This document shows positions 1 to 64,000 of a DNA stretch of 64,000 nt, one piece after another. The notes beneath the pieces are model-generated. The model saw only the letters and a program-made list of their open reading frames with translations, did no database searches and was not told where the DNA came from. The translations under genes and the position numbers were made by a program. Origin of the DNA: Parelaphostrongylus tenuis (lineage: Eukaryota; Nematoda; Chromadorea; Rhabditida; Metastrongylidae); assembly GCA_019055375.1 (NCBI GenBank), contig JAHQIW010006965.1, forward strand, positions 248,001 to 312,000. Direction: 5' to 3'. The number at the start of each line of letters is the position of its first letter. Positions within the stretch are counted from its first letter, which is position 1.

Positions 1-58
1 CTATGAAAACAATTGTCTAAAGAACCGTTAGTCTGTTGAATAATGCTTTGATCGTCAG

Positions 59-174
59 GTTCCTATCTATGTACTACTCTACGGTGTGCTAGCAATTTGT
101 GTCGGTTTATGGACACTCGGTTACCGAATTATAAGCACTGTTGGAAGCAAAGTATCCCATATAAACCCAGCGAG
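59..174 (+). CDS. Gene 1 exon (VPIYVLLYG transmembrane segment)
   Basis: The acceptor is CGTCAG before 59 and the donor GTACGA follows 174. The exon is 116 nt, phase 0 in and phase 2 out, the same length as the matching gene 2 exon at 33422-33537. Confidence 0.9.
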
Positions 175-1335
175 GTACGATGATTCTTCACTATGTATGT
201 TGGATTAAAGTTTGATAAATAAACAACTTCTAGTAACGTTCTATTAAGTTGTTGCACACTTTGTTATTTTAGCGGTTTCACTATCGAATTCGGTGCTGCC
301 ATGACGACTTTGATTGCGAGCAAGTTCGGACTACCAATTAGTACTACACAATGTTTGGTAAGTATATATTATATTCTTGTATATATTATAGTGAAAGATA
401 AAAAATACCATTCACATGGGTAGTGTTGTACAGTACGGCAACGTGGCACTGGAATTCACGCTATCATACCTAGTTTCCGACGTCTACCCTCTCCCTTTTC
501 AGAAATGGATGAGTTAACAACAGAGTTTTAGTGTCAAAGTCTATCAACAACTTTTTTCTTCTACAAACACTAGCAGAGGAAACATACGTCTTTAGTCGAA
601 ACAAAAAGCAATATAATTTGTCAATTACTGAGGTTGCTTGATCACTGAAGACGGATCATTAAAGTATCAAAACTAGGAACTTTTGATGTTCGTTCGAATG
701 AGAAAATGAGAGAATAGTGAGTTCTCCTCTTCAAACCGACTTCAATTCAATATCTGTAAAATCATTCAATAGTATTTTTTTCCGATGATTGAGCCAATAT
801 CACGAAATTATTAGAACACTGAATCGACTATTGCTTCGACTTTGAAAGACGAACAAGTGGACAATCGACTCGGATTACCAGCTTTGAAAAGGCGAAAACG
901 TCACTGTTAGCCGAATAAAGTATTATATCAATCTCGTGATATCAGCTTAATCATCAAAGAGAGCACTTTTAAGTCTTGTATTTTTTTGTGGTCAGAATAA
1001 CCATAATGACTGTTCTTATCGAAAAAGTCCCTGATTATCTGAAAAGTATTTACTAATATGTCAGGTCGGCTCAGTGGTGTTTGTTGGAAGTGTAAGAGGA
1101 GGTGAAGGTGTCAATTGGACAGTGTTTAGGAATATCGTCATTACCTGGCTTTCAACGTTACCTGCATCAGGTTGGTCGTAATATTTTCACTACTTTAATA
1201 ATTTTGAGTTGTGCTTTTTTGATACTCTACTCTCCCTTTCTCGTTTGTTATTGTTTCGAAGTGCAAAGCATTCTACGCTATTTTTTAGCATTGATATCGG
1301 CGTTAATCATGTTCCTTCTGAGATTTACGTTGTAG
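59..1335 (+). CDS. PiT/PHO4 family sodium-phosphate symporter, 3' part (gene 1, partial)
   Basis: This is the C-terminal end of an SLC20/PiT transporter, which moves inorganic phosphate with Na+ across the plasma membrane. Four exons are readable: 59-174, 273-357, 1065-1170 and 1289-1335 (stop TAG). The first encodes [18 protein letters not shown], a transmembrane segment. The second carries [13 protein letters not shown] and the PHO4 signature region GLPISTTQC. The third continues VGSVVFVG and [15 protein letters not shown]. The last is a hydrophobic tail ending RFTL. Intron phases (2, 0, 1) match the same exons of gene 2 exactly. The gene lacks its N-terminal half because the window starts inside it. 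The signature STTH reads STTQ here. The family call is secure; orthology to a particular nematode pitr gene cannot be settled from the sequence alone. Confidence 0.9.
273..357 (+). CDS. Gene 1 exon with the C-terminal PHO4 signature
   Basis: The 85-nt exon follows TTATTTTAG and precedes GTAAGT. It encodes [20 protein letters not shown] and then LPISTTQCL. The usual His of STTH is CAA (Gln). It matches gene 2 exon 37031-37115 in length and phase. Confidence 0.92.
820..945 (+). repeat. Dispersed repeat, copy 1 (about 120 bp)
   Basis: The stretch around GACTCGGATTACCAGCTTTG, the GGCGAA block and the CAACCTCGTG-like end matches 2580-2720 with substitutions. It lies inside the intron before gene 1 exon 1065. 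The element type is unknown. Confidence 0.55.
1065..1170 (+). CDS. Gene 1 penultimate exon
   Basis: The exon follows ATGTCAG and precedes GTTGGT; it is 106 nt, phase 0 to phase 1. It encodes [18 protein letters not shown], then [18 protein letters not shown]. It is the intact reference for the altered gene 2 exon at 37255. Confidence 0.9.
1289..1335 (+). CDS. Gene 1 terminal exon
   Basis: The acceptor is TTTTTTAG. The 47-nt exon encodes the last helix ([15 protein letters not shown]) and TAG. Its length and phase are identical to the gene 2 terminal exon. Confidence 0.88.
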
Positions 1336-1610
1336 AAGAACGTGATACAAGCTGAAGTAATGATGTTTTATTACCGCTAACTTCTTCTGCCAACAGGATG
1401 TCAATGCATAGATTTTGGAATGTGTAGGCTTTGAATGCTGTTCAAAGAAATCGTACTGCACTGTCCTTCCTATGAAAGTTCGACTAGATATGACGTTTTG
1501 TTAAATCTGACTACAGTCAACAAATGCAATATTCAAGCGTAAACCTAGCTTTTAGTATTTTATTGCTTGGTGTATGCTGTGCAGTTTTGTATTTCTTGGT
1601 ACTTGTGCAT

Positions 1611-1616
1611 AATAAA
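1611..1616 (+). promoter_or_regulatory. Candidate polyadenylation signal of gene 1
   Basis: AATAAA lies 276 bp past the gene 1 stop. Another copy occurs near 1708, so which is used is uncertain. Confidence 0.35.
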
Positions 1617-1739
1617 TGTGCATGTTCATATAAATATATATATCTATATATAGTGTTTATTGTGCAGTTTTGTATCTTTTGGTAATCTGTATAGCTGTAT
1701 ATGTACATAATAAATGATTATTTGAAAGTTCTACCAACG

Positions 1740-1930
1740 CTCGCACATATATATATATATATACACATGTATATTTATGTATAAATAGACAGATATATAC
1801 ATATATATATATATATGTATATACGAGCATGTATACACATGCATACATATATATATATTCATATACGTTACATATTATATATATATATATATTATATATA
1901 TATATTATATATATATAGATATATATAAGC
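1740..1930. repeat. TA-rich microsatellite
   Basis: Long (TA)n runs interrupted by TATGCA and CATG variants. The short ORFs here are an artefact of the repeat. Just upstream (1560-1710) a phrase around TGCAGTTTTGTAT and ACATAATAAATG occurs twice, suggesting a short local duplication. Confidence 0.9.
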
Positions 1931-2579
1931 TAACTTCAAATATTGAGAGAATCTTGACACTTCTTTTATTTGACTTGTTCTCTTGCATCCATCATATTTG
2001 AAAGCCTCAACTCCTAACTGTGAGTTAGCCTATATTTCAGAAATTTGCCTTTCACTCATAAAATTCGGCCCACACTGTTGATACTGTGAACTATGTTTCG
2101 AGGCTCTTAAACCCTTTTCAGTTTTTTTTCCTGTTTTATGAGATGAACAATAGAACAATGATCACAACAAGCAGATTACCGCTTCGAAGCTGTTTATTGA
2201 TTGATAAATAGATATTAATTTCAATGCGATGATTGTCCATACGTTGGGTTAATCAACGCCTGATTTGATGGTTGAGCTGCAAACGACAACAATTCGTTAT
2301 TTAACCGCTTTGTCAGCAGTGATATGATATTATGACTATGTGTCAGCAATCTTCTTTCTAGAATTAAGTGGATTTTAGAAGCTGATAAAAACAAAATCAT
2401 TTGACCAACGTTGCGACATTTCGTCCTTTTTCAGTGGCGATGATTCGAGTCGATGTCCGCAGTGGTTCGTCAGTGTTGTGGTCTTCTTCTCGTTTAATTC
2501 CAGTTGAACCGTCTTTGATAGAGCACTGTGCAAACGAGAATTTCACTCGGCGATGCACTACATACAGGACGGTTGTTGA

Positions 2580-2720
2580 TGATAGTGGACAACCAGAACG
2601 AACGACTGTGGAGATCGACTTGAATCATCGGCTTTGACAAAGGCGAAGCCATCGCGATTAGGCGAAGAAATTTGTTTTCATCAACCTCGTGCTATGCACT
2701 TACTCAATAAAGAATATGTG
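2580..2720 (+). repeat. Dispersed repeat, copy 2
   Basis: Partner of the copy at 820-945, in the same orientation. The copies share a GATCGACTTGAATCATCGG-like segment, GGCGAAG blocks and TCAACCTCGTG. A 78-codon open frame (2401-2637) runs into it and is probably not a gene. Confidence 0.55.
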
Positions 2721-2871
2721 TTTGATTGATGGATAATGCAGGAGTCAAAGGAATGCTCGATTTTTAATCTTATATTCAAAAATAATAAGGAGTACGCTAA
2801 ACTATATACCTCAGACGAGAGTTAGTTCACATCTCACCCTTTCCCGAGGGAGAAAAGAGTATAGCAGAACA

Positions 2872-2940
2872 AGAGTAGCGATACTACAGTGATTAGCACG
2901 TTCCCAAGAAAGAGTGAGACACGGGCTCAATTCTTGCTTC
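2872..2940 (+). repeat. tRNA-like SINE head, family 2
   Basis: An A-box-like TACAGTGATTAGCACG is followed about 35 bp later by a B-box-like ACGGGCTCAATTC. It resembles the copies at 14.4 and 36.8 kb. It does not fold as an intact tRNA. Confidence 0.45.
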
Positions 2941-3435
2941 AAAATTCTGCGTCTAACTCAACATCTTTGAAGTCTTGGTGCCTCCGTAAATGCTCCCTCA
3001 CGTCTCCGCCACAAGTAATTACCAGATGTTACGAAACAGCAGAACCGTTTTGTGGAAGAACTCTCATATTGAGTTGTTGACCCTTTAGGATAGGAATCTT
3101 GATCGACCGGCCTGAGTCGGACATGCGACCATTCGTATCGTGTTTAGCCGCTTTTTAAGTAGTCAAGTAGTTGATACGGCAATTTATGATTGTTCGTAAT
3201 TTAAGCGAGCTAAAAATTTGAAGTGACTGAAGGAAAAATGAGTTCGAGTGTAGTCGCTAGTTTTTTGCACTTTTGTGTGTAATAGAATTTTCTCCATTAC
3301 CCGACCTCACACATCGTGAACGTTACCAACCACGTTGGCACTTGATTACTTTGATCACGTCCACCGTACACGAATGTCTTTGTCAGTGTGCTTCTATTGC
3401 TGCTTGAAAATTGTCGTGTCCTTTATGAATGATTA

Positions 3436-3759
3436 TTGAGAAGCAGATTCTGGCTCTATTCCTGGAGAGCGTTGTTACGAAAATCACTGGTTTTTATTCA
3501 AGGTACTCAGCACTTTCTGTGTATTGCATGGAGCTTCCCACACAAGGCAGTATTTCTCCAAACTATAAAGGATGAAAGATTGGTATACAAAGAAATCAAG
3601 CGAGGACTGCAGCGAGTATTTGAAAAAAGGCGACTACCACTAAAAATGCACACGCAGTCGTTGGTTCGATTTCATATCTCGGACTCACTTGGTTTCTATC
3701 CATCTGACATTGACAAACTTTTGCCACACTTGGCTGGGAGTACAGTATTAGAGATTTGA
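3436..3759 (+). CDS. Unassigned open frame, 107 codons
   Basis: A single open frame encodes a basic, Trp/Phe-rich N-terminal part and a more acidic end (GFYPSDIDKLLPHLAG). I recognise no domain and see no partner exons. The composition is mildly protein-like, but at this length in AT-rich DNA chance is plausible. It could be an old transposon fragment. Confidence 0.15.
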   Translation: MRSRFWLYSWRALLRKSLVFIQGTQHFLCIAWSFPHKAVFLQTIKDERLVYKEIKRGLQRVFEKRRLPLKMHTQSLVRFHISDSLGFYPSDIDKLLPHLAGSTVLEI

Positions 3760-3812
3760 TACATTATTGAGCCACCAAAGGCTATTGGATATGCCAGACA
3801 TGATTGCAAGTC

Positions 3813-3882
3813 CCAGCCAGGATTTGCACCCGCGTTTCCATGCCGTGGGCGCGTGCTATAACTACGCACCACCAAGCCACTG
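3813..3882 (-). repeat. tRNA-like SINE head, family 2
   Basis: On the - strand an A-box-like TTGGTGGTGCGTAGTTATAG and a B-box-like GGTGCAAATCC flank an insert. This fits the family-2 heads but the promoter boxes are decayed. Confidence 0.4.
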
Positions 3883-6800
3883 CTCTTTCTTCGATATAAA
3901 CTGCCTTAAAGGACTTAATCGATAAGCACATTTCCGCACTAAAAACAGTTCAGTTGATAGCTGTTAAAACCCAGGCTGGGGTCGAGTGTCTTGCATACCG
4001 CTTCACTTATAAATACCTGGTAGGAAATTTTGCCATTGTGCAGTCTCATTGATTCTGATGGAGTGGCACATCTGAGGAATCTATCACCAGGCCTCATCAA
4101 TGCAATGGCTCCGCATTCGTGGCCGTGATTTCTCAGAATTTGATTTTACAAATGAGGAAAAATCAGAATTAATATCTCATTGAATAGAAGGTAAGGAAAC
4201 AAGCATCGACAAAGAACTCGTAGATTGACTGTTGCTAATCGTCTGCAAGTACTTTAGGCAAGGCATCTTTAACAAAAAAAAGATAGAATTATCAAGCAAG
4301 CAGTCCTCTGAAAATGGTTATAAATGTTCCACTGTGAGTTGTGAAAGCCACAATATTGCCTGTCAAAGCATCTCCTCAAGAGTGTCTAGTAGCACGCACA
4401 AGAACGTCAGGAGAAAACCTAAATCGAGCGGTCACTGTCTGCATATCCACATTCTTCATGTAGCTGGAAAAACGGCTTAATCGGGAAAAGATAAAGAGGA
4501 AGCGTGTGTATTGAAAAGAAGGCGAAAGCATCACCGTTGGAGTGGTCTTTAACCCCTGAGAAACCACTGTGGAAAAAAAGATTTTCTCTACTCGTTCATA
4601 TGCTTTTGGCTTGGATATACGTGTCTTGCATAGAGAAAAACTCTGGCTTACTATGCGCTCATATTGAATCTGGCAATGACTCATTTGTAATGAATTGTAC
4701 AATGGATATCACAACAGAAATTTCTAGTTTTTCCTAGTTTTATGCAAGACCCAAAAGTCATCACAGTGAATAAAATTTGGAGAACAATGTGCAATTTATC
4801 AAAAATATTGATGCGTGCTGCATGCGATATTAGATCTATAACTCTCACTATAATTAAATTCATATCACTTATTCGTCTAATTCCAATTATTTGGTGCATG
4901 TAAGAAACTTGAGAACTTATGGACTGTGGAAGAATTCTGAGTGGCGATGGACAATCGTGTTTAGGTGAAAGGCTTGGAGCATCGGCCTTGTGCAAACTAC
5001 TGATCAGAAATAACTGTCTCCATAAAAGTATTCTCGGTACTTTTCCCCGACACTCTGTTATTATTCGACAGCTCAAATATCGCAAGTTCAAAGGGTGTGT
5101 TTTATTTTTTTAAATTGATTTATATTCTATTGCAAAGGTAAGGGAGAATTTTATTTTACAGTCGAGCATCTTTCGCTGGGCAGAACTCATTCAAACTTCA
5201 ATAGCCATTCGATAGCACAAATCTCAAAAGTTTCAACGATATGCTTGGTTTTTGCAAAGAATGTTTTAGTGCGCTGCTACAGCTAAAACATTATTGAGTT
5301 TCACACTCGCCGCCGTGTCAACTGTACAGCACAATTCACACGTGATACGATGCGCGCCGGGTGCAAAGCGCAATATACTTGTAGCTGCAACAAGTCACTT
5401 AGAAGACTATTTTTAAAAATCAAGCTTATTGCTGAACTTGTTTAGGTTTGCGCTATCGTATTGGTAGAAAATTTTAGAGGACGCTCGTTTCCAGCGAAAA
5501 GTACGCAAATGCGTAACACAAATTATTCTTGTTGCTACAATTCGCTAAAAGGCTTTTTTTTAAGGGCAAGCGCACCATTGAAATTCTCGAGAATTAAACT
5601 ATCGACTGGTTGTTGATCGGCAATGGTTCGATATCGATGTTACGACATGCAACCACATGCCGATAAAGGTGTGCGAGCCACATATGAAACGGAATTTTAC
5701 CTTCGGTGTTAAAGCCAATAGAAAAATTTTTTGGGAGAAATCTAAAAGCATTCTTCAATTTCATGAGACTTGTGCCATCGAACGTTCATTGAAATTTTGA
5801 ATAAAAAGCTGTCTCCAGCCAAAAGTGCTTGGATATAAAATGTTATTTTTACTATAGCTGCTAAATGTAGAAGCCGTTTGAAAAACAAAATGTACCGTTA
5901 GAATTTTCGAGACTTAAGCTATCGAATGATTACTAAAATGTCAAAAAAGAACAAAAAGTACGTCTTTTCGAATATGGATGCTGATGGAGATTATACCGTA
6001 ACTCCGCAATGATGTATGCTTTCTCTTCTTACACTTTCTCCGGCTATATACTACAACTATATCCACTTAGACCTTTATTAGAGGTGTTTAGTTGTAGAAG
6101 ATGTGCTTTCAAGCTACATTCTAAGGCAGTGATGCAAATGCAGAATAAAGGTTGAAAATTCGTTCATTTCTTTGCAAGAATGTCGTATTAACGCTGAAAA
6201 TTGAAGGATTCTAAGAGAAGTAACCATTCTCCTTATCAAAAAACCTTTATAGAGAGTTCATTCGTGATATCCCATTTTTTATGTAACGATAATATAACTC
6301 CGACATATAAACTATACCTATATTACCCATAAATCACCCGTGACATCGAAACGAAGGTGGAACATCTTAGGCGTGAAATCCTATCTTCTTTTCGCTCTTA
6401 CAGCGTTCTGTGACAACCTTTCAAAAAACCAACTACATCGTCGAAATTCTCGAGATATGGGCTATCTCATAAATAATATAACTGTGAAGAGTCACATCAA
6501 AGCCCCAGCCGAGCAATTGAAGCAAACTGAGGGTGAAACATGATCTTATTTTGGATGCTACAACGTAACAAAGAGACTTTGTTAGAAATCAAACACTTAG
6601 TTGAAATTGCAGAAATTTAAGCTTTCAAGTGACTTCAGATTTCTAAAAAAATCTTTGTCTAGCGAAAAAAAGCTTTTAAATGTTCGTGTATCATATTTGG
6701 TACACGTGGTACCTTAAGGATTGAGTATGCTTGACACCTCGAGATCCTTCGATTATATGGTTTTTCGTTGTTTAACGCTTGTCACAAGTATCGAAATAAT

Positions 6801-9030
6801 TTGATTTGAACAGGATGACAGGGTGGTGTATTTTAACCGAGCACTCAGAAAAAAGGGCTAACGTGGATACGTCCGAAGGAGAGGAACAATTTGAAAATTT
6901 TTACCTGTGTTAACTCTCAAGGATAAAGGACACCATCATAGGATTTCGGAGATCATAAGAGTTAGAGGCTTTATAAGTTCGAAAATCGCCTGACAGGAAC
7001 TGCTAGCAGTAGTTTTTGAAGATTTTCAAGTGCACACAGAAAGGAGCAGGGACGTGATGATTAGACATTTTTGAGAACATCTTGGATGAAAGAGTTATGG
7101 TGATAACTTTCACTAAAAGAGCATGATCCATTTTAACACTCGTGAACGGCAGCTCAGGCATATGACTAAATAGTCTTATAAAATAGTAGGTACGCAATTT
7201 TTACACTGTTGCTTGATCCAAAACATATTAATATTATTATTAATATATTATTTAGTAAAGTGTCAAAATCATGCAAAAGCTCAGCGTAATAGCTCCTTTG
7301 TAGATCAATAAATGATGGATAAATACGGCAACCATCTCTATGAGGTTCTAAACAGTCAGTTTCTGGTAAATTATTTCTGAAAAAAGCAGAAAAGTATATC
7401 AATAAAAAGTCATCGTTGTTACACTAGTGCGAGGCTACTGAGTGGAATCTGTCGATACCACAATGTTCGACAATGAGTGCTGTGGTACAATGTACCGCAG
7501 AGTTTCAAGATTTTCAATCAAAACTTCCGTTTGTCCAGTGGTCTTCCAAATATTGCAAATTTTCCTCATCAGACTAGTGGTTCGCTTCCATTCCAAGTAG
7601 AAGAGCAGCTAACGAATGCTCGGAATAAAACGAAGTTATTTCTGCACTTTGTCGAATTTAGCTTTTTTCTATTCTTAGCCCAATCTTTGAGGTATAGTGT
7701 AATTTCAAAGACACTCTAAGGCATTTCAACACATTCAGTACCGTCTTAAAAGTACAGTGTAATTTCAAAGACATCAAAAGACTTTTCAACGCATTCTCGT
7801 CTGAGCGAGTTTCTTTTCGATAACTAGTCATCAATTTTCGATAGTTACAAAATCAGTGGTAGACTTAATGAAGATGCTTTGCTCAGAATGTACGTATAAC
7901 TGCTTTAATATTGCTCTACTCTGAAGTCAAAACACTTTTGTAAATCTTAATCTCTAAAATTGATATTTCCAAAAAAATTCTCAAACAAACTTGATTTTTT
8001 CTAAAATGGTACCGCAAGTGAAGCTACAATAATCGACGATATTGTGGGGAAACTATTATGTCCTGCTCTACGACATCCCACTTGTTTGATCATTTCTTGT
8101 TTGAAATGCTGGAGGCTACAAAGAAGAGCGAAGAAAGCACGATTCTTGAGCTGGGATAAACAGACGATCTTCCTTGAAAAACTGAAGAGCTCATAGGCAC
8201 AGGTATATGACTTTACATAGTTTTTCATTGTCAGATGGTTTGAAAATGGAAGTAAAAAGTTCTATTTTTCCTGTACATTTTCTAGCTCTTTCTCTCAGCT
8301 CTTTCATGTTTTCTTCAATTCTTTTCTGCAAAATTATATAGCAATGAAAAGTTCTGCTGTGCTTTGACGCTCCGTAGCTGAATTGTAATACAATTGGATT
8401 TTTGTAACAAATTCTGAAGATAAGATTTCTGGAGGTCAGAACGGCATTTGCTAACAAATCTGCTCTAACGAACTGAAAATCGGATGTATGCAGGATAAAT
8501 GGCTAGGAATATTGAGTGGCTAGGAAAAACAGAAGTGCAGAAAGTGTTGATGAGTACACAGAAAAAGTGCCGGTTGGAAAAATTATCGTGGTAGTTTCGA
8601 TTATAAGAATGATGAAAATAACACACCTTTTGATGCAGCTGAAGTCTCCAATTCGAAGGCGTGGGTGGAAGCAAATGTTTGCATATGCCCGCAAGACGAC
8701 TTCTTTCCAAGATTTTTGGATGCCTTAAAACGCCTTAGAAAGATGTGGAATTTGAAAAACTTGGAAAAGAGATGCCTCAGAATTAGCAACACGTCGTATT
8801 ACCAGCGCTGCAAAGTTTGAACGACCTCGGCTACAAAATTCAGTCTCATTTTATACCTGCTGGACTTCTAGCCTAGTTAGCGAGCAATAATCTTTCGAGC
8901 ATCTGACAACCTGTGGTACAAGATGTGCCTCAGAGACAATAAAAAAGTTGGCGAATCTAAGGACGCCTTCAACGGCTTCATCAGTCCAGAAACTCCAGGG
9001 GTTTATGACATTGGAATATATAAACCTGTG

Positions 9031-9745
9031 TCTTCTTGACGAATTCCTCATATGCTGAGACATGCCACTATAGTACAATTTGAAAATCTGCATAGCTTTG
9101 AAGTTAAGTACTAAAGTTCATTATGAACTGGGCTTGGCTACTCGAGGTGCCAATGACTAATCTGTGCATTGAAATCAATGCACGCAATAGTTCTTGTGTT
9201 AATGCACAGATTGGCCAGATCACTTGAATCATGTATACTAGATGACAATTATCTGATCTGAATCTTTCAAAGAATAAAGAATTGCAGCCGTATAGAGACC
9301 GACAGGTGTGTGTATTATCGTCGTAGTCTCCCTTCTCTGCGAAGATATCAAATACAAAACACGATGGTCTTTGTATTTCTCCTGTTTCTTCTTGACGAAT
9401 TCCTCTATATGCTTGGACATGCCACTTTGGTACAATTTGAAAATTTGCATAGCTTTGAAGTACTAAATTTCACTATGAACTAGACTTGGCTGCTCGAGGT
9501 GCCAATGACTAATCTGTGCATTGAAATCAGTGCACACAATAATTCATGTGTTAATGCACAGATTGACCAGATTATTTCAATCATGTATACTAGATGACAG
9601 TTATCTGATCTAGATGCATTTGAAGACTAAAGAATTACAGCCGTATAGAGACTGTCAGGTGTGTGTTCAGATCGTCATAGTCTCCCTACTCTGCGAAGAA
9701 TCCGAATAAAAAACACGATGTTCTTTGTGTTTCTCCTTGTGCAAA
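9031..9745. repeat. Tandem duplication, two units of about 356 bp
   Basis: CTTGACGAATTCCTC begins at 9035 and again at 9391, and the following about 350 bp match closely, including GTATACTAGATGACA and GCCGTATAGAGAC. Each unit contains an inverted pair AATCTGTGCATT / AATGCACAGATT about 45 bp apart. The units differ by scattered substitutions and small indels, so the duplication is not recent. No coding capacity is visible. Confidence 0.85.
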
Positions 9746-11285
9746 CATTGATCATTTAGCGATAAATCAAGGAATGCGACAAAGTGAGAAATGACATACT
9801 GCAGTGGTTCCTGTTCGGACTACTCCAAGGTCAACAAAAGGTGCAGTTAAAAGGAATTCTTGGCAAATGATCAACGCATCATTTGATGTACAGGTAAAAG
9901 GGCATTTGTGTGGAGTTTTACGTCAACTAACTCACAGCTCCAGACATAATTTCGAAGAGATCGAAATAGCTCCCAAATACGCTGAAATGATTTTTTCAAT
10001 ATTATTCAAAATAAAACTTCCTATGAAAGTGTGGTGATACATGAGATATGAATTTCCAGATCAGTCAAGAAAGGTCTCTTTGTGATGTGCAATTTTGGCC
10101 GTTTAGGAGCGAACAGCGCAATAGTAAAGACGCGAATTCATAAGTGCAATGATCTAGTTCAACCACGTGTACAACCAAACAAGGCTCTCATTCATCATAG
10201 GTAGAGAAATTAGTGCGACGCTTGTCTGGTAAGTTTGCTTGATCTGCATCTGCGCACTTCCTTTACTGAAGACTTGACTCGCCGTAACAAGGCTATTACT
10301 CGACCAGCGTTTGAGGGTGTTATCAGATGGCGAAGTTTGAAAAGGCAGGGAAACCCCGATTGCTATCGTAAGTGATGAATGTACGAAAATGAGTAAAATG
10401 AAAGATGAGGAAGGATCCGCACATTTTGTAATATCGACGGTATAAATTGGGAAAATTGAGAATTTCCGTGCTTGTGATCCACAAGATTCACTTAGACCGA
10501 GAGCTGCAGTATTCACCTTGAATCACCGTCTATATACATCACAGTCATTATATTTGACAGATTTTTTTCTTGCTCACTCTCCAAGCATAACACTGTGGTT
10601 TGTGGGTACATTAATGAATTTGCGAACGGATTATTTCTCGGTAATCTCGACTCTCTGAAGTCGCGTGGACTTGAAGAGCTTAAAATGATTGATCTCGCGG
10701 CCAGAATACTTGCTTTCAACGTTCACTCGAAAATCAAACCAAAACAAACAACATGCTATTGTGGCATCGGTCAACATTCCAGACTGAGCTCTACCAATGT
10801 TTCGCCTACTCATGTTTTATTATCCTCCTCAGTATGGCCAATTGAATAATCAAAATGTTAATTTACTATGGAGTGAATCAATTTATTGTGTTACTTACGT
10901 GCCAACTTGGATACTTGGACGGCTCGTCTTCAATTGTAGCGCGGGTCCCACATAGTTTTCATTCATTTCTCGCTCGTGCAACTGTCGCCCAAGATCGTGG
11001 TCTGCTTTGAACGTGCTGACGTACGAGAGGCCTACTCCATGAATCCAAACTCATTGTCATGTGCGGATGTAGGATGGAGATTGTCTCACGCATAACAATC
11101 TCAGGTGAAAGTGGAAATTCTCCTTTTGATCATCGCTACGGTATTCTTTTCATTTTTTCATTCAATTTGGTCGCTTTCGTCTCACAACTTTTTCGCTGCG
11201 CTGATCCCAGTACCCAATAATCAATTCAGATTTCGTTTTCTTTTTGAATGTCGTGGAATGTTGGTTCCATGTCACATCTCATTGT
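9746..11285. other. Intergenic, no gene recognised
   Basis: Several 60-120-codon frames occur on both strands around 10154-10850. The longest (10154-10516, - strand) has a Ser/Thr-rich, partly hydrophobic translation with no motif I recognise. Overlapping frames on both strands and lack of a consistent splice chain argue against a gene. Confidence 0.5.
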
Positions 11286-11286
11286 A

Positions 11287-11440
11287 AACTCGAGCATAGC
11301 CTGGCTGTGGCATTCCCTGCACAGTCGCTGTTGAATACCGGAGTGTTGAAGCTGTAGATCAGCTCCGCGTTGTGCGGCGCCGTGACGAGCATCACAACCA
11401 CTCGATCAGACCCTCTCCTAACCCACCCCTTAGAGTACGC
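11287..11440 (-). repeat. tRNA-derived SINE, family 3
   Basis: On the - strand this ends in AGGCTATG and starts in a tRNA A-box-like segment whose complement is seen as GACGAGCATCACAACCACTC. It matches the opposite-strand copy at 40882-41070 at both ends (GCCTGGCTGTGGC and GAGCATCACAACCACT). Confidence 0.6.
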
Positions 11441-12724
11441 TGTTACGTAAAAATTATAGAATTTAGGCTATAGGTGAAGGATATAGTCCCTTATTATTTT
11501 TTATGTTTATTATGAACATTTTCTCAAAGCTTTTTCCAAATGTATTATTATTTATCTTACAATATCTTAGGTCCGGCTCTTTTAAGCATGATGTGCACCA
11601 TTTCAAAACTTTTACAAGTAACTTCTCAATGTCATTGTACTTGGTGAACTTACGCTGTACCCTCCTCTACAGTTATTAAACCTTGTAGCGAAATGATCTT
11701 ACAAGTCATGGGTGAACAGTCGCAGAGTTCAACTAGCTACACTTGACTTACAAGGATCGGAGTTGACTATAGATGTTGCTTCCGTCAAAAAACGTACAGC
11801 AACATAATCGTTCCCTAGCCAAGACATTGTTTTTTAATAAAATAGACGTTGATAGACGGACGACTTTGCTTTCTCAAATGCCGCTGATGAGCTGATGAAT
11901 GGTTGTTTACCATGACTAACATTTCGCCGGCCTCGCCTTCTTCATAACCCTCAAAGGTTAACGCATTGCTGTCTTTTCCAGTGAAAATTCACCTATAATG
12001 ATTAATGGAGCATAAGATTTAACCTTCGAAAAAGTATAATGACAAATAAAGCATAGATTTTAACCTCAAAAAAGTTATGGCTTTTCAATTGGATAGCGTA
12101 TGTATTGACAAGCTGTTTTCGCTCATCAAGGACATTTTGTGACAACAAATCAATTTCTTTCATCGATTTTTCCTGGATAATTGTCGAATGACCAAAACAA
12201 CCTGGGAATAATAATGAGGCCGAGGTTCAAAGTGTAAAAGGGCAGAAGCATCTTATGTGAACTGATCCTTAAGAGAGGCATTAAACATTCCCCTCATTCA
12301 AAAATTGGGTTGATTTCATATTGTTAGGCCGGTTTCAAATTCCAATTCCAAAAGGGTAGTAGGCCTGGCTGGAATCGAAGACTCCGATCTTGTCAAATTA
12401 CAGGCAACTCAAATCAGTGCACCACACATGCCCACTTCTAGCAATTCTGCCTCTCAATGGTCCAACCATTTTGGTAATGATATGAATGGAATAAGTGAGG
12501 AACTGACAGTTCTGCGATTGTTTTAATTTATGCAAAATAGATCTACATGGAATGCTGTTATTGGTTTTCACTGGAATCTTTGAGAAAAACATTTTCAAGT
12601 GGGATCAAGAAAGGGTCGGCTCTTTCACTATGCCTAATTTGACTCGTATCATTTTTTTTTACTGTGCACGTCTCGGATTTTCAGCATGCAATTGCTCCAA
12701 CATTGTAGAAATGCTGACTGATCA

Positions 12725-12860
12725 GTCTCGACGATAGCCAGGCTGTGGCCTTCCTATAGTCTTCGTATTGATTATCGAGTAGTTATGAGGCGGTGGGATC
12801 AGCCCGCGTTGATTTGCGCTAAGCATCCACTGATCACTCGGTCACCGGCCCCGAAGAAGA
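12725..12860 (-). repeat. tRNA-derived SINE, family 3 (second copy)
   Basis: It begins GATAGCCAGGCTGTGGC and ends with the complement of an A-box-like segment (CCACTGATCACTCGGTCACC). It is more diverged than the copy at 11.3 kb. Confidence 0.5.
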
Positions 12861-12869
12861 ACGATCAAA

Positions 12870-15240
12870 AAGATATACAGCGAGTTTCCTGTATACGTTG
12901 CTTCCACATTCTTCTCTCTAAGAAAGCCACATAATCACTTCATCTACCGCTGGACGGCTATCACTCGATCAGACATATTGCTCTTGAATATACAACGTCT
13001 TTATAAAGGAATTGTGAACCACGCATGCCTTTTGTTGACTTACTCACTTAAAGCACCCGGTAACGTTTACACAGGAATTTTCGGTACAGAGGACAACTTT
13101 TCGAAAATAAGTCTGGTTTCCAAAAAATTATTATAAGATTTTTACTGGTTTTTTTTAACTTTGGTACGATGAAGTTTCATGTGTTAAAATTCTAAGCACT
13201 TTTAATAGCGTAACTTCAGTCCATCACAAGATGATGTCGAAATCAAGGCATAAAATGCCTGTTCGTAGCAACACGTGTTTCGTCACGGTGTTACGTATCG
13301 GATTCAGTGGCTCACTAATACCAACAATAATATGAAATGCGGTGGACTGTAAAAATACTTCCGTCTCTTGCATGGTCAGATTAGGAATTGTTTTTCTCTG
13401 TGTAGAGTATAAGTGTTGTTACCTGTGGATTTGGGATATTGTATAGAAAACTAAAGTTTGGCATATCGAATTCTCATAAGTATTTGCCCGAATTAATAAT
13501 AAAATGAAAAAGGAGGCGGAAAGAAAAGGCAAGAGGTGGTTATGTAATGATTAATCAGCACTTTTCCCAGTGTCGAAACATGAATCACCTTTGATACTTT
13601 CCTTTTTGGTAATTTGACATGCTGTCGTCAAAAAGCCTATGCACTTTGAAGCCTGCTAATTTGCATTTCTGTCAAAATCAATGGTGAATTCAAGAGTTGA
13701 GAGTTTCAATAAGCATCTAAATGAGCTGAAATGTACTAAGATTTTTACTTATTCTTTGGATTTCACATAATCCAACATCATATAATGTTTGCCCACTTCA
13801 GAAATTCTTATGTTCTATTTTTTTCGTCTCATCCACGACTTCCACAAAGGTTTTTGGTTTTTTGAACGAGTTCTGCTGCTGCTAGAAGATTTTTTGCCTT
13901 TTATATGAAAATGGTTAAACACTTGTCTAAACGATTTTCCGTGTATTATTTTAATAGTCAAACTTAGCATTCCTTTTGTTCTTTTTATCGGTTTTATTTC
14001 AGTTCATAACTTTAAAGTCTCAAAGTCCAAAAAACCAATGTTGAATGATGTGCAAAACTTTGAACTCCAAGCGGGAGTTAAAGCCGTTCCTCATTCTTTA
14101 TCGAGGTGCGGTATAATCACTACACTATTCGGCTTTGCCCTGCTATCACTCCTTTGCGACGCAAGGTTACGGAGCAGTCGTAACCGACCGTCAACGGGTT
14201 TGCTGGGGTCATCATATATCGGCATCAAACCAAGGTCATCATGTATATGCTAACAGGTATTGAATCTGTTAATCTAAAAAAGTTCTTTACTTCTCATCGT
14301 ACTGTTTGGCATTCCAATTCCTTTGGCGGTTGGTTTCTGACGACACCGATATCTTGTGTCACTTGAAGAGTGGTGAAAAAACAAGAGTTTCGGTAGTGCA
14401 GTGTTTTAGCACGTTCACCGAAAAGGTGTGAGATGCGAGTTCAACTCCATCACGAGTTTTGTCGTTTTACATATCACTAGTTATCCCTGTATCTTTAGTT
14501 GAGCAGTGTTTCCACGTAGATTGGAGGGAGTTAGCTGAGTCTAGATATATTGCACCAATTTTCTTACCTCTGAGAGAGGAGAGCCTCGATGGAGGCGTTT
14601 CATAATGGATCTATATTCTACTTGAACTAACATCATCACCACCTTTGTATCATGCGTGCCTTATAAGAAGAAGTAAGACTGGGTACAGAAATATTACATA
14701 ACTGCAAAGAATAAAAGAAAGGGTTCTATGCACCCTTGCTCAATTGTATAGCTTGTCATCACCTGCCGTGTGAAGGAGAGTACATCAACAAGCGGTAGAG
14801 TTGATAGTTTCTCTCAAGGCACAACATTTCTGGACGTTTGTTTCTGTCACATCAAGTTACTGGTTTTGAAACTCCTAGTCTCACAATCACTTTGGAACAC
14901 TGTCAATAACTTTCTGATCGTATAGTCGGTTGCGTCATTTATTTGATGATCGATACTTTTATAAATGAATAATGAAAGACTGTATGAATTGACTATGGTT
15001 ATTCCATCTACGATGTAAGATGTGTTTATATGACTATGCAAGTTATTTGGTGATGACATCATTCTATATAATGTTGAAAACAACGCGTAGGCTTCATGTA
15101 ACTGGAGGATACATTGGGACAGTTTTACGATTGCTTTGCCTACCTGGATCGTATCTGCCATTTTTGCTGGTTCGCTCACTTGAAGGCGCTTTATCTTGGT
15201 GTAAAATACTCCTCAGCAGTAGTTGCTCAAAAATTATGGA
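12870..15240. other. Intergenic, no gene recognised
   Basis: AT-rich sequence with short random frames. The only structured item is a tRNA-like SINE head at 14388-14456 (+), with A-box-like TAGTGCAGTGTTTTAGCACG and B-box-like CGAGTTCAACTCC. Confidence 0.5.
14388..14456 (+). repeat. tRNA-like SINE head, family 2
   Basis: A-box-like GTAGTGCAGTGTTTTAGCA and B-box-like CGAGTTCAACTCC are spaced as in a tRNA promoter. It lacks a paired acceptor stem, so it is a SINE rather than a tRNA gene. Confidence 0.5.
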
Positions 15241-15499
15241 TCTCAATATCGTTTCCTTCCAAAAAGTTTAAATGAAACGATATGACCTATGAAAAAATCC
15301 TTGTTCTCCATAGTAATTACTACCTCCTTGTAATGAGAATTTTGAGTATAGTTGAGAGGCGGTGAATTTCGATGTAAATTCAAAAGGGCTACCTTTTTTT
15401 CATGAAAGTGAACATTTGTGACTTTGTGTCTTTCGAGGACATCTTTGCCATTCGTGATTTTAAGTACGATTGAAGTATGTTGTATCATAAATACCTAAG

Positions 15500-15760
15500 T
15501 CAGTTGTTTTTTTTTGTGAAAGTGTTTTTGCTAGCGCATAAGGATACGCTCTCAATGTCATGAGCGCGAATATAAGCCAAAATGTTTTTGATAATTGTGC
15601 AAGAGATCAGATAAGTTGTACCCGAACTCATGCAGTCTCCTTCTCTACCATTAGGGCATACTTTACAAATGTCAGTCTTAAACAAACGGTCGTACAAGTG
15701 ATTTCCTGAATCTTTTTTCTTAATTTTTCGAACTACCTGATATTTACTTTTTGGGCCAGC
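15500..15760 (-). pseudogene. Penelope-like retroelement fragment (Cys-rich, GIY-YIG-proximal region)
   Basis: The - strand reads LYDRLFKTDICKVC, then PNGREGDCMSSG, then TTYLISCTI. This order (a basic LYDRL segment, C-x2-C, GREGDC, then YLI-x-C) is typical of the region leading into the GIY-YIG endonuclease of Penelope-like elements. The frame continues upstream past 15697 (QVVRKIKKKDSGNH) but loses similarity downstream of ISCTI. No reverse transcriptase is attached, so this is a broken fragment. Recognition is from motif memory only; a LINE origin cannot be excluded. Confidence 0.5.
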
Positions 15761-17540
15761 ATGTCCCTTGGTCTTTTATGGGCACTTACAGAGCCTAACG
15801 TGTTTTGGACTTGACAGCTCATTAATTTGGCAAGAATTCTTTTAGAGGTTCTCTATTCCCTTGCCCATAGTAGGCAACAAAGTACAATTTTCACGTGCGT
15901 CCAGAGGAAATAAATCACTAGATCGCTAGTATTGGACAGTTGATTGCTCTAAACTGGTGATTATGAAATATCTTACCTTTTGTTTCGATTTAAGCGTCTA
16001 AACGCCAAATTTGATCGTGCTCATAAGAAAACACTCGAAACGAGCGGTATGATATTTTAATCGAAATGATTAGTTCACAAAGCGAATTGATCCCTTTTGT
16101 AGTACATGATGCCGGCCTAACGTGGTCCCTAGCTTGGTCGGTCTATAAGTCGCAGGCAACCGGGATTTCAATAAGTGATGATAGCCTAAGAAATTTCATT
16201 GCTGACAATAAATTTAGAACTTATCACTGCACCCTCACACAAGCTCGATCACGTGACGTTTCCAGTACGAAAGAACTGTCTGAAAAAGTGCGAGAGTTCT
16301 TAGAAAATGTACCTGCGGCTCATTTAGATATCTAAGCAAGAAAACGGTTTACTGCTTTTCTTGACATTTTCGTCTCTTCGGGTAAATGGTTTTCCAAGAT
16401 AAGGACTAGTTGACTTCTATTAAACTGGAAAACTGCCATACCCTTCCGTATAATAAAAAATGAAACAACAAAAATAACCGAAAAGACATTTTCGTATTTC
16501 CTTTAGATAATTGCAAGGTCATTCTAAAACCTCAGTTATTCAACAAGCAATTCAAAGTTTTATATGGAAAAATTCATCTACTTTGTTATGTGTTTTCATG
16601 AATCTAAGTCGATAGGGCACTATAATCTACAATTCGTAGGCTATGTAAGCAATGAGTTTTCTACTGTATTTAAAGTAAAAAAAGTAGCTAGAAATCGTCG
16701 TCAAAAAGAAACAAAAAGAAGCCCGTCGATGTTGAACACTGACTACGCCAAGGTCACTCAAATGCCACACTCTCTTTAATGGTGTGAGATGAGGTGAGAG
16801 TGAATCGGTGTATGAACGACAAAACATCGGAAGGTTCACATGAAATCGACAACTATTTTCTAAAACAAATATAAAAAGTAGTGATGCCGGAATTAGAAGA
16901 GGAACGCTATTCCAGTTACTTGATCCTGGTCATTTCCCATTTTCAACGAAAAATCATATTATTTCACTTACATTTTTGCGTAGGTTGACACGTTTCGCTG
17001 ACTCAGCAAGCGTGTAATCCGACGGCGATCCCGACATGGTTTCTGAAATGACGTGAAGAGTGCTCGATGGTCTTGTCATCGCTGTTCTCCGCCCCGTCTA
17101 CGCTGCTGTATCGTCGTACATAAGTGTTGACCAGCTCTGCTCAACATCTACGAATTCCATAGAGAGCATTTTCGTGTGTTTACCCATTCCGCATGATTCT
17201 TTTGTCTCACCGTCCTATATTTGAGTTCTACGTGTGTCTTATGCATTTCCTCTAACGAAAACCTCCTATTCTATTGTCGTTTCAAATGCAATACTCTTAT
17301 GATGTCTATACTCTTAGATGATTTTTTTCTGGTGCTTTCAAGCAAATCATCATAACATAAACGTGTTCGGCATGCCGGGTGAATTGGTGTGCCGCGTAGC
17401 AGCTTAACAATCTCACTGAGCGGCTGCCGATCAAACATATCACTGAGACTAAAATGACTTGCAAATTTCTGAACTTTTGCTCAAATAATGGAAGGAATCT
17501 GAATTGCTTGCCTTCTGTTTTTAATTCAATTATGGAAAGA
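15760..17540. other. Intergenic, no gene recognised
   Basis: The only frame of note is 16066-16335 (+), 89 codons from ATG to TAA. Its translation is balanced (AGLTWSLAWSVYKSQATG, then KELSEKVREFLENV), but it matches no family I know and has no visible splice partners. I treat it as unsupported. Confidence 0.45.
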
Positions 17541-17543
17541 TTT

Positions 17544-17848
17544 GAGCGCATGTGTCACAGTGGTTAGAGGTGCTCTGCGTCGCACACGAAATCGATGGTT
17601 CGATCTCGTGCTCATGGCTCACGAAGCCATCATCCCTCCGGGGTCGGTAAATTGGTACCAGACTGGTCTGTTTCAGACCTGTGTGGGAGGATAAGCAGCA
17701 GTGACCTGGTACAGCGCGAGACCACCGCGAGTCAGTGTAAGGGCAGATATGCATTCAAGAGCCTCAAACGAAGTTAACAATTGCAGACGAAAGCATGGCG
17801 CATACCTCAGGGTTGATCAACGCCGAGGCTTCATCCTTTATCATTTGA
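17544..17848 (+). repeat. tRNA-derived SINE, family 1 (about 300 bp)
   Basis: It begins GAGCGCATGTGTCACAGTGG with an A-box (CACAGTGGTTAGAGG) and, about 35 bp on, a B-box (GGTTCGATCTCG). The body holds GGTAAATTGGTACCAGAC, CGCGAGTCAGTGTAAGG and GATCAACGCCGAGGCTT and ends in CCTTTATC. At least four other copies occur here, on both strands. The A and B boxes would act as an internal RNA polymerase III promoter. Confidence 0.85.
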
Positions 17849-19700
17849 GGTGGGATTTAGTGGTCATCCACCCGTATACTCTACGATTTCAGGGCTGAAA
17901 AAGAGTACAAAAGGGTGAAATTGTGATTTCGTAGCTGTCTGCTAAAAATTTGCCTTTGATGAAAGCCGTTAATGATTACTATTCACAATATAGTAGGTAC
18001 TGATTGGTTATATGCTCAAAAATCACCTGTATCAGCTCTCACCTACCCCATTGATCGTCGGGTAATTCGAAAGAGCCTCAAGAAATTTTTGATTCTTCTC
18101 CATTGCGTGCAAGATGCCTTGTGGGTATTTGTGGGTGTAGAGATTCCTTGAGATATGGTTTCCTTTAGTGTTTCCTCAAAAAGACAAACTACCGGCTCGG
18201 TGGTGTTTCTTATGTGTCCCTAATTTTCGGAGAAATCCATTCGCCAACGACTCTTTTTCATTCCTTACCGTTAAAGCACATTACGTGTCCATCTCTCCTG
18301 TTTTCCCTTAAAACATTCTTTTTCAGACGTTCTTGAAGGAATGTGTGACAACTGTGAAATTGATGATCCATCGGTAATAACTTCAGCCATCAATTTTCTG
18401 ACAGTATTATTGGGAAAAACATTTATGACTTAAGACAGAGTACCGGTCTTGCATCGATTAGAAGCAGAAGAAATTAATTGCTAGACTTACAGTATTGGCG
18501 TCCCTGGACATTCAACAGAGACTCTTAAAATGTATTGATCTAGTCATATTTATTCCGAAATTGTGTTCTATACTGTGGCCTCTGATTTACGCCTTATTCT
18601 TGTGTTTTCTTTTCCTTTTGATTATCTTTTCGCTAGCCGAATCACTGACAATTCTTGTGGTTTATCAAAATATTGCGCAGATATACAACTACTATGCGGT
18701 TCTCTTCAGTCTCAAGTATTGCAGTTGAGGGCTTTTGTTAATCGGTTAGGCTGACAAGTATCCGTGCATGCCACATCAAAACTAACCCAAGAATAACGGC
18801 GTAGTTAATCAAAAGTTTGTAACTTCTCATATGAATGAGCTGCTGAAAAAGCTTCAATTTCTATATGGAAAATCTAATTTGTCATAAGGCTTCGACATGC
18901 CCAAAGAGTTAAACGGTCGCACCAAATGATGTAAATTTCAGGCCTAAACACGTTATAGATGTTCGCGTTTGAGTCATTGCCTGTTTTCGTGATGATTTCG
19001 TATTCACTGAAAGCATTGATATTCCTAGGTAAATAAATTCTGCCTCTTTGCTCAAGATATGGGTTCGCAAGGTTATCTAAACAAGTGGTGCCATTGAGTG
19101 CCAGCTTTTGCCATAATTTTTCATGCAGGGACAAGTTCGAAAACGATTTCTTAACGTTCTTTAGAAAACACTTTTTGCCTTTCGACACAAATGCAAAACC
19201 TTCTTCAGAAAAAGATTTGAAAGTACTTTTTGCTAAAAAAGGTTATGAGCTATTTTTCACTATCAGAGCTTCTTAGCTTCTGAAAAAAATGGCTTCAAGG
19301 AGAAATAACCTACCAAGAAGAGCATAGCGTTTTGTATTTTTTATAACATTTTGATGAAAATGACTAGAAGAAACACTTAGAGTTGGTCAATCTTTGAGTG
19401 GTGAGCAATGACAATATGAGCCATTTTTACGACTCCCCTAAGCATCACTAGAGGGTAAATAGATGCATACTAAACTTTAAAATGACTCGCAGTGGCCATT
19501 TCAATGCTAGAATCCTCCCAGACAGTTTTGGTATCACTTTGCCGCACTTGGAGGGTTGAGCTGAAAAGCTTGGTGAGCGTCAGACGAGGGATAGTACCAA
19601 ATACCATTTGTGTGGATCTTGAGAACTTTCTTTGTTTAAGCATTGTGAAGTTGGTGATAGAGGTGATAGTCATAAGAGCAATGGCATTAGTAGTACTAAT
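17849..19700. other. Intergenic, no gene recognised
   Basis: AT-rich. A frame at 18495-18728 translates to a very hydrophobic peptide, which is common by chance in T-rich DNA. No exon chain or repeat was recognised. Confidence 0.5.
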
Positions 19701-20078
19701 AGGTTGGGGAAAAAGTTCTGAGAAAATGCCTATAACTTTCTTTCGGTACCGGCCATATTTTGGGTTTTTGAGCTCATTTGAAAGCCCGTCTTCTCCCGCA
19801 TTGATTGGTATATAATTTATCTACTTCGTTGATGTGTTGATGATGACGATGCTGATGCATCTTGATGCGTTCACTTGCCACCGTTGCGTTTGAACCAAAC
19901 AGCCATTCGTGCATCATGAACAACCTAATTTGCTCACTTGACAACTCCATCTTCAAATAAGTAGATGAATTATATACCAGTCAACGCTGGAGAAGACGGG
20001 CTCTCAAATGAGCCCAAAACACAAAAATTGCCCACATCCAAAAATTTTGCAAGCATTTTCTCAGAACTTTTTCAGAGA
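19701..20078 (-). mobile_element. Mariner-derived MITE with transposase N-terminus
   Basis: The left end AGGTTGGGGAAAAAGTTCTG is matched by GCATTTTCTCAGAACTTTTT at the right. Long subterminal inverted repeats follow (AAGCCCGTCTTCTCC against GGAGAAGACGGGCT; TATATAATTTATCTACTT against AAGTAGATGAATTATATA). On the - strand the interior encodes MELSSEQIRLFMMHEWLFG, then SNATVASERI, the start of a mariner helix-turn-helix domain. The catalytic part is missing. Confidence 0.82.
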
Positions 20079-22100
20079 CTCTTTACTGCCGATACATCTA
20101 TTATCACGAACCACGTGTCACTAAATGACGGAAAATTTCAAATTTCACTTATGCTGATTATTAACGCCGAGGTCTTGAAAAATCAGTCTTTATATTATTG
20201 TGACACCTTGTGCGGCAAAGCGGCTCTAATCACTTCTTCACATGAGCCCATTTCTTTATCTCTCTCAACATAAATTCGCTCACACATAAAACCAGTATGC
20301 TGATCAGCTATTCCGATCAAAAATATATCAACTCCGTCCAGCTTATAGCTGAAACAAGTGGATGGTTCTTTTTATTTTTGATTATTCAATCAGTAAATGA
20401 TGTTTGGTATCTTTTGAAATTCCGTCTACCTCATTGGTATATGTAGAATAGTTGAGTGACCTATGAAAACCTCAATGTACTTTACACTGGAGTCGGGGTA
20501 CATAATTATATATTACTTATGTTATCAAAATGTTATACGGGCAATACGAAAGCAGTTACTAATTGACGAAGATTGTAAAAAAGATCTTACAAGGGTTGTG
20601 TAAAGTTCTGTGATATGTAGTTATCCCTGCTCTTAATCAAGTAGCTGATCATTTTCTAAAGCTTTTTCGAACAGAAGAGTTTGTCTAATGTCATACGAAC
20701 ATTACACGAGCAAGTTTTGGTTTTCTGGACATTTTTTCCATTAGAAGGGTAAATCGGGCCTGGTGTGGTGCCAATATTGGGCTGGTTGGGGTCGCTAACA
20801 AGTAAAGCTGAAATTTATTTGAGGTAAAATCGGAAGTTTTCTAATGATTTAACATTACTTATTGAATGGATTCTAATTCTTATTACATCTAATTCGTTTC
20901 CTTAGATCCGATATCTACAAATCTCTCAGATTTCCGTTAGACTCATTTGCTATTTAGAGATTTTCGGCTTGCTTTATGAATGCTCCTCAGGGTTCATTCC
21001 TCCCGCAACCGTACGACATCTGTGGTAGGGAATCCTAGATCTTTTTTCGGACTTGAGGATCCGCTTCCTTAGTGCAGAGTCAAACCCCAACCTCACGTAT
21101 ATGGAATGACCCTTACGTATATCGAACGACTTCATAACTAGTAGGTTACTCGTAGAATAACAGAAACACTTTTCATTCGCTTCTTGTGACATCAGCACCT
21201 ATGTTTTCGAGTGTTGCTGAATAAATTACATTGTTATTCAATTCTGCGATGACTCATGTACATGAAAGAATCTAGTTTTTAGATATTTGTTTGTACCTTG
21301 TAGAATGATGTTATCCCGTTTCCTGTCAATGTGCTTTCTTCACCCTGGCCCAGTAAATAATATATTGCATCGGTAGTTAACCTGATTTTTGATGATACTG
21401 GGATCATATTCTTTGTTTTCGGCGTGGATAGGCTTTCTTCATTCTATCATTAAACTGATAAGCAATCAGTCTTTTCTTCTTCGTTCCTTCCTGTCGAGAT
21501 CGTAAGTTCATAATACGGTTTTTCACATGGACTAACATCGTTCAGCGTGATAATATTGCGTCGTTTCGATAAGTACTGAGATCGGTGGTTTTTCTTGATA
21601 GCTAGGAAGTTGCATAATCCCTTAGACAGTTTTACCTCTAATCGCTTTTGATAGTTATCACACCTATGTATTTTGTGACCCAATTGATTATTGACTGATT
21701 TGAATTGATATCTGCAAATCTTCCACTCGTTCTGATTTCTTGTAAAGGCTTCGCTTTTCATCAAACTTTCTCTTGGTGCCCTTTATTTGTATCGAGACGG
21801 CGTGAAGAGATAGTATCTCGATGTTTACCGGAATAGAATGAGGTATTTTTGGCCACGTGACAGTAACGTTAAGACTGCCTAGAATGTTTTTTGCGTTTAC
21901 TTTACGGCATGGTGATGACCAAATCGGGGTGCAAGACACAATCCAGAAATTATCCTCAACGTGCTTCTTAGGATAGACACGAAGCAATTTCTGATTAACA
22001 TTGATAACTACTGAATGTGGATGAACCACGTAACCTCACGACCACCTATACTTCAGACTACCATGCAGATTCGTTGCTGACGATAGATTTGTAATGAATA
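20079..22100. other. Intergenic, no gene recognised
   Basis: Two overlapping - strand frames at 21450-21764 and 21688-22029 (104 and 113 codons) look as if one frame shifted into the other. Their Lys/Arg-rich translations carry no motif I can name. They may be a decayed retroelement. Confidence 0.4.
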
Positions 22101-22104
22101 ATTA

Positions 22105-22240
22105 TAAATAATTAAATATATATATAAATACATGTATATATGCATATATATGTATATGTGTATATGCATATACATATATATGTACTGATATATATGTGCA
22201 TGTATATATATATATATATGTATGGATAAATACATGTATA
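22105..22240. repeat. TA/TATGCA microsatellite
   Basis: Alternating TATA and TATGCATA units. It lies about 350 bp upstream of the gene 2 start and is probably unrelated to it. Confidence 0.9.
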
Positions 22241-22576
22241 TATACTTGAATACTTGGAATGTCCATTTACACGAATTGTGCGGGTCTCAGCACATTCTCC
22301 ATTCGTTCTTCATCTCGCGATTGCTTTCTCTGGTGATGGTTTTGAGCGGGATGGCTGACGAGGGTTTCAAGCTGTGAAATGTAGAACATTGACACTTGTG
22401 AGTACAGCTGATCCATTCTATCTACGAACGCGTACACCTAACATGTACGTGGTAGACCTCGGGGACCCACGTATTAACGTGAAGTCCACTCCACAGTTTT
22501 TTTTTCGTCCATCTGCCGTTTGACCTTCTTAATATATAACTGGCTCATCAGTGCTTCGCGAAATATAAGGAGTTTA

Positions 22577-22586
22577 TTTCTTTCAG
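22577..22586 (+). promoter_or_regulatory. 3' splice site just before the gene 2 ATG (probable trans-splice acceptor)
   Basis: A nematode-type acceptor, TTTCTTTCAG, stands three bases before the ATG at 22590. Such a position is typical of spliced-leader trans-splicing, but a cis-spliced upstream non-coding exon would look the same. Confidence 0.5.
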
Positions 22587-22589
22587 AAT

Positions 22590-22640
22590 ATGGACACCTT
22601 TACGGAAACAACGTTGGCAACATCTGTTATATTAGCGGAG
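22590..22640 (+). CDS. Gene 2 exon 1
   Basis: It encodes [17 protein letters not shown] and ends in phase 0 at a GTAAGC donor. The residues are polar, as expected for the extracellular N-terminus of PiT proteins. Confidence 0.8.
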
Positions 22641-25600
22641 GTAAGCGTTACGATCAAATCTATGAATTGACAACTTCAGAACATTAAGAATCTCTAGAGG
22701 AGTGCTTGAACTATTTACTATACATTCGTTATAAATCCCCGGATTTTTTTTCCAGAATCTTCGGCACTCCATGCTGTGGGCGCTAATAGTAGGAGTTATT
22801 CTGGCGTTCCTTCTCGGTGCCGGTATGGGCGGCAACGACGTTGCGAATGCTTTTGGCACGTCGGTTGGCAGCGGAGTGCTCACCGTCGTTAAAGCCTACA
22901 TTCTGGCCAGTATTTTTGAAACACTCGGCGCTGTTCTTGTCGGTGAGGCTCTGCGGTACTTTCGATTTTCCAACAGAAAAACGCGCTTATGCACACAAGT
23001 ACAATCGCATTAGTGATGATATTGCGCACTTTTTTTTGAGACGAACACTTTTGAGCCGCTGCAAAGTGCATGGATAGCGAATACAAAGTGTTTAATTGAG
23101 TGTGTCAATTCAACTTCAATCCATGATAGACCTCCAATAATTCAAATCAGTGTCAATTTTTGTAATGTTTCTTCTGATTAAGCAAAACTGAATTATAGTA
23201 ATCCTTTTCCTCACGTGTTAACAAATCACTTTATTCCACCCCACTTAAGAGATTGATACCATGCATATGTGGAGAAAACTACCACCATTGTCAAAAACGA
23301 TCTCTGACCACCTGCGCTAAGGATCTCGGATTGCAAAAATTTACCTCAGAACGTGACGAGAGCTTACCATCTTTTAGGCCACAAATTGATACCACTTTGT
23401 TGAGAATTTTCTGAGCTTTCTTCTGGTCCGTTTGTCCATACTTGCCGCAACATGGCCGCTAAACGAAAACTCCAGCCCAAATTGCCGCTTTGCGGAGTGC
23501 GAATTGGGATGCGATGCGCATACCGCCTTTAAGAACACCAACCCTGCAAAGGCTCAAGGATTTGTATCCGAGCGAACACCGTTGCCGAAAAGGGGATTTT
23601 TTTTCAAAAGCCGGCGTCTCTCGAATCAATGATTGTCACCGGGCCTATGAGGACCTCCAGCTCCACGTCTAAGTCAGTTCACGCCGAAGGCTATGCTCAT
23701 GTGGACCGGGCAGGGCCGATCCGTTGAGATTCGCTGTTCATCCGGGAGACCATCAACGCCAGGCGCTCTTCTGAGTACTAGACCGCTGCAATCGGGCCCT
23801 GTCACATCGACGTCGCTGCAATTACATCCTGTTCTCAACGCAAGGCTGCATGTCGCCAAACTGACAAATAGAGCTGCTTAAATAGTGTGATTACGCAATT
23901 GTGACTACTTCTGGCTGATGATTATTGCTCTAGTGCCAGAACTTTTGAGAAGACCTAAATATCAATGATATAAACCACATCTACCAAAAACACTGCGTTT
24001 ACTCAGCAGAACACCTCTACTGTCAGACTGCTCGACTCAAATGCGGGCTGGGTTCCTTCACGGCTCAAAATGGAATCAACGACGCGTGTTTTGCTGATAT
24101 CGAAAACAGCGTCGAACGCCTTCTATTCTGACCGCGATGTCAATCATTTTTAGTAATTGTCTCAAAATACAAATAAATCTAGATGTAAACATCAACACAT
24201 GATGATTTTTAGCTCAGTAATCATTGATTATCTTCAGGATGGTCAGTGACGGACACAATGAGAAAGGGCGTTGTCGATGTTGAACAGTACATCGGTAATC
24301 CGAAAGAGTTGATGCTCGGTCAGATTGCAATTCTTGGAGGTTGGTAAATATTCTGGACAAGTCCAAAGCCAGTTGAAATTGTTGGAATAACAAATTAGCA
24401 CCAGAAATAGTGGAAATGAGTAAATAATTAATTATGAAGGGGCATTTCTCCAGAAAATGCACACTCAAAGTAATTTTACTGATTAATCACGGGAAAATTG
24501 GCCTTTCCAAAAAAACGTGTTGCTTGTTCTCTTTGACTTTGGGTCAAACGCATAATGATGATTTAGATTATCTATCATTACAAATACTACGATTGGAGAG
24601 AAACTGCTGAGATACTTTGAGAAGCATGAGATAAATCCCATGCGTATCATGGAAATAATACAGTTTTTATGTGGAACTTCCCCTTAAAGACCTAGATATT
24701 ATTCATCTATATTTTCACTTCGTTGCAAGCCCCCGCTGTGTCCAACGATACAATCAAAGTTCGTGTTCTATTGCGTCATCATTGGAGAAACATAGAAAGC
24801 TGCAATCCATGAAATCAAAACTTGAAGATGAAGGCACAACAAACAAGTATTCTGGCAGTTGCTGGTTTCGACGCTTCAGTGTCGGAGACCTTGACCTCGA
24901 AGAAAGGGGTCGCCGATCTGAATGGTTCGATGAAATAGAAGAAGCACGTCAAGAGTTCTTTGATTCGAAGTCGAAGGAATGGTACTTCAATCAGATCCGA
25001 AAGTTAGCGGATCGATGGCAGAAAGTCGTAGAAAACGATAAATTTTATTTTGAAAAGTAGTTTTAGTTGTTTTCGTGGGAAATCATGCAAAAATTTTTGA
25101 TTTATTACAGGTGCCCTAAAAACTTTCTTTTCAATCTAATAGGTTAAACTGTATTATAATATCCTTTCATTATTATTTGAGCCAACATGTCATGTGGTCT
25201 AGTAAGGGCTCTTGTACAGCCCGAGACACGTGTTTCGTCCTTACAGACTCATCAGCGGGCAGAACCCGTCGTCTGTCGATCTTTTCATAGTCAGTTCTCT
25301 CGGGACCGTCACACTCCTTACATATAGTTATCGACGACGTGCGCTTCACACTCTATGTTAGGTGAAACATTCACCTAACACAGAGTGTTGTGCACTCGAT
25401 TGCTCATTGGCTGGTACTTTTATAATAATTATACCTTTATCTCGAGTGCTTTGTTTAGACCACGCTCAAATTTTCAATTTCAATTTCAATTTCACGACGG
25501 GTTCTGCCCGGCTGATGAGTCTGTAAGGACGAACACGTGTCTCGGGCTGTACAAGAGCCCTTACCAGACCACATGACATGTTGACATGACATGATGAAAG

Positions 25601-28600
25601 GATATATTGAAATTTGAGCGTGCTCTAAACAAAGCACTCGAGATAAAGGTATATTATAATAATCATCATATGTAATTGTATAACAAGAGGACTCGTGTAG
25701 TGCAATAGTTATATGACCCTGTGATACACACGTGGTCATCGCCTTGATCTTGCCCATCAGGCTTAACATAGATAGCACTCATCCCCTAGTGTCCTCAGAT
25801 ATGCCTTCTATCAGCGTTGCGATACGTACATGTTCGAGCTGCATGGTACGTCAATAGGAATGATAAACAGCGCATCTATTGTATATTTAATACCTGAAAA
25901 TCCTGGATAGTACACATAATATGGTGCATAAAGTGCACCCTATTCCCCTCACATTCCAGTGTGAAGAATTACGCCAAACACTTTGACATTGTTGTCTAGT
26001 TGATCCTATTTGAAGAAATTTTGATGAGCCCATATGAAATTATTGCAGGCTGTGCATCATGGCTTTTAATGGCGACGTTATTCCGCATGCCGGTATCAAC
26101 CACTCATTCGATTGTAGGAGCTACTATTGGCTTTTCCGTTGTTCTACGAGGATTTCAAGGAATTCGATGGATGAAAATCGTTAATATCGGTTGGTTTGGG
26201 TGAAGTCGTAGTGATATTGACATGTTTCTATTATGTTGTGTTTCAAAAAGTTCTACAAGAAGTGCTAAATAGTTTTTCCATTAAAAAAATTAGCAAAGCT
26301 CTCACAATTTAGAAAAGAGTATTTTCGACTTGTGAGAGTACTTTTATTCGCGTTACTTTCAGTGAGCTCCTGGGTTTTATCGCCTGTTCTCTCTGGAACA
26401 GTGTCTGTCATTCTTTACATTATTGTTGACATTTCAGTTCTAAGAAGGGTGAGCATTGATCTTTGAGAGCGAATTCGATTTTTCAATGAAATTTCGAAAG
26501 AAATTATGATTCCTTCTCAGAAGCATCCGTTAGAATGTGGACTGCGAGCATTACCTTTGTTCTACTTCGTCTGTATCACCTTCAATGCGTTCATGGTGAC
26601 ATATGATGGCTCAAGATGTCTGTGTTCAGAATAGTTTTTTGTTGATTTGTCCTCAAACGAGTGATTTTTTACAGTACTCAATTTTGACAAGATTCCTATT
26701 TGGGGAGCAGTACTAATTTCTATTAGCTGTGGTTTAATTGCTGCGCTATTCGTTCAATTTATCAGCAAACCAAGGATTCGCAGAAGAATTCAGGGTTCGC
26801 TTTTTCAGATTCTTTTTTCAAATGCCTATATAAAGTTGGAGCTTTGAACTAGACATCAAGGAAAAAGTGAGGAAGAAGAACTTAGATTCACACGTAATTT
26901 ATTACATAGTGTTTTCAAACTTTCGACTTATATGTATTGAAAACGGATTTTCTAGAATCATCTGCGATGCGGAATGTGGCCTTTGGGCCGGAACTGGAAA
27001 TGGGTCAAGCCAGGAATGGTAAAAAAGATCTTGGAGGTGAAGTTAACTGCTTAAGTGAGTGAATGATGTAAGCACCAATCAAATGGCACTTCAAAACCTT
27101 TAAAAATAGCCAAACACGTCATTCTGTTGCTAGTTTGTGTCTTTTTTGAAGAGTCGACACGAATACAGATAAATGATATCTGAACTCTGGAGTCTTCGTT
27201 GCTAGCTTCCAGAGATTTTCTAGAGTTAAGGCATTTCAATAATGGCTTGAAGATTTTTTTTCAAAAATTTCTTCCAATGTGGAGCGACAGTCGCTGACGT
27301 GTCAACAATAAGATATCTGACGAATTTTTTTGCAGAGGCAATGGCATTGGTAAGATTTAGTGTCAGTTACGGTCTCCTAGAATGTCATATCACTTGTAAA
27401 CAATATTTCCCAAATGTTGCTATCGAGCGCTTCCTTAAGAACATGCAAAATTCCCATATGCCTGATAATTATTTTTGAGCCATGCATATGGTCTGTTATG
27501 GGCTCTTGTACAGTGCAACACATGTTTCGACCTTGCAGCCTCGTCAGTTGCACAGTGTCTCTCGTCTTAGCCAATCCTCTTGTGGGAACCTAACCCCCTT
27601 AAATACAGGTGACGCAGACGTACTATTTACATGTGCCATCAAGTGAAAGAATCACTGGCAGTGTTGTGCACTCGATGGCTCTTGGCTGCTATTTATTTAT
27701 TTATTTATCTATTTATGAAATATCGTACAATTCGTTCGAGTGTTTTCTCAAGACCACGCACGAATTTTAGTATGTCTGACAACATTTTTTAAGCCATGCA
27801 CGTGGTTTGTCATGGGCACTCGAATAGAACGGTATGATATTTCTTAATTACCAGCCAAGAGCAATCGAGTACAACACTGCTCATGTAGTGATTTCTTTCA
27901 CTTAATGGCGCCTATAAATAGTACGTTTGCGTTTTCTCTACGTGAAAGAGTTGGGTTCCCCCTCCCCCCCTTCAACGATGGATTGGCTAAGACGATGAGC
28001 ACTGTGCAGCTGACGAGGCTGTAAGGCCTGAAACATGTGTATTGTTTTGTATAAGTACCAATGAAGTACCAATAACAGACCACATGCATTACTCAAGAAT
28101 AATTATCAGGCATGGTTACCACACGATATGGAGCTGGCAATACCTGGCTTTTTATTTGTACCCGAAATGTGATGCATGAGACTTTTAGCAATGAATCTCG
28201 TTGATTAGTCGCTACAAACCAACCCGTAGAGCAACTTGACTTCGACGGAATTTGATAATGACTTTTATCACATTCTATTGCCTGCACACGGTGTATAAAA
28301 GCTATCTTGCGCATTATTCCTTGCGATAGATAAGTTGATAGGATATTGAGCAAGATATTAATTACTAAATGATTAGAGGCTAAGGAATTGCACTAAATTG
28401 GTTGTTAGATCCACGTATATGATGGAGTGGGTCAACTTTGAAGAATGACTAATCGTATGAGACTGAACATCGCGATTAGTATGGAATAGGTCACACTTTG
28501 CAGGATGAAGTAGGTATATGTAGAAGTTTATACAAGCCTTAGTAATATTTTATGCACGTTTTCAAGTGACGGATAACTTGCAAAGGGACCTTGTGCTTCA

Positions 28601-31600
28601 TTGAAACGCAAATGGGTCCAAAAAATAGAGTAGTTGGCTCCACTGCGCTAAATTTTGGCACACGTCCTGTCTGATGTCTTTTTTCAACTCCACCATTCGC
28701 CCTATATTTAAAATGCACGTCGAAAATTTGACCGCTACGTGAGCAAGGTAAAAGACTACTTACCGCTATCGAACACGCTTGAAAGAGTGATTATGAGATT
28801 ACTTCTTGTCATACTAAGAAAGAAAATCCTATCTACGTAAGCGATCAAAGATCAGAGACTTCGTAGAAGATTACAAACGTCAAAAGCCAACTAAACCAAC
28901 TAAAGTGCAACGGACATACCTAAATGGAAACTGGTGCCCAAGGGTTATTTGCGAATGATTCTTATGGCTGTCCCAAGGGAAAGAGTTCTTCACGAAAATC
29001 CGGAAGAGCATCAACGATGGCGGTTGAATAAATAATCAAAATAGTTTACGGTCAATTAATGGTAGTCCAAAAAGCTCACGGCAACTCTTCAAAAATAACA
29101 AACTAAATGGAGAACTTGACCTATGTCCTTGAAAGCTTCCTTTCCCCCACACGATACTTGTAAATAATGGAATTGGTTAATTATAACTAAAGTAACTCTT
29201 AATTTTGAGAAAATTATGGTGACTGAAAAATGGTTCATAAATCGTTCAGGAGAAAAGTCATTCCTGTCATGGATTTTACCGCAATCGCATCGAAAGGATG
29301 ATGAACAAACAATCAAACTGTTTTCAACCATTCAGGTAAACCACTCAACAATTCTCTTGAATTTTATCAAATGATTGGAAAGAATGGGAAAGGCATGAAG
29401 GACGATTTTTCTCCAATACGAAATCGTTCTATCATACTTCACCGACTATTCATCTAAGCTAACCAAATGTTTCTCAACCCACTGGGTAAGCAGAGACATG
29501 CCACCGTGCCGCACACTCTCTTAGAAATACCAACATCGTGGAAGCTTTGATTTAAGAAAAAGACAATCGCGAGAATTGGATATTCAAAGTTTGCCGTCTC
29601 GTTTCCTAATTGTAGAAGCTAACTGCATCTTTTTCAACGACGATGCGCCTAGAATACGTCATCAGCACACCTTTAGAAAAATCGTCCATGTCCCCTGGTT
29701 TTGCATATCATTTGGACACCACTGATCAGGATTTGCACCCTGTTATCGGCTTATAATCAGCAAAAACTTAGAGGATGACCGAGCCACCGTGTAAGAAACT
29801 GAACATTCGTGCTACATGAGGATTCGAAATGTACCATAACGAAAAGGATCTCTCGGAAAGACAACGTCCCCATTCTCTAAATACCATAATTCATAAGCAG
29901 TGTTTTGTTGACGGAAAGAGTATAATATGTTACGATAATAAGGAAAGAGATCAATCTGATCGGAATTATTCCGTGGAACCTTTTCCATTTCCACAACGTC
30001 TCCAGCGAACTCCAAAATTCAAGCTACATAAGCTATATAAAAAGTCCTCTCATGTTTTATAGCATTTGGACATCTCAGAAGGACTCAGTCACATTAAAGC
30101 AAGTCGACGGGTTGTAGCTACATATCTAAAGCTGTCAGTGAAAAAGTATCTACATCGTGTTTTTATCTAAACTCAAATTCAACGGACTTCAAATAGCATA
30201 TAAGGCGAAGCGCGCTCATGAACGTTTTCTTCAACTGCATTTACAAAAACGTGGAATCAAAAATTTTCAGAGAAACATAGCAATGTTCACTTTGTCCAAT
30301 CAATGCTGTACGATCTCAAGCAAACTTAGTGCAATATATCCCCTTAATCACAGTTTCTCAACAATTTTTGTAATAATTGATTTGGGAAAAAATCTGAAAA
30401 ATGCTTGTAACTTTTTTGGGTGTCGGCATTTTTTGTATTTTTGGGCTTATTTGAGAAGCGTCTTTTCCGCTTTGATTGGTATATAATTTATCTACTTATT
30501 TCAAGGTGGAGTTAACAAGCGAGCAAATTAGGTTGTTGATAATGCACAAATGGCTCTAGGTGGTTCAAAAACTTTTAGAAAGGTGAAGAAAGTTTCGTTT
30601 AATGGAGCACTGTTTGCGCGACAAAAAGTTCGGTACCGATATTGAATTGAACAATTCGGTAGTTTTGCCTTTGCTCGGGTGTAATAGGTGCATAAATGAA
30701 TGTTTTACAAGCACTTTCTCAGAACTTTTTCCCCAACCTACTAAAAACTACTAGATCTTCTCCTAAGTTTTGGCACTAGAGCAATAAGCACGAAATTTAT
30801 CAATTAGAAGTAATCAAAATTGCTTAACAGCGTTGTTCAAAGTATGTGCCATCAGCCTGAACATATTTCCACCATCTCTCACACAGCAAAATAAATATCG
30901 CGCTCATAGAACTCGTTATTCTTGAATTAGAAAAAAAGTTGTCAATCCTCGACGTAAATAAGTGAACTCTCCAAAGTACTTCTTGCTACGGAAGTCCTCC
31001 AGCTACCGCAAGAGGTGATAGCCAGACGGCGACTTGTCAGGATTGCACGATGGATAGTCCAGCAGCTTTCAGCGCACTTCGGTCAACTTCCTCTCTGTTG
31101 CGTTGTCTCGTGAAAGGCCCGATTGCAAGAAACCGGAATCCTGTTCGCCTGAACAGAAATTCTTCAGCCATTGTACGGTTGGCAATCTAGAAGGCTGTCT
31201 GGCATGGCGTTCTAATGCGTACTCGTAAAGCAGCAAAATGCGATTGAGACTTCGTTGAGCTGCCATGATCCGCCAAATGTAGACAAATTTCATGTCAAAA
31301 CGAAGCTCAGCAAATTTTGCACAAAAGCAGTGTTGATTTATTGCCTGAGAGATGATAGAAATGTTTTCAGGCTGACGGCGAATACTTTGAGCAGTGTTAA
31401 TGAGCAAATATGATAACTTCTGGTTAATAAATTTGGGTGTTTATGCGCTCTACAAGCCAAAATTTATGAGACGATCTAATATACGAAAAGTCGCCAAATG
31501 CACTCATTTTTTGCATACAAGTATTCCTGAGTATATATGTACTCTTATTCATAAACATATTTCCAAAAGACCTAATAATGCGCTCAGGGGCGCCTTTCAT

Positions 31601-34600
31601 TAGACACTGTACTCATTCTTCGTTTTGGCGCTTTTGGCAAGCCGAGTTGCCCATCCTTCAACGTAGACAATTTTGACAGCAAACGCCTCTAAATGAATAA
31701 AACACAGCCTGGATAGCGTGATAGGGTCTGTAATCAATATATCGGTCACTGTATGAGCCAAAGATGCTTTCAGTGTCTCTAGAGAGTTCAGTGCATGGTA
31801 GTCTACGGATTTTAAGGTTATATTGATGGCCGTTACTATTGATATGTATTTATTTGGGTTATCATGCTTTTATTTGGGTTATTCATGCTTATATCTACTA
31901 TTGTAGGTTTTCACTGCATGTTTCGCGGGATTTGCACATGGAGCAAATGACGTCAGGTATGTATTTTGAAAATGATTTAACATAAATATAAATTTGTTGA
32001 AAAATCGTTGAGGGTTCGATAACTCTCAGAAGCCTAACGAATTACATTGAAAGCCGAAATATGATAACGAATTGAAGAATTGTAGTGTAGATAAGGAAAA
32101 TGAAGTAGAAGATTTATTTAGGTGAAGCACCTGGAATTTTGTCATGTTGGCGAGATTCCAATAGCTTTTGGCTCAATTTCTTTTGATAGCACAGATTTGT
32201 GAGCCTATCCTTTTCGCTGGAAGAGAACTTTTCATAAAGATGTTAACAATCATTCAAAAGCTGGGATTTTTGGCTAGCGCCTTACATAGCCATTTTTCGA
32301 AGAGGCTCTTCTATAACACTGTAAAATTCAAAATAAAATTATGTTTTACATAGGCTGCGCCAAGTCAACTATCACCTCGTTGGGAGCACGAAAAGCACAT
32401 TAACGTGTGGAGAAAAACTTTTAGATATCAGAATCAGACGTACTGTCTGGAATTTCTTTTAAAGTGGATTAAAAAACCCCTTATCAAAGAGCAAAAATTG
32501 CACTTCACATAGGCGCCATCGATCGACAATCGCTGCGACTTCTTGCATTCCTCCACCCTGCAGTCCGTGAATTGGCCAAAAAACACATGCCCGCGTATAT
32601 GAATCGATCTTACTTCTTCTACTACACTTCAGAAAAAAAGGTTTTTACAGGAAATAAGGACAGATTTGGAATCGCTAAGTCTTACGCTCTCGAAAGATTT
32701 ATGTTCAAGAAAGCTCTGCACTGCGAAAATTATGCGCATGTGAAACACAAATGTTTTCTTTTCGCTGGAGCGTCATAAATGGGTCTTTCCAAAAATTGAG
32801 CACGCATCGTGATAGCTAGAGATTTATGCTTTGAAATGGTTGCTAACAATCTCTACGAGAAATTCTTGTCCAGCGAAAAGGAAATGTTTGGAAGTCAGAG
32901 CTACCGAACGGAAAAGTACCTATTATTCCAATGGATACTAGTGACTGTCAGACTCATATTTGTTCGACTATTGTTGCCGCAGTGTATACAGTAATGCAAA
33001 TGTTGTGATCGCAGCTTATGCAAGCAAACAGACGCGTATGCGCAGGCTGGAGAGACTCAAGAGATTAAAAATAGTTTGAAGAGTTAGCCTTGAAAGGCCG
33101 TGTGTACCAATTTCTGCACGTACGGTCGCTGAAGGGCTAAAAGGAGACATGATTCAGTAAATCTTGTGACTTTTGCCGTGCTTTTTGTGATATCCGAAAG
33201 TAAAACAGAAAAAACCTGGTTAGAGAATAGTGTAGAGTACTGAACGGCAACTACTTTAGTAACGCAATCGCTCCTCTCACATCTATTGTGATGATATACA
33301 AAAATGGAACTTCACGGCAAGAAGAAGAGGTGAAGGCTTGAAGTAGCTGGAAATTTCTTAATGATTGATTTTGGTAATATCACTCTTATATCGCAAATAT
33401 GATAAATTCAAATCAGTTAAGGTTCCAATCTACATCTTACTGTACGGAGTATTCGCCATCTGTGTGGGCTTGTGGATACTTGGTCATCGGGTTATCAGGA
33501 CAGTTGGTACAAATATGTCCGAAATCAATCCAGCAAGGTGGTAGTGTGTTATAAAATATGAAAAGTGAAAAACGATGAGAAAAGTGACAAGCAAAACATG
33601 GCAAATAGAAATGTTTTCTAACTAATCGCTTCTAGCGGTGATATGGTGTTATAGATAGATCTTCTAGTTTGGAAATTTCTATACTTTGAAGTTTCTACAA
33701 GTTTTTTTTCGATATTTTTCTAGCTTTTTCGTACAATAACCACGTTATCTTCAATCGTAAAGAAAGGATGTTACTATTAACTAGTTCCACGTTTTACTTT
33801 TCATTGCGATGAAAGACGTTCGCTTGAATATTAAACTACAAAGCATTACTGTGAAAACAATCTGTAGTGACAACTAGTCATCATAAGAAAACAACTGGTC
33901 ATCATAAGAAAAATAAGGAAGATAATCAAAGTGAGGTAGTTTCTCAATGAATTTTTTCAACAAAAGCTTTCGCTCATACTGAATGGAGCACTTATCTGCT
34001 CATTGAGAAAGGTGTCCGGCAGCAAGAGTAGCACAAGGTAAGGTATCAAAATTACGGTGGTTCCCACGTTATGTTATGCCGAGACGCGAGCAATCCATCA
34101 ATGGGAGAAAGTTTCTTCAATATGATGCGCTTTAGGCAGTGGATCTTCTACGACACGACATAATGACTAATCTACTCTGCACATACAGAATTTAAACAGT
34201 TTTGTTGCCTCATGGCTTGTACAATGTCCTGGTAGCAGCGGAATTCACTTTTGAGAATAAAATCACCGTTGTTTTGTGAGCCGAAAGGAGGATATCCAGT
34301 AAAGTTATTCTAGCGAAATTGAACTTCGTGAAGACTCGCTGTTGATTCAGATGATGGCTTAAATATCAGCTGATTTAAGAAGAGTTCTTCAGTGATAAAG
34401 GCATTGCATTGTCGTAAAATCGTTTCAAACGTGATGTAACAATGCTTCCTCTACGTTTCCACTCAACTTAGGCAAAACGCAAATTAACTTTCTAATACTT
34501 TTTCGATTTCGGTAGCCATATTTCTGAGGGGCCTTTATTGGTGCACAAAATTGTCCACTGGAGCGGCTTTTCTGCCTTTTTCAGTTTTTCGTTGCCATTT

Positions 34601-37575
34601 GATAGCTCAAACTCCACCATTTTGATGTTGTACGTCATTAACGGTAACGAACTTTTCAATTAGCTGGACTGTTGCTGAATAGCCATTGAGAAGGCTAGAC
34701 CTACTTATTGCTTAGGGTTAATATTTACCACAAATTCTCTACGAATCGCTTTTGGGAGGGCACTGCCGTCATAGGCTATGCAGCTGTTTAGTGGAATCAT
34801 CCTCACGTGGAGATAAATACGTGCTTCCTCATACCTAGGACGACCGGTATGGGTGAAATTTACATGCATCCTTCTCAACATTCTCAGATGGATATTTATA
34901 ACATCACACCACTACTAAAGATCAATAGAATAATGTTTACCTAGAGAGTAAAAGAATGAAGCTCTCGATGTTGATCAGTTTCTGGAGGATGGGCCATGCT
35001 GTATCAAGTCAGCAGCGCTATCCTCCCAGACAAGTCTGGTATCAATATACCCACCCAGGAGGGATGGTAGGCTTGGTGGGCCATGAGCGCCGGATCGAAC
35101 GATAGGCCACGTGTGCGGCACAGAGCACCTCTAACCACTAAGCCATGCACTCTATGTAAAAAATAATATTCAGTAGTCTGTAAGGTTTTTATTTTACTCT
35201 ATAAGTATCGCTTTTTGATCTAGGTTATGCATTTCAAATCAAGCAAATCCACAACAATGCAATTCAAAAAATCTGCGACAGTCGTGTGTCAGTGTCACTT
35301 CTGTTTCGCATAAATGTTGAGTGCCTTCGGCGATCTGCAGAAAAAGGGACTTATCTGTCTCTTATATATGCAAAAGTTTTCAACATAACTTCGCGTAACA
35401 CGATAGAAAAACTAGTTTCCCCTCTGTAGAGTTTTGTGGAAAATCCTGGATACCAAATCGATGATTTTGAAAATGAGAAGAAAAGCTTAGAAAACTAATC
35501 TTCATTTGAAGCTTCACGGAGGTTGGTACTTTTTTCCCCATCGAATCTTCTTCTTTCCGGTTGATGGGTTTTTCGCAGTTGCTTGTGGCTGACGTTTCGG
35601 CAAATACGCCTTCTTCAGAGCCTTACCATCTAATCCAGGAACTTTGAAAATTAGAAGAAAAGCTTAGAAAACTAATCTTTATTTGAAGCTTCACGAAGTC
35701 CCTGGATTAGATGGTAAGGCTCTGAAGAAGGCGTATTTGCCGAAACGTCAGCCACAAGCAACCGCGAAAACCCATCGACCGGAAAGAAGAACATTCGATG
35801 GGGAAAAAAATACCAACCTCGTGAAGCTTCAAATAAAGATTAGTTTTCTAAGCTTTTCTTCTCATTTTCAAAGTTTTATATTATTAACATGCTGAGGTTT
35901 CAAGAAAGTCGGTCTTTCGAATTGTTACAAAATCGATGAATGTCCGTGATATTTCTTGATCGTTATTGTTGATCACCCTTTTCATCAGCTATATCATCCA
36001 CACAACTACTGGTACTGGACCAGATAATTTTTGAAATCGCAGTGGACAGACAAGTGTGTCGAATTGGTTGTCGACAAATCCTCATATTCTGATTTGAACC
36101 CTACCTTATACAGGAAAGCGATATTTCATGGAAATAGAAATTTCCAAGAACAGCCATTTTGTAACGTCACAGTTATCGTATTAATTAATGATAAAGAGCG
36201 GAGTTCCGTAATAGTGATCATAAATGGATGCGCCATGTATTCGACTCCTTCTATCAATCAGTATAGAGGTAACCGAAACGTATTTTGCGAATGCAGTGAA
36301 CTTGAGGTGCATTACTGTTCCAGTAAGACAGCAGTTTCTACTCTCCACAGCAAGCTGCTGCCAGTTTGCTGATCCAAGTGAGGTGAAGCATCAGTGGCCC
36401 TTAAAGTGGTATCGAGCCATTTATCGGTAATGTGTATAATGCAGGCGCCTCCAATCATTGAGATGCACACTTTTCTTCATTAAAGATAATTTGATTAACT
36501 CTTAAACAGCCATAAGAGTCATTTGCTTCACACCGCGCGACGTGCAATCTCACTGAGGTACTGTAATGGCGGCGTCGCGTCTTGTGGGAAAGCGACGGCG
36601 TGACGCCGCCTGCCTATCAACGCTGATCCTCAAAGGGGTAACGAAAAGTTAACAAAGTTCTTTATAGATGTGCCCATTGCGTTATCAATTTCACTAGAAC
36701 GGCCAACAATTGGTGAAGCAAGAAAAGTGAAATGATAAAGGGTGATGACAGAACAGGAGCGTCGTTAGTGCAGTTGGTTTAGCAAGTATCTTTGAGAGGG
36801 TAAAATGGGGGTTCGATTCCCATTTGATGTTTAGAGTTTTGCGTTTTACTCGAGATTATTGGGCATATATTTGTAACATATAGCATCTCTAGAGCAATTG
36901 AATATGAAGAATTCTGTCATTTCTAAAACACCTTTCTATCCAAGCAGATTTGGTCATTTATTCGAAAAAAGATACTTATGTTGTACTGTATCGTTGTATC
37001 GTGAATTATATAGATATCCATTGATTTTAGCGGTTTCACCATCGAGTTTGGCGCTGCCTTGACCGCACTGGTCTGCAGTAAACTTGGACTACCGATCAGC
37101 ACAACACATTGTCTGGTAAATACCAAAAGCAAAAAACTTTTTCTTACAATAAGAATGCTTTCGGAAAGCATCGAGCTGCTTATAATTAAAACGTTCTCAA
37201 AACAATATGATATGAAAGCCTTCTCCATATCAGTGTGAAAGTACTCCTTTCAAGGTTGGATCAGTGGTTGCTGTTGGTCTTGTGAAATCACGTGAACAGA
37301 TTAAATGGTCCATATTTCGTAATATTGTAATTTCATGGTTTGGTCACTCTTCCAGTATCAGGGTTAGTAATTTTTTTATTAAGAAATGGACGAGGAAAAT
37401 GCGATCATAATACGACGAATCTGGGAAAAAGACTAAGCTTTACTAGTGGCGTCAAAAAAGAAAACAGATAATTTATTCGAGAACCAAGCTTTCCAGGAGT
37501 AATATAACATTAGAAATAGAAATTTCAGGTCTGATCTCAGCTGGGCTCATGCTCTTACTCAAATTGGCGTTGTAA
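22590..37575 (+). CDS. PiT/PHO4 family sodium-dependent phosphate transporter (gene 2, 15 exons)
   Basis: This is a Na+/phosphate symporter of the SLC20 family, expected in the plasma membrane with about 12 helices. The exon chain is 22590-22640, 22756-22942, 24238-24339, 26049-26189, 26363-26448, 26521-26617, 26675-26794, 26956-27036, 29250-29335, 31907-31956, 33260-33329, 33422-33537, 37031-37115, 37255-37342 and 37529-37575. All phases agree and give about 468 residues. Both PHO4 repeats are present: [16 protein letters not shown] near residue 43 with [14 protein letters not shown] near 128, and HGANDVSNAIAP near 328 with [13 protein letters not shown] near 417. The hydrophilic central loop (about residues 262-310) is short. 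The penultimate exon carries two extra G residues, so its end is ambiguous. Introns are loaded with mariner, SINE and ribozyme-bearing repeats. The start is the ATG after a consensus acceptor. Confidence 0.92.
22756..22942 (+). CDS. Gene 2 exon 2 (N-terminal PHO4 signature)
   Basis: It follows TTTTTTTCCAG and encodes [17 protein letters not shown], then [16 protein letters not shown] and a second helix ending [10 protein letters not shown]. Phase 1 out at GTGAGG. This is one of the two inverted PHO4 half-repeats. Confidence 0.95.
23430..23880. other. GC-rich block inside gene 2 intron 2
   Basis: This stretch is clearly richer in G+C than its surroundings and has open frames on both strands (23432-23632, 23693-23881 and 23674-23859), with phrases such as GACCGGGCAGGGCCGATCCG. 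I find no motif. It may be a retroelement fragment or inserted foreign-composition DNA. Confidence 0.4.
24238..24339 (+). CDS. Gene 2 exon 3
   Basis: It follows ATCTTCAG and encodes [18 protein letters not shown], then [15 protein letters not shown]. The donor is GTTGGT, phase 1 in and out. Confidence 0.85.
24671..25060 (+). pseudogene. Mariner transposase with internal deletion (N-terminal HTH joined to C-terminus)
   Basis: In a 129-codon frame, residues 57-84 ([19 protein letters not shown]) match the end of the mariner paired-like DNA-binding domain. Residues 88-129 ([20 protein letters not shown], then [15 protein letters not shown]) match the extreme C-terminus. The catalytic DDD core of about 200 residues is missing, yet the junction is in frame. 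An upstream piece in another frame ([10 protein letters not shown]) suggests an earlier frameshift. It lies in intron 3 of gene 2, same strand. Confidence 0.8.
25163..25485 (-). mobile_element. Hammerhead-ribozyme repeat unit, - strand
   Basis: A complete-looking unit of the about 318-bp family: ribozyme at 25206-25267, then the body (GTTAGGTGAAACATTCACCT, CACTCGATTGCTC, ATACCTTTATCTCGAGTGC) to GACCACGCTCAAAT. The core CTGATGA / GAAA is intact, but stem I lacks one base next to CTGATGA. It is joined to a + strand copy on its right. Confidence 0.8.
25206..25267 (-). ncRNA. Hammerhead ribozyme, type I (nearly intact)
   Basis: Read on the - strand: GGGTTC, GCCCG, CTGATGA, GTC-TGTAAG-GAC (stem II), GAAA, CACGTG (stem III), TC, then CGGGC and GAGCCC pairing back as stem I around an internal loop. 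One stem I base is missing compared with the copy at 43341. Confidence 0.75.
25496..25667 (+). mobile_element. Hammerhead-ribozyme repeat unit, + strand, 5' part
   Basis: The ribozyme at 25499-25560 is followed by ACCAGACCACATGACATG, TTGAAATTTGAGCGTG and CACTCGAGATAAAGGTAT. It breaks off after about 170 bp. The core reads GAAC instead of GAAAC (one A lost), so this copy should not cleave. Confidence 0.75.
26049..26189 (+). CDS. Gene 2 exon 4 (first STTH motif)
   Basis: It follows TTATTGCAG and encodes [19 protein letters not shown], then [15 protein letters not shown]. His is intact in this STTH. The donor is GTTGGT. Confidence 0.95.
26363..26448 (+). CDS. Gene 2 exon 5
   Basis: It follows TTACTTTCAG and encodes [18 protein letters not shown], then [10 protein letters not shown], a helix conserved in the family. 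Phase 1 in, 0 out. Confidence 0.93.
26521..26617 (+). CDS. Gene 2 exon 6
   Basis: It follows CCTTCTCAG and encodes [18 protein letters not shown], then [14 protein letters not shown]. The donor is GTCTGT, phase 1 out. Confidence 0.9.
26675..26794 (+). CDS. Gene 2 exon 7
   Basis: It follows TTTTTTACAG and encodes [19 protein letters not shown], then [18 protein letters not shown], entering the basic start of the cytoplasmic loop. Phase 1 out. Confidence 0.9.
26956..27036 (+). CDS. Gene 2 exon 8 (central loop)
   Basis: It follows TTTTCTAG and encodes [18 protein letters not shown], then ARNGKKDLG, before GTGAAG. The hydrophilic loop is poorly conserved, so support comes from phase 1 to phase 1 agreement with both neighbours. 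Confidence 0.7.
27466..27825 (-). mobile_element. Hammerhead-ribozyme repeat units, - strand, diverged
   Basis: The ribozyme at 27501-27563 has CTGACGA, stem II GGC-TGCAAG-GTC and GAAA. The body carries GTGCACTCGATGGCTC and a (TTTA)n run before CAAGACCACGCACGAATTTT. A short second start follows at 27790-27825 (AAGCCATGCACGTGGTTTGT), so this was a tandem of at least two. Confidence 0.7.
27830..28112 (+). mobile_element. Hammerhead-ribozyme repeat unit, + strand, diverged
   Basis: The body begins at the ACCAGCCAAGAGCAATCGAG segment and ends with a ribozyme near 27995-28055 (CTGACGA, GGC-TGTAAG-GCC, then TGAAAC with an extra T). The tail ACAGACCACATGCATTACTC matches other copies. The extra base before GAAA probably inactivates it. 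Confidence 0.65.
29250..29335 (+). CDS. Gene 2 exon 9
   Basis: It follows ATCGTTCAG and encodes [19 protein letters not shown], then TIKLFSTIQ, before GTAAAC. The end runs in frame into VFTACF of exon 10, as the family's FxxLQ-type junction does. A - strand frame over the same bases is a shadow. Confidence 0.82.
30380..30739 (+). mobile_element. Mariner-derived MITE, + orientation
   Basis: It has terminal repeats TTTGGGAAAAAATCTGAAAA and CTCAGAACTTTTTCCCCAA. Inside, [17 protein letters not shown] is the start of a mariner transposase, followed by decay. It shares CACAAAAAT-type and GATTGGTATATAATTTATC segments with the copy at 19.7 kb. It sits in intron 9 of gene 2. Confidence 0.8.
30765..31440 (-). 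pseudogene. Mariner transposase relic with inverted C-terminal ends
   Basis: On the - strand [12 protein letters not shown], then [12 protein letters not shown], then [13 protein letters not shown], then NNEFYERD, then [16 protein letters not shown] follow the order of a mariner catalytic C-terminal half (DNARPH, SPSDYHLF, RW-x-K-x2-ADG-x-YFE). Stops and shifts interrupt it. At 31320-31390 the + strand again reads [11 protein letters not shown], so the C-terminal end is present twice as inverted arms. Confidence 0.7.
31907..31956 (+). CDS. Gene 2 exon 10 (second PHO4 signature)
   Basis: It follows ACTATTGTAG and encodes [16 protein letters not shown]. The Asn-Asp pair is conserved. The donor is GTATGT, phase 2 out. 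Confidence 0.95.
32160..32670. repeat. Dispersed repeat of unknown type (intron 10)
   Basis: 32165-32350 matches 48895-49080 in the same orientation (TAGCACAGA, AACAATCATTCAAAAGC, AAAATTATGTTTTAC). 32370-32660 matches the reverse complement of 49150-49430 (GGAGCACGAAAAGCACAT, GTCCGTGAATTGGCC). A shorter relative is at 4500-4640. No coding motif was recognised. Confidence 0.55.
33260..33329 (+). CDS. Gene 2 exon 11
   Basis: It follows CTACTTTAG. The split Ser codon is completed, then [18 protein letters not shown] and RQEEE. This finishes the second GANDVSNA signature. Phase 0 out at GTGAAG. Confidence 0.9.
33422..33537 (+). CDS. Gene 2 exon 12
   Basis: It encodes [18 protein letters not shown], then [19 protein letters not shown]. 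The acceptor CAGTTAAG is weaker than the others, but length (116 nt) and phase match gene 1. Confidence 0.9.
34945..35154 (-). repeat. tRNA-derived SINE, family 1, - strand
   Basis: Complement of the family-1 SINE: GATCGAACGATAGG (B-box side) and AGAGCACCTCTAACCACTAA (A-box side), with CCTCCCAGACAAGTCTGGTA in the body. It is internally shortened and lies in intron 12 of gene 2. Confidence 0.8.
35463..35876. mobile_element. Fold-back element with hammerhead-like motifs in both arms
   Basis: The left arm (35463-35642) and right arm (35698-35876) are near-perfect reverse complements of about 180 bp. The 55-bp spacer repeats the first 50 bp of the left arm directly (AGAAGAAAAGCTTAGAAAAC). Each arm carries CTGAAGA, a GGC/GCC stem, GAAACGTC and an AGCC/GGCT pair. 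The RNA would form a very long hairpin. It lies in intron 12 of gene 2. Confidence 0.8.
35712..35764 (+). ncRNA. Hammerhead-like motif, second type
   Basis: GGT, AA, GGCT, CTGAAGA, A, GGC-GTATTT-GCC, GAAA, CGTC, AGCC, a 7-base loop, ACC. Stem I pairs AGCC/GGCT and ACC/GGT, and stem III would be the 4-bp palindrome ACGT. The extra A after CTGAAGA is a departure from the consensus, so activity is doubtful. An identical motif sits on the - strand near 35580-35632. Confidence 0.45.
36568..36610. repeat. GC-rich hairpin
   Basis: GGCGGCGTC (36568-36576) pairs with GACGCCGCC (36602-36610) across a 25-base loop, inside intron 12. It stands out against AT-rich surroundings. Confidence 0.5.
36757..36830 (+). 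repeat. tRNA-like SINE head, family 2
   Basis: A good A-box (TTAGTGCAGTTGG) and B-box (GGGGGTTCGATTCCC) are present, but the flanks do not pair as an acceptor stem. A decayed tRNA gene is the alternative. Confidence 0.55.
37031..37115 (+). CDS. Gene 2 exon 13 (second STTH motif)
   Basis: It follows TTGATTTTAG and encodes [19 protein letters not shown], then LPISTTHCL. It is 85 nt, as in gene 1, with His intact. Confidence 0.95.
37255..37342 (+). CDS. Gene 2 exon 14 (ambiguous 3' end)
   Basis: It encodes [18 protein letters not shown], then [11 protein letters not shown]. In gene 1 this exon continues with STLPASG. Here the following bases read VTLPVS only if one G is removed at 37342-37343, and the normal donor then has one G too many at 37361-37363. 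With the sequence as given, only a GT at 37343 (exon end 37342, phase 1) keeps the terminal exon in frame. Confidence 0.75.
37529..37575 (+). CDS. Gene 2 terminal exon
   Basis: It follows AATTTCAG and encodes [14 protein letters not shown], then TAA. It is 47 nt, as in gene 1. This is the final transmembrane helix. Confidence 0.85.
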
Positions 37576-37839
37576 TTATTCTCCTTCAAATTTGCACCCC
37601 CCAATTATATCTCCTCGCGAAAATGAACGCATTTTAATTCTTTTCGATTTGATCTATCAATTTTTAATCTATTGTGTACGATAGCTATTCATGATAGTCT
37701 TCTTATGTACTTGTTTACTTTTGTATATTTTGTTTACATATTCTATTTAGTAACAGTTTATGCAATCTTTCTTCTTGTGTAATAATAAGAATAATCTCGT
37801 CGTTCTCGCATTTATAACTAGCAAAACAAACTGATTCAG

Positions 37840-37845
37840 AATAAA
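37840..37845 (+). promoter_or_regulatory. Candidate polyadenylation signal of gene 2
   Basis: AATAAA lies 265 bp past the stop, the first good match downstream. Confidence 0.4.
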
Positions 37846-37849
37846 AGAA

Positions 37850-39538
37850 AGAAATGCCAAACAGTTTCCTCATCAGGAAACTGGCACACTTTCTCCAACA
37901 AACTGCAATTTTGAGCTTATGGTAGGCTTTCGATGAGCTTCTTCTTGTTCTTTCCGCTGCTTTGATTTTCTGTATCAGATATGTTGTTCACGAATTTCCA
38001 TTTAAAAATGTATAGAAGTCTCTTTATTCAAGTTTAAATGAATTCACAGTTCTAGCTATGCCACTGTTTTTGACACTTCAGGTATTCATGTATAAACTTT
38101 CGTTTCGTATTATCAATAAATCAGAGTTTGATATTGCGATAGAATAAGGAATACTAACGATACACGATATCGTCCTTGAAGCAGCAGAAAGCAATTAAAT
38201 GCATGAAGGTTCCTGTAGAAACGATTTTCAGGACTTTGTTCAGAAAAACTGCTGAAGTCTGGAAATTAAAGTCATGTTTTCAATCCACTGGTTTTGAGTT
38301 GTGATAAGAAAAAATGCTAATAAGCTGGAAAAAAAGCAAAAAAGAGAAAACTGAGCATGGAATCGCACTATTGAGGATATTTATAAATGGTGTCAATTGT
38401 TTATGCGAAGATTTTTCAGTATCTTCGAATGCCTAATTAGTGAATGTCTTTTACACTATCTAGTTGTGTCTTACGTCAACTCTTCTCAGCGAAATTGCTT
38501 TTGGTAAAGTGCTGATGATTTTTCAACGATCAAATCATCTCAAAGGGAATTTAGACATTTGAAAATGAGCTTTGAAAAATTGACGACAGTGTTCAAGCCT
38601 GTGAAAAATTCGAAGAGAGAAGGGCTGCTGCAGGTATACGTGTCACTAAAAACGAAAATCCGTCCATTCGTTTCAATATGGAAGTACAATCGCCGATAAG
38701 GAACAAGAGGAGAAATACGTTTTCTTAGAATCCAAAAATTGATGATAATGCCAAACGCTGCTTCTCTGACAACCCTCTAGTCCACTCTCTAAGAATTAAA
38801 GAGGTTCCGGCCAACATATTACATGGCCGATTGGTTCAAAACCGCCTACGTAAGACAGAGGATTGCGTACATGACCCTTAATGGTAGGAGCCTAGACTGC
38901 ATGAGCTCAGGCACATTATATCAAATCTCAGCAGCTTCAGAGGCTTACGAGAAAGTGAAAACCTACGTTTTAGCACTCTAGGTGTCCTCTGAAGGGCTTC
39001 GAAAAATTCTTTCACAATACGTCAAATATTTTGTGCGATATGTAATGATTGAATGGACAAAAGGGCGAGACTATTATGGGCCTGCATGAAAGATTACCAA
39101 GATGGAAATTCGAAAAGTCGGATAAGTACTTCTGCGTATAGAACAAAAAGTACGACAGTGAGGGCTTCAAGGTTGTAATAAAAAGGTCTACAGTGAGGTC
39201 TTTGAGTTGCTAGTAAAAGGTGGCAGGAATCGTAGATATCGGCGCAAAAAACCTTTGAGGCCGTCTGGAGTCGCTAGATACTTTCTTGTCCGCTCTCTCT
39301 CTTTCTATTGAGTTCAGGAATCAATAGAAAAGGAAGGTGTCCAATCATAAAAAATGTTATGGCGGCATATCTCAGATTCCTTAGCCTCAAGCCTAAGCCC
39401 AAGCGTGAAGCCTAACACAAGATCCCGGTGACCTGACCAGTTGTCTTTCAGCAGTAGGTTTCTAAATAGCAGCTAGACTATTGATTTGATTTTCAGATTT
39501 TCATTACGTATGCGAAATATCAACCGAGTAATTAATGA
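37850..39538. other. Intergenic, no gene recognised
   Basis: Past the gene 2 3' end there are only short frames. At 39150-39230 a GACAGTGAGG/TACAGTGAGG phrase repeats, suggesting a small local duplication. Confidence 0.5.
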
Positions 39539-39913
39539 TTGGGTAAAAGGTTTTTGAGAAAATGCTTGTAAAACGTTTATCTGTGCACCTATTACACCCA
39601 AACACGGGCAAATCTGATAGTCAAAGCACTTCTCAAATAGTCCAAGAACGTTTCAAACTTTCTTCTCCTTCGTCGAATTTATTGGACCACCTGTACACCA
39701 TACTTTTGCCAATTGTGTCTTTGCCCCAAGCCAGACTGATTCGTCCACTTGCCACCGTTGCATTTAAACCCAACAGCCATTCTTGAAATAAGTGGATAAC
39801 ATACATACCAATCAACACGGGAGAAGACGAGCTTTCAAGTGAGCCTAAAAACACAAAAAATTGCAGACACCCAAAAAATTACAAGCATTGTCTCAGAACT
39901 TTTTCCACAACCT
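39539..39913 (-). mobile_element. Mariner-derived MITE with HTH-domain fragment
   Basis: It has ends TTGGGTAAAAGGTTTTTGAG and CTCAGAACTTTTTCCACAAC. On the - strand the interior encodes EWLLGLNATVASGRISLAWG, then TIGKSMVYRWSNKFDEGEES, which is the mariner N-terminal DNA-binding region with the YRW-x-NKF signature. The catalytic core is absent. Confidence 0.82.
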
Positions 39914-40455
39914 GTGAAATATGGCATGCATAGTACATCCACGCTCTGACGAAGGAGAATTCGCCAAAACGTGGCCATTAAGTTTGAAGGGAGGAGTATC
40001 AGTCTCGTGCAAGCTTTATTTTAAGCTCAAAGAGTTGCAATTGTTGATAGTTTTTACTGCATCTAGTAGAAAACTAAAATGTAATAGAATAATAAAATCC
40101 CTAGAAACTAAAATGAGTTTATTAAAAGTTGGAAGCTGGAAATTGCAATCGTTTTGATATCGTTTTGACCCTTGCAAAGGCCATATCGTTGCATAGTTGT
40201 TATAGTACGGGTTAATTGAGACGAGCGAAAAACTCTTTGCGCTCAGCCTTTGAACTCAGAGCAATAATCTTGTTTTAGTAATATGCAGACATAAAATAAT
40301 TTTTGATCTGAATAACTGACAAGAATAAATAACTCACTGAAGGATGGCAGATGAGCTCTGATTGCGTCATCGATCCAACAACCGGCCGACTACATTCTTT
40401 GGAACACTTTAAAACAGTACCCTCATAGAGAGATTATTGAGCATCATCTACATAG

Positions 40456-40762
40456 GAGCGCATGTGACACAGTGGTCAGAGGTGCCTTGCCTTGCGTCTG
40501 GTCAATGGTTCGATCTTGCGCTCATGGCTCACCAAGTCATTCATCCCTCTGGGGTTTGTGAATTGGTATCAGACAAGTCTGAGTCTCAGACTTGCCTGGG
40601 AGGATGAACAGCACTGACCCGGTTCAGCGGTAGGCCAGCGCGAGTCATTATAAAGGTCAGATATGCATTCAGTTGCCTCATGCGAAGTCATAAATTGAGG
40701 ACGAATGCGTGGCGCAACCCTCAAGGAATGATCAAAGCAGAGAGCTTTTCCTTTTACTATTT
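40456..40762 (+). repeat. tRNA-derived SINE, family 1
   Basis: GAGCGCATGTGACACAGTGG with A-box, then GGTTCGATCTTGCGCTCATG (B-box), GTGAATTGGTATCAGAC, GCGCGAGTCATTATAAAGG and a pyrimidine-rich end. It is about 307 bp and full length. Confidence 0.85.
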
Positions 40763-40881
40763 TGTGCAAAATTGTATATTTTCGATACTCAGCATATTCC
40801 TGTTAGGCGGAAATTTTTCGTAAAATCATGTTGTTCTCCATTTATAACTAACAAGCTTCCTAATCAAGTTTGTTTTTCGGG

Positions 40882-41070
40882 GTGCGCCGTGGTCAAGTGG
40901 TTGTGATGCTCGTTGCGGCGCGCATAGAGGCGAGCTCTACTCCCAAATAACCTCCGACAATCACCAAAAACGCCCTATGGAACGCCACAGCCAGGCTATC
41001 CACGAGATCGCAAAGAGTCATGCTCGACCAGTACACTACGTTGTTCACGAAAGAAAAAAAAACGAATCGA
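40882..41070 (+). repeat. tRNA-derived SINE, family 3
   Basis: The head GCGCCGTGGTCAAGTGGTTG, with B-box-like CGAGCTCTACTCC, is followed by GCCACAGCCAGGCTATCC. Both ends match inverted copies at 11.3 and 12.7 kb. Confidence 0.6.
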
Positions 41071-43080
41071 ATGCTAGCGGTACCTGGTCCGCACACAAAA
41101 AAAAATGTGGTGACCAATCGTATAAATAAGTAGTAAAGCAGATCAGTTTTATCTCTGACCACCACCGAATCCACAGTCACGACGTGAAATAAACTAAGCC
41201 GGTATTTGTTCAAAAAAAAAGTATTTTTAATAGGATGACGCGGCCCTTCAGTCTAATATTAATGTCGCTCTCACGATAGTAATCACATTCTTCAGCGAAA
41301 TGGTGACACACTTATCAGAAAGGGTAAAACTCTCACGTGACTGTTGGCTTATTGATCCTTGCAATTCACTGTCCAGAGCAGATAGAATTGCATTCTACAC
41401 ACGACCATGAACCGGCATGCGAATGCTGTTTCGACCTCTAAACCAAGCCGGCAAAGCTTTTTTTACTCTTTAGGGCTGCAAACTGTTAGCAAAATCGTCT
41501 CTGTAGAACAAAGTAGCCAATAGCTGTGTATCTTCTTGTCTTGGTTAATCATATGACTTGGTTTCGCATATTACTCGAATCACTGTACTTTTTTGCATGC
41601 TTCGTTGTCGTCCATGATCATTTACGGATATCTTTAGAGTTATGATCAGCTCGACTACCATTTGAGGTTTCCTTTTCCTGAAGGTGGGAAGGTAATTGGA
41701 CTTTGATCTTATTTCTTCCGTGAATTATTTGATAGGTACTACCGGATTTTTTCATGTTTTCATCACAGAGAAAGTCACCGGCATTTGTATATTGAAGAGC
41801 TTGTTTCAGATCGGTCTGATATCCGTTTACTGAAACTGAAGATCGGGATGGCTTGAGACATTGTCGGGTCATATAACCACGCGAGCAACGGAAGGCACTT
41901 CCAATCACTACACTTCCCGTGTCCTCGAAGGCAGTGGACAGATTTAGTTAATTAAATACTTATAATGATTCCTTTGAAGGCGAGTTCTAGCTGTCCTTGA
42001 GTCGATCTTCATGAAGTTATTCGTTACAAGTCTACATCCTTCCTTACTTTTGTTATTATCTGTTTCAAAGATAATTGAATCTTCATAAAAACGTCCAGAG
42101 GCGAATATTCGACTTCAGTTTACAATTTTTGTCATTCATTCAATGATTGATCAACAGCTGATGGTTCGTCGTGTCGACTCGTTCCTTCTTTTTCTGAACA
42201 TGACATTGAGGAAAGTGATGAACTATCGAGTGTTAATTTCTTCTATTACGATGAAACCAGTTCCTCTCTCAGTTCAATCCGAGGAATTCATATAGAGACT
42301 TTCTGAATTCCAAATTGGAGATGCAACTAGAAATCATGAAACCTAGTATGTGACACAGAAAGATCAGAGATTTTTTTGTTAAAAAGTGTTTGTTGTTAGT
42401 TCCGCTCAATCATTCATTGTATTACAAAATCTTGAATATTATTCAAATTTTTCTTCGGTTAAAAGTGCTTTTTGAAACCTTTCACGTCAGTCTGACACTC
42501 GAGAACAATAAGGTGCGTTTGAGAAATCACTATTTTTTAACGGACGAAATTCCATTCATCCAATTATCTCTTTATCGTTCGAGCAATACGTACTGCCGAC
42601 AAAAGAAACTGGGAAACTAAAGCACTAGATAAAGAGCCACAAAAAAAAAGAATTTTCATTGCGTAAGGATTTCAGAAATTACCCTCATATTCGGTAATTA
42701 CTATCAAGTGTTTGTTCTTTGAAAAATTTCCTCTGGAAGAATCATTGGACGGCTCTTTTAGAGCCTTTTTTCCAAAGATAGTCGCCAACACCTGGGAATC
42801 GGCTTATTATAATGATATCGACATCGATCTCTAAAATAAGAATTATTCCAATCATGAAAGCTCCTTAATATCTGAGATTGCTTGACCCTTTCACAGCTGT
42901 GTGTACAGTTATGTGTACGTATGAAAGCTTGGATTGGTTTTCAAAAGCACTTGTGTTGAGTCCATTAAAACCTCACAGATCTAAAAAAGGCGAGATCTGA
43001 GAAATCAGTTTGAAGCGTCGAAGCTGATAACTGACCAATAAATCAATGTTGATTTTGATGCCAACATCAGCCGCACTGTG
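41071..43080. other. Intergenic, no gene recognised
   Basis: A - strand frame at 41618-41908 (96 codons) is polar and Gln/Ser-rich (QTDLKQALQYTNAGDFLC). I cannot assign it. Nothing else is structured. Confidence 0.45.
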
Positions 43081-43449
43081 ATCCTTTACCAGACCACATG
43101 ACATGTTGGTTCAAATAATAATGAAAGGATCTATTGAAATTTGAGCGTGGTCTTAATAAAGCACTCGAAGAAAGGTATATTATGATAAAATACCAGCCAG
43201 CTAGCAATCGAGTGCGAAAACAGTCTGTGTTAGGTGAATGTTTCACCTGACAAAGAGCGTAAAGCGTAGGTCGTCGATAACTATATATAAGGAGCGTGAC
43301 GCTCCCGAGAGAACTGACTATGAAAAGATCGACAGACGACGGGTTCTGCCCGGCTGATGAGTCTGTAAGGACGAAACACGTGTCTCGGGCTGTACAAGAG
43401 CCTTTACCAGACCACATGACATGTTGGCTCAAATAATAATGAAAGGATC
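43081..43449 (+). mobile_element. Hammerhead-ribozyme repeat, partial tandem (318-bp period)
   Basis: CCTTTACCAGACCACATGAC occurs at 43083 and 43401, exactly 318 bp apart, and each is followed by TCAAATAATAATGAAAGGAT. Between them is one full body (TTTGAGCGTGGTCTTAATAA, GTTAGGTGAATGTTTCACCT, TCGTCGATAACTATATATAA) and one intact ribozyme (43341-43403). The unit length and head-to-tail layout are those of retrozymes and Penelope-type terminal repeats. Confidence 0.85.
43341..43403 (+). ncRNA. Hammerhead ribozyme, type I, intact
   Basis: CTGATGA is at 43354-43360. Stem II is GTC/GAC (43361-43363 with 43370-43372) closed by TGTAAG. GAAA is at 43373-43376. The palindromic stem III CACGTG (43377-43382) is followed by U43383 and C43384. 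Stem I pairs 43385-43390 (TCGGGC) with 43348-43353 (GCCCGG) and, past a 7-against-1 internal loop, GAGCCT with GGGTTC. The predicted cleavage is between 43384 and 43385. The very short stem III suggests cleavage mainly as a dimer, as reported for Penelope-type hammerheads. Confidence 0.88.
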
Positions 43450-43872
43450 ATGTAAAAGGGTTAAAAATAAATGGGCCGATTATACTACTTCCGACTGCAT
43501 ATAAGTTTGAATAAACTTGTATTTGCTATTGTGTTTCGAACCAAACGGCAGATAATCAATTTCTTATAATAAAGCTATTTCATCTAGCTTCTTAGAAAGC
43601 TTTGCCGTTACGAAAGCGATGGAACGCAGAGAGTGCAGTGATAGAGATGGCGCTTAATTGCTTGCTCAAAGCTCTAATCCGAATACCCCTCTGGATAACT
43701 GAGTTTACCATATCATTAGGACTGAAAAGATAATAGCATATTGGCCTCGAAAAGCTCCTTCTGTCTCACAAAAGTGGTGCCCGAGGATTGCGAAGGTCTT
43801 GAAACGTTCTGGCATAGCCATCTTGCGATCTTAGTGGGAAGCAACCAGCGATGGAAGGATCGAAAACATAAT

Positions 43873-44170
43873 TATTAGCTGAGCCAACATGTCATGTGTT
43901 CTGTTAATGGCCTCTTGTACAGCCCCATACACGCTTCAGACCTTACAGTCTCGTCAGTCGGGCAGGACTCGTCGTCTTTTAGCCAATCCTGTGTGGGTGC
44001 TCCAGTCCCCACACTAAGAGGTAGCGTCGACGAACGATTTACACTGTACGTCAAGTGAGAACATCACCGAGCATACAGTGTTGTACACTCGATTGCTCTT
44101 TGGCTGGTATTTGTGTAATATTATACCTTTGTTTCGAGTGTTTTATTGAGACCACGCTCCACAATATGTC
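43873..44170 (-). mobile_element. Hammerhead-ribozyme repeat unit, - strand, inactive ribozyme
   Basis: The unit is recognisable from GAGCCAACATGTCATGTG to GAGACCACGCTC. The ribozyme (43910-43970) keeps CTGACGA and GAC-TGTAAG-GTC, but GAAA is altered (TGAAG). Confidence 0.75.
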
Positions 44171-44925
44171 CCATAATTACTATTTAGCATATCAAAATAG
44201 AATAAAAACTAAATAAAAAAAATTAAAAAATAAAAAAGTAGTAACGAAAACGTTTATAAATAGGGAAAATCTTGAGTGTTTCCCTGATTTATATAAGAAT
44301 TCGTTGACGTTCGTGGGTGACTGATGTCGGTGACGACACCTTGGAAAAGTAGTTAATCTCAGCACGGTATGAGATGTCGTGCCGGAGGAAACAATTGTTA
44401 GGAAAGATAGTAATGCTTTTCTATAGGTAAAACTTGATGCTTTCTCGACGAAGCTGGTTTTCAGCGATTGGGCTTAGTCTTCGAGCAATAAAGTATAATT
44501 GAAAGTTCACATTCTCATGATTTTATAGGAAAGTCTTCGATCTTCTGCAACAATCACATAATTAGAATCCAAACTTAGCAATTTGAGATTGAATTTTTTT
44601 GAATTCTGAATTCTCAGCATAAAAGCTCCAACTTCAAACGAAATCATGCATTAGGAAACACCATCGCACTGACCATCAGTCTTCTTTCTTGCTCGAATTT
44701 CGAGTTCTGAAGCAAAAAATAGGAATTTCCTACGACTCCACTAAAATCTGTGATTTGTCGTGTTTATTCGCTGGAAATTTTCTATGAGCTAGGATGAGTT
44801 GAATTGAAGTTGAGAGTTCCAATTATTTCCGCGAAGAGATCCATAGATACCTCTTTGTCGCGACACTGTTATGGATTGTATCTCATAATTATTATTTGAG
44901 TCAACATGCCACGTGATGTGGTAAT

Positions 44926-44988
44926 GGGCTCTTGTACATCCCGATACACGTGTTTCGACTTTATAGTCTCGTCAGTCGGGTAGAACCA
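44926..44988 (-). ncRNA. Hammerhead ribozyme, type I, core intact
   Basis: CTGACGA, stem II GAC-TATAAA-GTC, GAAA, CACGTG, TA, then TCGGGA against ACCCGA (five pairs in stem I). The stem II centre pair is A-U here and U-A in the copy at 43341, a compensating change. Confidence 0.8.
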
Positions 44989-45188
44989 GGCGTGGTCTTA
45001 TTAAAACACTCGAAATAAAGGTATAATATTATAAAAATACCAGCCAAAAAGCATTAGAATCTACAACACTGTATGTTCAGTGACACTCTCACCTGACTAA
45101 CAGTGTAAATCGTTCGTCGCCGCTTACGTCTTTGTAGGGGGAGTAGCGATTCCCAAGAGGAGTGGCTAAACACTAGAATACGCAGGAA

Positions 45189-45249
45189 TCTTCCCGACTG
45201 ACGAGACTGTAAGGTCGAAATACGTGTATCGAGCTGTACAAGAGCCCAT
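45189..45249 (+). ncRNA. Hammerhead ribozyme, core intact, weak stem I
   Basis: CTGACGA at 45198-45204, GAC-TGTAAG-GTC, GAAA, TACGTG, TA. Stem I TCGAGC against TTCCCGA has mismatches, so folding is doubtful. Confidence 0.65.
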
Positions 45250-45345
45250 TACCAGACCACATGACCTTTGGCTCAAATAATAATTATGCGATATATTGAA
45301 ATTTGAGCGTGGTCTTAATCACTCGAAATAAAGGTATAATGTTAT

Positions 45346-48300
45346 GGATTGCACCTGTTGAGCTCGCCTCGATTCACATGGTACTTTTCAATTAACCGAC
45401 ACCTCATTGATCGTTTCTCGACTTTTTTTTGTTTGTTCTGATTTTAGAATTATTACAACCTTCTCTACTGTTCTGCCATTAAAACAATCAATACGCGAAA
45501 TGGTGTACTTCCTTTTCAAGCAAGTTTTTTTCTTTTGAGAACATCGACAAAGTACAGCAGTTGATTACGCCCTACTTATTTTTGTTCCTTTAATTTGCTG
45601 TCGTTACCGTTGACGTTTTTGTGATTCTTTTCAATGTGACAACTGAACAGGTCTCACTACTAAAGCGCATTCCCACCTTAAACATTGCTGGTCGCTTCAA
45701 CAAACTCACTTCCTAGAACAGTTCTTTACACAATTTTTTTTTGTCATTTTTGATAGCAACTTATTACAGAGTTTTCACGCGCTGATTAGCTGTTTGAAAA
45801 GAATTTAGCTAGAAGTCTATTCTCTTACTTGTCCTTCTTTCTTCTTCTTTGCTTCCATACTGATCTTTTCTGGAGTCAACCTTCTATTTACTGCCTGCGT
45901 AATATGCCGAAATGCAGACTACTTTGTGAAATATGACCGCAAGAGTACTTAGCTGCGAACAAAGCTTGCAATTTTGTATGCATAATAAAAAGGGCTCAAA
46001 CCCCGGCAGACCATTATAAGGCAGCGCGTATTCGCACTGCGCCATTCATGTCCTTGCTATGCTTTCCTCTCGGTCGAGGTTTAAGTTTTTCGCTGGCAAT
46101 GAACAACCACTCGTCAAAGGGAATGGACCTACGGAGAAGTCTGCAGTGTACTCGCTTGTGCTGAAGCCTCTTCTAGTGTATTTCATTCAAATACCGATGA
46201 AACTTAACATTAATCCACATTAATTCACGAAAGTTGGGTCTTAAGAAAATTCATTTGCTGTGATCTTTTCTCTTTTCTTGAGTTTCTCAGCGTACATCTG
46301 CGATCTACCGGTCCTCTTGAAGTTACCTGCTTTTTAACGGACTTTGCGCAATAATTGTAACATCAATCTTCACTTTTCTTGAAAGGATTACTCTGTTGAT
46401 GATTTTCCTTCGCGAAAGCAGCTTGATGACTGATCTTTGCATCTTTTTATTCGTTTACTTTACACTTAAGATCGTAGTCTTTGGTACCGAACAAAAGTAG
46501 GCAGCAATGTTTCATTGTCTTGTCATGCAAATAACGCACCATAGAGCAACCGAATCTTGTCTCACGACAGCTGACGATAGTTTCTTGATCACTGAGAAAG
46601 GAGTATACAAGAGTCTGTAAGCCTAATATATTGGGTTCAGGTACTCAAACGTCCTTCTAAAAATAGATTCGGCGAGAGTTTGTATGTTTAATATAATGGT
46701 GTAGGTGCCTAACCACCTCCAGACGATGGAGGCCACTCTGGCCCTCAACTTTAGAGATCTATTTTCGCTTAACAAAGCTTTTCATCTACGATGTTAACAT
46801 TCATATAGGAGCACAATTTCAATATTTTGTTTGTTTTCTATTAAGGCTTCATACTACGCGTAAAAGCGAGAATAGTATTATGTATCACACTCAATTTGAT
46901 TTCTTTGGTTTGTTAGGGTCTAAGGATCTTTTTTTTTTCGTGTAGAGAAATTCATGTTTCATCAGAGTATTAAAAAACCAGAGGTTTCCTTCGAAATAAA
47001 AAGAAAGAATGTCTTCTAAATAGCGCAAATTGCAGTATCGATCATGTTGTCGTCCGGAAAGGGTTAAACACATTCCAGTCATCCCATGAACTCTCGAATG
47101 TTCTTGGACCGTCTACGCTCTTCTACAGTGGAATGCTCTTGGACAGTCTATGGAGTCCTTCGACGTAGCTTCCCTTTGCACAAAGTGGTCAAAGACTCTG
47201 CTAAGCAAGCCATTTGCGAGGTTCTCACGGAAGACGGAAAAGCTATAAAAATGTGTGGTATTTCGACTCCGTAGGTCATTGGAGTATTGAACAGTTGTCA
47301 TAGTGGCTCAATCTTTAGATTGTTTGGGAGCACATTAACTGAGAGCGTTGTGAATACGACAGTGACTAACCCCACTTTGCTCTTGCCTATGTGCCTAAGG
47401 CGAAAAATCTCAGTAATGGATCTCTGCCCATTACTCTCCTGTCGATATATATAGATATTTGTTTTGTCATCTGCTTTATAACAGATAGAAATAAACAATC
47501 GTTTTGACTTGTTGATGAGACACAGAGTACACATAAGTCACAAGTAGGCAAGCTAAAAAAAACTGTATTCAGTTTCTGAATCTACAAATCGCATCCGAAA
47601 ACGACTGCATCACCAAATGAAATGGCACCAAAAAACAACTAGCAAAAGCATGCTGATTCAATACTTCTCCTTCCAATGTCGCATAAAAGAACAGTGTATG
47701 TGAAAACATGTTCCGAACAGCCCTCAATGTGTGAATAGGAAGAAGGCTTGAGGAGGAATCCTCGAACGTGACGTGGAAAATAGTTATTTCTAATAGCTAC
47801 AAATGGTGTGAGCCTTTTGGCTCATATTTAGAAAGAAAAAGCAGCTTTTACAGATGCTGATCTCAGCGAAATAGTACTCCTTTCCTTTATTTTCAGCAAA
47901 GTAAGCGCAACTATAAAGTGAAGAGCAAATCTGAATAGCTGGCAGCAGTGATGAAAAATCGCCGAGCACTTGGAATCCCTAGCTAATCGAAACCGATTAC
48001 ACGACCGTCTACCAAAATCAAAAGTTACATAACTGGCGCAATGATAGAAACGATGATTGCGTGAGTTTGGGAACAATTCGCGAGTTCTTGTAAAACTTGC
48101 AAGAAGAATACTTTGGTGAAATGAGTAAACCACTTTGCCTCTGCGTAGAAGTGCACTTGATTGGAAAACTTGCAGCCTAGTAAAAACATTCCACCAGTCA
48201 CGTGTAGGCTATAAAAATATAACAAAAACGATTTTGCTGTAAACGTCACTATCCTTTCATGAGTATCTGAAATATCGGTGCAAAAAATCCTCAAAGCAAT

Positions 48301-50009
48301 CGTCATGGAATCCAGAACATCGAATTTGGACCGCAAGAACTAATATTTCGTGATCACACGCGACACTACCTAGCGCCTAATACTTTAAGCTGATTTTTCC
48401 TCAGATGAGTCAGGCAAGGGCTTGATCCATGAACGACTCTGTGCAGCTGCTCCTCAATAGACTTGTTCCTTTTGTTATCTCAAAAAGAACAAAACGGTGA
48501 AAGATAAAAAGAAGGTGCCAAGCTTGAGATCTGGATTTTTTAAGAATCAAGTTTTTCTGCTGACGTCATAAATGTGTTTGACTGAGTAGATTGCACGTCA
48601 TTTTGACCCTCGCGGCCTTAAAGAAGGAGATATTGTCTAAATGTCAGTTGCTATTGTTTTTAACACGCGATGATATTCTTAACTTCGTATCTGCATATCC
48701 AGAAAGCAATGAATGTGCGGAGCCAAGAATAACTTTCATTCTTTTCCTGTTGTGCAATTGTCTTCCAATGTGGTGGTCTGCTCCGATCACGGTGACGTAC
48801 ACAAGATCTTTTTAAAATGGTGAACTTGTTGCCATTTGAGGACGAAAACTGTTCATGTTAGACCCACTCACTGTGCGTCCATCGTTATGTGGCTGTCGGG
48901 AACTTTTCCGTTTGGTAGCACAGACTTTAAGCCTATTCTCTACTCTCGGCAAGAAGTTTTCATTGAGAGTGTTGGTAATCATTCGAAAGCCTGAATGAAA
49001 GCTAGAGCTGCAAGCAGCCGGCTTTTTCAATTAGCCTTTTGTAACGTTGAAAATTCAAAGTAAAATTATGTTTTACGCGCACATATTTTTTGCATTATAG
49101 AGCCCTTTTTTGGACTGTTAGTAATCGCTCGACAGCGTAAAGTAAACCGATTCCAACGTTGTGCTTATATCCCGGAGAGATAGTTTCTCTACAACGTAGC
49201 GCGGAAAACAAGATTGATTCTCATGCGTGAGCAAGTGTTCTTTGGCCGATTCACGGACGGTGGGATGGAAGGCAGGGACGAGTCGGAGGGATATCAATCG
49301 ATAGCGCCTAAATCAAGTGTATCTGACTAAAAATTGTTTTTCCGGTCTGGAATAGACTTTAGATTAAACGTTTAACTCTGCTAGTAGAAGAGTTTCTCTA
49401 CACGTTCATGTGCTTTTCGTGCTTCCAGCGAAATGATGAGTGAGTTGCGCGGCTAATGTGAAACATACTTTTGTTTTTGATTTTGCGTCAAGAAAGGCTA
49501 TTTTTGAAAAATCTGATTGAGCACAGCACTAGCTCGAAATTCAATGATTACTTTATGAAATATGTATTTTTGTTCATAATCTGGTATTGATGCTTTTGAC
49601 GATTGTTTTTTCGCTTTTTTTCCGAAACCATGGATGAGATTTTCAAGCTTGTGAAAAATGTTTAAGAACACATCAAGTAACTTTTGATGAACCTTTGATC
49701 TATTGCGGTTATGTGTTGTTATTCTCTTTGTGCAAATTAAGGCTAATGTCTGAAGTAGTGTTCAATTGAACTTCAGGCTATTAGATATTGTTATGATGAA
49801 ATCCTAATCTGAGAATGTCACTCGTTCAGAGAGATCTGCTCCTTTTCTCGAAAACTAACGTTTGTAAGTCTTTACAATATTTAACTTTTTCACATTGCTG
49901 CTCTATCGTATATCTCGTTGGAAGAGGGACGAAAAAAATAACACGATCAACAGTAAGATTCTACTCATTTCCCCACACTAATTGTTTCGTCACTCATATC
50001 TCATAATTG
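45346..50009. other. Intergenic, no gene recognised
   Basis: Short frames only. 47086-47170 contains two copies of a 35-bp phrase (ATGTTCTTGGACCGTCTA / ATGCTCTTGGACAGTCTA). 46610-46710 has two loosely similar segments. 48895-49430 is the partner of the intron 10 repeat. Confidence 0.5.
48895..49430. repeat. Dispersed repeat of unknown type (copy 2)
   Basis: The left half is direct and the right half inverted relative to 32160-32670, so one copy has been rearranged or both are composites. Shared words include AAAATTATGTTTTAC and, inverted, CACGAAAAGCACATGAACG. Confidence 0.55.
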
Positions 50010-50432
50010 CTATTTGAATTTGCTATTTGAACCAACTCGTCCTGTAGTCTGTTGAATGGGCTCTTGTACAGCCCGATACACGTGTTCGGACCTTACAGTC
50101 TCGTCAGCAGGGCAGAACCCCCTGTCTTTTAGCCAATCATCTGAGGACGCTCTAGTCCCCACACTAAGAGTTAACGACGACGAACGATTTACACTGCAGT
50201 GCTGTCGAAGGAAAATCACTGTAACGGCAGTTTCGTACACTCAGTTGCTCTTGGCTGGTATTTTGAAATATATCATACCGTTATTTCCGAGCACTGTTCC
50301 AAGATTTCTTAAGACCATGCTAAAATTTCAACAAGTTTCATATCTTATAACTGCTATCTGATATTCGATATGTTGAAATTTGAGCGTGGTGTGAAGAAAC
50401 ACTCGAAAATAACGCTATAATATATGTTCCGT
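50010..50432. mobile_element. Hammerhead-ribozyme repeat, - strand unit plus + fragment
   Basis: A - strand unit (ribozyme 50058-50120, GAAA core lost: rc reads GGTCCGAACACG) is followed at 50365 by a + strand fragment starting TGTTGAAATTTGAGCGTGG. It has the same inverted layout as at 25 and 45 kb. Confidence 0.75.
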
Positions 50433-50562
50433 CACTGCTCTCCCATTTATAGCAGAAAACTTAAAGCTTCAGCTCGGTAAATGTGATCTCTATGGATTGA
50501 ATCCACGAAAAATCATAGCACACTCAATGATGCAGAGTGATATGTAAAACTTTCGCGTCAGG

Positions 50563-50631
50563 CGGGACTCGAACCCACATCTCACTCTATCCGGGAGCGC
50601 GTGCTCTAGCCCGTTGCACTACTGGCGCCCA
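50563..50631 (-). repeat. tRNA-like SINE head, family 2
   Basis: On the - strand, A-box-like GTAGTGCAACGGGCTAGAGC and B-box GTGGGTTCGAGTCCC are well preserved. The ends do not pair well enough to call a tRNA gene. Confidence 0.55.
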
Positions 50632-51344
50632 TTTTGTCTACCACTCTTTCTACGCTACAACGCATCTATCTGAGTTAGAAGAAGAGTTCTATCATAGCAC
50701 ACTATTTATCTATTGAGCAGTTTGAGTAGTTTCTTCAAATGCTGTATTTCGAGAGTCCATCTAATATACTGACGTGTTCATTCTCTATAACATTTTGTCA
50801 TCCTCGTTAAGCACTACTGTCATCGAAATTACATGCCACGTCTATGATCACGGCAACATGAAATCAAACTTGTTCTCTTATCATGGATGTTTTTCGGTTG
50901 TCTATGTTTTCAGATGAACTCGTTTACGCTGGCTGGAAAAAGTTTTGTGGCTTTTAGTAGTCATTTGATTTCTTTTTTTCAATAATATGAGCAGGTTCTC
51001 AAGCAGCTCAAGGACGTTCTTTTCCAATTTTTCAAAAATTTATTGGTAAGAGAATTTTGATAAGGTGCTAACTGAACAAGATAAAAGGTGTTGTCCAGTC
51101 AATATCGACTGCATTCTATCCGCTGTATTTTCTTTTGCAAGATACAATCAGTCGATCAGTCTATCCTGCCCCTAGGTAATTTGATGGCTTTTTTTTGCCT
51201 ACTACTGCCATGCAGCGGTGCAAACATCATTCCGATTCTCACAAAGCAATGTACTATCTCTACATTATCTTTTGCCAGCCACTCGATTGTCAGAAAGAGA
51301 TTATCGACTACTTGCTAGAATTTATGATGCTCCAAACATCACAA

Positions 51345-51808
51345 CGAGTGCTATTTTACCTTTATTTCGAGTGTGTTCTCGAGACTACGCTCGAGTTTCA
51401 ACATATCTCTTGATATTATCTGACCCAACATGTCATGTGGTCTGTTAATGGGCTCTTGTACAGCCCGATACACGTATTTCGACCTTACAGTCTCGTCAGT
51501 CGGGCAGAACCCTTCATGTTTTAGTGTTTAGCCAATCCTCTCGAGAATCGCCACTCTCCCTATAAAGAGGTAAGTGACGACGAACGATTTACACTGTATA
51601 TTGAGCGAAATTACCATTGAATATATCATATTTCTACACTCGATTGCTCTTTGACCGATATTTTTGTAATATTATACCTTCATTTTTAGTGTGTTTTTAA
51701 GACCACGCTCAAATTTCAACATATCTCATAATATTGGCTAAGCCAACATGTTCATGTGGTCTGTTAATGGGCTCTTGTACAGCCCGATACACGTGTTTCG
51801 ACCTGGTA
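51345..51808 (-). mobile_element. Hammerhead-ribozyme repeat, partial tandem on the - strand (319-bp period)
   Basis: GGGCTCTTGTACAGCCCGAT begins at 51450 and again at 51769, 319 bp apart. The first ribozyme (51450-51512) is intact; the second stops inside stem II at 51808, where unrelated sequence begins. The tail of a preceding unit (CTTTATTTCGAGTGTGTTCT, 51355-51420) shows a third partial unit. Confidence 0.85.
51450..51512 (-). ncRNA. Hammerhead ribozyme, type I, intact
   Basis: On the - strand: GCCCGA, CTGACGA, GAC-TGTAAG-GTC, GAAA, TACGTG, TA, TCGGGC. Stem I has six perfect pairs. Predicted cleavage is between 51469 and 51468. Compared with 43341, stem II has a swapped middle pair and stem I gains a U-A for a U-G. 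Confidence 0.85.
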
Positions 51809-52914
51809 TTACTATTTCAATAGCCTCAGAAATTTTAGTAAATAGTCGATAATCTTTTTCTGACAACCGAGTGCCAGGCAACAGATAACTTAGCGATAGT
51901 GCATTGCGTTGTGAGAGTCGGAATGATAAACGACAGCTGCACATCAGGAACAACAGCATCGAAATTCTTCAAAAAATCCTCCTCAAAAAGTGATTGATGA
52001 TCTTTTGAGAGTATAACAGATGAAGAGCTTGCCTGGAGTCCTTCACCAAGATCACTCTAAAGTTGATGTGATAAACATGAATTAGAAAAATAATGAAAAC
52101 ATGAATGTGGCTGCACATTTGATTCTCAGCTCTTGCACTCTCTCTGCCACGTGGGTTTAGGTCACAAGCATAGAGCACTAATATTTCACTTACTCATTCT
52201 CTTCTCTTCTTCCTCATCTTTTTCTCCTTTCCTTTTACGTATTTTTTTTCGTCCCCCGACGTTAGACTTTTTACGATGACAGCTGATAAGAAGAAAGATA
52301 GAAGTCCGCAGCGACCATTGATGGCCGAAATTGAAAGGCTTTTCTCTATGAATTTGGAGCGTACTCGTTGTTTTTCACAGCAATCTCTGAGCTCAGCACA
52401 AAAAATCCATGGAATTTTTTGATAAAGCGTATTCTTGTGCAAGCACTGCAATTGTATATCCTATCGCTTCTACTGTAAGCTGAGTTGTAAATAAGTAAAA
52501 TTGTTGGATTACACTTTGATGATTTTTTCTATAAATTATATAGAACCCTATTCAATGTTAAGATGATCCCAAATACAGATTTTTTGTTTGTTGATTGAGC
52601 CCGGTGTAGAAGCGTTATTAAGAATTTTTTACGCGGACTCGTTCGACGCCTCTCGTTTCCTTTAAAGCTGATGGTTCGAGTTGATCGCTCTCGTTGCAAC
52701 ACTTTCCCTTCGTCTGGCTCGAATCAAACCTTCTCCCAGCAAAGCAGCGGTCGAATGAGGGACCTTCTCGCCCGGCTTTTTATATACAATCTAATTTTAG
52801 AATTCTACATAAATCTCTTTTCCCATGACAATGCACGTTAACTGACTTCAGGCACAAGGTGACATCTCGAAATTATAATTCAGTAAGCTAGAATTTTGTT
52901 GCCTTCATGGACTG
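51809..52914. other. Intergenic, no gene recognised
   Basis: Only short frames and pyrimidine-rich stretches (52190-52250). Confidence 0.5.
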
Positions 52915-53215
52915 TCCTTTCTTTTCTTTTCTCAGAATTTGATGGTTAAACGTTCACGCGACATCGCCTTCGTAAGAGCCTTATCTATGTTTATTTTGGT
53001 GACTTTTTCCATATAATTATTAGAAAGATGAGACTTTCGAGAAGTAGCCAGATTGATGAGTTGTTTTTGATTAGATCCTTGATGAATACGAGATATTAAC
53101 CGAATAATTAGATATGGCGTGATATAATACATCTGGACTCGGACGAAGGCGGGTTCGCCGAAACGTTAGCCATCATATTCTGAGAAAAGAGAAATACCAA
53201 CCTTGTGTGAGTCTT
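52915..53215. repeat. Inverted-repeat element with degenerate hammerhead-like end
   Basis: TCTTTTCTCAGAATTTGATGG (52930s) reappears inverted as CCATCATATTCTGAGAAAAGA near 53170. The right end reads CTCGGACGAAGGCGGGTTCG and then CCGAAACGTTAGCC, an evident relative of the fold-back element at 35.5 kb, with a conserved core U changed to G. Confidence 0.6.
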
Positions 53216-54102
53216 AAAAATAAAAGGACGGCTTGTAAGAATTATCACATTTCTAATACTACGAGGTTTAGGGAAAGTCGCACTTTTGAGCTACTTCCTT
53301 TACATCTTGGCATATTCTTATTAGAAAGATTCCCGATACTCATTAGGCGCCTTTGTGTAGACCCTACGAAATACACCAGAGCACAATCATTCTTCACCGA
53401 TGACAACCCGATCAAGCCCCGTCACGGTGGCGAGAACTTGTCCCACACACTGTACTCCACTATATCATTTCATAATGTCAAATTCCACCATGATTAGACG
53501 GTGTTCACATGGCGTATATGGCGGTGACAAAGTGCAAGCATTACTTTCGTCTTCGTCGTTTGTCATTTTGTTCTCGTTGATCGGCTCATTAGCGCACAAC
53601 TTACTTTTTAAGAACTTGCTTGTGAATTCTGTGATAGGTCGCCTATGATAATATATGATAATGCAACAATCGGTAGTGTTGTTTTTCTCTGTTCATTCGT
53701 ATTTACTTTCATTTACATCGTTGTGTTGAGACAGTAAATTTTACGTTTTCAATCCTTCGACGACCAATCAGTCGCAGCGTGGCTGACCATCGCATCGCAA
53801 CCAGTATCGATTCAATTATCAGTAACAGTTGAGACGTGCTAAACAACTTTTTTTTTTAAAGCAGCCATTCTGTCATTTGGTTCGAAAATTGAAAAAAACG
53901 GCTTACGAATGAATTAGCGAATTCATGAAGTGATTAGAAAGGGCCACAAATACCTTACCCTGCATGCGCAAAAGTACAAGCGTGCTTGACAAAAGATTAA
54001 TCTTGTCGAACGCCAACCAGTATCGTGAAACATCGGCGTTATCATTTGTCAAGATTTCCTTGTTTTTTTTTGCTTCCTCGTAGTTTTACTGTTCCAAATA
54101 TG

Positions 54103-54215
54103 CACCTAAGAGAACTGAGTGATGAGCATAAACTCGACCTCATACCGGAATTGGATCCTCGGTACACCCGTACCGAAAAACGCGTGCTACGTCTACACCA
54201 CCAAGGCCACCCCTC
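54103..54215 (-). repeat. tRNA-like SINE, family 2, cluster copy 1
   Basis: It begins CCTAAGAGAACTGAGTGATG; the tRNA-like head lies on the - strand. Two further copies in the same orientation follow at 54.7 and 55.0 kb. Confidence 0.65.
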
Positions 54216-54257
54216 AACTATCACTCTTTCCTCGACATATTCTAGCAAAGCCGAGGC

Positions 54258-54325
54258 CTCGGGTTTGTAGTGGTAGCAAGTGCCTCCGGCATGGGTGAAT
54301 AGCGGGTTCAACTTCCGACTGAGGT
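54258..54325 (+). repeat. tRNA-like SINE head, family 2, opposite strand
   Basis: TTGTAGTGGTAGCAAGTGCC (A-box-like) and GCGGGTTCAACTTCCG (B-box-like), spaced as in the other heads. Confidence 0.5.
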
Positions 54326-54390
54326 CGAATTTTTGCTTAACTCGATTCTCTCAGATATCATTTGCTTCTGATCTTGCTAATGATGATAGA

Positions 54391-54686
54391 AAGGATAAAG
54401 CTCTCAGCGTCGATCAATTTTCAAGGAATACGCCATGCATTCGTCTTTTATTTTTAACTTCGTTTGAGGTGATTGAATGCATATCTGACACCTTTACAAT
54501 GACTCGCGGTGGTCTCCCGCTGACCGAGTCAGTGCTGCTTATCCTCCCAAACAAGTCTGAGACCAGTGTGGTACCAATTTACCGACCCCGAAGGAATGGA
54601 TGGCTTGGTGAGCCATGAGCGCGGGATCGAACTATCGACCTCGTGTGCGACGCGGAGCACCTCTAACTACTACGCCACATGCGCTC
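54391..54686 (-). repeat. tRNA-derived SINE, family 1, - strand, full length
   Basis: It runs from GGATAAAGCTCTCAGCGTCG to CCTCTAACTACTACGCCACA then TGCGCTC. It carries the complement of both promoter boxes and the GGTACCAATTTACCGACCC body segment. Confidence 0.85.
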
Positions 54687-54712
54687 TTAAAAAAAAAGGT
54701 TGTAATATCAAT

Positions 54713-54820
54713 GGACCTAAGAGAATTGAATGGTAAGCAAAACTCAACCTCAGACTGGAGTTGAACCCGTGTTTCACCCATACCGGGGGCACGTGGTATC
54801 AGTACACCATCATAGCACCG
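54713..54820 (-). repeat. tRNA-like SINE, family 2, cluster copy 2
   Basis: Shares CCTAAGAGAATTGAATGGT and GAGTTGAACCCGTGTTTCAC with its neighbours. Confidence 0.65.
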
Positions 54821-55002
54821 TTTCCTACACTCATTCTTCAACGTCTCCGTCATAGCTATAAGCCACCAACCGTTTATAGGTTTGGACGGGTAAGCAATAT
54901 CGCTATGTAAACCCAGTAAAGCCGACAACCGTTGCGATATTATTACTCAGTATTTTCTTATGTCTTTACTACTTTTTCTCAATGTTATGATGTTTCAAAT
55001 AT

Positions 55003-55110
55003 ACCTAAGAGAACTGAGTGGTGAGCAAAACCAACCTCTGACAGAAGGTGAACCCGCATTTCAGTCATACCGGTGTTTCGTGCTGCCACTACACCACCGT
55101 GGCACCATGA
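55003..55110 (-). repeat. tRNA-like SINE, family 2, cluster copy 3
   Basis: Shares CCTAAGAGAACTGAGTGGTG and AGGTGAACCCGCATTTCAG. An ATGATGATGATG tract follows directly. Confidence 0.65.
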
Positions 55111-58100
55111 TGATGATGATCATGAGGAACAACTAGCCGAGAGGGAAATTTATATTTGAAAATATGTCCATCTACGATATGACGAACATTTTTACGCCCA
55201 CAGCCAGCAGCAACAGCGACTTCCGCGAGCGGTACATGGCGATGGGGACAGTAGCAGCGCTTCATGGGCGAAACTGAGCCATACATCATCACCTGACCCG
55301 AATGTCGTCAGGCTGAAGTGACTATAACACCGATATATTCTTCTTCTTCACTCTACGCTTTCTATTCATCTCTAGATACCTCTTTTAGAGAGATTTCACC
55401 TCTTATTATGAATTCTGACTCGAAACATTTACTTCCAGTGACCGTATGCGGTGATATTTCTATGCATTCTCACTAAAAATAGACAGAGTTAATTGTCTGT
55501 TTATCAAGATATAAGTGAGTTAAAAAAATGGGCAGATTGGGGCAAGCTCAAGCCAGTCTAGGATGTCTGTAATAATTACTTTGCTAAAAAGTAAAATATG
55601 AGCTAGTCAATACTATGGTGTTTAAAAACACAGCTATTTTTATGTTCCCTTAAGACATCAATCATCTTCACCATTCACCATCAGCTGATACTTATTCGTT
55701 TCCTATTCTAGTAAATATTCTTCTGGCTTTTTATTGTTCTCCTGTTGTTATCAATTCTTTCTGCCATCTCGTTTGTTCCCGTAATCTTTCAAGATAATCA
55801 TTTACGATTTTCGCTACCAACAAACAACTTTTTTCGTATTTCTGACGGAATATGGCCATCTAAAATTTCGTTTTTTCGCTCTAATATCTTATTTACGGAT
55901 TCCACACTTTGGAACAATCTATTCGTTTTCAGAGATTTCTAAACGATAATTGCTGAACCAGTCGAAATTCGCAACAAGTGAGACGTTACGGGCACTCATC
56001 CAGCTTCTGTACTTTTTATTTTTGTTTTGACTAATACAGATGGATTCGTCGGATAATCGAAAAAGGTGTGTCTTCCTCATTTCAGATTATCAGTCTTCCT
56101 AGCCATTCTTTGTGCTATTAATTTTTATCTAACCGTATCGATCCAGTTTCCGCACATCATCATCCGCCATCAAAACGTTTTCCAATAATTTACGTCTCTT
56201 ACAATTCTCGATCCTCATTGGAATTTTAGTATATCTCAGCATTGAGCGGATTTTCTGGTAGTGAAACATTGAAATCAAAACATAAAAACCGGTATTGATT
56301 TTTTTGAAATATAAAAATACCTTAAAATCGCCCATTAACCTCTTAACGACGACTTATCACAGCGTGACTGGTTGTCGCATTGAAAACCATTGAATGAGTT
56401 ATGAGTAATCACTTTAAAGGTAAAGGGGGAAAAAGGGTGGGGAGAGAAGATGGGGTGGTTCCCTCCTGCAGCCCTCACTTCCAGTCACGTGTTGGGAACG
56501 CCCTAGCGTGACTTCTCTCCAGGATCATAACTTTGAACAACACGCAAAGGTTTCGAAGACTTCTGTGGTGGATGTATGGAAGAATATATATAGATTACAA
56601 GAAGTGTTTGAATCTGCACAGTAAATTGCGCTGACAGGGTTTGAAAGGTTCAAGGTGCTCAGAAAGGGCTATGACTGTCGCCTAGACGAAGGTATATTGA
56701 CCCTCATCGTCCATAAAAGGGTATAGACAAGAGTGTACGCAAGACCGTGTAAGGTTCAAACAAACGGAAAATGCTGTTTTTTGGCACAAGGTTGTTTGAG
56801 AGGTTTTTCTCTTTCCATTCAGGAGTATAGCATTGTTACTGTACGTTATATTTCTTACTCTGTACTGGATCAATTCCCTTTCCCCAACACTTTCCTTCAA
56901 TTACTACATTCTACTCGACTAAATCCTGCCAAACACGTTGCTGAGAGATTTAGACAAATTTTGCTAATTATTTTGAGTGCATTTCACTATTTTTTTTGTT
57001 GCTGACCATTTCCATTTGATAATTATAAAGCATCATAACAACTGGAAATTGAAGAAAAAACGTAAATTGTTAATCAATAGTTGCGCTTTTAGTGCTAACA
57101 ATGATAACATTTTTTCAAAAATCCGGATAATCCCTAGAATTTGGAGAATTTACGATGTTTACAGCTTTATAAACTTGTAGTAAAGACTGCCCTAATCATG
57201 TAGGAGTAGTTCATAAACGTCTTCAGTGTCTGCAATCTATAATATTCTTGAAGATCCATAGACTCTCAGTGTACTAGTGAGTTTTGCTCAGAAAAGAATT
57301 TTTTCATAATAATGTGTCAATAACAGCTTTCTACAAAGCATTCCTGAAATTCGATCTACATTCGACGAGGTGTAATGAAATACTCAATGTTCGCAAAGAA
57401 AGCTTTCGGAAACCACTCAATGTGTTCTTTTTTAAGGCATTTTGAGTTTCAAATTCCGTTCCTCACGGAACATTCCCTAATAATTCATTTCAAACAGTCA
57501 TGATCTAGATAGTTTTTGTTCTGTTTTCCAGGAATCAGTGATACTTTCAACGATTTTTGAAGACAAGTGTCGTAATTTGATTTATTTTAAATGTGTGTCG
57601 CAGAGTTTTTTGAGATACTCGGTAATAAAATCATAGTTGAATGTGTAGACAGAGGATTTATTTCGTTCGTTTTTGTTGTATGACCATCATAAATCACAAG
57701 AAATACGAAGAAGACATCTCTCTGTTGTGCATGTACTTGTCCTCTCTATTTTTGGCATATTGAAAACTTTTGTGTCTTCCATAAACCTGTGTATTTTGAC
57801 AGGCGACATCAAGATGTATTGCTCGGTTATTCAGAGCGAAATGACTTATATCTTTACCAATTTTCTTCTTCAAAACTTATGCATCAGTTCCAACCAAAAA
57901 ATATATAGCAGTGTTATATTTCAAATCTAATGAGTAGAATATCTTGATAGATGAATGTTAAGGTAAAAAATCAAGTTTGCCAATGCCACAGTTCGCCGAA
58001 CTTTGCCCTAAATAATTTCGACCATGTCATGTGGATAACGTAATTGTATCGTTACCATTACATTCCTGGTTTAGAATTGATTTTTTTTTCTGTTTCACAT

Positions 58101-60559
58101 CCTTAGAAAAAATAAAAAGCTGTCTGTCCACTTCTAAATCAAAAGAGCGATTTTCTTTAAATCGAAAGGATTAAAGAAAATAATTTTATAGCTGTTTTTG
58201 ATTTTGAAACTTGAGTGAGGTTGATATATCCTCCTCAGAATCATGGCTGACGTTCCGGCGACTTGTCTTTTTTCATGCATGCTGCTGGATGGGGGTCGAG
58301 CTTTTTCTGAAGGGATTTCTGGAGTACGATTCTAGGATATCACCACGTCTTCACCACTGATCGACGCCAACCTTTTTGAATTCGGAGAAGCACTTCTCGC
58401 ATAAGTCTGATTCCCATTTACCGAAACCGGAGAGAGGCTTGGCTGACCAGGGTCGGATGTGAATCGTTAGACTCACGCTCACTATTGAGCGGCGATATTT
58501 GGATAATAAAAATTTGAAAGTTCATCTTCACTCTCATGCGCGTTGTAGCAAACTCTCTGTTTTTTTTTCCTCCTTCATTAATTATTCACGGTAGTGGTCT
58601 GTTTCATGTATTGTGGCTTATATGAACTAATAATCTCCTGGATCAATACACCCCTAGGAAGTCTTATGTTTTTCGGCGATAGTCTGTTTTTATGAGAAAT
58701 CGATTCCACGGAAGAGATGGCTGCGGACACTGGTTTTTGTAATAGTCTTTATCATGTCCATCTCTTTCTCCGAGTTTTGCATTAATGTGTTATTTTCCTT
58801 GACCGCTCCTTGGCATAGAAATCTCTAACAAATACTTTGAAGGGTGTTTCGGATAACTTTCTCCGACTGGCTGCAGAACGGGTTGAATTTTCTCTCATCA
58901 GCTGTTCAGTTTAGTGATTAGCACCAAATGATATTTGAATTTCTTTTAACGCGGCAGTTGAGACGAAGAATTGTTAAGTGAGGTGACAAGATCTTTTACG
59001 AGTTGATTTGATGGGGAAAAGAAAGCGTACGACAGCGCCACCGACATTGAGCATTGGAATTTTTCCTTAGGAATGACAAGGATCTCGTCAGCTATCTAGG
59101 GTCTGTCAAAAGTCCCACTAATCGTCCTCTTATAGAGCGATCGCATGAAATTTCATGCAACGAGAGGCCTCAGGAAAAGCGTAAAGAGCATTCGCGTTTG
59201 GAAAGACTTGTACTGCTTGGTGCAGAGAGCAAGAAGATTTCCATGGCGTGTCGTGGGTGCTTTTCTCGATTGGTCCGTTTCTAATAACGTTTTATGCAAC
59301 ACAAAATCTGATTGCCTTTTTCTGGTTGTCTCACTGCTTGAATCTACATGGTAGCACCCTCTATTCAAAGTACTTGAAGACGTTTTTCATGATCAGTTTG
59401 GTGATTCGTCGTCCCTCGGCAGTACTCAAGAACAAGAACGTTGGTCTTTAGAGCTTTGCTCAAGTCGTCATCATAAGCAGCCATAGCTGGCCCTTACGAA
59501 TCAGAGCAATATATGTCTCCTCGTAACCAGTTTGTTGTCAAAATTGTGCTAACTCTGGTGGCTTACTCTACTCTAGGCTCCCGTTCGGGAAACGTCGATA
59601 TGAAGCTGCTTCCCAGGTGAGAGACCCTCCTAGTAAGATACATCGGCATCGAACATCTTGGAATAATCACTATCTGCAATAAGGCGGTAAACTTCCATGA
59701 ACGGCATAATGATCAATTGGATCAACTCATTTACTAGCTCCCAAACAAATGTATTTGCAGACTATGCTTAGTGCCAACCTTACAACTCGCAGTGTGCATA
59801 GATGTACTTGGATGCGACCAAATAATGATGCCTGTATCGTGAATGAAAAGAAAATTATATGCTGGAATAGTCTAACGTTTTCCCCTTCCAGTAGATTAAA
59901 ATAGATATGCTATGTTTAGAAACTAACTTGCAATGTATTCACTAGTGGCTCACTGGACCATAGGCCTAGATTCTCCAAAGTTTAAGCACCACCTTTTTCA
60001 ATGCTGTTTTTGCACCAAGTGCATTCACATGCTTTTAGAAGGGGTATGCACTTTAACCCGTCTTGTGGTAACAGAGTGACGTTTGTTCGTTTTTTTTTCT
60101 TGCATTCGCTGTCAAATGTACTTTCAAAGCACACAGCTAAAGGATTAGTTAGTGGTGCTTTCGACGAAGTAGAACGACTCACTTGCTACTTTCAAGAATG
60201 TCAGAGTGCCTGAATACCTATGTTAAACCATGTAAGTTTTTTCCCCCTTCCGGTATTCTTGCCCATCAATGTCGCTTAATTTTCACTCTAAAACTCTCCG
60301 CATCTCTCTCACAATCTTCTATCCATAGCCATGTGCAATTTTTTCTCAGTACATTAGATATTAATGCAAATATTTATACATAATTTCCAACCCATTTAAA
60401 ATAAAGTGCCATTTCCTCTCTAGCAGCAGTGTCTACTATTTTTTCAAAAAAGATTTTTCCACGAATTATTGAATGGTAAATGCAAATCTGCATGGAAGAT
60501 GATCGTTAGAAACGTTTGTGTTAAATAGTATGATAACATGTTTGAGCTTGTTGTAAGGT
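55111..60559. other. Intergenic, no gene recognised
   Basis: Five kilobases of AT-rich sequence with only short frames. A stretch at 58260-58500 has weak family-1 SINE words (GATCGACGCCAA, CCCATTTACCGAAACCGG). Nothing else can be supported. Confidence 0.45.
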
Positions 60560-60850
60560 CTGAAAAGGCACTTATACAGCTGACCAACTAGTGTTTCGCC
60601 CTTCCAAGCTCCTCAGTGGGGCGGTTCCTTTTGGTTTCGCTGATCCCTTAGAGATATACTCCTACATATAAAGGAATCGACGTCGAGTAACAAATCACCG
60701 CAAATCAGGTGACAAAATCCCCCGACATTGCAGTGACCACAGTCAAGTGCTTGTGGCTGCTCGACTGCATATTCAAACGTCATACTCTCGACTGTATATT
60801 TAAACGTCGCTCAAAGTAATGATAATCTGATACCGCTCGGTACTCATACC
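60560..60850 (-). mobile_element. Diverged relative of the hammerhead-ribozyme repeat
   Basis: On the - strand, CTGAGGA, GCT-TGGAAG-GGC, GAAA, CACTAG and TT keep the hammerhead order, and downstream words (ATCAGGTGAC, AAATATACAGTCGAG) sit where the main family has similar ones. Stem I pairing is poor. It appears to be an older subfamily. Confidence 0.5.
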
Positions 60851-61370
60851 TTTGTGCTCGACAAGCAATCGATTAATTACAAAAATTTCAAGAAAAGCTC
60901 TGGGCGCTATGACACGAAATCGCAAAGAGCATGACCGAAGTAGGAGTCATATCGCGACACGCTCTCTGCTCAGAAATTATTCCTGCAAAGGGTACACTAT
61001 GTCGAATATTCTAAAAGATCATTTGGAAATAATATTTTTCATATGAAATTTCGGTTCAAACATCAGTACTGTTCAACAGAATATAAAATTGGTCCCGAAG
61101 TTGAGAATATGGTGCAATGTGCAAATCTTCTGTGCCTTTTAATAAGGTATTTGTGCATAATTTCGCTATTATGTAATAAAATTGAAAGTCTCGCAACGAT
61201 GTCTAATCTTAGTTCAGCTGACAAGTGAACAATACCAGATTTTTTGCTACGGTTTGGTGTGACAATGGATGTCACACCGTGCTCTGTGGCGGCTCTTGTT
61301 TAGCTCTGTCCCCTTCTATGCTCCACGTTTGAAACATCGTGCACTGTTTATTGTACATATGTAGCTCTTA

Positions 61371-61676
61371 GAGCGCATGTGGCGCTGTGGTTAGAGGTGC
61401 TCTGCGTCGCCGTCTCACAAGGTCGATGGTTCGATCTTGCATTCATGATTCACCAATCCACCCCATCCCTTTGGTGCCGGTAAATTGGTACTGGACTGGT
61501 CACAGACATGTTTGGAAGGGTAAACAGCACTGACTCGCTGCAGCGGGAGCCCACCGCGAGTCACTGTAAAGACCAGATATGCATTCAGTCACCTCAAACG
61601 AAATTATTGAAGACGAATGCATGGCCATCCCTCAGAGACTGATCAACGCCAAGAGCTTAATCCTTTACCCTTTTGA
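61371..61676 (+). repeat. tRNA-derived SINE, family 1, full length
   Basis: GAGCGCATGTGGCGCTGTGG, A-box, GGTTCGATCTTGC (B-box), CGGTAAATTGGTACTGGAC, CGCGAGTCACTGTAAAG and CTTAATCCTTTACCC at the end. Confidence 0.87.
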
Positions 61677-62185
61677 TTGGCTCTTATCTGTGAGGAACTA
61701 ATCCACAACCAATCATATTCTCTCATCACTTTCTGGGGGTATGTAAGTTATGCTAGGAATATCATGGTGTCCACCTTGTGGTTTTGATATTCTCTCATCG
61801 CAGGCAGTTCCAAAAATTTATCATAACGATTCGGAACATTGCTGACCAAAATGGTGTTGCACACTGCGTGCGATTTAGTCTAGAGGAAAAGCATTTTCTC
61901 CATCTTTCAGAGCAGCCACACCGATTGACTATATAAAGTCTGATAAGGATATACATATTTTGAGCCATAGGTCTAGTGCTAATATAGGCGCCTATTTCGT
62001 CCTATTGGGACTCCATCAGTAGCACCCCTCCCGTCGTGTGTCCGCTCGAGCCCTTGAGGTGAAACAATCCTCCAAAGGAGACCGAGCGCCGAGTAAAATT
62101 AAGCACCGCAAAGTAGGATGATGTTATTACCTGACTTTGTGTGGTGACCGGCAGTCGAGCTTACGGCTTTTAAAATGAACTATAC

Positions 62186-62220
62186 TTCTGCTATCGACTG
62201 CTGAGCAGTCGATAGCAGAA
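62186..62220. repeat. Perfect 17-bp palindrome
   Basis: TTCTGCTATCGACTGCT, one central G, then its exact reverse complement. No repeat family or gene is attached to it here. Confidence 0.9.
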
Positions 62221-62631
62221 ATATATAAAGTCCTATTAACAATTTTCTGTGCTCCACAAAATTTTACCGCAGAATTTGACCCTTATAGATCTTATACCAG
62301 GCTACTGATAATTAGAAAAAGTTTACGAACAAACTCCCGTCCACCAAAACAAATGTCGGAAAAACTATGACACTTGCAGGTGTTGTACGAATGACTCTCG
62401 CAACTTCCTCATAACGCTTATACCACTTGTCACGAGAGTGTTTATGACATCGCGTGCCGCCCATTCAACCACGTTGTAGACTAAATCTGGCATCATTTAT
62501 TTATTTATTCCGATGTGAATCAAAATTCTTGTTTTTATGTGTGACACTCGACCCATGGTCGACTCAAATCATCGTTGTATTCCACTGCTGAATAGCAGGA
62601 AGATACTGATTGTTCGTACCCCCGTATTGGT

Positions 62632-63369
62632 GGGTTGAGGCAAAAAGTTCTGGGAACTTCTTAAAAGTTCCATTTTTTGACATCTTTGTATAGTTCTTAT
62701 TGATAGTCTTGTATATATTTATCTAGTTTATTAAATCCAGTTTCAAAATGCTTATTTAATAGTGTGATTTGCGTGTGGTGATCCGCCATTATTTGAGAAA
62801 GGTTTCCACGATTGTTGAAGCCGTCGATGAGACTAGAGAGGGTGAAAGTGCTGGTCGGAGACAAAAACGCATGCGGAAAGATGGTTCAAGCGATTCAAAG
62901 AAGGCAGTTTGATTTCGAGGATATGCCTTATTCCGGAGCGACCATCTGTTTTGGATGTAAGTGACTTGCAAGCCGCTTTGGATGCTGGTTCTCCATCGAA
63001 CACTCGTGAATTGATTGAAGATCTTGGTGTGTTTCGCAGGGACCGATGAGAGCAAGTTGCAGCAATCTGACTTCGTCCACAAAGAGTCTCGCCAGGACCC
63101 GCAAGAGAGTTATCAGACTATGGCGTCTTTCGCTCAATCCAACACTTTCTGAATGGCTCTCCATTTGAATCATTTAATGAAGTTGATGAAACATGTCAGA
63201 GTTTTCTAGAGCCAGCATGGTCCTTCAGCTGGTCCGGAATCACTCAGAAGATGGCAGAAAATCGTAGACAATGATGATCTAAATTTTGAAGAATATTTAT
63301 TATTTTTATTTTGATTCGCGCAAAAAAAATTAAACTCCCAAAAATTCCTCAGAACCTTCTGCTCAACCC
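62632..63369 (+). mobile_element. Mariner element relic with terminal repeats
   Basis: The left end GGGTTGAGGCAAAAAGTTCTG matches the right end inverted (GGGTTGAGCAGAAGGTTCTG). Between them the + strand shows HYLRKVS-like start, WFKRFKEG near 62885, PSVLDVSDLQAALDAG near 62945, NTRELIEDLGV near 63000 and RRWQKIVDNDDLNFEE near 63250. These are in mariner order but in different frames and with stops. The middle catalytic part is shortened. It is dead as a transposase. Confidence 0.8.
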
Positions 63370-64000
63370 TAGATATAATAAAAATCAAGGAAAGAATGCT
63401 ACCATAACTAGCTAATGAAGTTTGGATTAGTTTTATCTGCTTTAGTGACATTTCGAGATATCTCATTGCTTCGTTGTTCGTTTTGATCCTTAAGTTGTTT
63501 CGTTCAGTAATATAACGACTGATTATATTCTCACCTAGAATTACGTTAACTTTCAAGAGCTGATAAGCAATGTTGATAATTATTCATTACCGAAAGTATG
63601 ATGTGAGCGTATGTAGCGCTGTGGCTAGAGACGGTTCCAGAATTTGCTAATCCTTAATTTATATCGGCGCATCGGGCTCTTAAGGCCTTCAGCTCCTCCA
63701 GAAAGCAGGTTGATGCCAGGCTTTTCGGGGAGAACAGCAACATTGCCTTCGGAGAGCCATCGCAAACCATTATCTCAGGCTGAACTCAGCTTTCCCCACA
63801 ATGTTAACTCATTAGGTGCGGAGTGTATCGATTTTTCACACACATGTGTCAGCACAGTTGAAGGGGGATGCGACATAAAGGGTGCTGCCAGTGATGAATG
63901 CCTCTTTGCTCATGGCTGACAGGTTACTAAGTTTCGCAACATTTTTTATTGAGCTGTTCACTAGTTTTTGTTTTTATCCGTAACGACTACTTCTGAGCTT
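63370..64000. other. Right edge, no gene recognised
   Basis: A broken family-1 SINE start (GAGCGTATGTAGCGCTGTGG) is at 63606-63636. A 91-codon frame (63644-63919) has no recognised motif. Confidence 0.45.

What the first reader, a model, noticed from the sequence alone, without database searches (positions are those of the whole stretch)
43081..43449. A 318-bp hammerhead-ribozyme element in partial tandem: a retrozyme-like system in a nematode genome
A complete type I hammerhead (core, stem II, palindromic stem III, two-part stem I) sits in a unit repeated head to tail with a period of exactly 318 bp. Tandem DNA with a self-cleaving motif in each unit would give unit-length RNAs that can be circularised. 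Small ribozyme-flanked non-autonomous retroelements are known from plants and some animals, and Penelope-like elements carry similar minimal hammerheads. I know of no named nematode family matching this body sequence.
Basis: partly seen in the sequence, partly recalled or inferred. Interest (0 to 1): 0.88.

Follow-up and report, generated by a model that had tools for sequence, protein, structure and literature searches.

The report
Worm retrozyme copied by Penelope elements
A tiny self-cutting RNA gene, repeated many times in a roundworm genome, appears to be copied from place to place by another jumping gene (a Penelope-like element), because both leave the same distinctive double-ended scar where they insert.

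Summary
A type I hammerhead (Rfam RF00163, just above gathering score) sits in a 318-bp unit present as 1.16 head-to-tail units at 43080-43449. It is one copy of a family: six further copies and a weak relative lie in the window, and 38 loci with mostly 95-99% identical units were fetched from the same 481-Mb genome, some with about three tandem units. A second retrozyme family (284 bp) and Penelope-like elements (PLEs), some with open frames of 893-902 aa, share the genome. It is a metazoan-type retrozyme in a nematode, probably a strongylid.

The stronger result concerns how it moves. Copies end mostly at two sites, about +65 (A) or +113 (B) from the ribozyme cut. Of 24 young head-to-head loci, 22 have one A and one B end; 21 of the 22 have target duplications of 9-17 bp. 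The PLEs end at nearly the same distances (31 of 35 ends), with one A and one B end in 5 of 6 head-to-head copies. The papers read only propose PLEs as carriers. Inferred: a PLE protein primes cDNA on both cut target strands, in loop A on one and loop B on the other. Cleavage, circular RNA and transposition were not tested.

The parts
43080..43449 (+). Retrozyme F1 copy of the finding: 1.16 units of 318 bp, 5' end at unit +14, 3' end at unit +65 (site A); no target duplication found
43341..43402 (+). Type I hammerhead ribozyme with two-part stem I; stem II GUCU/GGAC with GUAA loop; stem III is the palindrome ACACGUGU; predicted cut between 43384 and 43385
   Evidence: Rfam core 43348-43390; outer stem I read by eye from the sequence
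43080..43131 (+). First copy of the 52-nt terminal direct repeat
43398..43449 (+). Second copy of the 52-nt terminal direct repeat, 318 bp on
43091..43153 (+). Hairpin A (unit +25..+87); its loop holds site A (about +59..+72), one of the two places where copies end
   Evidence: fold; ends
43161..43215 (+). Hairpin B (unit +95..+149); its loop region holds site B (about +104..+133), the other place where copies end
   Evidence: fold; ends
25152..25661 (-). F1 head-to-head copy including its target duplications TATTATAATA (25152-25161 and 25652-25661); ends at site A and site B
27440..28113 (-). Old palindromic (head-to-head) F1 copy, about 67% self-identity; ends near A and B judged by eye, no target duplication found
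43867..44185 (-). Old single-orientation F1 copy, ribozyme core damaged, ends near site A
44867..45351 (+). F1 head-to-head copy including its 12-bp target duplications TGTTATGGATTG (44867-44878 and 45340-45351); ends at A (left) and B (right)
49983..50436 (-). F1 head-to-head copy including its 12-bp target duplications TGTTYCGTCACT (one mismatch; 49983-49994 and 50425-50436); ends at A and B
   Evidence: missed by the automatic ends
51352..51810 (-). F1 copy of about 1.4 units ending at site B, lying inside a larger inverted-repeat element (arms 51226-51331 and 51822-51927)
60528..60790 (-). Weak, diverged relative with hammerhead-like core at 60616
61930..62232 (-). Copy of the second retrozyme family (F2) including 11-bp repeats TATATAAAGTC (61930-61940 and 62222-62232) read as its target duplication by eye, without a control
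   Evidence: relatives
35466..35872 (.). Palindrome with a PLE-type minimal hammerhead core in each arm (35722-35749 + and 35591-35618 -): probable relic of a Penelope-like element
   Evidence: PLE motif

Best explanation
The unit is a non-autonomous metazoan retrozyme (family F1, 318 nt) of a nematode, mobilised in trans by the Penelope-like elements of the same genome. Shown from sequence: the ribozyme and two predicted hairpins 3' of its cut site; copies whose RNA-3' ends lie mostly at two places (A about +65, B about +113 from the cut); head-to-head copies with one A end and one B end; target duplications mostly of 9-17 bp; nearly the same two distances and the same rule in the genome's own PLEs. 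Inferred: F1 loci are transcribed; the ribozyme (perhaps as a dimer, since stem III is a palindrome) trims the RNA to units or leaves multimers or circles; a PLE protein with RT and GIY-YIG nuclease, perhaps a dimer, holds the two hairpins of one RNA; it cuts the target with a stagger of about 12 nt and primes cDNA from both strands, one in loop A and one in loop B. The two cDNAs run backwards, usually past one full unit, so the template was multimeric or circular, and join head to head. If only one cDNA succeeds, a single-orientation partial tandem such as 43080-43449 results. The confidence below is for the carrier being PLE machinery; for priming on both strands as described I give about 0.6.
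For: Ribozyme; core intact in 65 of 69 hammerhead copies found in the 38 young loci, at least one in 36 of 38. Young family: one search scored 40 of 2059 first-look candidates; all 38 non-window contigs it lists were fetched. Ends: 48 of 56 RNA-3' ends in windows A+B, 16% of the unit, windows drawn after seeing the ends. Head-to-head: 22 of 24 loci have one A and one B end (12, 9, L075); of 14 single-orientation loci 13 end at A or B. Target duplications: 12 of 17 head-to-head candidates score 10 or more (the 12 A/B ones) against 0 of 272 mismatched flank pairs; single-orientation rows score 9 or more in 10 of 17 against 2.6% of 272. F2: 18 of 19 head-to-head loci have one lower (+18..+58) and one upper (+74..+100) end. 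F1 and F2 loci: score 9 or more in 11 of 23 against 0.8% of 506. PLEs: 19 of 35 ends at +55..+70, 12 at +101..+114; 5 of 6 head-to-head loci A/B with exact 9-13-bp duplications, null of 30 pairs at most 7. Three PLE frames carry RVT_1 and GIY-YIG. Literature: the Anolis PLE primes at two internal sites and extends both strands; rotifer PLEs have head-to-head pLTRs, 8-10-bp TSDs in the cases seen, a tail on one end, and one moved a foreign gene in trans. 41 of 51 arms exceed one unit. Inner junctions of the two arms coincide within 10 nt in 1 of 12, as two independent cDNAs predict.
Against: No RNA or biochemical data: cleavage, circularisation and PLE dependence are not shown. F1 and F2 share no detectable sequence with the one PLE pLTR compared (no BLAST hit at E up to 5), so recognition would rest on RNA shape. 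Covariation in the hairpins is inconclusive: pairing is 80-90% against at most 48% in slid controls, but two-sided changes are about as frequent in the controls. The PLE fold around A and B is less clean than in the retrozymes. F2's ends (about +45 and +94) lie some 20 nt nearer the cut than those of F1 and the PLEs. Misfits: F1 L082 and L100 (short inverted pieces of 29 and 43 bp ending at +80 and +217, no duplication), F1 single copy L079 (+78), L099 with B at +133, outside my first B window; F2 L002 (42/56); PLE L042 (+109/+17) and 4 PLE ends outside A and B. C4633 has only a 6-bp repeat, C661 a low-complexity one. The 43-kb copy itself has no clear target duplication, and 5 of 8 window copies have none. 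The rotifer paper also reports PLE insertions without TSD.
Confidence: 0.85

Rival explanations
1. PLE machinery is the carrier, but head-to-head copies arise by self-priming (snap-back) on an antisense template, as the rotifer PLE paper hypothesises, not by priming on both target strands. This concerns the detail of the mechanism and does not compete with the carrier claim.
For: The rotifer authors infer self-priming from palindromes at inverted junctions and ask for experiments to decide (PMC3846280, passages).
Against: A snap-back should make both arms meet at the same unit position; here this holds within 10 nt in 1 of 12 complete loci (L092). The arms start at different sites (A and B), and the Anolis protein extends both target strands in vitro.
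Confidence: 0.15
2. The units are not a separate element but solo pseudo-LTRs or internal-deletion derivatives of some PLE of this genome, copied with its own hammerhead.
For: Similar end sites, target duplications and head-to-head form; PLE pLTRs also carry a hammerhead and the direct repeats of L061 are 320 bp long.
Against: No sequence match of F1 or F2 to the PLE pLTR compared, at E up to 5; the ribozymes differ (type I with a longer palindromic stem III against a minimal core CTGAAGA...GAAACGTC); F1 and F2 have different bodies. Only eight PLE regions and 30 shorter PLE loci were read, so another PLE lineage with F1-like pLTRs is not excluded.
Confidence: 0.08
3. A LINE-type retrotransposon copies the RNA by ordinary target-primed reverse transcription with twin priming.
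For: Target duplications of this length and inversions are also known from LINE-1 twin priming (recalled).
Against: Twin priming puts the second start at varying internal places and leaves a fixed 3' end or A-tail (recalled); here both outer ends are fixed in 22 of 24, near the distances found in PLEs.
Confidence: 0.04
4. A DNA-level process (satellite expansion, foldback or rolling-circle DNA transposition) spreads the unit and the ribozyme is a passenger.
For: Many copies are palindromic, as in foldback elements.
Against: The palindromes end at different unit positions on the two sides (A and B), with variable inner junctions and short direct target repeats; copies of 2.6 to 3.3 units end at the same sites (L074, L078, L086).
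Confidence: 0.03

Closest known systems
Metazoan non-LTR retrozymes (Cervera and de la Pena 2020, PMC7229834; reviewed in PMC7761336)
   Same: Small unit (about 150-450 bp), GC below 50%, type I hammerhead, multimeric copies, TSDs longer than 4 bp, stable predicted circular fold (z -3.4)
   Different: The word nematode does not occur in the main text of either paper. Here most young copies fetched are short dispersed insertions, 24 of 38 with head-to-head pieces. The two-site A/B end structure is not described in the sections read
Penelope-like elements, Penelope/Poseidon type (rotifer PMC3846280; Anolis PAc PMC11167929)
   Same: Partial tandems, head-to-head inverted ends, TSDs of about 8-13 bp, an extension ('tail') on one end, two internal RT start sites a short way 3' of the hammerhead cut (in Anolis 85-92 nt and, allowing for the 30-40-nt tail, about 50-60 nt: my arithmetic; +65 and +113 here)
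   Different: F1 has no RT ORF, no sequence match to the local PLE pLTR compared, and a fuller type I hammerhead
Plant LTR retrozymes (PMC4918200 seen in search listings only; features taken from PMC7761336 and PMC7229834)
   Same: Small non-autonomous element with a hammerhead in direct repeats
   Different: Plant ones have type III hammerheads, about 350-bp LTRs, PBS and PPT, and 4-bp TSDs; here the copy above the gathering score is type I (two old copies match the type III model far below its score) and TSDs are mostly 9-17 bp
Schistosome Sm-alpha / W-element satellites and newt satellite 2 (recalled; PMC8490949 seen in search listings)
   Same: About 330-bp tandem units with a type I hammerhead
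   Different: Other hosts; sequences not compared here; satellites rather than short dispersed insertions

Membership tests
Metazoan non-LTR retrozyme | Canonical type I hammerhead in the unit | tested here: met
   RF00163 34.9 bits against 34; core intact in 65 of 69 copies found
Metazoan non-LTR retrozyme | Unit of about 150-450 bp, GC below 50% | tested here: met
   318 nt, GC 0.44; F2 284 nt, GC 0.444
Metazoan non-LTR retrozyme | Tandem (dimer or higher) copies | tested here: met
   1.16 units in the window; 2.6-3.3 units at L074, L078, L086
Metazoan non-LTR retrozyme | TSDs, when present, longer than 4 bp | tested here: met
   mostly 9-17 bp where found; not found in 5 of 8 window copies
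Metazoan non-LTR retrozyme | No LTR, primer-binding site or polypurine tract | not tested
   No LTR-like repeat seen apart from the partial unit; PBS and PPT were not searched
Metazoan non-LTR retrozyme | Expressed as self-cleaved linear and circular RNA | not testable with these tools
   No RNA data; predicted circular fold is stable (z -3.4)
Penelope-like element (as a member) | ORF with RT and GIY-YIG nuclease | tested here: not met
   A 318-bp unit cannot hold it, and the window has no open frame of 150 aa; PLE ORFs are separate loci
Penelope-like element (as a member) | Minimal hammerhead without helix III | tested here: not met
   F1 and F2 have palindromic stem III of 8 and 12 nt (by eye); local PLEs have GAAACGTC
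Insertion by PLE machinery (works like) | Head-to-head copies with the extra 'tail' on one end and TSDs of about 8-13 bp | tested here: met
   One A and one B end in 22 of 24 F1, 18 of 19 F2, 5 of 6 PLE
Insertion by PLE machinery (works like) | Two internal RT start sites at fixed distance 3' of the hammerhead cut | tested here: met
   Inferred from copy ends only: A +59..+72 and B +104..+133 in F1; +55..+70 and +101..+114 in PLEs; about +45 and +94 in F2
Plant LTR retrozyme | Type III hammerhead and 4-bp TSD | tested here: not met
   Type I above gathering, type III matches of two copies below it; TSDs mostly 9-17 bp
SINE with Pol III promoter | A and B boxes, RNA polymerase III transcription | not tested
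   Not searched; a TATA-like TATATATAAGG at about unit +216..+226 was noticed by eye

The most novel reading that the evidence does not exclude
Animal retrozymes are RNA mimics of the Penelope priming module: ribozyme cut site, then hairpin A, then hairpin B at set distances. One dimeric PLE protein engages both hairpins of one RNA and starts one strand in loop A and the other in loop B. This two-sided, two-site priming explains the old puzzle of inverted pLTRs with a tail on one side, in PLEs and retrozymes alike, and would be a form of target-primed reverse transcription distinct from LINEs and LTR elements.
Probability: 0.5. Interest if true: 0.86.

Novelty: new member of a known kind. Interest (0 to 1): 0.72.

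Why it matters
What moves animal retrozymes is open in the papers read; Penelope-like elements were proposed because both carry type I hammerheads, occur in tandem and live in the same genomes (PMC7229834 discussion). Here two retrozyme families and the resident PLEs of one genome share the two-site ends, the A/B rule and target duplications, which makes the proposal directly testable with one purified protein and short RNAs. It also offers a simple explanation for the inverted, one-tailed form of PLE insertions, and extends retrozymes to nematodes, where the searches run here (open-licence PMC papers only, no supplements) listed no report.

Tried and rejected
Plain RNA folding of the hammerhead does not recover it: z -1.06 for 43341-43404, 0.59 for the 45-kb copy and 0.02 for a typed piece; I take this as usual for a motif held by tertiary contacts. 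Combined alignment of F1 and F2 was unusable for pair counting, so pairs were counted per family; covariation is inconclusive. ORFs of 150 aa or more: none in the window; a 126-aa antisense frame across the unit was not pursued. A 5'-end concentration at unit +14..+66 (27 of 51 arms against 17% expected, window drawn after seeing the data) was first read as a ribozyme-made linear template; left undecided, since a circular template stopped at hairpin A or the ribozyme foot fits as well. The shared inner junction at unit 270 in the 25-kb and 45-kb copies was not a rule in the young loci. The regex error counts are not best-match values and are not used; only the core test is. Window boundaries were placed by hand after I had seen candidate repeats by eye.

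On checking, L075 was resolved with more sequence and fits, while L082 and L100 have both ends in view and do not fit, so the count is now 22 of 24. The self-priming rival from the rotifer paper was added.

Full report
1. The observation. Rfam's Hammerhead_1 matches 43348-43390 (+) with 34.9 bits (gathering 34). A 52-nt repeat lies 318 bp apart (43080/43398, 96%). The window copy is therefore 1.16 units with a single ribozyme. Its stem III, ACACGUGU, is a palindrome without a real loop, so the ribozyme may act best as a dimer, as amphibian retrozymes do (PMC7229834, abstract and passages); this was not tested. Stem II reads GUCU-GUAA-GGAC here and GACU-GUAA-GGUC in the 45-kb copy: a two-sided change with pairing kept. 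Two older copies match the type III model, far below its gathering score.

2. A family. BLASTN of the unit against the window gives seven further F1 loci, one of them weak, plus isolated short hits, and a copy of a second hammerhead family, F2, lies at 61.9-62.2 kb. The window is part of an assembly of 481.5 Mb (contig C4692:248001-312000). RF00163 gave 31 matches there, 20 over the cut-off, with only 74 of 119,811 first-look candidates scored; the 30 loci cut out, L001-L030, each hold an F2 match. The 318-bp unit gave 114 matches from 40 of 2059 candidates, the full-length ones 93-100% identical (100% being the window itself), with runs of about three units at C3628 and C4877. F2 gave 120 matches from 40 of 1733 candidates, with runs of up to six full units (C1695). 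These counts are lower bounds. The unit folds better as a circle than 100 dinucleotide shuffles (-87.8 against -70.7 kcal/mol, z -3.4; F2 z -3.67).

3. The host. GIY-YIG (PF01541) gave 150 matches, all over the cut-off; 150 of 1723 candidates were scored. Eight PLE regions were fetched (L061-L068). Three open frames of 893, 893 and 902 aa were tested and carry RVT_1 and GIY-YIG. Of the relatives of one of them, the best is unnamed (73% over 86%), the best named one is from Necator americanus (59% over 99%); the species names shown are all nematodes, mostly Necator, Ancylostoma and Haemonchus. All eight PLE regions carry a minimal hammerhead core CTGAAGAAGGCGAACTGCCGAAACGTC, and the same core, slightly changed, sits in both arms of a palindrome in the window (35466-35872).

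4. Where copies end. I number from the first base 3' of the predicted cut. In 38 young F1 loci (every non-window contig) 48 of 56 RNA-3' ends lie in +55..+75 (28) or +100..+128 (20), windows drawn after seeing the data. Of the other 8, five belong to multi-piece or cut loci (+41, +133, +219, +273 twice), two to short inverted pieces (+80, +217) and one is L079 (+78). Of the 38 loci, 24 have head-to-head pieces and 14 are single-orientation. Of the 24, 12 have an A and a B end at once, 7 after fetching neighbouring sequence and 2 by a finer search (L093, L099), and L075 after one more fetch: 22 with one A and one B end; for L099 the B window had to be widened to +133. Two do not fit: L082 and L100, whose inverted pieces of 29 and 43 bp end at +80 and +217, without a duplication. 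C371 and C4633 may be one insertion assembled twice. Of the 14 single-orientation loci, 13 end at A or B and one (L079) at +78. In F2, 18 of 19 distinct head-to-head loci have one end below +65 (+18..+58) and one above (+74..+100), the exception being L002; the usual F2 sites, about +45 and +94, are some 20 nt nearer the cut than in F1. In the window, the 25-, 45- and 50-kb copies obey the rule; the 27-kb copy does by eye.

5. Target duplications. In one search, 12 of 17 head-to-head candidates have a repeat score of 10 or more against 0 of 272 mismatched flank pairs; the 12 are the A/B ones. The nine A/B loci have exact repeats of 9-15 bp in seven (one, C661, is a low-complexity TA run), 14 bp with one mismatch in one (C88) and 6 bp in one (C4633); L075 has 17 bp with one mismatch, found among several spans tried. 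No separate null was run. Single-orientation rows: 10 of 17 with score 9 or more against 2.6% of 272. F1 and F2 loci: 11 of 23 with score 9 or more against 0.8% of 506. In the window, 3 of 8 tested copies have 10-12-bp repeats (chance 0.0007, 0.003 and 0.01 in 1500 random placements, with boundaries placed by hand); the 43-kb copy has none.

6. The PLEs do much the same. 36 distinct PLE hammerheads were found in the loci then held; one runs on into its ORF. Of the other 35 ends, 19 lie at +55..+70, 12 at +101..+114 and 4 elsewhere (+17, +33, +41, +49). Six head-to-head loci: five have one A and one B end with exact repeats of 9-13 bp; L042 does not fit. In Anolis the PLE protein starts cDNA 111-118 nt into the ORF, with the hammerhead cut at +26, at two sites bounding the 'tail', and extends both target strands (PMC11167929, parts 1 and 2 of 4 read). 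Rotifer PLEs show head-to-head pLTRs, duplications of 8, 9 and 10 bp in the cases seen (and some insertions without), a tail on one end, and a case of a foreign gene moved in trans (PMC3846280, passages).

7. Anatomy and mechanism. Site A falls in the loop of a predicted hairpin AGACC...GCTCAAA / TTTGAGC...GGTCT and site B in the loop region of a second one (CACTCGA...TCGAGTG in F1, CAGTCGA...TCGACTG in F2). The local PLE RNA can form two hairpins around its two sites, less cleanly; its second stem, CAGTCGG...CCGACTG, resembles that of F2 by eye. There is no sequence similarity between the retrozymes and the PLE pLTR compared at E up to 5. Pair counts within families show pairing but no clear excess of two-sided changes. 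Most arms are longer than one unit (41 of 51), so the template was multimeric or circular; their 5' ends are concentrated at +14..+66 (27 of 51, expected 17%), between the ribozyme foot and site A. The rotifer paper hypothesises self-priming for head-to-head PLEs; here the two arms meet at the same unit position (within 10 nt) in only 1 of 12 complete loci, which fits two separate cDNAs better. I conclude that a PLE RT-nuclease primes on both cut strands, using A on one and B on the other; that the protein is a dimer holding one RNA is inference (a dimer was predicted for Anolis PAc in PMC11167929).

8. What is known. Metazoan retrozymes are published, with PLEs as a proposed carrier (PMC7229834 sections 13 and 17; PMC7761336 passages). 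'Nematod' does not occur in the main text of either, nor of the 2011 hammerhead survey PMC3088659. Searches of the open PMC library (titles, abstracts and counts of the papers listed) showed no report of nematode retrozymes or of PLE-type ends on retrozymes; subscription papers and supplements were not searched. So the element is a new member of a known class, and the end anatomy is, as far as these searches go, new evidence for its mobiliser.

Noticed in passing
window 35466-35872: 407-bp palindrome (91% self-identity) with a PLE-type minimal hammerhead core in each arm; likely relic of a Penelope-like element.
   Followed up: partly
window 51226-51331 and 51822-51927: Inverted repeat (85%) that flanks the 51-kb retrozyme copy; the retrozyme seems to sit near the centre of a foldback or TIR element.
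   Followed up: no
window 17541-17846, 40453-40764, 54383-54697, 61368-61675 (and 35027-35166): Another dispersed repeat family of about 300 bp, 74-83% identical between copies.
   Followed up: no
window 19693-20073, 30370-30569, 39781-39913: Another dispersed repeat family, partly self-inverted; some frames look mariner-like by eye (recalled, no Pfam match for one frame tested at 24659-25057).
   Followed up: no
window 22735-23010 (+) and 37014-37235 (+): Two exons of a phosphate transporter gene (Pfam PHO4, both over the cut-off); the retrozyme copies at 25 and 27 kb lie between them, perhaps in introns.
   Followed up: partly
window 50554-50628 (-): tRNA-like match (41.9 bits) close to the 50-kb retrozyme copy.
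   Followed up: no
L062, L063: Head-to-head PLEs whose two arms are over 99% identical, suggesting recent PLE activity.
   Followed up: partly
G000 C1695:23815-26941: F2 array with six full units and a partial one in one orientation facing four units in the other, from match coordinates only.
   Followed up: no
unit +216..+226 (window 43282-43292): TATATATAAGG, a TATA-like sequence in the unit; could be a promoter.
   Followed up: no

What the first reader, a model, noticed from the sequence alone, without database searches (positions are those of the whole stretch)
43081..43449. A 318-bp hammerhead-ribozyme element in partial tandem: a retrozyme-like system in a nematode genome
A complete type I hammerhead (core, stem II, palindromic stem III, two-part stem I) sits in a unit repeated head to tail with a period of exactly 318 bp. 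Tandem DNA with a self-cleaving motif in each unit would give unit-length RNAs that can be circularised. Small ribozyme-flanked non-autonomous retroelements are known from plants and some animals, and Penelope-like elements carry similar minimal hammerheads. I know of no named nematode family matching this body sequence.
Basis: partly seen in the sequence, partly recalled or inferred. Interest (0 to 1): 0.88.

Follow-up and report, generated by a model that had tools for sequence, protein, structure and literature searches.

The report
Hammerhead element hitchhiking on Penelope retrotransposons
A 318-letter repeat scattered through what is likely a roundworm genome carries a predicted self-cutting RNA (hammerhead ribozyme), and its inserted copies end at nearly the same two distances from that ribozyme as copies of the genome's Penelope-like retrotransposons do, so these little elements are likely copied and inserted by the Penelope enzyme.

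Summary
In detail: an Rfam type I hammerhead lies at 43348-43390 (full fold 43342-43402, predicted cut 43384/43385), and 52 bp repeat at a spacing of 318. But this locus is 1.16 units with one ribozyme, so it cannot release a unit circle by itself. It is one of nine copies in the window (one weak) and of a large genome family (2,508 first-look candidates in 481.5 Mb, 40 scored).
I read 39 further loci, the best-scoring ones. Of 61 arm 3' ends, 60 fall at two sites, 61-76 (S) and 107-129 (T) nt after the cut. Of 22 head-to-head loci, 20 have one S and one T arm; 20 of 39 loci carry 10-16 bp target duplications. Penelope-like elements (PLEs) of the same genome carry a minimal hammerhead; of 29 ends read, 18 fall at 63-79 and 9 at 105-125 nt after that cut, and three PLEs have 12-13 bp duplications.
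Best reading: a metazoan-type retrozyme whose RNA (circular or multimeric) is reverse-transcribed by PLE machinery, so far only proposed in the papers I saw. Cleavage, circularity and enzyme use are untested; sequence kinship between unit and PLE is only suggestive.

The parts
43080..43449 (+). Element E3 (the finding): 1.16 units, u14 to u318 to u65; 3' end at the S site. u1 = 43385; u = position - 43066 for 43080-43384
43342..43402 (+). type I hammerhead, full fold; predicted cut 43384/43385
43080..43131 (+). first copy of the 52-bp overlap
43398..43449 (+). second copy of the 52-bp overlap, ends at the S site (u65)
43132..43181 (+). S-to-T ('tail') segment u66-u115, at whose two ends the 3' ends of copies cluster
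25162..25651 (.). E1: inverted arm (ends u~67, S) then direct arm (T end); duplication TATTATAATA at 25152-25161 and 25652-25661; intact core 25225-25255 (-)
44879..45339 (.). E5: inverted arm (ends u~69, S) then direct arm (T end); duplication TGTTATGGATTG at 44867-44878 and 45340-45351; intact cores 44945-44975 (-) and 45198-45228 (+)
49995..50424 (.). E6: inverted arm (S end) then short direct arm (T end); duplication TGTT(T/C)CGTCACT at 49983-49994 and 50425-50436
27459..28110 (.). E2: older head-to-head pair, both arms end near S; no duplication found; stem I partly changed in step; intact core 27517-27547 (-)
43863..44190 (-). E4: about one unit, decayed hammerhead; no duplication found
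51352..51804 (-). E7: 1.4 units (u302 to u116), one full hammerhead, intact core 51469-51499; no duplication found
60542..60817 (-). E8: old copy, core 60586-60616; no duplication found
15733..16060 (.). E9: weak, decayed head-to-head copy (inverted arm 15744-15835, direct 16005-16060 to a T-like end), abutting a PLE endonuclease fragment; no duplication found
15599..15730 (-). decayed PLE GIY-YIG endonuclease fragment
38735..39382 (+). decayed PLE GIY-YIG endonuclease remnant
47708..48364 (+). decayed PLE C-terminal/GIY-YIG remnant

Best explanation
This is a short non-coding mobile element of the metazoan retrozyme kind, with a predicted self-cleaving type I hammerhead, that is likely reverse-transcribed and inserted by the Penelope-like (PLE) machinery of its host, which is likely a strongylid nematode. 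Shown by sequence: the ribozyme fold and its covariation, a dispersed family with units of 313-320 nt, two fixed 3' end sites (S, median 66, and T, median 115 nt after the cut), head-to-head arms that nearly always pair one S with one T end, 10-16 bp target duplications at about half of the loci read, and PLEs in the same genome whose insertions end at medians of 74 and 120 nt after their own minimal hammerhead (63, 70 and 105 in a second PLE family). Inferred: multi-unit transcripts are cut by the hammerhead and closed into about 318-nt circles, or used as uncut multimers; the PLE protein nicks both target strands some 10-16 bp apart and starts reverse transcription on each strand at S or T; it runs up to several laps and tends to stop in the ribozyme fold; the two cDNA arms meet head to head. 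The locus of the finding would be a one-arm product: start at S (43449), run 1.16 laps, stop at u14 (43080).
For: Hammerhead. Family: nine window loci; 90 matches in the 40 scored of 2,508 first-look candidates. 39 loci L012-L050: 60 of 61 arm 3' ends at S (31) or T (29), 1 at u84; 22 head-to-head loci: 20 S+T, 1 S+S, 1 S+other, 0 T+T (binomial 6e-5); duplications scoring 10 or more in 20 of 39 against 0.13% of mismatched flank pairs. Two pairs of loci look like the same insertion twice (L021/L027, L045/L046). PLEs: 150 scored of 22,282 first-look candidates, many with open frames of 800-978 aa; L072 has direct 295-bp pLTRs 99.3% alike around an 893-aa frame; L071 and L073 are head to head with one S and one T arm; duplications 13, 12 and 13 bp in L072, L073 and L071. 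Minimal hammerhead pattern: 32 places in 21 of 23 PLE loci (not in L053 and L064; L066 and L067 overlap L071); 29 readable ends, 20 S-like (49, 57, 63-79) and 9 T (105-125). An in vitro PLE starts at two adjacent internal RNA sites that define the 'tail' and cuts and extends both strands (PMC11167929, abstract and main text read, methods not); rotifer PLEs have inverted pLTRs, a tail on one of them and 8-10 bp duplications (PMC3846280, passages). Laps and arms of one element share alleles at the two commonest polymorphisms: u160 18 elements concordant, 1 not; u187 16 and 2 (random pair discordance 0.43 and 0.48). Circular fold of the unit -87.8 kcal/mol against -70.2 +/- 4.9, 0 of 200 shuffles. 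HHR 0.76 mean pairwise identity against 0.62 for the body among 9 window copies.
Against: No RNA, cleavage or enzyme data. No target duplication in 6 of 9 window loci, E3 included, nor at score 10 in 19 of 39 genome loci. Sequence likeness between unit and PLE in the S/T region is only suggestive: local comparison 1 of 1000 shuffles (PLE2) but 244 of 1000 (PLE1); six other window copies not significant; in-register tests 24 and 61 of 1000 shuffles, 8 of 489 and 18 of 486 other frame positions as high, best register elsewhere. 5' ends do not pile up at u1 (4 of 59). At rarer polymorphisms the laps disagree about as often as random pairs (u44 4 of 37 elements, u61 5 of 37, u88 4 of 29), and overall within-element divergence (2.9%) is only a little below between-element (3.4%); allele concordance fits a circle and a homogeneous multimer equally. 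The 39 loci are the best-scoring ones, not a random draw.
Confidence: 0.85

Rival explanations
1. The unit is a solo pLTR of an unseen PLE family, which lost its coding part; the ribozyme is simply that PLE's own.
For: Same end geometry, tail and duplications; reduction of PLEs to retrozymes has been proposed in a review (PMC11722881, passages).
Against: No unit-like pLTR in the 23 PLE loci read (most of them cover only the 3' side): the two loci with clear unit matches, L055 and L059, have them some hundreds of bp beyond the PLE end. PLE coding near a unit in 1 of 39 loci, outside the element (L012). The hammerhead is a full type I with two-part stem I, the PLE ones are minimal; the PLE pattern occurs 0 times in the 39 loci. 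Units are joined directly to units at 313-320 nt.
Confidence: 0.2
2. A LINE mobilises it and the head-to-head copies are ordinary twin priming.
For: Inverted-plus-direct copies inside one duplication also arise by twin priming (recalled).
Against: Twin priming should give an inverted arm with a variable end; here both arms end at S or T (60 of 61 ends) and pair S with T in 20 of 22. The 3' ends I printed show no poly(A) tail. The same ends occur in the PLEs.
Confidence: 0.06
3. A satellite DNA amplified at the DNA level, with a ribozyme that is a relic.
For: Head-to-tail units exist (up to 3.3 units); 4 of the 11 aligned window hammerheads fail the strict core pattern.
Against: Dispersed copies with target duplications and fixed ends; 70 intact-core hammerheads in 39 loci, none in one of them; the ribozyme is more conserved than the body (0.76 against 0.62).
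Confidence: 0.04

Closest known systems
Metazoan non-LTR retrozymes (Cervera and de la Pena 2020, PMC7229834; abstract, sections 14 and 17 and passages read)
   Same: type I hammerhead, 170-400 nt unit, low G+C, no coding frame, tandem units, strongly self-paired RNA, PLEs in the same genome
   Different: likely nematode host (that text has 'nematod' 0 times); mostly 1.2-1.5 unit and head-to-head copies with target duplications and two fixed ends, which I did not see described there ('target site' 0 times in the main text; supplements not read)
Penelope-like elements with tail and inverted pLTRs (PMC3846280 passages, PMC11167929 main text)
   Same: two end sites some 45-50 nt apart here (30-40 in the literature), tail on one arm, head-to-head arms, short target duplications, hammerhead shortly before the end sites
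   Different: the unit has no RT or endonuclease frame and a full instead of a minimal hammerhead
Plant LTR retrozymes (PMC7761336, passages)
   Same: non-autonomous, hammerhead, RNA circles (inferred here)
   Different: those have LTRs, a primer binding site, 4-bp duplications and type III hammerheads; here type I and 10-16 bp duplications; a primer binding site was not searched for

Membership tests
metazoan non-LTR retrozyme | canonical type I hammerhead | tested here: met
   34.9 bits against gathering 34; covariation
metazoan non-LTR retrozyme | unit of about 170-400 nt, G+C under 45% | tested here: met
   318 nt, 43.4%
metazoan non-LTR retrozyme | tandem copies, dimer to multimer | tested here: met
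   family: 16 of 39 loci with two or more same-strand intact hammerheads, up to 3.3 units; the locus of the finding itself is only 1.16 units
metazoan non-LTR retrozyme | no protein of its own | tested here: met
   one 121-aa antisense frame; the stop-to-stop frame there has no Pfam match up to E 0.1
metazoan non-LTR retrozyme | expressed as linear and circular RNA; self-cleavage | not testable with these tools
   no RNA data or bench
Penelope-like element | frame with RT and GIY-YIG endonuclease | tested here: not met
   none in the unit; PLE coding in 1 of 39 loci, outside the element
Penelope-like element | insertion signature: two start sites/tail, inverted arms, target duplication | tested here: met
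   compared with PLEs of the same genome
solo pLTR of a PLE | unit found as pLTR beside a PLE frame | tested here: not met
   0 of 23 PLE loci read, most only on the 3' side; other PLE families of the genome not read
plant LTR retrozyme | type III hammerhead and 4-bp duplication | tested here: not met
   type I; 10-16 bp duplications

The most novel reading that the evidence does not exclude
Animal retrozymes are to PLEs what SINEs are to LINEs: RNA-circle parasites that keep only a ribozyme and a PLE-type start region, are copied by rolling-circle reverse transcription, and are inserted by a reaction that primes once on each target strand, one strand at site S and the other at site T, giving head-to-head S+T copies.
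Probability: 0.55. Interest if true: 0.85.

Novelty: new member of a known kind. Interest (0 to 1): 0.66.

Why it matters
Who mobilises animal retrozymes is left open (LINEs or PLEs among others) in the 2020 paper and in a 2024 review. Here the insertion scars speak for PLEs, in a genome where both partners are numerous and young copies of both exist, so the question becomes directly testable with one purified PLE protein and one RNA. The strict S+T pairing of the two arms is also a clue to how PLEs make both strands.

Tried and rejected
Dead ends: an exact 17-mer in viral contigs hit three records that look like coding coincidences; a 19-mer in genome contigs found none. Rfam at E up to 5 found no hammerhead around two PLE remnants, and at E up to 2 none in seven PLE loci; the minimal PLE hammerhead was found by eye and pattern. 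Pfam on 15 chosen window frames gave PHO4 twice, a Mos1 HTH below its cut-off and one noise match. Sequence homology of unit and PLE: suggestive only. A first reading of E5 as LINE twin priming was dropped once both arms proved to end at fixed sites. One search used a wrong right boundary for L071; corrected. One search dropped one PLE end too many when removing re-reads (18 S-like typed, 19 is right; the median stays 74). A genome-wide count of the hammerhead did not complete. Cervera 2014 and Lunse 2017 are not held. L024, L030, L036 and L040 hold further, older unit matches that I did not analyse.

Full report
Observation. The locus, 43080-43449, is 1.16 units with a single ribozyme. Numbering: u1 is the base after the cut, 43385.

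Family in the window. blastn and nhmmer with the unit give nine loci, eight strong and one weak (E9, E-values 2e-4 and 0.05). Strict core matches: 7, at 25225-25255, 27517-27547, 43354-43384, 44945-44975, 45198-45228, 51469-51499 and 60586-60616. Eleven hammerheads align and covary; four of the eleven (E1B, E4, E6A, E2B) fail the strict pattern, and E1A lacks a stem I base. The family splits into a young group (E1, E3) and older ones.

Insertion scars in the window. E1, E5 and E6 are an inverted arm followed by a direct arm inside one target duplication: 10 of 10, 12 of 12 and 11 of 12 bases; random window flanks reach those scores in 0.08%, 0.06% and 0.86% of 5,000 trials. In all three the inverted arm ends near u67-69 and the direct arm near u112-118. 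The other six loci show no duplication.

Genome. After repeated busy answers the window's assembly (481.5 Mb, 5,105 contigs) was searched once with the unit: 2,508 first-look candidates, 40 scored, 90 matches. I fetched 39 stretches around the matches outside the window. They are the best-scoring copies, so young and not random; L021/L027 and L045/L046 look like the same insertion twice. Arms: 61 3' ends, 31 at u61-76, 29 at u107-129, one at u84 (medians 66 and 115). Head-to-head: 22 loci, 20 S+T, 1 S+S, 1 S+other. One orientation: 17 loci, 9 T and 8 S. Dropping L027 leaves 19 S+T of 21. Target duplications scoring 10 or more: 20 of 39 (13 of the 22 head-to-head, 7 of the 17 others), 10-16 bp, against 0.13% of mismatched pairs; a few are low in complexity (L014, L041). 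5' ends are scattered, with 24 of 59 inside the ribozyme fold (u276-u18; binomial 1e-4) and only 4 of 59 within about 5 nt of u1: the template seldom ended at the cut, and the enzyme often stopped in the ribozyme. Runs of up to 3.3 units occur. At the two commonest polymorphic sites the laps and arms of one element agree (18 of 19 and 16 of 18 elements; the exceptions are the complex L040 twice and L047, with a private base). At rarer sites near the S end they disagree about as often as random pairs (u44 4 of 37, u61 5 of 37, u88 4 of 29), as expected if those are mostly later mutations (my inference), and total divergence within elements, 2.9%, is close to that between them, 3.4%. So one monomer sequence likely served for all laps; a circle and a homogeneous multimer are not told apart.

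Ribozymes in the 39 loci: 70 intact cores, none in L025; 16 loci have two or more on one strand, 313-320 nt apart (one further spacing of 750 in L024 involves a second element).

The partner. A frame at 15503-15775 (-) matches one protein (70% over 37 aa), whose relatives are GIY-YIG proteins, many with RVT_1 and PF26215 in the precomputed domains; I checked RVT_1 plus GIY-YIG on three, one RVT_1 match being below its cut-off. That this is the PLE order agrees with PMC11167929. The relatives that bear an organism name in the listed rows (5 of 17; a part of the best 120 of 137) are all strongylid nematodes (Angiostrongylus, Parelaphostrongylus, Haemonchus, Heligmosomoides, Nippostrongylus, Necator, Ancylostoma; that these are strongylids is recalled), which is my ground for 'likely strongylid nematode'; the other rows have no name. 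The window holds three decayed PLE remnants (a fourth weak match at 45358-45534 I do not count). In the genome the protein gives 22,282 first-look candidates; the 150 scored match at 1.2e-96 or better and many are open over 800 codons. L072 shows direct pLTRs around an 893-aa frame; L071 and L073 are head to head. Their pLTR carries a minimal hammerhead, CUGAAGA, short stem II, GAAACGUC; that minimal hammerheads occur in PLE pLTRs is known (PMC7761336, passages). Measured from its cut, 29 readable ends fall at 49, 57 and 63-79 (20 ends) and 105-125 (9 ends); 3 further stretches ran on. Without the re-reads L066 and L067 there are 19 and 8, medians 74 and 120. Unit: 66 and 115. Duplications: 13, 12 and 13 bp in L072, L073 and L071 (scores of 10 or more in 0.5% of random pairs).

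Reading. The retrozyme and the PLEs share the order ribozyme, S, T, nearly the same distances, the S+T head-to-head form and the duplication length. For a PLE of a lizard the two starts were shown in vitro, with both DNA strands cut and extended, and explain the tail; its hammerhead was not needed for insertion there (PMC11167929). The simplest account is that the PLE protein of this host acts on the retrozyme RNA. Conservation within the family agrees: ribozyme 0.76, body 0.62, with a second rise around u80-u154.

What is weak. No experiment; kinship of the S/T letters not shown; first-look candidates are not verified copies, and my guess of ten thousand or more copies is extrapolation from nine loci in 64 kb and four further matches in 87.5 kb of flanks. 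Whether other animal retrozymes have the same scars was not tested. Literature searches on this point; in those listings and in the five papers of which I read parts I saw no report of retrozymes in nematodes or of PLE-type scars in retrozymes; supplements and subscription papers were not searched.

Noticed in passing
50554-50628 (-): tRNA-Ser (GGA)-like gene between two family copies.
   Followed up: no
22735-23010 (+) and 37014-37235 (+): Two exons that match the start and the later part of the PHO4 phosphate transporter profile; if they are one gene, E1 and E2 lie in its introns.
   Followed up: partly
39636-39878 (-) and 24659-25057 (+): Mos1-type transposase HTH fragment (HTH_48, just below its cut-off) and a mariner-like frame (label recalled; no Pfam match).
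   Followed up: no
15599-15835: The decayed element E9 abuts a PLE endonuclease fragment in the same orientation; insertion into a PLE or chance.
   Followed up: partly
L012-L050: cDNA 5' ends are enriched inside the ribozyme fold (24 of 59), as if the enzyme stalls there, often on its second lap.
   Followed up: partly
L052, L057, L061, L071, L073: PLE loci with arms in both orientations that pair one S with one T end, as the retrozyme does (read); L054 and L058 have only S ends.
   Followed up: partly
G000: Very large PLE load: 22,282 first-look candidates, at least two families, many open frames.
   Followed up: partly
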